64,000 nt of DNA from positions 42,318,035-42,382,034 of the forward strand of contig NC_134831.1 of the NCBI RefSeq assembly GCF_004210375.1. Reading direction: 5' to 3'. A program made the translations under genes and the position numbers. Positions within the stretch are counted from its first letter, which is position 1. Each line of letters starts with the position of its first letter. Positions 1 to 64,000 of the stretch are shown one piece after another. The DNA is from Tachypleus tridentatus (Eukaryota > Arthropoda > Merostomata > Xiphosura > Limulidae). The notes beneath the pieces were generated by a model. It made no database searches. It saw nothing but the letters and a program-made list of their open reading frames with translations, and was not told the origin of the DNA.

Positions 1-505
1 TCTCCAAAAACCGTTAAAAATTATACACACACCTAGACCAACAACACAGTCAACAACAAACTACAAAACTTTACACTGCTGCATTCTATATATTCCCGAC
101 ATCAGCAAAAAAATAACAAACATTTGGAAAAAAACTTATAATAAAACATAACATTTCGGTAAACATCAAATTTATTCAAAAACCTGGTACAAAACTAAAG
201 TTCATGCCATGTAAAAATTACACTGACAAACACAACACCAACATTATTTATAAATTACAATGTCACGACTTTATATTGGAGAAGCAAGCAGAAATATTAA
301 AAACAGATTGAAAGAACACAAAAAAACACTTTCACACCTGTTTGAAAATTGAAAGCCAAATAATCACAACATAACCGTAGAAATCACCCAGATACTAAGG
401 AGGGAAATAAATATTAACAAACGCAAAATCAAAGAATCCCTTGAAGAACTCAAACAAAAATTAAATCAGTATAAAGGAACACATTCATACCTGTATTACA
501 TAACC
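1..505 (+). pseudogene. Penelope-like retroelement relic, C terminus with GIY-YIG domain
   Basis: Translating the + strand with frame changes gives a thumb-like segment (LYIPDISKKITNIWKKTYNK), a Cys-containing stretch (KLKFMPCKNYTDKHN), then LYIGEASRNIKNRLKEHKKT, a GIY-YIG nuclease core (here YIGEASR...RLKEH), followed by a Lys-rich helix ending near HSYLYY. That order is the C terminus of Penelope-like element polymerases. Stops and frame shifts mark it as dead. It is cut at its 5' side by the window edge and followed by a terminal-repeat-like segment (540-705). Confidence 0.72.
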
Positions 506-539
506 TCACATTTAACTGCAACGCCCCTACAATCTTGCA

Positions 540-705
540 CCCGTTTATACTCTCGTCCCTAAGCCCAGCAACGATCAGTTGCAAACTCTCTTTGTTAACT
601 TGAAGATGATCTAAGAAGGTCAAAACGTTATCCTGTATTTTATTTTAATTAAAGTTTTAATATCCATACCAGCCGTCTTTACTTCAAGGGAGTTTATCGT
701 CATCA
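540..705 (+). repeat. Penelope-type terminal repeat with degenerate hammerhead-like motif
   Basis: Matches the arms at 49905-50040 and 50210-50345 over about 130 bp. The segment 566-632 has gatcagttgcaaactc, then ttgaagatgat-ctaagaaggtc-aaaacgtt. This corresponds to hammerhead core boxes CUGANGA / stem II / GAAA, with C3 and the first G of GAAA mutated. It sits right after the GIY-YIG relic, where the Penelope 3' terminal repeat belongs. Confidence 0.6.
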
Positions 706-1067
706 TGATCCAGATATTTGGTGTTGATGTGGAAGTAGCTAAATGGCAGCTACTTTTTCTCATAATTCAGATGGCTGACGAGTCTTGATACAAAAGTAAC
801 TAACCACTTTCCTTATAACCAAGATATTGATTGGGTTCTGAAGAGAAATAAGCTAACCACTTTTCTTCATAATCTAGACGCTTGACAAGTTCTGGTTCAG
901 AAGTAACCAAGTACTCTCCTACATAGTTCAGGTGCTTGATGAATCTTGGTTTGAAAGTGGCCAACCACTTTTCTTCAAGAAGTAGATGCCCTATTCGTCG
1001 AAACAAATGTAAAATAATTAAACATCTGAAGCCGGTATATAAATGATAAAGAGAAACTTGTACCAAC

Positions 1068-1212
1068 TGGTGTCCCCCGCCAGTACGGCGAAAAGTCTAC
1101 GGATTTACAACGCAAAAACAGGGGTTCGATTCTCCTCGGTGGGCTCAGCAGATAGCCCGATGTGGCTTTGATATAAGAAAAAGAAACACACACACACACA
1201 CACACACACAAA
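1068..1212 (+). repeat. Family B tRNA-derived SINE with (AC)n tail
   Basis: tRNA-like head with B box ggttcgattctcc, body ending agcagatagcccgatgtggc, then a CA microsatellite at about 1190-1212. Family B has a cagcggtatgtctgcgg-like A box region and tail agctttgtgcttaattacaa in better copies. Confidence 0.65.
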
Positions 1213-1559
1213 ATGGAAAATCCATCGCATTTATATCATTAAAAACCTTCACAAAAAGGCACTTAGAAATGATATTATCTACGCAGGTTGTAAATAAAAC
1301 AACTCTATTCCAGACTCACAGCTTTGTTAGACACTTTTTTATTACAAAACTTACGAATGTTTAGGAGTGTTCTTTTAGTTTTGTTCGACCGAGGACGAGT
1401 ATTAATCAGCGTTCAATGTTTTGACGAACTTAGAAACCGAATAGCAAGAGATATTATTTCCTGTTCCTTGCAACTCTTCTGTTGACTTGTTTTGCACTTG
1501 GTTACGATAAAAATATCTGTGAATTATTAATCTATCGAATATCGATTGTTGTATTTTTA

Positions 1560-1655
1560 TAACAAAGCCACATTGGTCTATCTGCTGTGTCAGTCACGGG
1601 TAATCGAACCTAGAACTTTACTATTATACGGAGGGACTATCGAAAGTAGAACGAT
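1560..1655 (-). repeat. Family B SINE fragment
   Basis: Contains aacaaagccacattgg and tctatctgctgtgtc, then B box complement gggtaatcgaacc, in reverse orientation. Diverged. Confidence 0.5.
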
Positions 1656-2359
1656 ATCTTTCAAACCTTTATTCAACTTTAGCCTGGCCTAACGGTTACC
1701 GTTTTGTATGGTTCAAGGTTCAAAACTTTATGCCGAAGGAAACACTTCATACTTTCAGCTGTAAGTACTTTACAAAAGTGAACTAACAATTTTATTATTT
1801 GGTTCAAAGACCTGAACAAAACACTTTTGACTGTTCTCTTTCTGTTCTTTAAATTAAAGGTCTTTAACTTAGCCATTCAGCCCGAGAGAGCTAAAGTGCT
1901 ATTAGGGTTGAAATAAGTTATTTCTATTATTCATTTCTCTTATAGAATTATTTTATTACAAGTTACAACTTTTGCAGTAAGTAAGCTTATTTTTTAGATG
2001 AACTACGGAGTTTCGTTCACTGGTGAGCATTATCAAGTACAAAAGTTTTATCCATAAAGAACATTGTAGTATTAAATCAACGTTCAATAATCTAGTAATG
2101 TATTTAAATTCCAGAATAGATAGGGGTTACTTATACATGTGCATATAAATCGTGTGGATTGACAGAATATTTATGTTTGAACAGCAAATACGAACAAAAA
2201 GTTAATAAATATAAAAACTATGAAACATGTAACACATTTGCGTAATATGAGGAGTGTAGGGAAAATTAAGATCGAAGACATATAGAGATGTGCCAGGTAT
2301 TTGTTAGTTGTGGGATTGTTTGATTTTATTAATAAAACTTCTTTGATTTTACTTCTGTT

Positions 2360-2660
2360 AGTGTCAGACTTGTGTTTTAGTTCTGTGATATTATTTTCAG
2401 GAAAACTGTTTGTTTTTACTCATATGCTCATGGACTTGGAAAAGGAGGGTTTTGGATGTTCTTTTAATTTGATCTTCATTCACGTCCTGTATTACCTGTG
2501 CAAAAGGCTGGACAACTGTTGCATTGTATTTTGTAAATTTTTCCTGGTGGGGTTGGCCCATTATGTGAATTTCTTAAATAAGTTTATTTTTATTCCAGAG
2601 GTAAAAACTAATGCATTTGTTTTGTTAAGGTTCTATTTACGCGCTAGTTTTTTTATAAAA
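2360..2660 (-). pseudogene. Penelope-like GIY-YIG relic (antisense)
   Basis: The minus strand reads GKIYKIQCNSCPAFCTGNTGR, then Pro-rich NPPFPSP and an AYE/HEH-type segment. This matches the CxxCxxxYxGxTxR start of the Penelope GIY-YIG domain, with in-frame stops. The open + strand frame over 2301-2681 is the shadow of this relic and not a gene. Confidence 0.5.
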
Positions 2661-2691
2661 TTTATGATTGAGGTATGCTAAAATTTCTATG

Positions 2692-3775
2692 TATGAGATA
2701 GTGCAAGTGATTAGGTATCCTTTATTTTAAGAATAAGATAGTCCAAGTGATCGGGTTTCCTTTATTTTAAGAATGAGATAGTCCAAGTGATCGAGTTTCC
2801 TTTGTTTTAAGGATGAGATAGTGCAAGTAACTGTTTTTTTTTTGTCTTAAGGATGAGATAGTGGAAGTGATTGGGTTTCCTTTGCTTTAAGGATGAGATA
2901 GTGCAAGTGATTGGGTTTCCTTTGTTTTAAGGATGAGGTAGTGCAATTGATTGGGTTTTCTTTGTTTTAAGGATGAGATAATGCAAGTGATCAGGTTTCC
3001 TTTGTTTTAAGGATGAGATAGTGCAAGTGATTGGGTTTCCTTTGTTTTAAGGATAAGATAATGGAAGTGATTGGGTTTTCTCTATTTTAAGGATGAGGTA
3101 GTGCAAGTGATCGGGCTTCCTTTGTTTTAAGGATGAGATGGTGGAAGTGACTGGGTTTCCTTTGTTTTAAGTATAAGATAGTGCAAGTGATTGGGTTTTC
3201 TTTATTTTAAGGATGAGGTAGTGCAAGTGATCGGGCTTTCTTTGTTTTAAGGATGAGATGGTGGAAGTGACTGGGTTTTCTTTATTTTAAGGATGCCACA
3301 GTGCAAGTGATCAGGTTTCCTTTGTTTTAAGGATGAGATATTGCAAGTGAACAGGTTTCCTTTGTTTTAAGGATGAGGTAGTGCAAGTGATTGGGTTTTC
3401 TCTGTTTTAAGGATGAGGTAGTGCAAGTGATCAGGTTTCCTTTGTTTTAAGGATGAGATGGTGCAAGTGACTCGATTTCCCTTGTTTCAAGGATGAGGTA
3501 GTTCAAGTGGCTGGGTTTTCTTTGTTTTAAGAACGATATGGTGGAAGTGACTGGGTTTTCATTGTTTTAAGGATGAGGTAGTGCAAGTGATTGGGTTTCC
3601 TTTGTTTTAAGGATGAAGTAGTGCAAGTGATTAAGTTTCCTTTGTTTTAAGAATGAGATAATGCAAGTGACTGGGTTGACTTTGTTTATAGGATGAGATA
3701 GTGCAAGTGATCAGTTTTCCTTTGCTTTAAATATGAGATAGTGCAAGTGACCAGTTTTCCTTTGTTTTAAGGAGA
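2692..3775. repeat. 40-bp minisatellite, about 27 copies
   Basis: Unit ggatgagatagtgcaagtga + ttgggtttcctttgttttaa, repeated head to tail with scattered substitutions and almost no length change. The unit often carries tandem GATGAG and GTGCAAGTGA words. Confidence 0.95.
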
Positions 3776-4974
3776 GTTTTTTGAATTTGTTTTATTGTTA
3801 GGTGCTCCTTGTCTGTTTTTTTTTTAATTCGTTAATAATCGGTGCTACTATTGTAGTATGAAACAGTTTTGTGTTAGTAAAGCATTGAACTAAGCTGGTT
3901 TCTGTGATGCATATAGTGTATGCTAAATCTGGGAGACTTTTTTTTATGGTGCCTAGCTTCTGGTGGATTACAAGATTACGAAACCACTTTACGTAGTTTC
4001 CGCTGTATGTGTTTTTTTCTATGGACTTTAGTAGTGCTTGGGAGGTTCGTGTTTTGTTAACGTTTGAAAAAACGTATCGTTTAGTTGTTTAAATTTGCGT
4101 ATGTGTTTGTTACTGGAGATTCACACATGTAATTCAGAATACCTTTTTAAATAAAATTCACTCTTTCCGTTCGCAGGCCATATAGAAAATCGTATTACCG
4201 GAGTTATGTGCCCATTCGATTTTGTACTTTCATTAGTTTTTCTCTTTTTTATGCGACATTAAATAAAACAATTGTAAGTGAATCTTGTAATTGTAACATA
4301 ACTATTAAACATAATACACAAAATTACCACACACGTGTTTTATTTTGAGGATTGACTTTACATGTACTAATACTGAAAAAGAAAGAAACAAACGGAAATA
4401 GACACCGTTCTGGAGCAGAAACTTCGTAAATATTCCCTGAAAATGTTATCCGTAGACCTTAACATGTGTAGTCATCGTTTATTGATTAGGTTACTGAACT
4501 CTTTCTTCTTATCTCTATGTCTCGGAGCAACGTTATTATATTTCGAGTTCTCGAATGATTTTCGTTACTGAAATACCTGAGTTGCAATATAATACAAGAA
4601 ACATATGTTAAGATATGTCAAATTTCACTATTTAATTAAATTTTGAAGGAATGTTTACTATCTTCCAAGCTAGAACAATGTTGAGCTAGAAACAGATTCC
4701 AAGATTTTTGGAATCTCTACTGATCGAATAGTAATAATAAGATATATGTGAAAAAAAAGTTAAAGATTTTCAAAATTTGTATAATGCAGTCTGCACTCTT
4801 AGTACTTATTTTCAGACACCCCGAGTGTACTTTTGTATGCGATGTTTTAAAATTATATTTCAAAGAACTAAAGTGTTAGGTGCGCTATGTGGAAGGTTTG
4901 AATATGCTCATTTTTAACCTCCAGAGTTTGTTTTTGAGAAGCTATTGAGGGTAAATATATTTTGTTTGATTTTT

Positions 4975-5070
4975 TGCATAAAACTAGGCATTTATGCTAT
5001 ATGTTTTCTGCCACTGTGGGTATCAAAAACCGATTTTTTAGCGTTATAAGCCTTCAAACTCAGCACTGAA
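4975..5070 (-). repeat. Family B SINE copy, diverged
   Basis: ctatatgttttctgccactg, then gggtatcaaaaaccg and cactgaaacactgggg, the reverse of family B; adjacent to a second copy in the same orientation. Confidence 0.5.
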
Positions 5071-5087
5071 ACACTGGGGCGTATCTG

Positions 5088-5206
5088 TTTGTTTGTTTGG
5101 AATTAAGCACAAAGCTAAACAGTAGGCTATCTATGTTCTGCCTACCACGGGTATCAAAACCTAGTGGTGTGAGTCCGCAAACATAGCGCTGTGCCACTGG
5201 GGGCGT
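5088..5206 (-). repeat. Family B SINE
   Basis: Starts gtttgtttgtttggaattaa gcacaaagct; contains ctgcctaccacgggtatcaa and ends gtgccactgggggcg. Near complete in reverse orientation. Confidence 0.75.
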
Positions 5207-5885
5207 AAAACATATTCCTGTTTTGAAGTCCACTTTAGAGTGCAATACAACAAAGTAGAGAGACATAAGTTCAAGTTAAGCTTTATATCAACAGATGAAG
5301 CTTTCACAATTTCAAATTTGCCCTTCAGCCAACCATGATCTGACTCTTTTCAGCTCTTGAATTACCCCAACTCAGTGGTGGCGCCAGTATAGATGGTAAA
5401 TTATAATAATGTAAATACCAAGGTACATTTCAGAAAGGTGTGCTATTGTGAACTGCGTTTTCAATGCAGTTTTCATTGGAAACTCATACTCTGATTAATA
5501 ATTAATTATTACAAATTAGAAATAATCTGTTTATGAAAGTATGCGTATATGTAAAAGAGGAAGCTCACCTAAATTCCACCCAAGGTAATACATAATAATA
5601 AAGAAAATCAAGATTAGCTTAGATTGAACATTTAGTACACATTAAGAGTAAAGCTACAAATCAAAAGAAATGTAACATAAAGACATAGTTTACATAGCAG
5701 AAACGAATTATCCCACGTGAAGTTAATACACTCTGAGGAAAAGTAAGGTCACCATCAGGCTAACTATCTTTCATCATGTTGTGTTTATAGTCAATATTAC
5801 TTCAAAACAATGCGCCTGTTCTGGTGATTGGCAGCAAATGTGTCTATAACAGTATCAATATCGAGTTGTTTTGCCCTCCTGGAAT

Positions 5886-6750
5886 TTACTGATATGACAG
5901 CAAGGTTGCTGGTGCAGGTGTTACAACTGCTGTTGTGCAAATATACTTGAGAAGCTTCAGACATGAGAAACTTCTCTTACAGGCAGCTGAAGTGAGAGGC
6001 AGGGTCACAGCGATGCATACAAGTTTGTGGAGATCCATGAAGACATCCTTATATGGCTCCAGCATGGTTACAAGCTCCAATGGTGAGGATACTTCCTGCC
6101 CCTTGACTTTCTTCCTGGCAATTAGCCAGTTCAACTGGTGGACCTCCATGCGAGGTCATCCTCTGCCACACCATAGTTTGCTGCCATTCCTAAGAGTGCT
6201 TGCTTGTCCAGAAATGTAAAGTGTTTGGGGTTCAATGCAGTTGCACCCATCAGAACACTGCAGGCATCAGAGGAGAATCTTCTATTCAGCTTGTTGAGCA
6301 TCCTGTCTATGATGGCATAGAAGGTGTGTCTCCTGGCATCTGGTGTTGGTTCATCTCTTGGGCCAGTACCAGATGTGATTATGAATTCATTCAGGTGTCT
6401 GGGGCAGATCGCTGTCAACCTTGATGCACAGTCTCAGTGCGTATTTCAACTTTCTTACACATATCCTCAGCAGACTCTTCCAAGTCTTTCCATGCTGCTT
6501 CAGTTCTCATTTCTGAGAGACCAGAGATGACAGATTGTACTAGGTCCTCTGCAGAGGCATGCTGCAGTAGCTTTTCTATGGCCACTAAACTGGTTACAAA
6601 CTGCATGCTATGTTTTACTTTTCAATAAAAGATAAATGAAATTAATGGGTAAATACCTGTGAAACCTTTGGTTTATCAAGTAAAATCCTTGATGATCTTT
6701 TGTAACTTGAAATCAACGTGGTTGTCTAATCTTCGTCAAAGCTCAAGATA
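5886..6750 (-). pseudogene. Decayed hAT-like transposase (C-terminal part)
   Basis: Three overlapping minus-strand frames: 6415-6606 (helical, VTSLVAIEKLLQHASAEDLV), 6131-6418 (YAIIDRMLNKLNRRFSSDAC, FTFLDKQALLGMAANYG) and 5886-6149 (LHKLVCIAVTLPLTSAACKR then SFSCLKLLK). The last matches the hAT dimerisation motif around (S/A)xxERxFS near the transposase C terminus, as in TTF/ZMYM-type hAT proteins. Frameshifts and the missing N-terminal part make it non-functional. No terminal inverted repeats were recognised. Confidence 0.65.
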
Positions 6751-6998
6751 GAATGGCATTACACAGGGAGCGGCAATACAGCGCATGAGTTTCAGTGCAT
6801 TCAGTACGTTGCTATGGGACGCATGGCACATACTTCCGTCTTAATGAAGACGTTGAGTTCTACAGATCCATGTCTCTTTGATGTTAATTGTTAAGCAACA
6901 ACGACAATTGTGTTTTCCATATTTTATAAATATATGTAGGTAACAATATTGGGGGGCTGAGGAGGGCTTGGCTCATTTTGGGGGGCTCGTCGATTTTT

Positions 6999-7049
6999 AA
7001 AGAGTACGCAACACTTTTCTTAAATTCTACCAACTGTTGCGTACTCTTT
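6999..7049. repeat. 15-bp perfect inverted repeat (hairpin)
   Basis: aaagagtacgcaaca on the left and tgttgcgtactcttt on the right, about 21 bp apart. It could be a short palindromic remnant of a DNA transposon end. No transcript evidence. Confidence 0.7.
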
Positions 7050-9300
7050 GAAATGACAATATTATATTGTCAAGGCTTATATTTAATGAAATATTCCTAT
7101 TTAATTTTCAATAGCAGGATTTAAGTACTATTTGGTCAACGCTATTTCAGGAACATGCTGTCGTCAACTGATCGATTTTACTTTGTTCATGCTGTCTGTA
7201 CTTTTCATAGCTTTGAACTTTATTGTTGTTTAAATTGACTGATAAGGTCAATTTAAACAATAAGGTCAATAAGGACTTCAGTGCCTTGAAATTTGATTTT
7301 AATTTGAGAAAACGTCATAAAAATTTAATTTTACATGTTTGGTGTTTCTTTCGACAGAATAAATTTAAAGTTTAAATGAATTACTTTTCAATATTTGTTA
7401 AAAATTATTATTAGTATCCCACTTTTGTCTGTGTGCATATGATAATTCGTTCAATATGATTAGATCAATATAGAGGGTGCTTACGGTTAGCTCTAGGTAG
7501 CTCTATCCAGGGTGTGGTCGTTTAATCGGTTAAAAAGTTATATACCTGAAGGTTAAAATATTAAAAAAATTGTAATCAACGTTAGTCTTTAGTTTTAAAC
7601 CTAGGCTTGAAATACCACAGTTATACATTTTATCGAATTTCGACACATTGTACAAGCAGAATGATATAACGTTTTAAAATGGATGTCTGTTCATCCATTG
7701 CGTAATAAAGTAAAAAAGTTAAACTGAAATGCAGATACAAAATTATATGTTTAGGTTTGAGGCCAACTAAAAACGACTGTTATTGGTACATGAACGTTTA
7801 TGTGTATGTGTGTGTTGTTAAAATTTAACACAAAGCCTTTCCCTACTGCAAAATTCTCAATTTATATTTTATGTAACGCTGTACTATCAAAACAGTTGTT
7901 AAAAGCCGATTTCCAGAGCACTGTTTATGTCGTTTCTATGCTAAAAACATGTTACATTTTTATATTTGGAATAAAATACATAAACATGTTTTGTTTTTAT
8001 TTGAATTTTGAATAGTTTGATAGATAATTTTATAAAATTGTATGTACATTCAGTATTTTGTTAAGTTCTCAGAATTTTACCGAAAAGTGTAAAAACGTGG
8101 ATGACTCATTGAAACTATTGAAAGAGAGTGTGTTATAATGTCATTCTACTGTTAACAAGTGCATAAACAGGAATGAATAATTGAAAATATTGAAAGTACT
8201 CACAATACAAACATTACTGGAGATGGTTTTTAGTTTTAAAATAACTTTTAGAAAGAGCGTATCATAACGGCTAAATATTTAATTTTGTGTGATTAGATAA
8301 AAGTGTGAAGTGAGTGAACTATTGCAACTTTATAAATTTTGTCGAATTTCGATACATTCTGCTAACATATATAGATTTCGAAGCAAACGAACTGGAAGCC
8401 GTTAATAAGTTATTACATTTTAATATTTCGAAATACGATGCTTACATGACTTTATTTACAAAGGATTTAAAGCAGTGAGATGAACTCGCCACCATGGGAT
8501 CAAACTTACAGTATTTGTTTGACTTTTCAGCGAAACACTACACAAGGACCACATGTGTAACTTTCACACAGCGGTGACGTAAACAAGAAGAGGTACTGTA
8601 AGACTGTAATGACTTTCTGACGTTGGTCGAAACGAGGACATAAGTTTGACTTCAGTGCTGAAGTAAAAAGCAGAGGTATTTTATTACTCTCTGACAATCT
8701 ATCAGCGTTGTTAAGTAAAATAAAAAAAAAAACAGTGCTAGCTAGCCTAAAAACCAAAACAGAACAGATATAGATGGTCGAATGTTGTTCATAGAACTCG
8801 TAACATTAGGGAAGGTGGAACACCAGGTACGTCGTAAGTAGAAACGGGATATCGGAGACCACACAGCTTCTGAGTGAAGTTAACTGAGTTAGTGATAATG
8901 TCATTGGTGGAGCACTTACTAAGCTCACTATACATGGATGTAAATGGTAATGTCATTGGCTGAGCAGCTCTTACTAGAATCACTAGATATGGATGAAAAA
9001 GCTGAGCGTAACAAAGAAAGGCAGAGTAAAGTGACCTAAGTGCCTGAATTTGTGAACGTTAGAACTTCCTCCTAAGATATATAATAATAATAAGATAAGA
9101 ACTGCATTAGCTGCTTGCCCATAAGAAAAGGAGTACGCAAGTGACAGCAGAATGCAATATGTAAAATATTTTAGAGAGTTGTTATTCTTCTTTTTAACTT
9201 TAGAATGTGTTCTTAGAGCATTACGTGCCCCCAAATTACTGTTTCGTTAGTAGGAGTAAATTGATTCAGAATTAAACACATGGAGATAGGAGTGACTCAT
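7050..9300. other. Gene-free stretch
   Basis: AT-rich DNA with no recognisable gene. Near 8895-8997 a ~52-bp segment (gtcattggtggagcacttac / gtcattggctgagcagctct) is present twice in tandem. Short frames here lack similarity to anything I know. Confidence 0.5.
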
Positions 9301-9305
9301 GACTT

Positions 9306-9530
9306 AGTGGTTTGGTTTGTTTTGAATTTCGCGCAAAGCTACACGAAGGCTATCTGCGCTAGTCGTCTTTAATTAAACAGTGTAAGACTAGAGGGAAGGC
9401 AGTTAGTCATCACTACTCACCGCCAACTCTTGGGCTACTCTTTTACCAACGTATAGTGGGGTTGATCGTAACATAATAACGCCCCCATGACTGAAAGGGC
9501 GAGCATATTTGGTGTGACGGGGAGATTTAG
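9306..9530 (-). repeat. Family A SINE, tRNA head missing
   Basis: Reverse orientation: gaatttcgcgcaaagctaca, then gactagagggaaggcagtta and caactcttgggctactcttt, up to gtgtgacgggg. Family A in + orientation has a tRNA-like head, a body with acggtcaatcccactattcg and tail gctttgcgcgaaattcaaaa. Confidence 0.85.
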
Positions 9531-9599
9531 TGGTTAACTGTTCGAGCCGTGACGCCGGTAACACACTCCGCACTACTAGATATAGGCGTGTTATAAAAG

Positions 9600-10430
9600 T
9601 GACAGTCAATTACGTTATTCAAATAAACGAACCCAACAAAGCTTTTGTGCCGGCTAGCTTCCTTCATTTTGGTCAGTAGGTCAAAATTAGAGATTACTAT
9701 ATTTGATCTGGCAGTTAAGCCGACAGCACATAAGATGATGTTTAAGACGAAAACTCCAGTTCCATAAAGTTTGTGAAGTATTCTATACCAGTAATAGAGA
9801 TAAAATAGTTTTCTACATCACAGAATACTTTAGATAGATCAAACTGATAATAGATAGAAACGTCGTCCTTCTTGTAGATTAAACGCTATCTCTTCTCTGG
9901 AGTTTACTTTCACATACGACATTAAAGACGTAAATTAAATTAACCACTGGAAACCAACATTTTACCACCTTGTAAGCGCTTGGAGAAATAAATTTATGCA
10001 ACAATAAATAAATTATAAAGGTAATGAAAAAATATACGGCATTAACTTTTTGTATCAACTGGATATATATATATGTATCAAGAGTTAACTATATCATATT
10101 AAAACGATTTTAAATATGCAAACTAGCGGCCGATATAAAGTCAAAGTGGAATTGGTTATATCAAACTATCATTTGATATTGTGTGGCGTAAATAGATAGT
10201 GTGATGCTACGTAAAATTGATCGCTCTTAGGAAATGTATACAACAAAGTATTCATATACTCAAATAAAAAAGATGTTGCTTCAGATGATGTATATTTATA
10301 ATTTTCTGGTAGGGATATTTTAAACATTTAATGACATTCAAAATCAAAATAATTATATGGATTTACTTTGGGTTGTAGGACCACCAATTAATAGACTTGC
10401 AATTACTTCACATAACTTTCCATTGGCATC
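9600..10430. other. Gene-free stretch
   Basis: AT-rich sequence without an identifiable gene or repeat family. Ends at the TATAA microsatellite. Confidence 0.4.
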
Positions 10431-10435
10431 ACACA

Positions 10436-10572
10436 TATAATATAATATAATATAATATAATATAATATAATATAATATAATATAATATAATATAATATAA
10501 TATAATATAATATAATATAATATAATATAATATAATATAATATAATATAATATAATATAATATAATATAATA
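10436..10572. repeat. (TATAA)n microsatellite, about 27 perfect units
   Basis: An uninterrupted 5-bp repeat of about 135 bp. The open frames over it on the minus strand (YYIIL repeats) are repeat artefacts. Confidence 0.98.
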
Positions 10573-12420
10573 ACTGTACAAAACTCTTCATCTTCCACCA
10601 CACTTGGCACACTTTTAATAATAATATTATATAAATTTACATATTCTATCACACAGAGAACACCTTTAACAATAAATCTATTTAACTCTATATCTTCAAT
10701 AATGCATGGTGCACTTTCAGTAATAACTATACATAACATTCCGTTTACTATCTCACGTGATGCACTTCAAATAATCACTAAAGTGTAAACAGTTCTCCAT
10801 TATAAGTGTTTATATGTACATTGAATGTTTGTCTCCTGTAACTCTTTAATTTTATGTTTATACAACATATTTGGCTGTCTTACTACCAGCACAGTTATGT
10901 GTTTTTCTATTTATCTTTTATGTCTCTTTCTCCATCATTCCATTTCTCTATTTATACAACATTTGTAGCCGTCTTACAGTACATTGTCTGTCTGTATATC
11001 TTGTACATCTGTCTCTCTGTAACTCTGTCATTCTGTGTTTATACAACACATATGGCTATTTATCTATCAGCACAGTTATCTGTCTTCCTATCTATCTTGT
11101 ATATACGTTTCTCCACCTGGTTCATCATTCTTTCTTCCATGTAGCAGAACTGCATGAGTTGAGTATTTATTTATTTTTAAATTCAGTGACATAGAAAAAC
11201 TATAGTTCAAGTATAGTGAACATTAAATTTATTTAGAAAGTATATGACTATTCAGTTTGAACTATTTATTTTCAGTACTAAGTATAATATAAATACATAA
11301 AGGCAACAAATTATCCTTATCCAGTTTCTAGTGGTGGAAATCTAAACATACCATTGTTCCAAAGTCCAATCGAATACAAAAAATGTATAAATGCATCAAC
11401 AAACACTTTTAGTGTTTCATAAAGTGAAAATTAAATTTATATAGAGTTTCAACAGTTTATTTTAAATATTAAAATAATGTAAGTATATAGATTTCTACAA
11501 TGTATTATAATTGTTTTTTATTTTAATAAACGTTTTTAGTCTCTTTATCGTGAGTCAGATATTATTTTGCTTTCAGAAACGTTTTCTGATCTTGACGCAT
11601 ATAACCCAAAAAACAAAGTTTATTGAACTAGTCAATGACGTTGAATAACAAACACTTCCGACTGTGCTAAACTTGATTCATACAAACACTGGACCTTTCT
11701 CTCCTTTATATATCTTCCTTTTCTTTATCTACACTTCCAATGTAGCCACGTGACAAACCTTATCTTTTCTAACACTCAGAGCTTAGCTCGCTTGACATCA
11801 GTATTCAAACTGTTTGTTTTATAACACAGTCTCAATATTTCAGTAGAAATTGGAACAATAAACAGTAAGTAAGTCAATCATTTATTATCTTTAGTTGTAG
11901 CCAACGAATTAATAGATATATTAAATTATGATTGACCTAATAAGTTTTAAATTATTGCATGATATTTAAATAAGCGTCTTTTTTAGGATAACAAATTATT
12001 TACTCAACCTCATTTAATTAATATGTATACTGCAACGACTGTCTTGTTGAAATTAATGTTTTTAGATCACTTTTAAGGCAATAAATGCTAAAACTATATT
12101 TAAATATAGCAACTATAATCAGCAAATGTTGATTGTGTACTGAATCATACAAACGTGATTTCTTGTCTTATTCAATAATTATTGAAACATTAAGTATGGT
12201 AAAAAGAATTCAAAACTAACTTTAATGTATTAATAACATTATCATTCTATGGAAACACGGGTAAAAGAAAAATATGATTACACATGCGGAAACCTGTATG
12301 TTGTCCTATGAAAATATATAGAAATTGTCTGTACAACTTATCATTAAATGCACATTAAAATTTCTATACAGCTTTTAGTAACATTATGCATCTTCGTATA
12401 ATACGTGTAACACAAATAAA
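10573..12420. other. Gene-free stretch with imperfect TCTGTCT-rich repeats
   Basis: 10800-11130 contains loosely repeated blocks (tttatacaacatatttggct, tgtctctctgtaactctg). The rest is AT-rich with no recognised gene. Confidence 0.4.
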
Positions 12421-12422
12421 TA

Positions 12423-13239
12423 TACACTGCTGGCCAAAATCTTAAGGCCAATGAACATAAAGAAAAAATATGCATTTTGCGTCGTTAGACTCAACCACTT
12501 ATTTGAGTAGAACTTCGAAAGATGAAAATAAGAAAAGGGAAAATAAAAATAAAAACCTTTTTAGCATTTAATAGGGAAAATGTAAACACTATGAAATTAG
12601 CCTAAATACCAACTGGTCAAAAGTTTAAGACCATACTGAAACGAAGCGTTAATCGGTAAAGACGTAACCAAATTTAGTCATTTGTGTTCAAGCATTAGCG
12701 TTGTCAGCATCTCCGACTGACATCTCCTGTGTTACATTGGGAAAAACATGACAAAGGTTAAAAAGTTGACAGAGTTTGAACGTGGCAGAATTGTCGAGCT
12801 GCAAAAGCAAAGTCTCTCTCAACGTGCCGTCGCTGGTGAGATTTGGCGTAGTAAAACTGCTGTTGCAAATTTCTTAAAAGACCCTGATGGATACGGAACG
12901 AGAAGTTCAAGTGATCAGTCCAAGAAATTTCGCCGGCGTTGAGCAGGAGAATTCGACGGGTTATACGGCAATACACCAGCCGATCGTCGAACCAGATTAA
13001 GACCCGTACAGACGAGAATACAGCTCAAGAACAATAAGACAGCATCTACTAGAGAAAGGCTTTAAAAACCGTAAACGTTTTCAAAGGCCACGCCTACTTC
13101 CACATCACGAAACAGCTTGGTTGAACTTTGCTAAGAAGTACCAAACATGGGACGTAGGAAAGTGGACAAAGGTTTTGTTCTCTGATGGTCCAGATGGCTT
13201 CCAACATTACAGCCACGATAAGGATATCCCACCGGAGTC
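12423..13239 (+). mobile_element. Tc1-like transposon, 5' part, interrupted by a SINE
   Basis: Begins with the terminal inverted repeat tacactgctggccaaaatc. ATG at 12748 opens a helix-turn-helix N terminus ([20 protein letters not shown], then [13 protein letters not shown]) that stops at 12942. Frameshifted downstream sequence continues the transposase to the first catalytic Asp region (KVLFSDG-like, about 13165-13185). The element ends abruptly where a family A SINE begins at 13240, and no right terminal repeat follows. Same family as the copy at 38606-39909. Confidence 0.85.
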
Positions 13240-13510
13240 ATTGTTTGTTTTTGAATTTCACACAAAGTTACACGACGACTATCTGTGCTAACCAGCCCTA
13301 AGTGTAAGATTAAAGGAAAGGCAGTTAGTAGTCATCATTACCCACTGCCAACTCTTAGGCTACTCTTTTACCAACGAATAGTGTGGTTGACAGTAACGTT
13401 ATAACGCCCCTACGACTGAAAGGGCGAACACGTTTGGTGTGACGGGCATTCGAACCCGCGACTCTAAGATTATGAGTCGAGTACCTTAACTACCTGGTCA
13501 TGCTGGGTCC
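13240..13510 (-). repeat. Family A SINE inserted at the broken end of the Tc1 copy
   Basis: Full-length reverse copy: tttgaatttcacacaaagtt at the left, B box complement attcgaacccgcgactct and head end ctggtcatgctgggtcc at the right. Confidence 0.9.
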
Positions 13511-13659
13511 ATGTGTATATGAATTATTTTGTCAAATTATATGGATATCATAAAGAAAAACTAAAACAGTAAGTTTTGAGTCATTGCATGAAATTTACGT
13601 AAGTATCCTTTCAGGACAGTTTCCATAGGAAATACGATAATATGGAATTAATACATTAG

Positions 13660-13775
13660 TGTTTGTATATAGTTAAACACAAAGCTACACAATAGGCTAT
13701 CTGTGCTCTGTCTGCCATGGGTATCAAAATCTGGTTTCTAGCATTGTAAGTTCATAGACATGCTACTGGGACCGA
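13660..13775 (-). repeat. Family B SINE
   Basis: acacaaagctacacaatagg, then ctgtctgccatgggtatcaa and catgctactgggaccg. Near complete in reverse. Confidence 0.7.
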
Positions 13776-15342
13776 ATTAGTGATTTATACTGTCTGTATT
13801 AAACCTAGCTATGTTGGCTCATTTCATAGAGGTCGTGTTTGCCTTTCATGGCAGCCTAGCAGCATATCCTTTGTGGTGATGTCATTGCATGATGGCAACA
13901 CCTTCAAATAACACTTTCAGGTGACATTATTGTCTCTACCCTATTCTCTATTGCCTGAAGTCAATATACCTGTAACGCTCCCTGGCGGTGTGTCATGAAA
14001 AATCTGGGATAACCATTTTTGTATTACTTTTGTTAAGACTTATCAAGTATTTCTGTTTTCATTTAAACACATATCTGTCCATGAACAAATTTATATCAGA
14101 ATTATAAATTTGCAAAACAGACTTCTGTGGACTTTCTATAACATTTATTTTGAAATGACTAAAACACTCGGTGGTATGGGGTAAAATAATATTTTTTAAT
14201 CAGTCTAATCTTCAGATTCGTAGATTAACTTAAAAGTTAGCTCAACAACCTTTGTTGGAGTTTCTAGAAGCTCTCAAAATAAAAGAATATACTTTGATTC
14301 AATTTTATATTTCTTTGAAACGCCTCAGTTGTTCAAATTACTTAAATAATGAGCTTTTATGTTTGTGAAAATAAACAAAATTTCTATTCCTAATTTTATA
14401 TCTCAATATAATTCGTTAAGATATTGTTTTTTAGCTACACTTTGGGATATTTGTACTTTTTTAATTTATTGTTATAAATCTGTAACCTTACTACTGACCC
14501 GTCGAGGGAAAAATCATTTTCTGGAAGCTTTTCTTTCACATCCTGGAAAGACTAATTTAAAATATAGGTCGGATCCTTTGTTTTCAAACACATAGGTTTC
14601 ACTTTTACATTTTTGTCTAATCTCTAATTTTTTTATTTTTTGTGAAAAATTCTTTGAAACAAATATTCTATAAACTGATATTAAAATATCTAAATCTATT
14701 TCTTATTAAGTTCTATACACATCTTAAATAAAAAGCCTTTCAGGATTAGAAATTATTCGTTTGAAATTATTTCGTATTCCATCAAGAACGTTTTTTCATA
14801 CTACAAGTCAAAAGTCAGTATACACATATGAAAAATATTACATAGATCGAGTTTGGCATTTATTAATTTGAATTACCTTGTAATATTCGTTTCACATGTG
14901 TTTCAGCTATGCCATTGTGTTTATTGTGTTTATAAGAAAGAATGGTAGAGTTTAGTTTATGAAGATGACATGCTAAACGTAAGCGTTTAGAAAGAAAGAG
15001 GCTACTAGTGAGGCCTACGGAAACTTAAAAATGGTTGAATATTCTTATCCAACGTTACATTTAGGTCAGAATGCGTATGGTCTCGTGCTAAAAAATTCCA
15101 ATGCATTAAACTGTAATGCAGTGGATGGTAACTGTGTAAGTAATGCATTAATTGTTTTAACTAAAACGTAATGTAGAAAGCAATGGAAATTTGGAATTGT
15201 GTTAAGGAACTGGATATTAGTTGTTATCTAAGCCATGAACTAGAAAATGTAAATCCTTAAAAGTGCAGTTAGTAATTTTGATATTGCATACTAAACAAAT
15301 ATTATATATGTTGCTAGTTCATAAAGGCTTATACCACATTTC
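13776..15342. other. Gene-free stretch
   Basis: AT-rich, no recognised gene or repeat. A short frame at 14359-14595 has no recognisable domain. Confidence 0.4.
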
Positions 15343-15560
15343 TTAGAGAGCTTGACTCGTAGTATGAGGATTGAGGGTTCGAATCCCGTTCTTCCAAATA
15401 CGCTCGCTCTCACTAATCATTGGTAAAAGAATAGCCACAGTTTGCAGTGAAAGATGATGGCTAGCTGTCTTCTGGCTACTCTTTTATTGCTAAATTAGGA
15501 ACGTCCAGTGCAGGTAGTCCTCGTGAGACTTTGCGCGAAATTCAATTCAAAGCCATTCAT
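15343..15560 (+). repeat. Family A SINE, old and diverged
   Basis: tRNA-like cttgactcgtagtatgagga then B box gggttcgaatcccg; body and tail (gactttgcgcgaaattcaat) recognisable but internally shortened. Confidence 0.7.
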
Positions 15561-16035
15561 TGTTTTTCATGGAAATCTTCCTGAGTTGGTGGCTGTGTGA
15601 AAACGTCATGACTCCATTTTTGATACTTAGAGAATCACTATTTATAACAAGTAAATATTTCTGCTGTTATATACCGATTGTTGCATTTCTTCAAAACCGT
15701 ATGATGATGTTCTTTTACATGTGATCTAGTCTAGTTTGTTTCTATAACAAACTTCTTGAAGCGGTTCGTCATTAAAATAGTTAGACAATCACTCCAGTGA
15801 TATTTATTTCAGCCTTAAGTAACCGGCAAATAGAAGAAAACAAAGATTTAAAAGATATGAATTCGATTAATAATTTTCACATACTGATGAATAAAAAAAC
15901 AAAGAACTAAAAATATATAATTTAAAATCAGAAAAAGTTTCATACTAGAAAACTAGATTTGAATAAAGATATTTATTTGCCCACACCATCACGTTGTTAT
16001 GTGACTGTAAATTCCATTTTTCTTGGTAAAATACA

Positions 16036-16158
16036 GCCTATGAGTTTGCAGTGGGTGGTGTTGATTAGTTGCTCTTCCTCTATCTGTCACTACTAAATTA
16101 GGAAGGGCTAGGGCTAGTTGCCTTTGAGTAACTTTGTATGAAATGTAAAACAAACCAA
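16036..16158 (+). repeat. Family A SINE, 3' fragment
   Basis: gtttgcagtgggtggtgttg, then cactactaaattaggaaggg and aactttgtatgaaatgtaaa. Head missing. Confidence 0.6.
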
Positions 16159-16249
16159 TCACTGAGTAATATCTTTAAACCCGATTCAGAAAGTCGGTGA
16201 TAAACTCACTGGTTACTCAGAGATAGGTCTAAAGGGGTAGCTAGTATTG

Positions 16250-16497
16250 TCTGACCATTAGGTCTTTCGAATCGCAATATTTGAGGCTGAATCTCATCGT
16301 TGAACATGTTCACCCTTTTCAGCCTTGAGGACATTATAATTTGATGGTCAATCTCACTGTTCAATAGCAAAGAGTAGCCAAAGAGATGACAATGATTGGC
16401 GTTAACTAGCTACTTTTTCTCTGGTCTATCACTTCAATCTTAGGAACAGCGAGCATAGATAGTCCTTGAGTAGCTTTATAAAAAGTTCAACAAACAA
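16250..16497 (+). repeat. Family A SINE, diverged
   Basis: Recognisable blocks: ttcacccttttcagcctt, ttgatggtcaatctcactgt, aagagtagccaaagag and tccttgagtagctttataaa. Lies just upstream of the first recognised NOS exon. Confidence 0.55.
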
Positions 16498-16752
16498 AGA
16501 AAATTTACTATGCATTTGTGAGCGAAAAAGTTAAAAAATATTGTGGTAAAAAGACAATAATTACAAAAACATAGAGCCACTGTATATTAACTTCACACGT
16601 ACGCGTATTGAAAATAAAGATCAGAGTGGTGTTACAAAATTTGTTGATAAATTTAGTTTCTTATCAATTAACGTATTAATTTTTTATCTCATATGTTCTC
16701 ACAACATTCTTTATATTCGTAATTTTGTCACACACCCATTTTTTGTGTTTAG

Positions 16753-16879
16753 TTCAGTGGCCGAAGAACAGGGAAAGAGACCAAACAAGATGCATCCTTC
16801 AGGGGAGAAACCCGTGTGTCTGCGTAACATCTCGACAGGCCACGTGTCAGTTGACAGTATCCATTTATCAGCAACAGAG
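16753..16879 (+). CDS. NOS: NOS exon 1 (first recognised coding exon; ATG at 16790)
   Basis: Acceptor-like tttgtgtttag ends at 16752 and donor gtacat starts at 16880. From ATG 16790 it gives 30 residues ending [17 protein letters not shown], matching the N-terminal hook before the zinc cysteines of NOS. The frame is open upstream to the acceptor (SVAEEQGKRPNK), so 16753-16789 is either 5' UTR or coding sequence continuing from an unseen exon. Ends in phase 0. Confidence 0.8.
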
Positions 16880-19800
16880 GTACATGTTATTTATAAAAAT
16901 AAAGCTCTCTTTGTAATACCCATTTAAGTCTCTTGTCTTGTTTTTTATCCATCTAGATTAGTCAAACATTATGGATATTTGGGTATTCAAGGCAAAAAAA
17001 AGATACAACGAACATTAGATGGCCAACATTGCGTCAGTCTTTCAAGTCTTAGTATAAATTAAAGATTGTACGAGCAAGGAAATTAGACAACAGGGAGATA
17101 TGGATAGTAGGAAACTCATAGCAACTGATAACTATTAGTGTCAGCATACAATTACCATGGTTACTGGGAATAGTTTAAATACAACGAATTATAGACACTA
17201 TAATACTCAGAACTATTGGTACTCAAAATAACTAAAGGATGTTGGTAGTAGAACACTGTGAGTATCTAGAAACTGTGGTTACTAGGTACAAAGGTACTGA
17301 GAGAAACTAACAGTGATGGATACTAAAACATTGAGTGTGCTTAATAACTTTGGATGCTAGAATTATAATGGTAGTTACTATGTTTGGATATTATAACATT
17401 AAATACAAGCAATCTGTGTGTTTAAACTGTCCTTAGAAAATGTGAGAAGCGAAGATGCTTTGAGGTTCTAATAAATGCTAAAAGTCGCTGTGCTACAGTT
17501 TTAAACAGTAAATTCAGTAGAGATTTCCAGTTCTAAACGTTTTACAAATCTTTTCATTTAACTAGGAAATGTTCTGTATAAGTTAAAAGAAAATTATTAT
17601 ATCCATCAAATGTTATGGAGTGAGTTTTATAGGTAGAATGGACACAATTAGAACTTTTTTGTGTCTTTCTTTTCTCAGTCGATGCCTTGTAATACTTCTA
17701 CGTGTATGGGATCATTGATGGCAACGCACTCTACCAAAGAGTCTGGCTCACCACGTTCAAAAGAAGAAATACTTAAACACGCAAAACAGTTTCTTGACCA
17801 GTATTATAGGAGTATTAAAAGGTATATTGATTGTTGAAGAATGGCGTACAACACCATGACTATCTACAGTAGAGCATTTTATGACAAGTTATACAGACTT
17901 TCCTAAAAATTATTAAGTCGTGTAAGTAGCAAATTAATATTTAGGTATTGAATAATACATTTATTCAAGACCTAAAACGATTCCGTTGTTTCGCTCGTTT
18001 CACCCTTTAATTCTTTTTTCAGGTTTAAGTCTCGTGTTCACGAAGAGCGATGGAGTGAAGTTTTAGTCGAAACTGAGGGGCGTGGCACGTATGAGCTTCG
18101 AGAAACAGAGTTGTTCTATGGAGCTAAATTAGCTTGGCGAAACGCTCCTCGTTGTATAGGACGAATTCAGTGGTCCAAGTTACAGGTTAAGAATGTTCAC
18201 CAATATCAAAGTTTTTGTTGCGACAAAACTTTGGTGAAAACGACCTTTTTTATTTGTGTCAAATCATTCTTTTAATTGTGAAAACTTTGGAAATTTAAAA
18301 TGTGAAGACAGCTGTAATTAGTTTTGTGTGTTGGATTTTTAAGGTTTTTGTTGAGAGTACTTGAGGCTTTGGATGTACGAGTGTCCATCCTCCATATAAG
18401 TCTGCAAGGACTCTTTCTCTCAAACCTCCTCGAACTGATTACCCAACACTATTTGAAATAATCGTATCTAAATATCGTGTTGGCAACAAATAAAAACTAA
18501 TTTATAAATATCTGAATGTCATGTTGATTACAGATCAAAAATAACTTTTATCTATCTAAATGTCGTGACAGCTATGTAACAAAACTAACTTCTAAATGTC
18601 TAAATATCGTGTTAATTATAAGTCAAAACTAACTTTTATGTGTCTCAATGCCATGTTGGCTACAAATCAAAACTACTTTCTGTAGCTGTATTTAAATATC
18701 ATGTTGATTGTAAAATAAAACTAACCTGTTTATCTAAATGGCTTGTTGATTATAAATCAAACTAATTTTTATATATCTAAATATTGCACTGATTATAAAA
18801 AACCCTATATTCTAAATGTTGTGATGGTTATAAATCAAAACTAATTTCTGTTTGCTTAAATATCGTGTTGGCTGTAATTCAAAACTGTTTTTTTTTATTA
18901 AAAGCTATATTATGTTAATATGGAACATTGGACAGTGAGAATACACTATAGCTGATTATGTTAATATATATATCATAGCATGACACTGAATGTTTTAAAA
19001 GATACAGAAGGATCGTACCCCATATTCAACACTGTTTAGTTGTGTTATAGCTAGGGAAAGTGAAATAGAACTACTGATAACCTAACTCCAACTACATCAG
19101 GTTTTCATTTCTTGTTTTCTCCCATAATTTCCTTTTCCCCTTTCCTTCAAAAAAAGGCTAAAAAAATTGTTTTCCATACCCTTTTCTTTATGGACACCAC
19201 TAAAAACATGGTCATGACAACAGGGAAAAGTAGGGGATGTTTTCCTTTTTTGGGGGGGAGGGGAGGAAATCTTATCGTTTATCATTATTATAGAATTGTG
19301 AACATATCCATAAGAACATAAAGAAGTCATTTATATAGATAATACATCCTAAGCTCAGTTCTATTTGTCAAATAGAACCAGTTCAAAGCCTTAGTTAGGA
19401 AAAGGATCCCATACTAGATGCCGCCATCTTGACTGACGTTCTGTGTCAAATTCAATATCTATTTAAATGAAAATGAAACATCGTTCACAATCAGGATCTC
19501 AACTCAGGCCATTTATAAGCAAGAAAAATGTACTACCAACTGCGATAAAATTTATCCCACCAATAACTGTTAGTGAGGCTCTTTTGTAACAACTCAAATT
19601 ATTACATTCTTTCCCTCTCATAAACAAGGCTCGTCCTTGAGGCTTATCTCAGTGTCCTGGGATGACCACTTGTCGGATGTTAATCTTTCTAGAGATAATT
19701 TTAAATTTGTTTATTAGTCCTTTGGTTTAGGTACGAACTTGAGACCTATTTCATGTTAGACGAGTGTTCTACCAAATGAAATAGAGACACTATTTCATTA

Positions 19801-22800
19801 TATAGAGACAGAAGGGAGCCTATATTTTTTGAATAAATAAATATTTCCGAGTAACTTTGTATATGCCGTATTTTAAAAAAGTGTAACTAAATTTGTACTG
19901 CTACTGTATATAACTTATAGTCACCCTTGAAAGATACTTTTTTATTGCTTCTTTATATAACTTACAGCATCCCTTAAAGGAGACATATTTTGTACTGCTA
20001 CTGTGTGTAGCTTGCAGTCACTCTTGAAGGAGACTTTTTTGTATTGTTACTGTATATAAATTACAGCCACCCTTGAAGGAGACATCTTTTTGTATATTAA
20101 ATGTGACAACAAAACTGAACATTTTCTATCAAATAAAATACAGTAATGTTAGTAAGCTTTAGAGTATCTTAATTAGTAATTTCCGGACAACCTATGTTTT
20201 AGTTCACTAATACGAAGTTCCATAAAATATATATTTAAGTCTGTCTTACATTTTCTGTTTGAGAAAGTGGATTAGTGGCTGTGGGGTTCCTTGAAACAAT
20301 GCCAGAAAGACGGAATTAAGCTTTACTATGTTTTCACAGATAAATATTATGCAAAAATTATATCTTGAGAGGGCAAATTTCTTTCTTCGTATCATAATCT
20401 TAAGTACACAAACAAACCTTCTTTGAGAGATTCATAAGCAGTTTTATTTCTCGTTTACAGGTGTTTGACGCCCGATATGTTACAACAGCAGAAGAAATGT
20501 TTGAGGCTCTCTGTAATCACATCAAATATGGAACCAACAAAGGCAACATCAGGTAAACCTTTACAAAGCGTTAACGTATGAAACTGGAATTCTAAAATAG
20601 ATTAAAAGGACAAGGTTCAAATAGTTGTTTGTGTGAAGGACAATGTAATGAAACAATAAGTACATAACGCACGTATGACTTTCTGCGGTAATTATGGTGT
20701 AACGGTCTAAAAAAAACTCTCCGCTAAAATTTCTTAAACTGTAACAACACATGTAAAATAGTTTAGCACTTATTAAAAACACAATTAATAAACATTTGTC
20801 TGGCCAGTATTTAATTCTAATGTTAATGAACAATAAAACATAAATAAAAATATTATTTTAAATAATAGAATCAGGAGAGGGCCCGACATGGCCAAGCGTG
20901 TTAAGGCGTGCGACTCGTAATCTGAGGGTCGCGGGTTCGCATCCCCGTCGCGCCAAACATATTCAATCTTTCAGCCGTGGGGGCGTTATAATGTGACGGT
21001 CAATCCCATTATTCGTTGGTAAAAGAGTAGCCCAAGAGTTGGCGGTGGGTGGTGATGACTAGCTGCCTTCCCTCTAGTCTTACACAACTAAATTAGGGAC
21101 GGCTAGCACAGATAGCCCTCGAGTAGGTTTGTGCGAAATTCAAAAACAAACAAACAAGAATCAGGGGAAAGAGCCAGAAAAAAAGAATAAAACATAATCC
21201 TTCTTTCCCCATAAAGAAGAAAACATAAATAATATAATATTCCTAAATCACTTTTATTTATTAATAAAAATATCGAGTGAAAAACAACAATAATTCTCTA
21301 ACTATATCGTTCACTGTCTCATGACTCAGTTTATGAAGCTTATGGGGAGAGTACAGATAGCCCACTGTGTAGCTTTTTACTTGATTACAAACAAACAAAC
21401 TTTTTGCTAGATTGATAATATCTATACGTTACCGCTAGGGGTGTGGTGTCAGTTTCATAATGCATACATGTATACTCAAAACAAACGTGGTCGACTAGAA
21501 GATGAGTTACCGTTTTAGTGTGACTAAAAATTCATAAATAAAGTAAACCATAACCACAAAAATAATTTGCTATCTCACAAGGATTTTCCCGCTTTTCTTT
21601 GCATGATATTTTAAAATCTTCAGTCATTAAGTAGGAACATTGTGCTAATTCACTAAGATTTTACTACTAAAGTGATATAACGAGAAAACAATAGGAGGGT
21701 GGCGAGTTTTCACCATTTTTAAACCCTTTAATTTAGAATCTTTGTTATTTCTGTCAACTATACCTTCTGTCATCTTCCTTGCAATGACCTCCAGATCTGC
21801 GATAACAATATTTCCACAACGGAAAGACAGTCAACATGATTTCCGGATATGGAACAAGCAGCTGATTCAGTACGCAGGCTACAGAAAACCATATAACTCC
21901 ATCGTAGGGGATCCGGCAAATGTGGACTTTACTGAGGTGGGTGGGAAAGTGGCGTTAACCTTCATAACTTTTGCGGACAAAAACTCAATTACGGGTCAAT
22001 AACAAACTTATTTCAGTATATAGAAATGACTTTATTACACTTTTTAAAGTATTGGACGAATTTGTTTCATTGGTCTTCCAAGCATAATAGATGTCGTTTT
22101 AGATTCCCTACTCACAAGCTCGTGTCGAAAAGCGTTAAAACTTTATACTGATGAAAGAATTTTATGAAGCAGGAAGGATATCTGGCGGCATGGTGGTGAT
22201 TCCTGTCAAACTGGTAAAGCGAAGAGACTCAAACACTAGAATCCCATTATTATTTTGTTTTTAAACAAATCTATACTCCCTAATTTTATGTTAGAAACAT
22301 CAATTCTGTAGCTGCTTTACATCAAAAGAAATAAATATTAAGATAATTTTTAGTCTTTTTTTTTCTCCTTTATAAGAAGACAAAACATATATTAGACCAA
22401 GGATAATTGAAAACAAACAAGATTTGGCTGGTAAGTATCGATCTAACTGTAGCATATAAATGAATAGTTTTTCGCCATTGTTTTTTTATAATTCTAACTG
22501 TGTATTGCTTTTCCCCATCACTTGGTTAAAAGTAAATCATAATATAAATGAATCGTCTGAACTTAGTGGTGGTATATCGGCATAGAGCCCCAAGTATGTA
22601 TCAATAATTTTCTATAACAGTTAGAGTTCAAATTCCACTTTTACTAAAGCCTTACTTTCTGGATAATTTTGAAATAATATACACTATTAAAACGTATTTT
22701 ATCTGTTATGGATTATACACATAATCATTGATAGAGTGGTAAAAGTGAGGACTAATTTTATCTTCCTTTTTGCATTATCAAAGTCAAATTTCTTAGATAG

Positions 22801-25800
22801 ACTTACGAAGTGTGTTTAGGTTTAACCATTGTGAAAGATAAAGATAATTTATTTTATAAAATAGTTTTATTGTACTATTTGATACATGTAATGAAAAACA
22901 TCTGACCATTTTAGTTTAAACATATATTAACATTTTTAAGCATAGAATATAATTGATAATCCTCAATAGCCGCTGCTGTTGAAGTTTTTTAGGCAGAATT
23001 AAAGTAAATTAATCTATAAGACCTTCCCTTCCTTTTCAGTAATTATATTTTTGTGCGCCAGCAATACCAAGCTTGGAGCGTGCGTATACTCGATTCGGTT
23101 TTATTACTCATTAGGATTTCTGCCAGCCTACCCTTAAATTGAAATTATTTTAGCCAGGATTAGAGTAAAGTAACCTATGAGACTTTGGGCAAGTATATAA
23201 ATCAAAAGAATTTGAAATATTGAACCCAAAACTGTAATCAGGTCTGAAATTGGTCGAGAGATGACGGAGCAACGAGCTAAAAGTTTGTACCAGAAAAACT
23301 CAGAGCCATTCTATGAGCTGTTATGCAGTGTCTAAAAATATTACAAGTCACCTTGTAGGATATGTGGACAATTACTTTACATGTACAAAATATTTAGTTG
23401 TATAAGCTACTCTCTCAAACAGTTGCAAAGTCAAAGAAGTGTGAAACTGCTCGTCAGAACATAGAGTATTGTCATTTGATCTAAAATATATTGCATGTAA
23501 AAAATAGGTAAGTTAGAATGAAAGTATAAGCCATATAAAGGGTGGATTCAGAAAAAAAAGAGTCAAATTTATATGAAAGGCAAGCAAATACTATATCACT
23601 CCATCACATACACACACAAGGTAAAAGTGTCCCTCTATATTATCCTGCCGTATACAAACCTGAGGCAAAGTGTTCTTTGTAATCATTCTGTGATATAAAA
23701 AACTGTAGACATAAGTGTTCATGTATATTATTTTATTAAAGTGCCCTTGGTGATATAAAAATCAAAGATATAAGTGTCGCCTATATCATTCTGTCGTATA
23801 CAAACATGAGATAAAAGTATCACTTGGTGTGATTCTGCGATGTAATATTCTAAAACAAAGTGTCCGTCCTTATAATTCTGTGGTAAAGAAACCTGAGAAA
23901 AAGTGTCCATTTATATCATTCTGTGGTAAACAATCCTGAGAAAAAGTGTTCTTTTGTGCCATTCTGCGGTAAACAAGTCTAATACAAAGTGTCACTCTGT
24001 AGCGTTCTGCAATAAACAAATCTAATACAAAGTTTCCCAACAGCATTCTGCAGTAAAAAAACCTGAGAAAAAGTGTTCTTCCATACCACTCTGCAGTAAG
24101 CAAACCTAATACAAAAAGTGTCCCTGTATAACATTCTAAGGTAAACAAACCTTATGCAGAGTGTTCTTCTATATCACTCTGCAGTAAACAAACCTTATAC
24201 AAAGTGTTCTTTCTATCTTTCTGTCCTAAAAAACAAAGTGTTTGATAGATGAGTTCATAATCATAACTTCACGTTTCCATTACAGCTTTGTCAGAAGCTG
24301 GGATGGACAGGAAAAGGCGGGAAGTGGGACGTTCTACCACTAGTTCTGTCTGCAAACGGACGAGATCCTAAGTTTTTTGAGATTCCTGAAGAACTGATTC
24401 TTCGGGTACCATTATCTCATCCAAGGTATAAATTATCTTCTGTAACAATCATTACAGAAGAATGTTCAGTGTATAGTCTCATTAAAAATAATAACAATAC
24501 GAATTAATGGATCAATAAAGATAAGACCTAGTGTAAACTAATGAATCGTTAAAATCTGTACGATTTTCTTATAGCAAAGCCCAATCTCGGGGTATCTGCT
24601 GTGTCTACCGCGGGAAAACGAACCCCTTATTTTAGGCTTGTAAATCCGTAGACCTACTGCTATATCAACGGGGTACGACTCGCTAACCATAATAACTATT
24701 GTAGTTTGTCGAGTCGATAAAGATAAAACCTTATCTAAACCAATGACTTGCTAAAGATAATAACTATTGTAAATTAACGAGTCAATAAAGATAAAACTTA
24801 GTGTAAACCAGTGACTCATTAAAGTAATAACTATTGTAAATTAACAAGTTGATAAAAATAAAACTAATCTAAACCAGCGACTCACTAAATATAATAACTA
24901 GTATGAATCACTGAAACAATAAAGGGATGACAACTAGGGTCATAGTACTAACGGAGCACATTGGAGCATTGCTTTGACACAAACATTTCAAAACTAAAAG
25001 TATTTATTTTTAGATATACATGGCTGTTTCCGTTTAAATTTAATATGATAATTATTATTTATGTCGTGCGAGTGTTAAATTTAGTTACTTTCAGAAGCAA
25101 CGACTCATCGCATGTTTCTTTATATAACTGTTTACGAATTATATTTTGTGTACATTAACAGTTATGAATTTATGATCATTATATTATTGTTTCATGTTAC
25201 TAAAGCCTTCGTCTTGGCACAGCCAGGTGGATATGGCGATCCACTCGTAATTCGAGGGTCGCGGGTTTGAAATCCCGTTACATCAAACATACTCGCCCTT
25301 TCACCCGTGGGGCCGTTATATGTAACGGTCAATCCCATTATTCGTTAGTAAAAGAGTAGTCCAAGAGTTGGCAACGGGTAATGATAACTAGCTGCCTTCC
25401 CTCTAGTTTTACACCACTAAATTAGGGATGACTAGCGCAGATTGCCCTCGTGTAGCTTTGCGCGAAAATTCGAAATAAAAAAAAAAAACTTCTGAGTTTT
25501 AATGGTTGTTTGAATGATTTTTATCGTATCATAATATATAGTAGTGTGTGGAACGTTCTAGGCTACTGTCGAAGATTAAATACGAGTCGAAACTTTAGCT
25601 TGATAGATCTAGGCTACAGATTAAGCGATAAAGAGAGTATAGTGGCGATTTTCCTAGTGAAATTATCTCAGTTTCTATAGCAATAACAGACCAGAAAATA
25701 ATAATTTTTTTATTAAATTGTGTTTTAAAGTAACTAAACCTGTCTGTGTAGAATTTGACAATAAAAAGACGAATATTTAAAGCTCTGAATACAATTGTGA

Positions 25801-28800
25801 TAATCAACAGTGTAACGAACATTTGTTTTTGAATTTGACTTGTTTTAATATATTCAACACAAGTGAATTGTATGATGTTTGTTTATTATAGAAATTAAGT
25901 TGTTAAGTTAAGGAACTTCAGCTTTTACTGCAAGGGATACATTAGCGAACAATGACTTTTAGGAAACTAGAAACAGTACTATTAGAACTAAAAGTAGTGG
26001 ATTAAATTGTAATAAGCATGTTTTATTGAGCAACATATTTTATTCCTTGGCTTATGTAGCTGAGGGACTATTGAGGGAAGGAAAACAAAAGGGAGAGTGA
26101 AGGATGTGAATGATAAATTTGAGAATATTACTGCTATAGATGATTCCTCGACAAAACGTAGGATAGGATAATCTCTGGGGTAAATAGGGAGAAAAAAATA
26201 AGATTGTGTTACCCACGGACACGGGTGGAAGATATAACTGACAGAGCAGGAGATATAATAAAGAGTCTAGCAATGGTGCTGTATTTGTTGTGCACGTAGG
26301 AGCTAATGACGTAGAAAAATGCATGTCAAAAGAGCTAAATGACAAGTGCAATGGGTTGATGAAAATATTCACAGAAAAAGGCTATAACTTAATTGTGCCA
26401 GAGATACTACTTAGAATTAATTGTTAGGACGAAATTTTAAGTAGGTCACTATGAATGAATGCTAGGTTTAGGTTAATGTGTAAGGATGATCAGATTGGCT
26501 AGAAGGATCAGTTCAATTAATAAAGGGAGCTTTTTGGAATGGGTAGTTTACTCTTAAATAGGACAGGGGCTGCTAGTTTCTTTGAAAATACTATTATTTC
26601 AACTGTAAGGGAAGCTTTAAAATAGATCTAAATAATGGTGAAGGCCAGGATAAACTAAATGCAGAAAAAAAGATCTAGAGAAACATTTATTATAAAATAT
26701 GAGAATAGAAATAGTTCTGAGTGTAGGACTAATTGTTAGTATTGAAATACTAGAAGCATAAGAAATAAAAAAGATTACTACAGAGTTATCGGTTATTTGA
26801 TAGTGATAGCGTACTTAAAAGAAGGGAGGAGTGGTTTTATATGTGAAATCTAAGTTACATCCTATTAAAGTTAACGATATCAAAGATAACAGCGAGGAAA
26901 TTGAATCTATTTGGTTTCTGTTAGCAGATATAAAGTGAACAGGCTTTCAGTAGGAAATTATTACCAGATTAAACTGGTGAAATTAGTGAGAAACTTTACA
27001 GTGACGTTAAGATTTTAACTGTTAATGAAGTCATAATTATGGATGATTCTAATTTCAGGCATATATCATAGATTGATAGACTGGGAGATATTAGAGTCCA
27101 ACCATGAGGGAGAAAGACTTTTGGAAACTGTTCGCCAGTTTGTCAAGGAACGTATCTAAAATAATTGTATTTTAGACTCATTAACGTCTAACATAGAAAT
27201 GTTCGAGATTATGGAAATTGGGGAAGGAACATTTGGGCGCAAGTGATCATTGTATCATTAGGTTCGATGTTTTACTGCGTGTGGTTACGAATTTCAAAAC
27301 ATCAGATTTTAAAGGGATGTGACAAGAATTATTTGTTGTGAATTGGATAGCTGAGTTATTTGGAGACACTGATCAGATGTAGAAAATTTCTAAAGATAAT
27401 TGTTTAAATATTTGAAATGAACATATTTCTTATAGAAAGAAAGGAGTAGCTGTAAGTAAAAAACAAACAAACAGATCGCATCACAAATAATTTAAGATAT
27501 AAAAGTAAAAAAAAAAAAAACGTTTAAGAAATTTAAATTGACTGACATGACTGGAAAGTTATAATATTATAGTAGAAGGTTAGGACTGTCTGTTATGAAC
27601 TAGGCTTACTTCAGATACAGTATGCTCATAACCAGGTATGGTGTGTCATTAATTAAGCATATGTCTGATACGATGTGTCAAAGGCTTATTTACTTTTTGC
27701 TTTCCAAGTTACGAATGGTTTGAAGAGTTGGAGTTACAATGGTACGCCTTACCTGCTGTTTCTAGCATGTTATTCGATGTTGGGGGATTGGAATTTCCAG
27801 CTGCCCCCTTTAACGGCTGGTACATGGTAACCGAGATAGCAGCTCGTAATCTCTGTGACCCTCATCGCTACAACATCCTCGAGGTAAGAAACGACAAATA
27901 AATGGACAAGTCTCGAAGAGAGATATTAATTCCATTTATTGTAATATGTAGAAGTTTTTAAAGTTTATTTCTAATCAAAAGACAGCAAAACTCAAAAGTT
28001 GAGACATTTTTAAATTTTTACATGATGACACTATGGTTGCATAAATAATATCAAAAATAAGTTTTCTAGCGTATTTCTAACTAACTTTAGACCTGCTTTA
28101 ACGAAGGTTATCCATTTCGTACTTCGAAACAGATTATTTCATATTATTGGTTGTAGAGATTGTGGGACGGGGTTTGTCGTAGCTAAAGTTATTTCAAGAA
28201 CTGACAGTAGTGTCCAGTTGAACTTAGGTTTAGTTAATTGGAATTTTCAACTTGAGCAGTACTTTATGCGTAGGTGAACTAAACGGTCAGGTCAGATACC
28301 TCAGAGACCATAATTTTTAACTAATGACCACCGAGAATGCAGCTAGCCAGCATCACTTATCGTCACAATGCGAAAAACAAAACTATCTATCACTTTTCGA
28401 ACAATCTCACAACTGAAGGTATGAAACAATTTCAGTAACACACGACTCAAACCAAGGACCTATCAAACTACAGGCCACCATATACATATATGAAAGCTTT
28501 CAATTAATTATAAATTATACAAATATTTAATACAGTTTCTACCAAATATGGTCGCAGTTCAACAAAATAAGTGACAATTTCTGTTAGAGAAGCAAGTTGA
28601 AAGAAAGCTAATATTAATACTACCATTAGAAAACAATCGAAAAATACCTAAAAGTGATATTTAACTAAGCCTTTTTATTTAATAAAGCTAAATCTTTCAA
28701 CCTGAATTAAAGACCCTGTCAAGATTTGTGCATGACTATTCCTAATTTAGAACACCTAATCAGTGAATAAATAATTAGCAGCACCCATTTTAAATGTGTA

Positions 28801-31800
28801 ACCTTCACCCAAATTACAAGAATAATGAGAGTAGCTGTAATATTTCCACAGCTGAATGTGCGAGGCGTATTAACACTAAATCTTCAAATTTCTCACCAAT
28901 AGCCTGGTACTTTAATCACTAATCTACGATTAGTCTTCCAATGCAACAAAGTTTCTCCAAGTAAGTCTTTAAAAACCGATTGCTGTTTAGAAAGTATCGG
29001 CGTACAGATTGTGGGCATATTCGGCATTAACTCACGTTGTTGTTTGATTGTTCTCGAACTCCTTTAAAAGGTTTTTTTAAGCAGGTAGGACTAAAATTGG
29101 TAGATGAGCTCAAAGTGGTTCGGAAATGTTCGTATTTACATAGTGTAGAGGGATTAAACGTCACTCACGCATGATGTGGGCCAGGAATAGGTTTTCTGGA
29201 TCGCTAAACCCTACTCTGCCTTCAGATCCCACCTCCACTCCACGATAATTCAGAGAGTTCCATGTTTGAGATTATTCACACACTCGCACACCCAAGCAGG
29301 CAGGACATGCTCAGGTACCATGAACGGCTGTCTTAACGTTTGTGTTCTGATATACCCCACCCCTCATGAAGTAGCCAAAGAAGTAATTGGGGATGACCTA
29401 GAAGATTGACTAATACAGTGGGTTTTCTATGAATTATGAAGGACCTTGAACCCCATGTATTTTACGCTAGTTTTAATAATGTATCATAATGTTTCCGACT
29501 GAAACAGCTACTTGGAAGGCACCATTTTTATTCAGTAATGGATGTCCCAAACAAAACAACAGTTAAGAGAAAAATGGGAGATATTTATTGAGGCTTTACG
29601 AAATATCCATCTATTTAGTATACACGTGTAACTGAAATCCCTCTTCTGGACAAGGTTTATAATTGTTTAATCAAATTTAAAGAGTATTTTTTTTTTGTTT
29701 TGCGTCTTAAGTACATATTTGTCATTTCATAGATTTATCTATTTTTAGCTTATAATAAACAGTTCTGAGATTTCTCGATATTACAGAGTTTGAAATACTG
29801 TGATTTGACAACTTACATTTACACCTTCTCATGATGATACATCATTAAACGCAAACACTGCGTACGAAAGGAGTTACGTCAGATCAAACACTACCGTTCT
29901 AAATGGAGTCAAGTTCAAAATCAGAACAGAATTCAGTTTCGTCAGATTGAACACAAGTATACCAATGGAGTCATACTCGAACTTAGAATAGAATACAGTC
30001 ATATCAGATCAAATATTTGTACACCAATGGAGTCAGACTCAAACTTAGAATAGAATGCAGTCACATCAGATCAAACACTAGTATACCAATGAAGTCAGAC
30101 TCAGAACACAATGTAATCATATCAGATCAAGCAGAAAGAAAGGCTGTTGTTTTCAGGTCTTACTGAAATGTATTTTGAATTATTTCCGTCACACATTTTT
30201 TTCTTTTAGGATGTGATTTCTCGAATGAATCTCGATCCATCCTCCTCTTTTTGGAAAGATCGTGCCCTACTGGAAGTGCATGTAGCAGTATTGCATAGTT
30301 TTCAGGTGAGATTAAATATGTAGAAAAATTCAAAACGTTTTTATTAAATCTTTATTCGTTCTCATAATTGTATGTTCATGAATAATTCACCTGAAGCAGT
30401 TCATAAAAAACTTTCATTGTGAAACAATTTAACTTAATTCAAACTCTTTAAAGCAAGCTCGGGCCCGCCTTGGCCGGGTGGTTAAGGCATTCGACCCCTA
30501 ATCTGAGGGTCGCGGGTTCGAATCCCCGTCCCACCAAACATGCTCGCCCATATCAGCTGTGGAAGCGTTATAATGTTCGGTCAATCCAACTATTTGTTGG
30601 TAAAAGAGTAGCCCAAGAATTGGCGGTGGATTGTGATGATTAGCTGCCTTTTCTCTAGTCTTACACTGCTAAATTAAGAACTGCTAGGGCAAAGCTACAT
30701 GAGGGCTAACCGGACTTGATCGTGTGAATGATCCACGTGCAAAAAGGTACAGAAAAGGATTAGCTTGCTTTGTTTGTTTGTTTTGTATATATTTATCACT
30801 AAATAGTTTGCATTAAATAACTGAAGGATGGTAAATAATACTTACGACAACAATTAATTACAGTCTTTAGTTTTACCGACAACGAATGCTTTGTATTTGC
30901 TTTTAATAGAGGCATTTTGTTTTTTCCAGAAAGCCAATGTAACTATTGTCGACCATCACACAGCCTGTACGTCCTTTATGAAACACTGGGAGAATGAACA
31001 CCGATTGAGGGGTGGCTGCCCTGGTGACTGGATATGGTTGGTGCCGCCCTTAAGTGGGAGTTTGACGCCCGTTTTCCACCAGGAAATGCTGCATTTTAAT
31101 CTCAAACCCAGCTACGAACATCAGGTTCAAAACTGATTTTTGAATATTTAACAATTTAGCGATGAGTTCTATTTCAAGGACTAGCTACATAGTTTTGATG
31201 TATTTGGATGCGCTGTGTGCATGTGAATGTAAGCTCGCATTAATTTATTTGAAAATTATACATTGTAGGTAGGAAGTAATATTTGAAGTGTTTTGATGCT
31301 TAAAACGAGTATTAAAACTATGAGAAATTAATAGCTGAACACGTCATGCGAATTAAACTTATGAAAATATAAATATCAAGAATTTCAGATTTATGCCACT
31401 AAGAAAACAAATAAATATTAAAGCTATAGAAAGACATCTTGAAAGGTGTGGTATGGGAATTGAAAAATTAATAACACAATAAATGATAATTTCTTTGCAG
31501 TTTATGGTAATGACATAATTTGAATCAGACCTTTTTACGTTTTTGTAATTCTTCAATTCGTTACTTCGAGAACTCTACTCTTAGTCATCTGTTTAATTTA
31601 CTTTCAGGAACCATCTTGGAAGTCTCACATTTGGGAGAAAGATGGTGGAACAAATGGAACATCTGAAAGATTTACTCTACGTAAATTACGTTTCAAGGAG
31701 GTTGCAAAGTAAAATATTATCTATTCGACTGTTCAGTGAAAAGTTATCTAATGAACTACCAGTGATTTGTTCATCGTGTGAATTGAACCGTCGTTATAAG

Positions 31801-34800
31801 CCCTCGAGTTTACTGTTGAGACATCTGTGGGGAAGCAATGTTGAGATAATTTCCTCACTGACCAATTTCTCTCGTATAACATACATGAGAGTATAATAAC
31901 ATACAGAATGCCATCTGCTTGTTTTTTATTTGTTTGAAGAATAGGTAACATTTGTGTAACTAATGTATTCTTCCAAACTATTTAAAAAAATCTATCACAT
32001 ATCTTTCTCATCATCTAATGTATCTAAGTGGGAAGTCTTTGGAGTTGCAGCTTTACATTTAGGTGTTCGATTCCCATTGGTAAATAGGGCAAATAGTCCG
32101 ATGTGGCTATAACAAAACATACACGCACACATACACACTCATCATCTAAATATGGAATTTTTATTTAAAAAAAGAAAAGAGAAATGCAGTTTGTTATATT
32201 TACCATATTTTATTAAATTTGACCACTTTTAGGTATGGTGTAATAAATAAATATTATTGATTATACGATTATTGAAACATATATATAAATAAGTTATTTT
32301 TGGCGAGTATAGGACAGTAAAACACTATATACATACACTAGAGTTCAACATTACAAAAAAGAAATCTGGGTAACCCTTAGGGATTACACTTCCCCAAACC
32401 AATTTAATTATCTCTGTTTCTTACTTCGTTTTCGAAAAAAGATTCAGAAAAATGATCATGATAAAAGCTACACTAGTGCCACCTGTTGTTACTTTGCTGT
32501 TAGGTATATGTGAAAGGTTGGACATGTTTAGACCAAAATACGTTATTGTCTTAAGCACAAGACTGCAGAATTTGGTACTTGCACTGTGTCCCTCGCATGG
32601 ATCGAACCAAAAATTTAGAGTTATAAGTGCTCAAGCTTATAACAAAAAATCATGATTATAAAACAGAGTTTATGACTACTTCACAAAAATTTTTTACAGA
32701 AATTCTAAATTTTTGTTAGTAATTGTCAATCCTACGTTAGGATTTATTTTGTATTTTGATTATAAACTATTTTGATTGCATACTATATCAGTCACTCCTA
32801 ATTATTGTTAAAAGAGTAAGATGATATATGTGTCCTTTAGAAGTTTATTTGAATGTTAATCTCTGTAGTAAATTAATGGAGTCGAACGTGTTTCCATATA
32901 GTTTCGCAATATCTCTTTATCATAAAACACGTGTTTACAAAAGATATTCAACAACTGGAATTCTCAAATAATTTTTTTAAAGTTTTCAGTGTATTATAGA
33001 CAATGGGGCCCAAAGTAATTTGTAGCCTTTACGGCATGTAAAACACATGTGAGTTAAACGGCAAGGTCATTGACCTGTAGAGTTTCTTATTTTAAAATAC
33101 TAATATTCACCACGAGGGCTTTATCTGGATCTTTGAACCGAATGAGTGGACTGATAGAAACTTTTATACTATGAGTCTATATTTGAATTGCGAAGAGTGC
33201 TCAACAGAAAATACACGCCTAGCCTTGCACTTTACGCTCTGCAGTCTGACACGCTAATCATTACATCATGGTTGATCCAAGACTTAGACTTAGATGAACA
33301 TCGAGAATTAGGGTTGGAAATCTAGGTCAACATTCCTCAGTAGAAATTAAATCCCTCACTGATCAAACCCTTGATTCTGAGAGTAGGAGAACTGTGTCAT
33401 TACAAACAGGCACAATGGTTAATGTACTTATTGATACTTGTCTCGCTGGACTATTTTAAACAGGAATAAACATTGAATATTTTTTTTTTAGTTAAGGTAC
33501 TAAAACCGAATGTTTATCGAACCCATTTAATCCATTCAGTTTTCACTACCAAATTGCATCGAAATTAAGTTATCCAGTTCCTAATAAAAACTTATAACAA
33601 ATGTGTGTTTGTTTGCAACCCAATTTCTCCTTGGCTATTAGGCCAAAGTCATCCAAAATTTGTGTGTAAATAATATGAATTGTGTGGAATGTCCTAAGGT
33701 TAAGGGGTCAAAATTGAACTTAACCCTATTTGTATTTTGTAAAACCTGCTGGTTAATCACTCCAAGCCAATTGAATCAATCGTAAGTGATATTAGCAGGT
33801 TGACGCTTTAGACAATGTTGAATATTCTAAAGGGATTCAAAAGTCAAAAAATGAAAGTTGCTGGATTATTTCTCAAACAACTATGCTTTTTTCATGGTTG
33901 ATAAGATGTAGGGTGTTCAAGAGTGGGATCACATCAAAATATATATCTGTTGTTAGATGGAAAGTCAACTGCAAATATTGTTTATGAAGAAACTTTGTTA
34001 TAATTTTAAAATTTTGAGATAAAGTTTATGTTCAAGTTATTACTTATAAACATGTGGTTGCTATTAAACTTACATTATTTAAGTTTGAACATATCCAATC
34101 AGTTTATATATAAGAAAATGTTAAATAGTTACAATGTTTATCTTTTAATTATTCATTATTTCAGAGCTGTGAAATTCACATCCAATTTGTTCGGAAGAGC
34201 TTTGTCTCGTCGTGCGAAATCCACCATTTTGTTTGCTACAGAAACTGGAAAGTCAGAAACCTACGCGAAGACCCTTAGACGAATTTTCTCTCAGGCTTTC
34301 AACGTCTCTGTATGTAAACTCTGTATACACATATCAAAACGTATTTCTAAAAGTAAAGGTCCTTCGGTCCAAAATAACTCATCTAATATAGCGGCGATGG
34401 AAATAATCAAGAGTAAATATTATCTGATTAACCCTCAAACAGCGGGTATGTTGTAGTTAGTAGCATAAATTGATGATGGCCGCCATTTTAGGGTTAACGT
34501 TGCTGAATAACTCTGTGTGTAGTAGATATATTGAATTCACGCACAGTAACTGTGTGTCAGCTCTCATTATCACACGTAATCCGTCAGTGCAGAAGAGATT
34601 TATTTGAATTTCTATTTCCTGTAGTGCTGTTTATATAGTTATATACTAGTGTGAGGTTCGTTAAAAACTGTTACAATGAACCAAGTATTGAGAAACGTCA
34701 AGAACCGTTTATCACGAAAAACTACGAAAAAGGGAGTCTAAATAAAGGAGTGAATACACATTATTTCTTATTGTTGTTTGTAATTAAGTACAAAGTTACA

Positions 34801-37800
34801 TAAAAGACTATCGGTTCTCTGCCCATCACGGGTATCGAAACCCGGTTTTTAGCGGGGGCGAGTCCGCAGATATACCGTTGTACTACTGGGGGACAATTAA
34901 TTCTTATCAAGGAAATTAAGTGTTTAACCAAGCAAATTGAGATACCTGTCTCTCATACAGTGGTTTGTGACCACCTGTCTCTCACACATTGGTTTGTGAC
35001 CACCTGTCTCTCACACATTGGTTTGTGACCACCTGTTTTTCATACAGTGGTTTGTGACCACCTGTTTCTCATACAGTGGTTTGTGACCACCTGTCTCTCA
35101 CACATTGGTTTGTGACCACCTGTCTTTCATACAGTGGTTTGTGACCACCTGTCTCTCACACAGTGGTTTGTGACGAATTGTGATGCTTTTCAATATTTTT
35201 CGTGTTTCGTGTTCATTGCTTGTGTTGTTTACCATAAGGTCTCTGTATTTGTTGTTTGTTTTTTACTTGTGACCTTTATATTGGTTACTTGTGATATTCA
35301 TCACACGCTCCTTATGGCGACTACTCATGTTGTTTATTAAGTCTTTGTATTGATAGTTTGTGTTAATTATTTGTGCCAGTGGTCATCATGCTCTTGTGAC
35401 AAATGTTTACATTGTTTATCAAGTTCTGGTATTGGTTACTTGTGCTATTTAAGTCCTTGTGACGTTTGCGTTATTTATCAGACCATTATATTGGTTGCTT
35501 ATGGTCTTTTTATCGATTGCTTGTATTACTAATAATCAGATCATTGTGACAAACTTATATGTTATTTATCGAGTTATTGTATTGATTTTTTGAGGTCAAC
35601 ATAAAAAGGAGCTTTGAACTTACCGACATCTGCTGTTTACAGGAAACATTTTGAAAACCTGCAAAATTATAAAAATATAACCACATAACTGATTGAGAAA
35701 CAATAGTTATTTAGTGTATTAGAGGTTATAGTAACATACTTGTAGAATAGAAGAGTATGCGTGTTAATCTTCCATGTTTACTGAAATATTTACTAATAAA
35801 TCAACAAGTGGTCAATTAAGCGTGTACACATTTTTTAAATCTTAAAATAATAAGTCTTGCATAACTACATACGATGTTTAATATGTGTACTTTTCTTTAC
35901 ATAAATATACTAATACTATTTCTTTCCACCAGGTGATATGCATGGATGACTATGACATTATACAACTCCAACATGAAACGCTGTTACTCGTTGTTACGAG
36001 TACTTTCGGCAATGGCTATTCTCCTGAAAACGGCCAGGTAAATGAAACCAAAACCATTGTGTAGCGTACATATTAGTACAGTGGTAATTAGATGAACGAT
36101 ACACCAACCAAATAATGGTAAAGTACATTGTTCCCCTCTTAGGGTAAAAGATAAATGACACAACGATCAAATAATGGTAAAAGTGCATTGTTATTCTCCG
36201 AGTGTTAAAGCTGAGTGACATGTCGATCAAATAGCTCTAAAATCTAATGTTGACCTCAGTGTTAAAGCTGAGTGACACGTCGACCAAATAGCCCTAAAGC
36301 CTATTGTTGTCTTCCTAGTGTTAAAGCTGAATGACATATGGATCAAATAGTGCTAACAGTTCATTGATGCCATCTTCGAGTTAAAGATGAATGATACACC
36401 AGTCAAATAGCGTTGGAAAAATTCGAATTAAAGTTACCAATCTCGCACAAACTTTGGTAAGAGGTATTAAACTGGAATCAGTTAAATCTACTTGAGTACA
36501 ATTTTTATATTTCTACACAATACATTATGATTATCGATCTAAATTTTTGTATTGTTTTAATTAAAAAAGGACAACAAAGGTACAAATAATAATATTTCTT
36601 TAAAAACAAGTTGAACACTTTTCAATAGTTGATCCCTTAAGACTGTTAATTTGACTGACAAAATTAAAAAAAATGGATGAAAAATAATATTAGTTGTAAA
36701 TATTCTGTTTATACTGGTAACCTTTTTGTGCGGTGATTTCTAGAAAGGGTATAATGGGATTAATATATAAAATTAAAAGTTAATATTGTTCATTCAAGTT
36801 ATAAATTGTTGACCTATAAAAATAGTTAACAAAGGAATATGAAGAGACGGAGATAATCGTTATCAGAAATACACGTAGCCTGATGATAACACATGCACAG
36901 TTTTAGTATTGCGAAATAATGATGAGTGACCATAAGAAATGCTTCCTTGTCAGTTAAAAGTATAACCCTTCTTAAACAACGTGTTATATTTAGCCAAGCT
37001 GTTTACAGTGACCTTTGCAAATACTTTGTGGTGTGTAAGGTATCAAGGGTTATATTTATTATTTGGGTCTGGCATGGACAGATAATTAGGGTGCTCGACT
37101 CATAATCTGAGTGTCGTTGGTTCGAATCCTCATCCCATCAAATGTACTCACTCTTCCAGCCGTGGGTGGGTTGGGGCGTTATAATGTGACGGTCTATCCC
37201 ATTATTCGTTGGTAAAAGAGTTGGCGGTGAATAATGATAACTAGCTGCCTTTCCTTTAGTCTATCCATGCTAAATTAGGGATGGCTGGCGCAGATAGCCA
37301 TAGCCTTCGTGCAGTTTTGCACGAAATTTAAAACCAAACCTTTATTATTTAATGTAGAAAACACCAAAGATTAGCTAAAACGATCTCAACGACCTTTAAA
37401 AAACATCAAATTCAGTTAGTTATCAATGTATATTCCTTCTTTCTCATGTTGCAACACCTACAAAGCCTCTATGGTTATTCAGGTGCTATGTTTTGCCCTG
37501 AACATCAAGAGAAAAAACAACCATTGTTTTCAGTTCTTCTCAACGTTTTCTGAGATAGCTTCAATTAAACGGCGGATACTTTAGCCTTGAAGTTAAAATT
37601 TGCACCTTATTTGAATTACTAATTTTATTTTAAGAGTTCTACTGCAATATTAAGTGTCTTTATATAAACTCATTCTCAGGGATGCACGTACTTTTCAGTG
37701 AAGTTGTAAGACATTAGAATAAAGAAAATTGAAAGACATGTCCTCGATTATTTTTTTCTAACTGTTTTCAGACTTTTGCTCGTGGACTTCAGGCAATCAA

Positions 37801-40800
37801 AGTCACTGGAGATGTAACTCCGGATTTAGGTTGTATAAGGTAAGACAGAAACAATTTCTAATCAAAGTCACTGGAGACGTTACTGCAGAAGCAGATGTAG
37901 GTTGTGTAAGGTGTGACCGATTTGATATATAATATTTATCAACATATATTTAAAGATGCTTGTAAATTATACTGTTAAATCTGTATTACGAAATACACTT
38001 CCCTAACGTTTATAAAAGCCAACCAACGCAGCGTGCCAACAAACACTGTATATTGTTGGTTTGCTACAGTCGGTATACTATAAACATCGAAAGCCATAAC
38101 TGTCATTAACGCTTATTAATCGGGAACTTGAGATATTTCACCAGAAACGTTTATAAATTTCAAACATTACAAACCATTTAATTAAGTGGATTAACATTAG
38201 ACGTTAGTATTTTTACAAAGACATTATACAACTTCAGCTGTGAAAAACTCAGTTCGCTCATCTTGAGCTCTCGATAAGATATCAAGGAAGTTCCGGATTA
38301 GATAGAAGACTCAATATTGTTTGTAAGTTCGTAAGACTTTTGTATATAAATAACTATTTATAATAATCGTTATTATAAATTGTGATATTGTTTGTGGATT
38401 AAAATATATTTGTATAAAGAAAGAAAACTGTGTGTATCAATCTTGTTGGCAAATATCATAAACCGGATACACATCAACATTTATTTACCTACTAAGTTTA
38501 AATTACGATTTAACTGAGTTTCAGGCTGTTTCAAATAGTAATGTGTAACATAACAAATTGGGGACTCGTCTGGCATAAACCGTAATACGTAACATAAAAA
38601 CTATATACACTGCTGGCCAAAATCTTAAGGCTAATGAACATAAAGAAAAATATACATATAAACGTTTGCAGAAGGCTGGCTGGAATGTTATTCCAAATTA
38701 GTGTAGATAGCTTCACGAAGATCATACACTGTTTGGAACTGATATCCATTTCTATAGACTTCCCTTGCCATCCACCCCAAACATTTTCAATAAGGATCAG
38801 TTCGGGCGAACACGCTGAATGGTCCAAAAGAATCTCGTTATTCGCCATCAAAAAGTCCTTTGTCCTGCGGGCATTGTGGATTGCAGCGTTGTCCTGCTGA
38901 AAGATCCAGTCATTTTCACACAAGCGAGGGCCTACAGTCAATAAGGATGCTCTCTCCAACATTCCAATGTAGCCAGCTGCTGTTTGAGGCTCCAGTATAA
39001 CCTGAAGCTCCATTGTTCCATGGAAGGAGAAAGCACACCAGATCATGATGGAACCTCCTCCACTGTGTAGTGTAGAAAATGTCTCAGGTGGAATATTCTT
39101 ATCGTGCCAATAACGTTGGAAGCCATTTGGAACATCCAGGTTAAATTTTTTTCTCATCAGAGAACAGAACCTTCATCCACTTTTCTACCTCCCATGTTTG
39201 GTGCTTCTCAGCAAAATTTAACCGAGCTGTTTCGTGGTGTGAAAGGAGGCGTGGTCTTTGAATACCTTTACGGTTTTTAAAGCATTTCTCTCGTAGATGC
39301 TGTCTTATTGTTCTTGAGCTGCATTCTGTGTCCGTACGGGTCTTAATCTAGTTCGACGATCGGCTGGTGTCTTGCCGGGCAACCCGTCGAACCCTCCTAC
39401 TCAACGCCGGCGAAATTTTCTTAGGCTAACCACTTGAAATTCTCGTTCCGTATCTCTCAGGGTCTTTCAAGAAATTTGCAACAGCAGTTTTACTACGCCC
39501 AATCTCACCAGCGATGGCACGTTGAGAGAGACTTTGCTTTTGCAGCTCGACAATTCTGATACGTTCAAACTCTGTCAACGTTTTAGCCTTTGCCATGTTT
39601 TTATCCAATGTAATACAGGAGATGTTGACAACGCTAATGCTTGAACACAAATGACTAAATTTCTTTACGTGTTTACTGATTAACGCTTCGTTTCAGTATG
39701 GTCTTAAACTTTTGACCAGCTAGTATTTAGGCTAATTTCATAGTATTCACATTTTCCCTATTCAATGCTAAAAAGTTTTTTATTTTTATTTTCCCTTTTC
39801 TTATTTTCATTTTTCGAAGCTTTACTCAAATAAGTGGTTGAGTCTAACAACGTAAAATTCACATTTTTTCTTTATGTTCATTGGCCTTAAGATTTTGGCC
39901 ATCAGTGTATAATCAACGTCAGTAGAAGGATGATTTGAAGTTCTGATTCTTCATGGTTAGTGAATACTGTCATAAGTACCTAGTTTCACACTTACAAGGA
40001 TTCACACTTCAACAAGAGTTGAAGTTTAGATTTTTTATGGTTAGTGAATATAGTCATAAGTACCTAATTTCACACACATAAGAAAAATGTTGAAGTTCAG
40101 ATTCTTCACGGTTAGTAAATGCAGTCATGAGTACCTAGTTTCACACACATATGAAAAATGTTGAAGTTCAGATTCTTCATGATGGTTGGAAGTGAGCAAG
40201 TATAAGAGCTTAAAGTAATGTGAATTACAACATCTGGAAGACACACATTTAATGAGGAGGTATTTGTGTATACCAAGGTTTGGGTTCCGTATCATTCATG
40301 GTGTTGGTGTCAAAAAAATAATAGGTATTAGGTTTTGCTTACTTTTTTGTAAATGTAAGGACTTTTTAATATGTTTATGCACGATTGTAAAATGTATTTA
40401 ATTTATTTGAAAAGCGAGACCTAATGAGAATATACTTGGAAGGGCTTATTTTGTCTGTATCTCTCTTTCTTTCTCTCGTGTAGAACAACATCCTTACCTT
40501 TTATAAAAACGAACAACAGGATGACAAATCTAGAAGACACTAGTGCTTCACAGAGTAAAAACCCAGCAGGGGAAGACATTGGGCCACTTAGCAATATCAG
40601 GTTAATTAATATTCAGTCTTGTCCAGGTAATTTACCATGTAAGCAAGTCGCTCACAGAACGACTGTAAGATATTATTTAAGTTGCAGGGTTCAGATTTGA
40701 AATGGTTACTCCTGGTCTGGTTGGTTTTAATATTATAATGTGTAAAATTATATGGTTATTTTCCCGTCTGACCAGATATTAATGTGTACAATTACACATT

Positions 40801-43800
40801 TTCTCTAATATATAGAACCATATGGTAATTTTTTCGTCTGAACAGGTATTGGTGTGTACAACCATAAGTCTTCTCTTTATATCTGACGAGATTCTGATGT
40901 GCAGGACAATATGATATTTTCCCCGACTGACGAGATTCTAATGTTTAGAACCATATAATTATTTCTCCGCATGACGAAGTTATAATGTGTAGCATCATAA
41001 GTTTTTTTTTATCTTTGACCAGACTATACAGCAGAACTATGTGGTTTATTTCCTCATATGACCAGGGTTTAATGTGTAGAACCATATGAGCAGCTCTAAG
41101 TATGACAGGATTCTAATGTATAAAACCATGTGAATTTTTTTACTCATTAGAACCTGTTCAAACCGTATCTCCGTGTAACGAAATTCTTATATGTCAAACC
41201 ATATGATTATCTCCCAATTTGAGTAGCTTCTCTGTATAAACTATATCTTGTTTTGTTTTCATACTATAAGGTTATTTGTGTAAAATACTTTCCTTACATT
41301 TTCAGTGTAATACTCTGTGCCTTGTCATCCTATCGAATTAGGTTCTAGTGTGTAAGACCATCTTTTTATATTTCAATCTGACTACATTCTAATAGCAAAA
41401 AGTGTTTTATTTTCCTATCAAACCACAATTAAATGCATAAAATTGTACGTATTATCTTTTTTCGTGTGACTGCATTTTCATTGTAAAACAATGTTTTCCT
41501 CTCTATTTAACCAGGTTTTCTACTAATGTTTATTCCTCCCCACTTAACCAGGTTCTCTGTATTTGCCCTTGGATCCAGTGCTTACCCAAACTTTTGCTCC
41601 TTCGGCTATTTTTTGGATAACCTCCTGGGAGAACTTGGGGGAGAACGAATCCTTAAAATAGGAACAGGAGATGAGCTGTGTGGCCAGGAACAGTCTTTTT
41701 GGCGATGGGCACAGAAGGTTTTCCAAACAGCGTGTGATATATTCTGTGTTGGAGACGAAATAAGAATTAATGACGTGAAAACAGCCGTTCATTTAGATTC
41801 CTCGTGGTCGGCAGAGGGTGTTCGTCTCAAAGAGTTGCATAACGTTGAGATGTCTACTGATATTTGTAAAGGTTTGTTTATTTATTTGTTTTTGAATTTT
41901 GCCCTAAGCTACTTGAGGGCTATCTGCGCTAGCCGTCCCTAATTTAGCGGTGTAAGACTAGAGGGAAATCAGCTAGTCATCACCATCCACTGCCAACTCT
42001 TGGGCTACTCTTTTATCTACGAATAGTGGGATTAACCGTCATATTAAACGCCCCCACGGCTGAAAAGGCGAGCACGTTTAGTGTGACGGGGATTCGAACC
42101 TGCAACCCATTTGTAAAGGTATCACAGACGAAACTAACTTTTTCTTCTAAATTTTAACTTGCATGTTCGGGAAAAAGTAACAAAACTAAATAAATGAATT
42201 TCATGATTTCTGTAAAATATCAGATTTTCCAATAACATCTTTCTTTTTCAGGAATTATTAAAATTTCCACCAAGAAAGTATTTCCTTGTATCCTGAAGAG
42301 CCGACAACGATTACATCCTGTAAGTGACAGGTAAGTATGTGCAGCAAGAAATTCCTAAAATATTTAATGCAATTATAGCCTCACGTATATCCGTGATGGA
42401 TCATTAAAATATATTTTATAAATGTATCACTGATACAGAGGATCGACATATTTTTATTTAAACAGATCCAATTGATAAAGGATAAAACGTGTTAATACGT
42501 AATAAAAATCTTATCGGTATGTAGCGTTGAGAATGTTATAAATTAACAGCTGTTTACATGAGAAACGTGTAAAGAGTTTTCTGATTAGGGATTATTGTAT
42601 GTAATCATTTAGCACGTGTTATTTGTTCAACTTTATTCATTAATTTGTAAATTTATCAGGAGAGAAACAGTTTTAATAAAGATTAACACAAGAAACCAAG
42701 ACGGACTCACGTTTCTGCCAGGCGACCATATTGGAATCTACCCCGCTAACAGAGAAGAACTTGTTGAAGGTATTCTGGACCGTATTCGCCCTGTTTGCCC
42801 CGATCCAGATAAGATAGTACAATTGGAGGTCCTAAAGGTGGTGCCATCTCTTGAAGGTAAGGGTAGCGGTGACATGGAGGGCGTCATCAATATAAAATTG
42901 CTTAGTATAAACCATTTCTTAATTATGAATTTAATTCTAAAACAGCTAAGCCTAAAATACAAACCATTTTATAATGCTTAAACTGCTAAGCCTGAATATC
43001 GTACGTAAACTGTATGATAGATGATTTGAACGTGTCACGTACCTAGTATATATGAAATAATATTTTATTAGCAAACCACATGGTTACTTTTTAACGATCA
43101 GTTTATTTTCTCTTTAAATTAAGATTTTAACCAAGACTTCTCATTTCACTCCAATTGTATGTTCCAGAGAACAACTGTCATTCCAAGACATTCCAACAAA
43201 AACAAAATGTCTGCTTCATAAACATCAATAACTTAGAAGTAGAGTACGTTGTATTATTTATTTGTAAATTCCGAAGAAAATAAAAGCAATAATACAATTT
43301 ACTTTTGAACTATAAAAAACTTAAAATTTATCTTATTTGTACAGTTGATTTTTAATCATTGTTACCGTTTTAAGTATACGGCACCTTAAATTTTGTGTAA
43401 TTATTATCAGGTTTAAGTGAGAAAAACGTGCAGTAATGTTAAACATACAGTGTATATGTTACAGAATACAAACATGTACTTTGGTTAATACACTGAAAAA
43501 CCAAAAACAGATGACTATACAACACCTCAAAAATTATCTATAACATGTAATAACTATTTCGTATTCTTTATTAATTTATTTGAATTTAAGTTTTCTTCTC
43601 TTTCTTCTTGTCAATATAGGCCCCAGAGAGTGTTGGTTACCGCATAAGCGATTACTACCATGTTCTGTTCGCACTGCCTTCTTTAGGTACTTTGACATAA
43701 CAACGCCACCTACACAAACATTTCTAGGACTTCTTAATTCGTTTGCTACGTCGGAAACTGACTGTAAAACACTGCAGTTGCTTACCTCGGTAAGTCTATT

Positions 43801-46800
43801 TAATCAATAAAATTTTATATGACTAATTTTTTTATTTTACTAACATTAATTATGTACTTAATAATATTTTTTTAAAAAATGAAACACGGCAATAATATAT
43901 TAATGGATTTCGAATACAATTAAATTTTTTTCTTAAGCGGTAAAAAACAAGTACTACCTCATAAAATATTTGTTTAGTATCTCGAGGTTTGCTTTTGTTT
44001 CAGAAAAACGTTTCAGTGGAAGGGAGACTGAGTTCTTTTCACAATATAAGTGATAGAGTTCAATCTTAGTAACCTATAACTGCCTTCCCTCTAGCTTTAC
44101 ACTGCAGAATTAGGGACGGCTAGCGCAGAGAGCCCTTGTGTAGCTTTACGCGAAATTCAAAAAACAAACAAGCAATCTTCACAAAATGGGGCTGCTAATA
44201 TAAGCATACTGTCTGATAACGTTAATAGTTTGGGTATGTTTTGATTGATGCATTTTGAGAATCGATCTATTTAATATATATATATATATGTCCAATGCTT
44301 CTGAATTTGTCACATAAGTTAATCTCTTGTCGAGATATCGTTATATCCTCTTACAGGGTTTGAATAAACAGTTGCTAACGTTTCAAAGCTGAATGTAAAG
44401 CATTAGTAAAAATCACGATGTATCAGGTGATATTCTTTTTACAGGACACCACAAAATACGAGGAGTGGAAGGATTATTGTTACCCTACTCTACTGGAGGT
44501 TCTCCAGCTCTTCCCATCAGTTGTCCCGTCTCTTGAGTTTCTTATGACCCAACTTCCTTTCCTACAGCCACGCTTCTATAGTATCAGTTCTTCTCCAAAC
44601 TATTACCCTGGCGAAATCCATATTACAGCTGCTGTAATTAAGTATCGAACACAATGTTAGTACTTGTTTGTCTGTTAGTTATGCATGAATATACAATATT
44701 TACCCTGGCGAAATCCACATTACAGTTGCTGTAATTAAGTATCGAACACAATGTTAGTACTTGTTAGTCTGTTAGTTATGTATGAATATACATATTTACC
44801 CTGGCGAAATCCATATTACAGTTGCTGTAATTAAGTATCGAACACAATGTTAGTTTTTGTTTGTCTGTTAGTTATGTATTAATATACAATATTTACCCTG
44901 GCGAACTCCATATTACAGTTGCTGTAATTAAGTATCGAACACAATGTTAGTTCTTGTTTGTCTGTTAGTTATGTATGAATTTACTATTAACCCTGGCGAA
45001 ATCCATATTACAGTTGCTGTAATTAAGTATGGAACACAATGTTAGTTCTTGTTTGTCTTTTAGTTATGCATGAATATACATATTTACCCTGGCGAAATCC
45101 ATATTACAGTTGCTGTAATTAAGTATCGAACACAATGTTAGTTCTTGTTTGTCTGTTAGTTATGTATAAATATACAATATTTACCCTGGCTAAATACATA
45201 TTACAGTTGCAGTAATTAAGCATTGAACACAATGTTTGTACTTGTTTGTCTGTTAGTTATATATAAATATACATTTTTTAAAGAACTTACTCGTATGAAT
45301 TTTACGAGTCGAGGTGATAAGCCCAGTACTAAAACGGTTAAATAAATAATTACTTAAATATTTTAATTCAGTGCTCACATTTTATAATTTGAAGAGACAG
45401 GGAATCAAACTCGGTGTTCTGTGTGAGAAAGTAGGTAGTTATTAATTTATTTATTACGGTTTTACCAAGGTGGGACCGGATCCTGGCACTACGGAGTTTG
45501 TTCCACATATCTAGCAGCTTTGTCAAAAGGTGAAGAAATAGTTTGCTTCATTCGAAGGTGCGATAATATTACGTGTTATAATACTATAAAACTTTCCTTC
45601 TATAGAAATACGGTTAAAACATTCTACCTGTAAACTAATAAATATTTAGATATTATTATTTTTGTCTTCCTAAATCAGCATTAAAATTATTTAATTTGAA
45701 GTTACTTTTGTAATATAGTTTGTTTTTTTTCTTTTCGGCTCGATATTATCAAGTAACTGTTAAAAGAAACACCTAAACTATAGTGAAATATTTTCATTAA
45801 ACAGCCAGGAAGTTAAATATCTATCTTTGTTTAAAAACAGTGCGCCATACTTTCACCTACCGGACGATATACGACTACCAATTGTCATGGTGGGACCAGG
45901 GACAGGTATCGCCCCCTTTAGAAGTTTTTGGCAACAACGCTTATTTGATGTACAGAAAATGGCTCCTGATGGCAAGTTTCAATGTTTTACTTTGAATTTA
46001 TTTGAATAAAATAACGTGTTTATGTTACTATCATCTATGCATGAACAAATACAATTGTTTTTATTTAGTATTGAAAAAAGATATAAAACATCGACCTATT
46101 GCTTATACCTATTTGTCATTTTTTCTTAGTTTCTTTTACTTGTTAAACTTTTATCAAGAGAAGTTTATTTCCTTTTCTCTAGTAAAAGCTGTTTTGTTAG
46201 TTTTGTATAACATAGTAAAATTCATACTTAACTTACTGTTTTTGTAACTTAACATCATTTGTTTGGGGGGGAGAGTGGCCAGAATGACGCAATTCAACAT
46301 ATATATTTTTTAATTTATTGAATGCTTAAAACAAAATTATGACCCAGTATGGCCAGATGGTTTGGGTGCTGGACTCGCAATCTGAGGGTCACGGGCTCGA
46401 ATCCCATTCCCAGCTGTGGGGGAGCTATTATATAGCGGTCAATCTAACTATTTGTTGGTAAAAGCCCAAGAGTTGGCGGTGTGTGGTGATGAATTGCTGC
46501 CTTCTCTTTAGTCTTACGCTGCTAAATTGGGGACGGCTAGCGCAAATAGCTTCGTTTAGCTTTGTGCGAAATTCACAACAAACAAGTAATAAAAGAAAAT
46601 ATTGTATACGCAGTTTGTTGCTTCTTTTTTAGATCGTAAGAATACTGGAGAAATGACGTTGTTCTTTGGTTGTCGCCATCGGGATTTTGAACTTTTTCGG
46701 GAAGAAAAGGAAGAGGTGTTAAAAGAACATGTTTTGACCACAGTTTATACAGTATTCTCGCGCCTTCCGCAAAAACCTAAAGTATGTTCTTACAGTTTAG

Positions 46801-49311
46801 TTTGCAGAGGTTCAAGAATTTGATTTAAGTATTTTATTTTCCTTTGACTCACGAGCTTGAAATATCGATAATATGTTTTCAAACAGTTTTTCGGACATGA
46901 GTGGAAATCTGTGTTTTAAAAACTGACGTTAACAACCAGTAATCAACCAGTGTATCTAACGAAGATATATAAATATAGTTTTCATTTCAAAACGACTTTA
47001 TCTCTGTATCTTTGTAAAAATTGTTTAGTTTCCTGCATTTGTTTCTATTTTTTGTTTATAACGCACTTAAGGATTTTTGGTATTAAAATTGCACCTGCCA
47101 ACATAACGTGCGTGCCACAGTTTCTCCTAAGCCTATTTTAGAAAATACGTATCATACGTTTGATCGCACAAAAGAAAATTACATGAGCAAGTTAAATGTA
47201 CGAAACCTAGAGTTACTGTAAGATCAACCGACACATAATATCAGTAAAAATATATTAAAAAAACAAAGAAAATTGAAATATTACAAGACCCTGTCTAGTT
47301 AGACGTTGGTTTACATTAGGAAGTTTTGTACAGTTTCTTGTCTATGCAAAACTGTTCTTTTTTTTTACCATGCAACTTAGTAAGTAGTGAATACAGTTGG
47401 TGTCGTACAGCTTCCTGTCTAATTAATACATTTAGTATAATCTATTTTCCTATATAGTAAATGTAGTGAATACAGTTTATATTATCATCATTCTTACGAG
47501 TTATTGCTCTTACTACTTTAAAATGTCTGTTCTAGTTAATTCGTTTGATATCACGTAGTGTCCTGCCTATACATTTACTGGCGAGTTTATTTAATTGAGA
47601 GAAAAAAAGTATGTCCCCCACTGGCTCACCAGTAAGTCTGAAGGTTTGAAACGCCAAAATTTGGGGTTCTGTTCCTATACTGGCCAAAGCTTATGTTGTT
47701 TACTGCGTAACTCAGTTTAAAGTCAAAGATCTACAATAATAAATTATTAATCATTTTTAAAAGCGAATATAAAATTCTAATACACTAAACATCTACATAG
47801 AGATACGTTCAAGACAAACTTCGAGAAGTTGGATCAACCATTTTTAAGAAGATTATGCAAGAGAGATGCCATTTTTATGTTTGTGGCGATGTGAGCATGG
47901 CAGAAGAAGTAAGTCAGACCCTCAAAACCATCATCCAAGATTTTGGCGTCCTCTCTCCGCAACAAGCAGAAACATTAATGATGAATCTTCGAGTAAGTTT
48001 AAATTCCACATTAGTTTCAACTTACGTTTTTGTCTGCATATCACTTATGTTATTAATTATTTTTCACTGCTCTTTAACTGGCTTTTCCACCTCAGTGAAT
48101 AGAAATTATTGAAATGTAAGATGATGTCTCTAAAATCCTGTTTCAAATATTGGAAAAAAAAAAGCACTTTTGCTGTCAGAATATTGTGCCTAATTTAGCT
48201 TCTATTTTACAAGTTAAATCCTGTAATATTGTGGCAATTCTGGAGTCTTTATGCAATTACTGGCTTTAAAAAACCTTCGGCCTAAAAGAATGTCTCATTT
48301 AGTAAGTAATAGAAATTATTGAAATGTAAGATGATGTCTCTAAAATCCTGTTTCAAATATTGGAAAAAAAAAAGCACTTTTGCTGTCAGAATATTGTGCC
48401 TAATTTAATAAGTAATAGAAATTATTGAAATGTAAGATGATGTCTCTAAAATCCTGTTTCAAATATTGGAAAAAAAAAAAAGCACTAAAAGAATGTCTCA
48501 TTTAGTAAGTAATAGAAATTATTGAAATGTAAGATGATGTCTCTAAAATCCTGTTTCAAATATTGGAAAAAAAAAGCACTTTTGCTGTCAGAATATTGTG
48601 CCTCATTTAGTAAGTAATAGAAATTATTGAAATGTGAGATGATGTCTCTAAAATCCTGTTTCAAATATTGGAAAAAAAAAGCACTTTTGCTGTCAGAATA
48701 TTGTGCCTAATTTAGCTTCTATTTTACAAGTTAAATCCTGTAATATTGTGGCAATTCTGGAGTCTTTATGCAATTACTGGCTTTAAAAAACCTTCGGCCT
48801 AAAAGAATGTCTCATTTAGTAAGTAATATTAGAAGGAAAACTTTTAAAAAAGATATCTGAAAGCTGACTCAAACCTAAAAAAGTAATTTTTATCATACAT
48901 CTGTCTATTTCTTTCGTCTTTCTACTTTTGTCTTTATCTGTCTTTCTTCTAACATTATGTGTTACCTACTTGTCTTACTCTTTGTGTCTCTCTCTTCTCC
49001 CACTCGTTTATCTGACGAAGCTCTTAGTCAACTTGTATCAACGTATTCTTTCTGTTGATATTTTAGTATGTCTTTCAGTATTTTTTCTGTCTTTTTTTTA
49101 TAGAAATTGGCTCTTTTGTCCTTTTAATAACCCTAAGAATTTATATTTACTTATTTTTTGGTTACTTTGAAACTTCCATAACACTTGATTTCCACCATCA
49201 CTTTGTTAGGAAGAAAACCGTTATCATGAAGATATATTTGGAATCACCTTAAGAACAGCCGAAGTCACCGACAGAGTGCGCCACGAAGCGAGAACCAAGA
49301 AAACTACATAA
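16790..49311 (+). CDS. NOS: Nitric oxide synthase, 24 coding exons, 1136 aa
   Basis: Catalyses L-arginine + NADPH + O2 to citrulline + NO. Twenty-four exons with consensus splice sites were joined by reading; lengths sum to 3411 nt, an exact multiple of three. Landmarks from M1: zinc CxxxxC (C34, C39); heme ligand Cys122 in [12 protein letters not shown]; substrate Glu299 in GWYMVTEI; pterin-region DWIW (W381, W383) and FHQEM; basic-hydrophobic calmodulin-binding helix about 433-463; FMN loop TETGKS 471-476; long FMN-domain insert about 530-590; FAD motif RFYSISSS 889-896; NADPH motifs GPGTGIAPF 964-972 and YVCGD 1065-1069; short tail. The length is near vertebrate iNOS, but the FMN insert is of the calcium/calmodulin-controlled constitutive type. 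The start is the first ATG in exon 1; an upstream exon could extend the N terminus, since the frame stays open back to the acceptor at 16752. No promoter was recognised. This interval is the genomic span; exons are listed separately. Confidence 0.96.
17679..17821 (+). CDS. NOS: NOS exon 2 (zinc tetrathiolate cysteines)
   Basis: Acceptor tttctcag, donor gtatat. Starts [14 protein letters not shown]; the two Cys, five apart (C34 and C39), are the dimer-interface zinc ligands of NOS. Continues with the helix [20 protein letters not shown]. Ends in phase 2. Confidence 0.95.
18023..18185 (+). CDS. NOS: NOS exon 3 (heme-ligating cysteine)
   Basis: Acceptor ttcttttttcag, donor gttaag. Encodes R78-Q132 including [17 protein letters not shown]; Cys122 is the proximal thiolate ligand of the heme. 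Ends in phase 0. Confidence 0.97.
18445..18890. repeat. Degenerate tandem repeat in NOS intron after exon 3
   Basis: About eight copies of a ~50-60 bp unit around tctaaatatcgtgttgatta and taaatcaaaactaactttta. Confidence 0.7.
19895..20095. repeat. Degenerate ~60-bp tandem repeat, 3-4 copies
   Basis: tactgctactgtatataact, then cacccttgaaggagac, repeated within the same intron. Confidence 0.7.
20461..20552 (+). CDS. NOS: NOS exon 4
   Basis: Acceptor tcgtttacag, donor gtaaac. Encodes [19 protein letters not shown] followed by [12 protein letters not shown], the conserved oxygenase segment after the heme cysteine. Ends in phase 2. Confidence 0.97.
20879..21156 (+). repeat. Family A SINE, full length, with target-site duplication
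   Basis: Best-preserved copy. Head gggcccgacatggccaagcg, then gactcgtaatctgagggtcg and B box gggttcgcatcccc; body and CAAA-rich tail. Flanked by agaatcagg at 20867-20875 and 21157-21165. Internal A and B boxes suggest RNA polymerase III transcription. Confidence 0.95.
21345..21402 (+). repeat. Family B SINE, 3' fragment
   Basis: gagtacagatagcccactgt, then gtagctttttacttgattac and (CAAA)n. Confidence 0.5.
21795..21936 (+). CDS. NOS: NOS exon 5
   Basis: Acceptor atgacctccag, donor gtgggt. Encodes [20 protein letters not shown] through QYAGYRKP and [10 protein letters not shown], residues 163-210, standard NOS oxygenase motifs. Ends in phase 0. Confidence 0.97.
23600..24245. repeat. Degenerate ~55-60 bp tandem repeat, about 11 copies
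   Basis: Unit with ctgcagtaaacaaacctaat and acaaagtgttcttctatatc. It ends about 40 bp before NOS exon 6. Minus-strand frames here are repeat artefacts. Confidence 0.8.
24286..24425 (+). CDS. NOS: NOS exon 6
   Basis: Acceptor tccattacag, donor gtataa. Encodes [20 protein letters not shown] and [18 protein letters not shown], residues 211-257. Ends in phase 2. Confidence 0.97.
24520..24930. repeat. Degenerate ~64-bp tandem repeat interrupted by a SINE
   Basis: Units with taataactattgtaaattaa and gtgtaaaccagtgactcatt on both sides of the family B SINE at 24563-24677. Confidence 0.7.
24563..24677 (-). repeat. Family B SINE
   Basis: atagcaaagcccaatctcgg, then tctaccgcgggaaaacgaac and tagacctactgctatatcaa. 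Confidence 0.6.
25216..25490 (+). repeat. Family A SINE, full length
   Basis: Head cacagccaggtggatatggc, B box gggtttgaaatcccg, intact body and gcgcgaaaattcg tail followed by poly-A-like sequence. Confidence 0.9.
26040..27500 (+). pseudogene. Decayed CR1-like LINE (SGNH-like and endonuclease parts)
   Basis: Fragments in shifting + frames match a CR1-clade LINE in order. 26281-26400: [14 protein letters not shown], then [20 protein letters not shown], like the GDSL/SGNH-type segment found in some arthropod and vertebrate CR1-related elements. 26820-27290: endonuclease-like pieces, including [17 protein letters not shown] and [16 protein letters not shown] blocks, then [13 protein letters not shown] and [11 protein letters not shown]. 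27300-27470: the linker before the reverse transcriptase ([25 protein letters not shown]). Many stops; no reverse transcriptase core seen. Lies in the intron between NOS exons 6 and 7. Confidence 0.65.
27709..27883 (+). CDS. NOS: NOS exon 7 (substrate-binding glutamate)
   Basis: Acceptor tgctttccaag, donor gtaaga. Encodes [20 protein letters not shown], then [17 protein letters not shown] and PHRYNILE. Glu299 of TEI binds the guanidinium of arginine. Val297 and Ala301 replace residues that are usually Gly or Ser (297) and Gly (301). Ends in phase 0. Confidence 0.97.
29879..30140. repeat. ~64-bp tandem repeat, 4 copies
   Basis: Unit with atcagatcaaacactagtat and accaatggagtcagactcaa, ending 70 bp before NOS exon 8. 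Confidence 0.8.
30210..30305 (+). CDS. NOS: NOS exon 8
   Basis: Acceptor ttcttttag, donor gtgaga. Encodes 32 residues with [20 protein letters not shown]. The usual VEIN before AVLHS reads VEVH here. Both ends are phase 0. Confidence 0.97.
30471..30712 (+). repeat. Family A SINE, shortened tail
   Basis: Head gggcccgccttggccgggtg, B box gggttcgaatcccc, body to gctagggcaaagctacatga. The 3' end is rearranged. Confidence 0.85.
30930..31124 (+). CDS. NOS: NOS exon 9 (pterin/dimer region)
   Basis: Acceptor gttttttccag, donor gttcaa. Encodes 65 residues: [32 protein letters not shown] and [12 protein letters not shown]. The two Trp and the FHQEM Phe are in the tetrahydrobiopterin/dimer region. Reading past the donor gives a stop after two residues, confirming the exon end. 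Confidence 0.97.
31608..31708 (+). CDS. NOS: NOS exon 10 (linker, start of calmodulin-binding helix)
   Basis: Acceptor atttactttcag, donor gtaaaa after gttgcaaa. Encodes [20 protein letters not shown] then [14 protein letters not shown], the end of the oxygenase domain and the first half of the basic calmodulin-binding helix. This donor (phase 2) is the one that joins in frame to exon 11. Confidence 0.92.
32035..32135 (+). repeat. Family B SINE with CA-rich tail
   Basis: ttggagttgcagctttacat, B box ggtgttcgattccc, then aatagtccgatgtggctata and acacgcacacatacacac. Confidence 0.55.
32136..34140. other. NOS intron sequence without recognised elements
   Basis: Intron between exons 10 and 11. 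AT-rich; nothing recognised beyond short frames without domains. Confidence 0.4.
34165..34309 (+). CDS. NOS: NOS exon 11 (calmodulin helix end, FMN loop)
   Basis: Acceptor cattatttcag, donor gtatgt. Encodes [20 protein letters not shown] then [25 protein letters not shown] (471-476) is the FMN phosphate-binding loop of the flavodoxin-like domain. Ends in phase 0. Confidence 0.96.
34773..34895 (-). repeat. Family B SINE
   Basis: gtttgtaattaagtacaaag, then tgcccatcacgggtatcgaa, acccggtttttagcggggg and ccgttgtactactgggg. Well preserved. Confidence 0.8.
34944..35175. repeat. 29-bp minisatellite, 8 copies
   Basis: cctgtctctcacacattggt + ttgtgacca repeated head to tail, with alternation of cacacattgg and catacagtgg forms. 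A looser ~65-bp pattern continues to about 35600. Confidence 0.95.
35933..36037 (+). CDS. NOS: NOS exon 12a: FMN domain beta strand and STFGNG loop
   Basis: Twelfth coding exon. Acceptor tctttccaccag, donor gtaaat. Encodes [20 protein letters not shown] then [15 protein letters not shown]. Family members usually read GNGDPPENG, so Asp-Pro is replaced by Tyr-Ser next to the FMN. Both ends are phase 0. Confidence 0.96.
36060..36415. repeat. ~60-bp tandem repeat, 5-6 copies
   Basis: gtgttaaagctgagtgacat, then cgatcaaatagctctaaaa, beginning immediately after the FMN STFGNG exon. Confidence 0.8.
37066..37345 (+). repeat. Family A SINE, full length
   Basis: Head gggtctggcatggacagata, then cgactcataatctgagtgtc, B box ggttcgaatcctc and tail gttttgcacgaaatttaaaa. 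Confidence 0.88.
37772..37839 (+). CDS. NOS: NOS exon 12 (in findings numbering): start of FMN-domain insert
   Basis: Acceptor ctgttttcag, donor gtaaga. Encodes [20 protein letters not shown] and CI, residues 530-552. With the next exon it makes an insert of about 60 residues before RFSVFALG. iNOS has only a short linker here; constitutive NOS has an autoinhibitory insert. Its last 45 nt are duplicated just downstream (37861-37910). Ends in phase 2. Confidence 0.88.
37861..37910 (+). pseudogene. Tandem duplicate of the 3' end of NOS exon 12, with donor
   Basis: Repeats the last ~45 nt of the exon ending at 37839 and its splice donor. It translates in the same frame ([16 protein letters not shown] versus [14 protein letters not shown]) and is followed by gtgtga. 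It has no strong acceptor of its own, so it is probably intronic debris unless an AG just upstream is used. Confidence 0.8.
38606..39909 (-). mobile_element. Tc1-like transposon, both terminal repeats present, transposase frameshifted
   Basis: Ends tacactgctggccaaaatc and its complement gattttggccatcagtgta, at TA dinucleotides; the inverted repeats extend for about 44 bp. The minus-strand transposase starts at 39596 ([20 protein letters not shown]; helix-turn-helix) and breaks near 39420. It resumes in another frame at 39157 ([53 protein letters not shown]). The second Asp (QQDNA) and the ENVWG motif of the Tc1 DDE domain are visible; the usual SPDLNPIENVWG reads [12 protein letters not shown]. 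Not autonomous. Lies inside a NOS intron, antisense to the gene. Confidence 0.93.
39930..40185. repeat. ~60-bp tandem repeat, 4 copies
   Basis: gttgaagttcagattcttca, then gtcataagtacctagtttca, directly after the Tc1 element. Confidence 0.85.
40484..40600 (+). CDS. NOS: NOS exon 13: autoinhibitory-type insert
   Basis: Acceptor tctctcgtgtag, donor gttaat. Encodes [20 protein letters not shown] and a Ser/Asn/Gly-rich stretch ending GPLSNI. The composition and the GPLxN(I/V)RFSVF junction resemble the autoinhibitory loop of constitutive NOS. Phase 2 at both ends fits its neighbours exactly. Confidence 0.85.
40700..41500. repeat. Degenerate ~60-65 bp tandem repeat
   Basis: Repeated gtctgaccagattctaatgt and gtagaaccatatggttattt with heavy divergence, filling the intron before exon 14. 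Confidence 0.7.
41552..41871 (+). CDS. NOS: NOS exon 14: C-terminal half of FMN domain
   Basis: Acceptor ccccacttaaccag, donor gtttgt. Encodes [39 protein letters not shown] and [10 protein letters not shown], ending MSTDICK. The donor lies inside the target-site duplication of a SINE that starts two bases downstream. Reading on into the SINE stops at 41942. Ends in phase 1. Confidence 0.95.
41862..42120 (-). repeat. Family A SINE at the exon 14 splice donor, with 12-bp target-site duplication
   Basis: The 12-bp word atttgtaaaggt occurs at 41862-41873 and 42109-42120, flanking a reverse SINE (41874-42108; gccctaagctacttgagggc, cgccaactcttgggctactc region, ends at cgaacctgcaaccc with the tRNA head truncated). 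The duplicated word contains the exon-intron junction, so there are now two donors: gtttgt at 41872 and gtatca at 42119. Confidence 0.93.
42252..42330 (+). CDS. NOS: NOS exon 15: FMN-FAD linker
   Basis: Acceptor tctttttcag, donor gtaagt. Encodes [20 protein letters not shown] then HPVSD, the connecting segment entering the FAD domain (the SRQxLhxxxSxR pattern). Phase 1 in, phase 2 out. Confidence 0.93.
42660..42856 (+). CDS. NOS: NOS exon 16: FAD domain entry
   Basis: Acceptor atttatcag, donor gtaagg. Encodes [20 protein letters not shown] and [28 protein letters not shown] is the conserved reductase motif. Ends in phase 1. Confidence 0.97.
43620..43789 (+). CDS. NOS: NOS exon 17: connecting domain
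   Basis: Acceptor gtcaatatag, donor gtaagt. Encodes [20 protein letters not shown], then [29 protein letters not shown] is the NOS/P450-reductase signature. Ends in phase 0. Confidence 0.96.
44070..44175 (+). repeat. Family A SINE, 3' fragment
   Basis: aactgccttccctctagctt, then aattagggacggctagcgca and tagctttacgcgaaattcaa plus CAAA tail. Confidence 0.8.
44445..44655 (+). CDS. NOS: NOS exon 18: FAD-binding RFYSISSS motif
   Basis: Acceptor tctttttacag, donor gttagt. Encodes [20 protein letters not shown], then [27 protein letters not shown] (889-896) binds FAD. The last ~55 nt of the exon plus the donor and the start of the intron are repeated about seven times downstream. Ends in phase 1. 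Confidence 0.95.
44600..45280. repeat. ~97-bp tandem repeat made from the exon 18 end and its donor, 7 copies
   Basis: taccctggcgaaatccatat, tacagttgctgtaattaagt and atcgaacacaatgttagt recur with starts near 44604, 44701, 44797, 44894, 44989, 45085 and 45182. The first copy is the real exon 18 end. Six more lie in the intron, most with the donor gttagt preserved. Confidence 0.95.
45470..45557 (+). CDS. NOS: NOS exon 19: FAD domain GVCSTYL
   Basis: Acceptor cggttttaccaag, donor gtgcga. Encodes [20 protein letters not shown] then EEIVCFIR. GVCSxxL contacts FAD. Lengths and phases (1 in, 2 out) fit exons 18 and 20. Confidence 0.93.
45841..45971 (+). CDS. NOS: NOS exon 20: NADPH-ribose motif; followed by a GC donor
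   Basis: Acceptor tttaaaaacag. Encodes [10 protein letters not shown], then [29 protein letters not shown] (964-972) binds NADPH. The exon must end at 45971 with the donor gcaagt: using the nearby GT at 45976 puts exon 21 out of frame with an immediate stop. Ends in phase 1. Confidence 0.93.
46341..46585 (+). repeat. Family A SINE, about 50 bp before NOS exon 21
   Basis: Head gacccagtatggccagatgg, B box gggctcgaatccc, internal deletion after it, tail gctttgtgcgaaattcacaa. Confidence 0.88.
46633..46781 (+). CDS. NOS: NOS exon 21
   Basis: Acceptor cttcttttttag, donor gtatgt. Encodes [20 protein letters not shown], then [19 protein letters not shown] is the NADPH-binding strand. The acceptor is only about 50 bp after a SINE. 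Ends in phase 0. Confidence 0.96.
47610..47700 (+). repeat. Family B-like SINE fragment
   Basis: gtcccccactggctcaccag, then ggtttgaaacgccaaaattt and B box-like ggggttctgttccta. Confidence 0.5.
47801..47992 (+). CDS. NOS: NOS exon 22: YVCGD motif
   Basis: Acceptor acatctacatag, donor gtaagt. Encodes [20 protein letters not shown], then [17 protein letters not shown] and a helix ending MMNLR. YVCGD binds NADPH. The acceptor has a weak pyrimidine tract, but phase and homology fix it. Confidence 0.95.
48100..48830. repeat. Higher-order tandem repeat between NOS exons 22 and 23
   Basis: A ~105-110 bp unit (agtaatagaaattattgaaa, gatgatgtctctaaaatcct, then an A-run of 9-11 and gcacttttgctgtcagaata) occurs five times. 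A longer ~210-bp form adding ttctattttacaagttaaat and gcctaaaagaatgtctcatt is present at both ends. Near-identical copies suggest recent expansion or an assembly-sensitive region. Confidence 0.9.
49210..49311 (+). CDS. NOS: NOS exon 23 (last coding exon; stop at 49309-49311)
   Basis: Acceptor tcactttgttag. Encodes [20 protein letters not shown], then a short basic tail [13 protein letters not shown] and TAA. The penultimate HEDIFGxTLRT motif is diagnostic of NOS. The tail after it is only about 17 residues. Confidence 0.97.
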
Positions 49312-49860
49312 TCGTAACAGGAGAAGCCAGTCAGTTTTTTCCGATTGTTAACAACGTATCGATATATCGATTGGTGAAAATATTTGCAAATTGTCTGTTC
49401 CTACTCGCTTTCCGCATTTCATTACTTTCTACAAAGCTTGTTACATTGATTTAATGTGTTATGCGAAGCTTCTCACAGACACAGTATCGCGGCTTTAACA
49501 TTAATTTGTTAGCGTTCTGCGTTAATTTGAATCTTCAGATTATATTTTTCCTTTTTAACTCTGCATTTATGTAATCTACGTAATTCTTTCTATGTTATTA
49601 AAATCACCTTCATTTGTTTAAACTATATTTTTGTATCTGTCATTGTGTGAAGTTCGAACCCGGATGCCGAGGCCCAACCCTGTTTGTGTGTGTATTGTAT
49701 TTCACAGTAGCTGAGTCACGTGCTCAATATTCAAGCTAAGAACAGCTGCATGCATATAACAGCAATGTTTCTTTTTTTTTTCGCTTTCCAGATATGACAA
49801 CTAGAACCTGTTTAGGATTTTTATTTAATTATGGAAGCGGAAACACTGTCGTCAGTGTTA
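49312..49860 (+). other. Probable NOS 3' untranslated region
   Basis: No ORF of note. ATTAAA at 49597-49602 followed by a GT-rich stretch (tttgtatctgtcattgtgtg) is a reasonable polyadenylation signal. The exact transcript end cannot be fixed from sequence. Penelope-type repeat sequence begins near 49905. Confidence 0.4.
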
Positions 49861-49904
49861 AGCCTGTTTTAGTTAAATAATAACAGAACGCTGAAGTAAT
49901 CTAC

Positions 49905-50040
49905 TCCATTGTATCTCAGGGCAACTGGTATGGGTATTAACATTTCTACCAAAATAAAGAAGTGAACAAGGTTTCGACCTTCTGAGGTCGTCTTTAGGTT
50001 AACAAAGAAAGAGTTTGCAACTGACCGTTGCCGGACACAT
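49905..50040 (-). repeat. Penelope-type terminal repeat arm with hammerhead-like motif
   Basis: The reverse complement contains ggtcagttgcaaactctttc, then a box reading ctaaaga (core G5 changed), stem II gacct...aggtc and gaaacc. Same 135-bp segment as 50210-50345 but inverted. Confidence 0.65.
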
Positions 50041-50209
50041 GTCTTAGGCACGAGAGTGTAAATGAGTAGGGGGCGTTGCAGTTAGATGTTAGGTTATTAT
50101 TTAATACAGGTATAAAGGTGTTCCTTTATATTGGTTTTAGTTGCTGTATAAGTAGGGCTTCTCTGATTTTGCGTTTGTTGATATTTGTTTCCCTACCTAG
50201 TATCTGGGT

Positions 50210-50345
50210 GTGCCCGGCAATGGTCAGTTGCAAACTCTTTCTTTGTTAACCTGAAGATGACCTAAGAAAGTCGAAACGTTGTTCTCTGCTTTATTTTGGT
50301 AAAAGTGTTAATACTTATATCAGCCGTCCTGAGATACATTTTCAC
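50210..50345 (+). ncRNA. Candidate hammerhead-ribozyme motif in Penelope terminal repeat
   Basis: 50213-50285 reads caatggtc | agttgcaaactctttc tttgttaac, then ctgaaga (50251-50257, fits CUGANGA), stem II gacct aaga aagtc (one mismatch), gaaa (50273-50276) and cgttgt. GTC before the split is an acceptable NUH cleavage triplet, and caat/cgttg can pair as a short stem III with a bulge. Penelope-like elements are known to carry hammerhead motifs in their terminal repeats. Folding and cleavage are not demonstrated. Confidence 0.5.
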
Positions 50346-51009
50346 TTCAAGTAGGTTTCTTGTCATCACGAAGCAACTCCATTATTCCATTCCAAACTCA
50401 CCTCTAATGACAGACTATATAACGTTTAAATTAATTTACTTAAAAACCAAACATTCCCCACTTTCACCCGTCACTAGGAATGTGTTTGTAAGATATTCAA
50501 CTATGTAAAACTGCCTTACGAAATATCGATTTTAACTTTGGTACACTCTAGCTGTTAAAACGTTTGTGTGTTTTCTTTTCTATCTAACTACATATGTAGA
50601 ACAAAACGGAATATGTAGCGTCTGAGCTTTTCTTACTTTCTTTATAACTGCTTTTCAATTTTATTTACTAAAGAAATTAAAAACTGATATAGAATTCAAG
50701 AAACGTAGAACCGTGTTAACTGTGTAAAGTGTCTTATCAAATTATCTGTTTTGCAGAGTTCTGTTGTCTACTACTTATAATTGTGAAATACTGTGAAGTT
50801 TTTCATTTAACGACTCTTTTAGTGAATCTAACTGGTGTTAAAAACAAATTCAATAACATTATAAACTTGTTACAGGATAGCTACAAAAACAAGTATAAAC
50901 TTGGGGAACTGTGAAAAGAACACTCGAAATGATGTTGGATTTAATCCACATTCATATCGCTCATGAAGAAACGAAGATAATTGTATGAAGATGTAATGTG
51001 ACTGGTTGA
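50346..51009. other. Gene-free stretch
   Basis: AT-rich; no recognised gene or repeat. Confidence 0.4.
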
Positions 51010-51145
51010 TTGTTACAGATATTTACGCAAAGCTATTCGAAGACTATCTGCGTTAGCTGCCCCTAATTTAGAAGAAACTCGCTAGCGCTCATCACCAACT
51101 TTTTTGGATAGTCTAATCGAATAAGGGGATTTGACTGTTATTCTT
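51010..51145 (-). repeat. Family A SINE fragment
   Basis: tttacgcaaagctattcgaa, then gttagctgcccctaattta; body internally deleted. Confidence 0.65.
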
Positions 51146-51274
51146 TTAAAGAACTCACAACTTCAAAGAACAAGGTACATTTTTGTAGAGAAAAACACAA
51201 CAGTTGTGCTATATAAATTTTAGGATTTTTTTAGGACAAGAAAGTAGAATATAGAGCCTACATCCAAATGTTTT

Positions 51275-51548
51275 TCCCAGAGTCAGATGGTTCGGGCGCT
51301 CGATTCGTAATCTGAGGGCCCTGGGTTTGTACCCTTGTCACACCAAACTCGCTCACCCTTTCAGTTGTGAGGGCGTTATAGTGTGACGGTCAACCCCACT
51401 ATTTGTTGATGAAAGAGCAGCTCAAGAGTTGGTGGTGCGTAGGGGTGACTAGCTGCCTACCCTCTAGTCTTAGGCTGCTAAAACTATGGAAGTCTAGCGC
51501 AAATAACCCTCGTGTAGCTTTCGCGAAATTCAAAAACAAAGAAACAAC
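51275..51548 (+). repeat. Family A SINE, full length
   Basis: cccagagtcagatggttcgg, then cgattcgtaatctgagggcc, gtgtgacggtcaaccccact and gctttcgcgaaattcaaaaa. Confidence 0.9.
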
Positions 51549-51566
51549 CCATGGCCTTATTCCCAT

Positions 51567-51700
51567 TACGGACTATCTTTCGATCGATTAGCGGTAAGAT
51601 TATGGACTTACAACAGTAAAATCCGGAATTTGATTCCCGTGGTAGAAAGAGAGCAAATAACGCATTGTATAAATTTGTGCTGAAAATTAACAACAACCAC
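51567..51700 (+). repeat. Family B-like SINE
   Basis: gattatggacttacaacagt, B box-like aatttgattcccgtgg, then tataaatttgtgctgaaaat. Confidence 0.5.
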
Positions 51701-52369
51701 TACGAATTTTAAGTCAGAAGTGTATGAAACTTACAACCGAGATCTATCTTTTAACTGTTACACGTCACTACCCTGGAGACCTTTCGTTGAATACCATAAA
51801 TCGAGAACTGCACTGGAATTGTTGCTAATTCTTATATTACTCGATGTTTTAAAGACACTTTTATATATACGAGTTGACTATAATTATCCTCGTAGTTACG
51901 AAATAACAAAAAATACAACAATACTAGAATTATTAGAAAGTTTATGTTATGGGATATTCTTTAATTGTGAAAGAGTTTTTATCGCAAGATGATATTTAAT
52001 TAACAATTTGATTTAATTCTGGCTTTGTGCTGCTTACCTAAATAATCACAGAGAGAAATAAAACAAGAATCATCCTGTTGTTCTCTTAATGGAATTACGT
52101 AATTATATTATAATCGCTGGATCTGGTACATGACGGAAATCCTCTATATATGAATGGAACGCGCCTCTGGCGAGGGCCGAGTGCTAAGCAGACTCGTCCA
52201 AACCTGAGGGTATGGTACGAATCGACTTGTTTATAGAGTGGTAGGAGAACGTTAACCAAACGAGAGTAAAGCTGATACAGTAAGAACTTGAATATCGCAA
52301 CACTCGAGAAAGATATTTCTTCTGTCTGCTTGTGGTTTAATAGCACCATAACTAATTTCTTCTGTTCTA

Positions 52370-52485
52370 ATCCTCAATCGTACGATGTAAAATTTCAGTC
52401 GGCTGGACACAACAACACTGTTGTTGGTTAGCGTGATGAGTGTTAGCTGATTTTGGTCCTCGGTCTACAAACGGAATTATAAGGT
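52370..52485 (+). other. Possible noncoding exon with strong donor
   Basis: A stretch less AT-rich than its surroundings ends in ataag|gtaagt at 52485/52486. It contains a short palindrome (aacaacactgttgttgg). It could be a 5' UTR exon of a gene beyond the window or chance. Confidence 0.15.
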
Positions 52486-53929
52486 AAGTTACCTTCGACT
52501 TTTCGAACGATTTTACTTATTTTACATTTACTTGTGTGTATGTGAGATATTTTAAATGTCGTATTTATCATACGTATTTCTTGTTCTTAACTTGAACTTT
52601 AAAACACAATTATAACCATAATTTTCTTTTTAAGCCAAAACGTGTTAAACAAATTACGCTGCATTAAAAAAACAAAACATCCTAGGGTACAAACTACAAT
52701 GTGGGATTATAAAATGTATCTTGTATGTATCTATGTACTTGAGTTTTTTTAAATGATCAAATATTTTTCTCCTTGCCTCGAGTAGTGTAGATTGTCTTGC
52801 TTTGAATTGCATTAACTACTAGGTTTTGTTTGTTCGAATTTATGGAGTAAATATTTCACGCGAATGGACAAACGAGACAAGTTAAATTCTGTATTAATGT
52901 ATGTATGTTGCTTCTTGTGGTGTGTCAAAACAGAGGGTATAAAAATAAAGAGAAAGTTTCATGTTTATGTATATTTTAGCACTTATCCAGTGGCAACCGA
53001 CACATATTTTTCTAAGGCCAATCGTTTGTCCGATGGTTTATCTGTATTTTAACACTTCTGTTTTGAAACAAGCAGTAGGTGTTGCCCTACCAAGGAATTG
53101 TAAAGTGGTAATTATTTATAAATTATAGCAGGGCGGAGTCCACTCAGCCTTTAAAGAACACCATCATCTGTGTTTAAATAATAGAAGAAAGATCAAAGGC
53201 TGCCGCTATGTAAGGATGGGTGGGTACAATATATTGATGCCAATAGGTCGCGTGACCTATGATGCCATGGTTCTACAGAGTAACGCCAGAGGGCCGAAAT
53301 TTCCAATTCGTGCTACTTGGCGTAGATTGTTCTAATATATTTATAGGAGTAGATATTTCCAAAATATTAAGTCAGTTCGTGTAAAATGACAGATTATTTA
53401 TTTATAGCTGAGTAGAAGAAAAAATGAATAATAAATATGAAACTGGAAATGTTGTGTTAAATATTTGAATAAGATTAGGAATGTCTTGGGATGTAACGAT
53501 CTAAGACATTTAAAGATATGCGTAGGTATTCTGTTTAGAGAAATGTAGTATCCTTGTTAAGTTTTTCGTTGGATAATACACAGAGAAATATAACTAGAAA
53601 AAATTATTTTATTACTGCGTTTTTATAGTTAACGGAAATTCAGTTTTTGTGGCTTTATTTTTTATTGCTGATCATTAGAATGAGATGAACTGGTTACTAC
53701 TGAAATATTTGTAACAAAATGAATTTAACATGAAAGACATCTTATGGACACGGGCTAAATTTCCAAGTCGGAGCCTTCTAGGATTATGCTATAACCACAT
53801 AATTTTGAACTGCCGATTAAAGAAAAGGTGGCAAGTCAGCAGCACACTCCGCCTTAAGGATATTGCCCAATTCTTTAGCGAACTGTCGATATTCCAATTT
53901 AATGTTCTATTTAACGTTGGCAATGTTGT
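52486..53929. other. Gene-free stretch
   Basis: AT-rich, with a somewhat less AT-rich block at 53150-53340. The open frame at 53730-53990 overlaps a tRNA-like SINE head and has no recognised domain. Confidence 0.35.
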
Positions 53930-54022
53930 GTGTGTTGAGCAGGACCACGTTTCGAACCTTGGATCCTTTATCTGCAATCCAACGCATTAACAAACAGGCT
54001 TATGCCGGTGGGGTCATTGCAA
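53930..54022 (-). repeat. tRNA-like SINE head of a third type
   Basis: Minus strand: ccaccggcataagcctgttt, then gcgttggattgcagataaag and B box aaggttcgaaacgtggtcc. A-box and B-box spacing is tRNA-like, but it differs from families A and B. Confidence 0.5.
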
Positions 54023-56093
54023 ATACTGGTTGACTGTTTTCGACACTTAATATTAACGCGTATAATGCAGCTTAATCTTCGACAGTTGGTTCTGCCGGTA
54101 AGGGGGCACGATAAATATTTTTTTTTTATTATTCACAGTCGAAGACGAATGTCACTCGCATGAATTTTTTTTTAAATATCTAAACAGCTTTGGGACTTGT
54201 AACGTTTTCTCATCTGCTTGTTTGACACTTTGACATTTATCACATAGTTTTGAGATACATTCTGAAAATACTGCCCACGAGCTTTCGCTTTTTGCGTTTG
54301 TTTTCCCTTTCCCACCAGTAATAGCTCAAATTCCCTTATGTCTTTCTCTCCCTTTCTCGCTCTTGGTTGCCCTTACGCCCTTAGGTACGAGTTAGTATAC
54401 GTTAAGTGGAATCGGTAATTAGACTTTCTCATTCTGACAACCTGAAAACGTACATCATTTCTACCATATCTATTATGCAGACATTATAAGTAGTCGTGTG
54501 TTTGCATTATAGATGGCGTTTCCGTGAAACGGGGAGACGTTTAACTATCAATTTACATGTTGTATGACATTTACTACTACTGGCATAATTCTGGGTAACT
54601 GTATATTTCTGCCTGTTAAAACGCTTCTAATAGAAAATAAGTTTTGTACTCCATTACATAAATGAATGGAGGACCACCTAGCATTAATTAGTGTACATGT
54701 TTACTATAATGATGATGATACTTTCAGGCTCCAACTTGCTGATCCATCCGAAAAAGTAACATTATATCTCTGTTATTACGAATCAAAAGGTAAACATAAT
54801 TTTTTCATTGCAGCTCGTGTTTTTAGTCGTAGTTCCTAATACTTTCATCTTTTTTATCTTGGTTTGTTTTTCTTCAATCTCCTTCCGAGAGCGTGTGATT
54901 TTCTCCGAAGTGAGGGTAGAGGTCAAATGACCCCTATACCCTGCGGGCATGGATATTTTTAATTTGTTTCCTGGATAACTCATTATTAAGGACCTCCTAA
55001 TTAGTAAAGGGATGGACACGCAAGCAATGGTAGCACAGACTGTTAAATTTTTATTTTGTATAATTGGAATAGGGGTACTAGACGTATCTGTAAATCTTGA
55101 ATTGTCCAAATGTTTTAGCCTTATTTTTTGTTCGATGCAAAAGAAAAAAAATCGCGGTTTCTCTCCACCTCCTCGCTTATCAAATGTAAATATAAAAAAA
55201 TATTGTATTGTGTAACTTAGTTCTATTTAGAATTTTGATTTTTTTTTTTATGACTTCAATAGACCACAAGAGGACAATCTTCAGCCAGGACTTAACAAAA
55301 TTTCACAATTTTTTTTTTTTTTTTTTGAAATACTATCTTGTCTTGCCAAGCTAAACAGTTTTCACCAATTAAACGACAGCATAACATTAACAAATATATT
55401 GTATTCTTATCTTTACGTAACTCGCCGCGTCTTTCTCGTCTACAGATCTAGCAAAATGTGAAAGAAAATAACATTGTGTATGGTATCGGCATTTTGTTGT
55501 TTATAAAATCAATTTTTTTGTTCATTTGTTTTTGTTTTCTCAGTACAAAATTTGTTTCGTTTTTAAAACCTCCTTTGGATAAACGTTGGATAAACTAGTA
55601 TCAAAAAGAAACTTTCAAGCCTTTTTTATATCTTCTCTGATCAACCGTCAAACGAAATTAGTGTAATTTCGCTGAACTAGCGACTAATACCGCACTGCTA
55701 CAACATTTTCAGGGTATTATAATGTATACATTAAGGTTTGCACACAGTAAGAGAAAAATGTGGCATGTAATATTAAAATGTTAGGAGTATTGAAGTATTG
55801 TTGTATCTTTATTTATTACCTTTCAATAATAAGTAGGTGTTAAATTTAATAAAATACCCTAATTTTACTGAAAATCATGATTAAGAGAACTGCAACTTTT
55901 CCTGCTTGATCTGGAACTGCTCTTGTTTTCATATATCGGTCAGAAAATGTTGATTTATATATAGATCAAATCGGGGCATATCATATATTTTTGTACGAGT
56001 ACTAGTTTGGGACACACCAAATAATATTTTTATATCGAGACGAATTAGAATGTTTGTTTTTAGATAATCACAACTTATATTAATCGTTAAATT
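54023..56093. other. Gene-free stretch
   Basis: AT-rich with T-runs (54118-54126, 55309-55326). Short frames without domains. Confidence 0.4.
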
Positions 56094-56368
56094 TGTTTTG
56101 CTTTTGAATTTCGCGCAAAGCTACATGAGATCAACCTACAATAGCCATCCCTAATTTAGCAGTGTAAGACTAGAGGGAAGGCAGCTAGTCACCACCATCC
56201 ACCGCCAACTCTTGGGCTACTCTTTTACCAGTTGTGGAAATTGTCACTCGCATTATAACGCCCCAACAGCTGAAAGAGCAAGTACGTTTGTTTGTGATGG
56301 AAATTCGAACCCGCGACCCTCAGATTGCGAGTCGAGCTTTCTAACAACCTGCTCATGCCGGGCCCAAG
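56094..56368 (-). repeat. Family A SINE, full length
   Basis: gaatttcgcgcaaagctaca at the left; attcgaacccgcgaccctca and ctgctcatgccgggcccaag at the right. Confidence 0.92.
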
Positions 56369-56424
56369 TTTCCATCTGATTTTTAATCGCTTGCCATTGT
56401 CACACCTACAGTCCCTCAATAGGT

Positions 56425-56515
56425 TAAAGGTAACTTTTTACGGTCTTACAACATAAATATCGGGGGTTCGATTTTCCATTCTGTTATGTAACTTTGCGCT
56501 AAAACAAACCAACGA
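56425..56515 (+). repeat. Family B-like SINE
   Basis: ttacggtcttacaacataaa, B box gggggttcgattttcc, tail aactttgcgctaaaacaaac. Confidence 0.55.
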
Positions 56516-56734
56516 ACAGCTTACAAATAATAATTTATTTTTTAAATGTTAATGTGCATATCTAAATCGAAAGAGCATGCTGTTGTAACAAAATAAACTG
56601 ACTGCAATTTAAAAATATATATTTGAATTTAACATGATGAACAACATGGTAAAGAAAATTTGTGAAATTATGTGCTTATGTGCATATAATTTTCAAAGCA
56701 TGGTGGGAACTAAAAAAAATGTTAGTTTCGTGGT

Positions 56735-57008
56735 GTAATGGTTTATAATGCCCATTTCTAGCTAGGCCTGGCGTTCGGCTGAGGATCGCGGGTTCGAATC
56801 CCGGTCGCACCAAACATGCTCGCCCTTTCATCCGTGAGGGTATTATAATGTAACGGTCAATCCCACTATTCGTTGGTAAGAATAGCCCAACAGTTAGCGG
56901 TGGATGGTGATGACTAGCTCCCTTCCTTCTAGTCTTGCACTACTAAATTATGGACAGCTAGCCCAGATAGCCCTCGAGTAGCTTTGCGCGAAATTAAAAA
57001 ACAAAAAC
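56735..57008 (+). repeat. Family A SINE
   Basis: cgcgggttcgaatcccggtc, then gcaccaaacatgctcgccct and tagctttgcgcgaaattaaa. The head is rearranged. Confidence 0.88.
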
Positions 57009-58769
57009 ATTTCTAGCTAAGTCCCTCAAAGAAAATGGATGAACAAAATGTATAGAAGTCAAGTTAACTGTTTTTAGGCCTAATATGAAAATTTACATGT
57101 AGGCACCGCGGTGTTGAAATTTACTTAAGTTTTATAGGGAATTTGTTTTCGCTCCTTTTAGAACTACTTTCATTAATAGTATTTGTTATAGCGTTTAATG
57201 TATCTATTTTTTTGTGAATATATTTTGCTTTGCTAACTTATTCGGCCTATATGAATTTTGGCTAACACAGATCTTCAGAGCTGACCAGTTTCGTGATGTA
57301 TTAATAGGATTACACCCGATAATATCGCTAACACCAATGGTGGCGAAACAGTGTATTTTATAAAAAAATTAAAGTTTGTTAGATATATGACTTTTAGGTT
57401 GAATATTAGTTAATAGTAAGTGTCGCTTACTTCTGTATGTCTTCCTTTGCGTGTACGGGTGATGCGTGGTTGTAGCTTTTATGACGAAACCTGTACGTAC
57501 AAATACAGCTGACTCAATCATAATTCCGGAATTTCCAATTCTGTGATGCTATGTTATCTTTTAAAATTAACGTAGGGTAGAAAACACGTGTATTCATTAA
57601 ATGGCGTACGCCAATTAGATCTATAGAAGTTACCCGAAAGAACTTTCCATACAACCCCAGGTTTTCGAATAAAGGTTAAGTCTCGCCAAAACATTTTTAT
57701 ATAGTCTATCTTTTTATTTATTTTTAATTACTTTTTGAAGACATCTTAAGTTTGCAATTTTAGGTTTGTTTGTTTCAAAGTCAGAATGTAATTAGGTAGG
57801 TAATTTGGTAATTTTGATATGAGAAATTACACATTGTTACAAAAACGTCGGCACTTTGTTGCCTAAAATTGGCGTCTCATTAGAAAGAAATGGTTCTATT
57901 TTAATAAAACATTTTTAGTCGAATACAAGCGACTTAAATATTTCAAAAAAATGATTGAAAAAAGGCAAAAGATATACGGAGAAAAGTTTTTTTTTGTCTG
58001 AACACAGCTAAAATGACTTCAATTCATGTAAAGAAACAAATGAAGTAATTTCTCACAGTTGAAACATTGTTAAAAAAACTTTGAATATTTATACAAAAAA
58101 AATTTTTGGTGGTCGACTTCATTTGACTATCGCATTAAAGTTTTGCAATTTTCTCAAAGTGTGGCTCTTGTGCTTTATTAAAGTAACTCCAAATTGTTGT
58201 AACATATTACCAAATTTTAACAAAACTATATTCATTATAAATAGGAATGAATATCAAAAGTTAGTTTGTTTTAAAACGAGAGTCGGTAATCATGAAGGTG
58301 AGACTTTGTCCTGCACTGTATGTACTACCCTCCTACCACTACTGGAGTGTTCACGTTTCACAACTGGTTTTGGATTTTTCTCCGTTTTTCTGGCGTGTCT
58401 TAGTAGTTTATGTATAAAAACGACAACTGGATTATTAGGTTATTATTATTATTATCATTCATCTTCTTTAGTTAAATTTTCTTTGATATTAATATCATCA
58501 CTACTTGCATATTAAAAAAACAAAGAAAAAAGTAATAATTTTTTCTCTCCCACAATCAAATGCCCTGCAACTTAATTGTACAAGTGTAAACTCGTTTCCA
58601 ATCCAAAAGCGCGCTCTCATAATTTGAAATGAATCGCGTATTCTATAACACTTGCATATTGTTTCTTATACTCTTAAAGACAGTAACGACTTCAGCTGCT
58701 TTGATCCTTAAAACTAAAATTATCTTCGTCCTCTCTAGCCATAGCACTTGGTCAAAACATGTGGTCTCT
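57009..58769. other. Gene-free stretch
   Basis: A 144-codon + frame at 58081-58515 has no ATG-proximal signals, no recognised domain and a low-complexity TAT run, so I do not call it a gene. Confidence 0.4.
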
Positions 58770-58890
58770 CCCAACCGGTGGGTCAACGGTAAGTTGACGA
58801 ACTTACAATTCTAACATCTGGGGTTCGATTCTCCGTGATGGACACAGTAGATAGTCTGGTATAATTTTGTGCTAAAAGAACTTGCTACCT
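58770..58890 (+). repeat. Family B SINE
   Basis: caaccggtgggtcaacggta, then cttacaattctaacatctgg, B box ggggttcgattctcc and agatagtctggtataatttt. Confidence 0.65.
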
Positions 58891-60082
58891 AATTCTGTCT
58901 AAAAAAATAATCATTACTCCAGCAACTTTATTTCTGCAACTTTTTAAATACAACCATATGAAAACCAACCCTGATACAACCACAGTCGAACGAGTGAAAT
59001 AACCGCCATATCTGTGAATCAAACGTTTTACTATTTAAAAAAAAACAAAATTAAACTTTAATTCTTGCCCTTGAATGAATTGTTACTATTATCATGCTAG
59101 TCAGGTTTAATATTTTCGTATCGGGTTTTAGCTCGCAAGTACGAACAGAAATTCCACAAAGATAATTTTAACTAAATTCTATCAATGGCTTCTCATCTAA
59201 CTATAGATAACCTAGTTCATGGTAAAAAATTATTTGTTTGTTATTTTATATAAACATGATAGTACTGTTTTTTTGTACGCCCATGTAATTACTTTGCAGC
59301 TTGTGGATATATCTCTACGTGTTTTGTTTTTTTTTCATCAGTAACTCGCCTCCTAGAGGTGAATCTTCACATTTTGCCTGAAGGGTTTTTAGTTTTACGT
59401 TTGGCGGTCTTTTGTAAGGAAAGTAAATTTTTATGTTCTAAGATAACCTTTCATTAATCATGAATTTACTTAACTTCTGTACAGGGGACGAGTGCACCAG
59501 CTAATTAGAAATAAACAGTAAATCGGAACAGACTAATAGGTAGACAATGGAAAGATGAACATGATGTTGGATGTGTTAGTAGTTAGATATTATAAAGTAG
59601 AAAAATGATAAACGTGTAGACTTATCGTAGAATACACGGATGATTATTCCACAGATAAATAAATATGTGTAGATACAGAAAGATAGAAAAGTGAATTATA
59701 GAAGTAGGAACGGATAGACACAGTTGAATAGTTAGATGAAGAGAAATAAATGTACCAGTAGATAGAGAGAAGTTGGTGGGTGAGAGGGTAAACAGATCGA
59801 CAACAGGAGAGTTGAATGGATGAACAGATGTACCCTATTATTGAGAGATTCTTGTACCGTTACATACAGCTTGGCGTTGAATATTTGTGGTGTAAGTTAA
59901 GACAACATTACATATCTAGATTCATTGGTTATTTTAAGTATTACTTAGCTATCCATTGGTACATTTAATTTAGAAAAATGTGATGAACATCACTTTTGCA
60001 GTATGATCAGTAGACATTATTCTGTGCTGATTTAAAAACAACAAACAAACACGACATTAACGGAATCTTCTAAGCACTGGTT
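58891..60082. other. Gene-free stretch with purine-rich GATA-like block
   Basis: 59500-59840 is strongly purine-rich with irregular agatagaaagatagaa and gatagagagaagttgg words, a decayed simple repeat. No gene recognised. Confidence 0.5.
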
Positions 60083-60348
60083 TTGGTTTGGTTTTTGGAA
60101 TTTCGCACAAAGCTACTCGAGGGCTATCTGTGCTAGCCGTCCCTAATTTTGCAGTGTAAGACTAGAGGGAAGGCAGCTAGTCATCACCACCCACCGCCAA
60201 CTCTTGGGCTACTCTTTTACCAACGAATAGTGGGATTGACCGTCACGTTATGGCTGGGAGGGCGAGCATGTTTGGCGCGACGCGGGCGCGAACCCGCGAC
60301 CCTCGGATTACGAGTCGCACGCCTTACGCGCTAGGCCATGCCAGGCCT
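60083..60348 (-). repeat. Family A SINE, full length
   Basis: ggaatttcgcacaaagctac to gcgcgaacccgcgaccctcg and cgctaggccatgccaggcct. Confidence 0.93.
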
Positions 60349-60387
60349 CTAAGCACTGGAAAGTTACTTCGTAAACAAGTGTTATTT

Positions 60388-60592
60388 GGTTTGAATTTCA
60401 CGCAAAGCTGTATGAGGACTATCTGCGCTAGCCATCCCTAATTTAGCAGTGTAAGACTAGATGGCTACTCTTTTACTCAAACCAATACTGGGATTGATAG
60501 TAAGATAATGTCCGCATGGCTGAAAGGGTGAACATGTTTGGTGAGACGGGGATTCGAACCTGTGACCCTCAGATCACGACTCGAGCGCTCTT
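60388..60592 (-). repeat. Family A SINE, internally deleted, tandem to the previous copy
   Basis: ttgaatttcacgcaaagctg, then gactagatggctactctttt (deletion) and gattcgaacctgtgaccctc. Confidence 0.88.
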
Positions 60593-61037
60593 GAGTTGTC
60601 TACGTAACGCTTTTGTACTTTGCACAAGTAATAAGGATACTATTTATCGAACAAATACCAGGTACAGTGTGTCGCACTCCAGTTCGAAGAGTCGCTTGTC
60701 CGTTTCAAGTGTACTATAAACAAAATTTGAAGGGGTGGTACTAAACATTTTTTCTTTTACTTCTTTAGATCCAACTAATCGCGCAAATGTAGCCATTCTG
60801 AATGTAAATGATTTATTTGACCTTTCGAACTTTAAATCGACTGATATTTTGAGTAAAATCGTTCGAAAAAGTCACTTAACAGTTTCATATAGCACATAGG
60901 AGTCACTCGTTTTCTAAAACGAGTAATAATTGACATGCTTACCGTTGTCTGTAAATACAGTGTAAACTTTCGTTATCAGAGAACGTGAGCATCCAGAAAC
61001 CTGACAGCTATTTAAACTCGGTCTGTCTGCCTTATAT

Positions 61038-61315
61038 AGGCCTGGCATGGCCCGGTGGTTAAGGCATTCGACTCGTAATCTGAGGGTCGCAGTTGCGAAT
61101 CCCCGTCGCACCAAACATGCTCGCCTTTTCAGCCGTGGGAGCGTTATAATGTGACGGTCAATCCCACTATTCGTTAGTAAAAGAGTAGCTCAAGAGTTGG
61201 CGGTGGGTGGTGATGAGTAGCTGCTATCCTTCTAGTCTTACACTACTAAATTAGGGACGGCTAGCACAGATAGCCCTCGAGTAGCTTTGTGCGAAATTCA
61301 GAAAAAAAAAAAAAA
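61038..61315 (+). repeat. Family A SINE, full length with A-rich tail
   Basis: ggcctggcatggcccggtgg, ttaaggcattcgactcgtaa, full body and gtgcgaaattcag followed by a 13-A run. Confidence 0.95.
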
Positions 61316-62400
61316 GACAACAAAGCAACCAAGAACTGTAGAAGCCCTGATAGGATAGTTCCGGATCTATAAAACCGTTCCTGTTTTGTGCCGAAAAGAG
61401 GAAGTGTAGCCATAGCTGGCGAAGGAAGTAAAACTTTGGTACATGTAGTATACGTTTTCGTGACGCTTTCTGATAAATAGGAAATGACGCAGAAAATGGT
61501 TCCGAGAAAGTTTTTTTGTTTTCTGTTAGTGTATTAACTTTTATATATGAACATATTGAGCAGTGTTTTAAGATTATAAATCTTTCAGAACATTCTACGT
61601 GTGTTGAAACTTAAACCTAACACCCCATACATGCTTACTTAATATACGTGTAAATTTGAATTTTTTTAAAATCCAGCAATACTTTCGAGTTTTAATTTAA
61701 AGCATTAAAAATAATCAAAATATTAATGGCATTTGAGAAGATGTATTCGTTTCGTGGTTATTTATTTCTCAAGTGTAAGATATACTATATCTTCCTAATA
61801 TCATCATCATATTACATTGTTTCGCAGTTTGTATATTTAAAATTGCATGATCATACTTTTTTAATTTTCCTTACTTTTGGAGAATCTGTTGTGGAAAGGT
61901 AACTAATTAGCAGCCCCTCCTACTCTTGGGCTACTCTAAAATGACTGTGATATTTGATTCTTTTAGAATAATAATAATAAAATAAAAAACAACTGCCACA
62001 TATTTCATAGTATGTTTTGTTTTCCTTCAACGATAATGGTATGTGAGCAACAGAACATAGTTAATCACCGCGAGATTCGAGCATGTTAGTCACTGTTAAT
62101 GCTCATCTTTTGTAATTTAAGAAACCAAACAATCTCCTCTTGCGCACCCAGTATGGTTTCATCAACATTGTTCTACCATATATCACTTGATTTATTTTGC
62201 TCTCAATCAGGAGAGCATTTTGTGTCCACTTTTTTTCTCTTTTAGTCTTTTGACATTACATAAAGGTATGGGATTTTATATAATCTCTACTTCTATCGGT
62301 AATGTGACTTTTTTTTTGCTCATTTTTATTTGTAACTTTTCACTCAATACGAATTTCCAAGTCTGTGTAGGTTTGATACTGTACTTGATCTTTCACGCAT
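61316..62400. other. Gene-free stretch
   Basis: AT-rich. A small family A scrap (tactcttgggctactct) lies at about 61919-61936. Nothing else recognised. Confidence 0.4.
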
Positions 62401-62429
62401 GAACTTTTGAGCTCCTCAGGGTTGTTTTA

Positions 62430-63450
62430 AATGTGCGCGTTTCAGTTTTCCTATCAGTGCTATCTTACTGTCGCAAATAGCCTATATGTCAACGATTGTA
62501 ACATTTCTTGTCGGTTGTCAAACATGAGGTTTATTGAGTGATAGCCACCGACTGCCCTCGCTTGTTGAGGTGGACCAGATTTTGTTCGTCCTATAAAACC
62601 ATTTGTGTGCATCTTTGCCACCAGCTCTATATTACTAGTAGTGTTTTTTCCTGTTGTAATTAAGACTGTATTTGGGACTTGTATTTGATCATAACCTATC
62701 ACATATTCCTCACACAAAGCAGCTTCATGTCAATCGTACAGGGGCAATGAACATCCCTTGTGTACTCTCTTCCATTTCTTGGGGAGTGAATATATGTTTC
62801 ACGCTCAAGATCTATCGTAGTCTCGTCTGACCTAAACTTGAATATGGGTCCGTGATTTACCCATGGATTCTGCCTTGAAAATAGTGGGCCCTGCGTATTA
62901 TCTTTGACTTCGGCTCTGCATGAGGTTTTCATATGTTACTGGTGCAGAGTGTGTACCCTACATTTTATATACTTCTTCATATCGGGTATTTGCCACTTTA
63001 CTTGCTACATTCTACAAAACACTGATTCTCATCACATAATCCTACTTGAGGTTGTTTTCCTTCCTTAGTGAGCTGTGCTCTTTTGGAAACGATAAATACT
63101 ATTCCTCTATTTGGCTTTTGTATTCATGCAGCACTGGCTGAAATTAGATCTTTTGTCATTACTCGATGTTGCTGAGTTTGATAGTCCACCCTGCCGTAAC
63201 TCATTATGGTCTTGCTATATATTTTTGAGTCATCTGAGAAGAACAAATACTTCTGCTTGAAGGTAACATCTTCTCTTTGTTGAGCATATTTTGAGAATTT
63301 CTCTATTTTACATTTCTACGGATGGTTCTGTGGTTTTTGCTATGGTTTGTTGCAAGTCGGTGGCTGCTCACAGAATCCAACTCCAGAGTTGTATGGCACG
63401 TCACTTGCCTTCGATCATGTAGAGGCTAAGCACTAAGTGATTCAGGATTA
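62430..63450 (-). pseudogene. Unidentified decayed coding region
   Basis: The minus strand keeps long stop-poor segments in shifting frames: about 63140-63300 (VTFKQKYLFFSDDSKIYSKT), 62930-63130 (RGIVFIVSKRAQLTKEGK), 62699-62932 (FKFRSDETTIDLERETYIHS) and 62460-62717 (NTVLITTGKNTTSNIELVAK). Composition is protein-like and less AT-rich than the flanks, with no repeats. I do not recognise the family. A decayed large mobile element or an integrated virus are possible; a host pseudogene cannot be excluded. Confidence 0.35.
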
Positions 63451-64000
63451 TAACATTTCCTGAACTATGTTGTTGTTGTTAGTCATTTTTAGAACAATAT
63501 ATTGAGTTCAATAGATTTAATGTGCTTTTTAGTGTATTTTAATTTCTCCCCTGGAATAGTATTAAGTAATTTTAGTTTGCTACTTCGTGTGCGTGTGTAG
63601 AACGAAGCGATGAAGGTGTCTAGTCACATACCCTTCAAAATTAATAGGAATCCTGTGAAAACTTTTTTTTTTTTTAAATCTTAACCATTTAACAAAAGTG
63701 TAACTGTTACTCATTAATGACTGGATTGGCGATTGGCTTTCATGAGACCTTAATATTAGAAATAAGGTAAAATGATTGGTATTGGTAGATTGCTTTGTAC
63801 AGGGTGTACCAAAAGTGTGGCCTTGTAGGAAAGATGCGATTTTTTTTTTTTCACTTGACGTGCTTGTACTTCAAGAGCTGACCGTTTGGCCTACTTGTCT
63901 ATTGGGGAAGGTAATTTGACGTTCAGGAACAATGCATCATTTTACTCGCATGAAACATTAAATTATACTGTCGGGGCTAATATTTGGGGCACTTTTCTTG

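What the first reader, a model, noticed from the sequence alone, without database searches (positions are those of the whole stretch)
41862..42120. SINE inserted at a NOS 5' splice site; target-site duplication copied the donor
The 12-bp duplication atttgtaaaggt contains the exon 14 end and its GT. Insertion would normally destroy the splice site, but the duplication left a functional-looking donor on each side: gtttgt (proximal) and gtatca (distal, the presumed original). Using the proximal donor keeps the protein intact. Using the distal one adds 23 SINE-encoded residues and a stop at 41942, truncating NOS after the FMN domain. The insertion may thus have created a splice choice.
Basis: partly seen in the sequence, partly recalled or inferred. 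Interest (0 to 1): 0.75.

Follow-up and report, generated by a model that had tools for sequence, protein, structure and literature searches.

The report
SINE insertion duplicated a splice donor
A small mobile DNA element jumped exactly onto the end of an exon in an animal's nitric oxide synthase gene, and because the landing site was copied in the process the gene kept a usable splice signal; it probably still makes normal protein, and whether it also uses the old signal is untested.

Summary
A 235-bp antisense, 5'-truncated, tRNA-type SINE (41874-42108) is flanked by a perfect 12-bp duplication, atttgtaaaggt, spanning the end of a nitric oxide synthase (NOS) exon and its GT. The exon end is supported without RNA: three distinct NOS paralogs in the same genome stop at the same codon and phase, with no SINE at the junction. 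Of 39 GTs between the exon start and the next exon, five keep the frame open; only the proximal one (AAAG|GTTTGT, 41872) has a positive donor score. Against 50 homology-inferred NOS-family donors it scores 4.91 (36 of 50 lower); the distal, ancestral-looking donor (AAAG|GTATCA, 42119) scores 2.95 (13 of 50 lower). One paralog exon ends in the identical AAG|GTTTGTTT. Most likely the insertion was tolerated because duplication plus antisense SINE tail rebuilt the donor at the old exon end, leaving the ancestral donor behind. Distal use would add 23 codons and a stop 176 nt before a junction, so decay is likelier than truncated NOS. No RNA or orthologous empty site was available; a splice choice is possible, not shown. 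It mirrors, at a donor, dog merle's SINE at an acceptor.

The parts
18022..49311 (+). NOS gene, located part: 21 exons, from the oxygenase domain to the stop codon
   Evidence: tblastn with a NOS probe, exon joins open in two blocks, Pfam NO_synthase 1.1e-164, flavodoxin, FAD and NAD domains
41552..41871 (+). NOS exon whose 3' end was hit (second half of the FMN domain and linker)
   Evidence: nNOS match 5.3e-33; exon end and phase 1 conserved in three distinct paralogs, where this exon is split in two
41862..41873 (+). target-site duplication, exon-side copy, with the exon end and GT
41872..41877 (+). proximal donor AAAG|GTTTGT, hybrid of duplicated target and antisense SINE tail
   Evidence: PWM 4.91, 36 of 50 family donors lower; only frame-keeping GT with a positive score
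41874..42108 (-). tRNA-type SINE, antisense to NOS, 5'-truncated at the B box, tail at 41874
   Evidence: 90.7% to the window consensus, 20 consensus match rows in the window, focal included; 40 scored matches in the genome, focal included
41872..41942 (+). readthrough if the distal donor is used: 23 residues and stop TAA 41940-41942
42109..42120 (+). target-site duplication, intron-side copy
42119..42124 (+). distal, presumed ancestral donor AAAG|GTATCA
   Evidence: PWM 2.95, 13 of 50 family donors lower
42252..42330 (+). next NOS exon, acceptor tttctttttcag

Best explanation
A SINE retrotransposed by target-primed reverse transcription into the last bases of a NOS exon and the start of its intron, antisense to the gene. 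The staggered cut duplicated 11-12 bp that held the exon end and the GT (shown by anatomy). The exon-side copy joined to the antisense tail (GTTTGTTT...) forms a new donor, AAAG|GTTTGT, at the same codon and phase as before, so the SINE is removed as part of a lengthened intron (380 nt instead of 133) and the protein is unchanged (frame shown; usage inferred). The ancestral donor survives 247 nt downstream as a weaker decoy; any use gives a 23-codon extension, a stop and probably decay. The insertion was therefore tolerated, largely neutral, with at most a minor unproductive isoform.
For: Perfect duplication exactly at both SINE junctions. The 21 located exons join without internal stop in two blocks when the proximal donor is used and give the NOS domains in order. 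Of 39 GTs, five keep frame and only the proximal has a positive score. Donor scores 4.91 against 2.95 (n=50), and 3.94 against 2.60 when the three GTTTG donors are left out. The same AAG|GTTTGTTT ends exon 2 of the C7 paralog, with no SINE match there, and the other two have AAG|GTTTGA and AAG|GTTTGG. Paralogs end the homologous exon at D[IL][CF]xG| in phase 1 with no SINE at the junction; in the C6 paralog the join to the next exon reads DICEG-LTKVHNKKIQPCRVLSRVRLQP, against [27 protein letters not shown] here. Distal use would make a 567-nt exon; the focal exon is already the longest located at 320 nt and the next longest is 211 nt. The copy differs from consensus at 19 of 227 sites, 14 outside CpG, so it is not brand new, while the reading frame remains intact.
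Against: No transcript. U1 pairing energy hardly separates the donors (-6.0 against -5.7 kcal/mol), and the score gap is 2 bits. A distal-like donor, CAG|GTATCT, is found at a paralog exon 6, so the distal one cannot be called dead. A low score does not exclude use: one accepted donor of this gene scored -3.53 when left out, close to the -3.78 of the best rival frame-keeping GT. All comparison donors are inferred from homology, not RNA. No unfilled allele or orthologue was found.
Confidence: 0.75

Rival explanations
1. A real splice choice: both donors are used at appreciable rates, and the distal form acts as a poison extension that lowers NOS output, perhaps by tissue.
For: Both donors lie within the range of family donors; near-equal U1 energy; both duplication copies still identical.
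Against: Distal scores lower; the extended exon would be 567 nt against 211 nt or less for the other located exons; 12 unchanged bases at about 8% divergence are unremarkable (0.35 chance for the intron-side copy).
Confidence: 0.2
2. The allele is a damaged or polymorphic one: splicing is mostly broken here and NOS function is covered by the other allele or by paralogs.
For: Three distinct NOS paralogs exist in the genome, one in two loci with identical exon ends.
Against: The reading frame of the other located exons is intact; the SINE copy is about 8% diverged from consensus; the proximal donor is good.
Confidence: 0.04
3. The 12-bp repeat is coincidental and the SINE simply lies in the intron near the donor.
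For: 8 of 14 window copies show no flanking repeat of 8 nt or more in the searched flanks, so duplications are not visible at every copy.
Against: Exact junction placement, and 2 of 4978 random pairs at 12 nt or more.
Confidence: 0.01

Closest known systems
Dog merle allele of PMEL (SINEC_Cf at the intron 10/exon 11 boundary; PMC7349775 and PMC6091007, passages read)
   Same: Antisense SINE at an intron-exon boundary, flanked by a target-site duplication (15 bp) at the original splice site, with two competing sites resulting.
   Different: There it is the acceptor; the competing acceptor lies inside the SINE, its use is proposed to grow with oligo(dT) length, and altered transcripts and a coat phenotype are reported. 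Here it is the donor, the exon-side copy plus the SINE tail makes the new site, and there is no RNA.
Introners that take a splice site from their target-site duplication (PMC9860276, passages read)
   Same: Duplication supplies a splice site at the element's edge, so the element is spliced out.
   Different: Those create new introns, mostly by DNA transposition; here an existing intron is lengthened by a SINE and an old donor is left over.
SINE/Alu exonization (general knowledge; passages on Alu cryptic sites in PMC7349775)
   Same: Antisense element supplies splice signals to a gene.
   Different: Usually a new exon inside an intron; here an existing exon end is rebuilt in place.

Membership tests
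tRNA-derived SINE insertion | Dispersed short family with pol III B box | tested here: met
   GGTTCGAATCCCC retained in the focal copy; 20 consensus match rows in the window; 4877 first-look candidates in the genome, of which 40 were scored. That this motif is a B box is recalled; ARAGORN and Rfam found no tRNA or RNA family in the window.
tRNA-derived SINE insertion | 3' repeat tail and target-site duplication | tested here: met
   AAAC/AAAT tail and a 12-bp duplication at the focal copy. For the family: repeats of 9-12 nt at 6 of 14 window copies, focal included, and at 4 of 7 genome loci by my count.
Splice site duplicated by target-site duplication (merle type) | Duplication contains the native splice site | tested here: met
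   Exon end and GT inside the duplication; exon end supported by paralogs.
Splice site duplicated by target-site duplication (merle type) | Two sites compete in transcripts | not testable with these tools
   No RNA data.
Splice site duplicated by target-site duplication (merle type) | Empty allele with single copy | tested here: inconclusive
   Joined 113-nt site hit only the two flanks of this locus; no relatives of this genome are held.
Nitric oxide synthase | Oxygenase, FMN, FAD and NADPH domains in order | tested here: met
   Pfam on the two exon blocks.

The most novel reading that the evidence does not exclude
The antisense tail of this SINE family, (GTTT)n, is a portable 5' splice-site half: whenever it lands after a G at or near an exon end it makes G|GTTTGT, so antisense insertions can replace or compete with native donors across the genome, and at NOS this has produced a conserved productive/poison choice that sets NO output.
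Probability: 0.12. Interest if true: 0.65.

Novelty: new variant of a known kind. Interest (0 to 1): 0.4.

Why it matters
It is a clean example of how a mobile element can land on an essential splice signal without breaking the gene: the duplication regenerates it and the element's tail completes it. The leftover donor gives a natural experiment on 5' splice-site competition, and the idea that a SINE tail sequence fits the host's donor preference can be tested across the genome.

Tried and rejected
Rejected: chance repeat. Rejected: an alternative exon end; the four other frame-keeping GTs score -3.78 or lower and paralogs support the end. Two out-of-frame GTs, at 41952 (0.18) and 42165 (1.02), score above the distal donor (-0.17) in the 19-donor matrix; I did not rescore them with the larger matrix. 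Rejected as uninformative: dating by identity of the two duplication copies, because 12 bp is too short (0.35 chance of no change). Considered and not supported: a SINE-internal exon between the donors; by eye there is no good pyrimidine tract before an AG in the element (no acceptor scoring was run). Exon 11 (between 36037 and 40484) and the N-terminal exons were not found. The exon before the focal one may start at 40484 or 40520; one search used 40520 and one search used 40484, and this does not touch the focal frame. A first PWM of 19 donors from this gene gave 4.24 against -0.17, and a recalled human-like table 1.70 against -0.05; the larger set narrowed the gap of the first. Of the 31 paralog donors, 28 come from the expected-phase GTs and 3; three further expected-phase GTs at exon 1 were dropped because exons 1 and 2 are fused in the paralogs, and exons with no expected-phase GT were left out. 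In one search the L011 stretch was mis-chosen; the L011 context is. In some searches I saw no paper, in the listings or in the passages I opened, describing a SINE duplication that copied a 5' splice site; most listed papers were not opened, and most subscription papers are not held. Organism: not determined; the 2.17 Gb genome and the SINE remind me of horseshoe crabs, by recall only.

Full report
Observation. The window holds a NOS gene on the + strand, located from 18022 to 49311. Solved nNOS chains (1tll, 8t1j) match the focal exon at 5.3e-33 and 1.6e-32. Twenty-one exons were placed by tblastn and by reading splice junctions. Their joins are open in two blocks of 451 and 572 residues, and Pfam finds NO_synthase, both halves of the flavodoxin domain, FAD_binding_1 and NAD_binding_1. 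At the end of the exon 41552-41871 a 12-bp perfect repeat brackets a 235-bp element.

The element. The same sequence recurs through the window: a consensus from 14 copies gives 20 match rows in 64 kb, focal and fragments included. Copies with heads start close to GGCCYGGCATGGCC, carry a GGTTCGAATCCCCGTC-like stretch and mostly end in AAAC-type or A-rich tails. In the whole genome (2.17 Gb, 205 contigs) the first look gave 4877 candidates; 40 were scored, and besides the focal one the 39 others are 87-90% identical. The focal copy is antisense to NOS and starts in sense at GGGTTGCAGGTTCGAATC, so it is 5'-truncated at the B box. It differs from the window consensus at 19 of 227 sites, 14 outside CpG. 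Flanking repeats of 9-12 nt occur at 6 of 14 window copies, focal included; the other 8 show none of 8 nt or more. In one search, 5 of 7 genome loci gave a repeat of 9 nt or more, of which I count 4 (9, 9, 11, 11 nt) as junctional and drop L008 because its match lies away from the junction. In random flank pairs 65 of 4978 share 9 nt or more and 2 share 12 or more.

Exon end. Four further loci of the same genome encode NOS-like homologues of this exon. L012 and L013 are identical at the exon end, so there are three distinct paralogs. In them the focal exon is split in two; tblastn with the focal exon finds only the first part, and I matched the second part, 133 nt in all three, by position and motif. 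They end GATATATGTGAAG|GTAAAA, GACCTGTGCCAAG|GTAAAC and GATTTGTTTGAGG|GTAAAT, against GATATTTGTAAAG|GT here: same codon, same phase, no SINE at the junction. In the C6 paralog the join to the next exon, across a CAG acceptor, reads DICEG-LTKVHNKKIQPCRVLSRVRLQP, close to [27 protein letters not shown] of the window gene with the proximal donor. This supports the exon end without RNA. A joined 113-nt empty site matched only the two flanks of this locus, so no unfilled copy was found in the assembly. No relatives of this genome are held.

Two donors. Proximal: AAAG|GTTTGT at 41872. Distal: AAAG|GTATCA at 42119. I scored them with a matrix of 50 donors: 19 from this gene and 31 from the three paralogs, placed by homology at the expected phase (what was dropped is told under Tried and rejected). 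Proximal 4.91, distal 2.95, median of the real donors, each left out in turn, 3.79; 36 and 13 of 50 lie below them. Of 4058 + strand GTs in the window 28 reach the proximal score and 95 the distal one. Without the three GTTTG donors the scores are 3.94 and 2.60. U1 duplex energies are -6.0 and -5.7. In favour of the proximal site, exon 2 of all three paralogs ends in AAG|GTTTG(A/G/T), and in the C7 paralog in AAG|GTTTGTTT, identical to the focal site; no SINE match lies there. In favour of the distal site, exon 6 of the C13 paralog ends in CAG|GTATCT. GTT donors occur 4 times among the 19 of this gene.

Consequences. Of 39 GTs between the exon start and the next exon, five keep the frame open through the next exon; the proximal one scores 4.24 and the other four -3.78 or lower (matrix of 19). 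One accepted donor of the gene scored -3.53 when left out, so low scores are a weak bar. The distal donor adds 247 nt, 23 codons and a stop at 41940-41942, 176 nt before the new junction, followed by more introns. By general knowledge that predicts nonsense-mediated decay rather than a truncated protein. The extended exon would be 567 nt; the focal exon is already the longest located (320 nt) and the next is 211 nt. The intron is 380 nt from the proximal and 133 nt from the distal donor.

Mechanism. On the SINE's own strand the order is ACCTTTACAAAT, truncated SINE, AAAC/AAAT tail, ACCTTTACAAAT, as expected from target-primed reverse transcription with a staggered cut. The final T of the exon-side copy can be assigned to target or tail, so the proximal GT may itself be a hybrid. 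Bases +3 to +6 are SINE tail. The tail thus supplied +5 G and +6 T, which the ancestral donor lacks. That splicing in fact uses this site is inference; that frame, phase and donor score fit is shown.

Comparison. The closest known case is the dog merle SINE, antisense at a PMEL intron-exon boundary with a 15-bp duplication at the original acceptor (PMC7349775, PMC6091007, passages). This locus is its donor-side counterpart. Introners take donors or acceptors from their duplications (PMC9860276, passages). An ATP7A retroinsertion paper hypothesizes a cryptic donor brought by the insert, in an exon (PMC12696343, passages). I also read passages of PMC4859970 and PMC6466679; the latter lists an ETn insertion at the splice donor of exon 7 in the T-Wis allele, with several alternatively spliced transcripts. 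PMC6887750 was seen as abstract and outline only.

Verdict. I rate it moderately interesting: a well-documented variant of a known kind.

Noticed in passing
window 44603-45280: The last ~53 nt of a NOS exon (44445-44655), its donor AAT|GTTAGT and ~44 nt of intron are repeated about 7 times in a 97-bp tandem array, so about seven copies of exon end plus donor-like site lie in a row.
   Followed up: no
window 45972: Apparent GC-AG intron in NOS: GATG|GCAAGT.
   Followed up: no
window 18-49 kb; L020-L030: SINE match rows of 150 bp or more within the four NOS gene spans are mostly sense: 17 sense to 6 antisense by my count (two-sided binomial about 0.035, computed by hand).
   Followed up: partly
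window 30461-30691, 37061-37338, 41874-42108, 44077-44171, 46349-46596: The antisense focal SINE and four sense copies in other NOS introns could pair in the pre-mRNA (predicted -124 to -264 kcal/mol, each well below its 20 shuffles): possible editing or circular RNA substrate.
   Followed up: partly
window 38531-39692, - strand: Fragments of a Tc1/mariner-like transposase ORF in a NOS intron (label recalled, not searched).
   Followed up: no
L012, L013 (G000 C6, 134.40 and 134.42 Mb): Two NOS-like loci about 22 kb apart on opposite strands with identical exon ends: recent inverted duplication or assembly artefact.
   Followed up: no
C13, C6 and C7 paralogs: The paralogs have exons 1-2 and 4-5 fused, and the focal exon split in two, relative to the window gene, so introns differ between NOS paralogs of one genome.
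   Followed up: no
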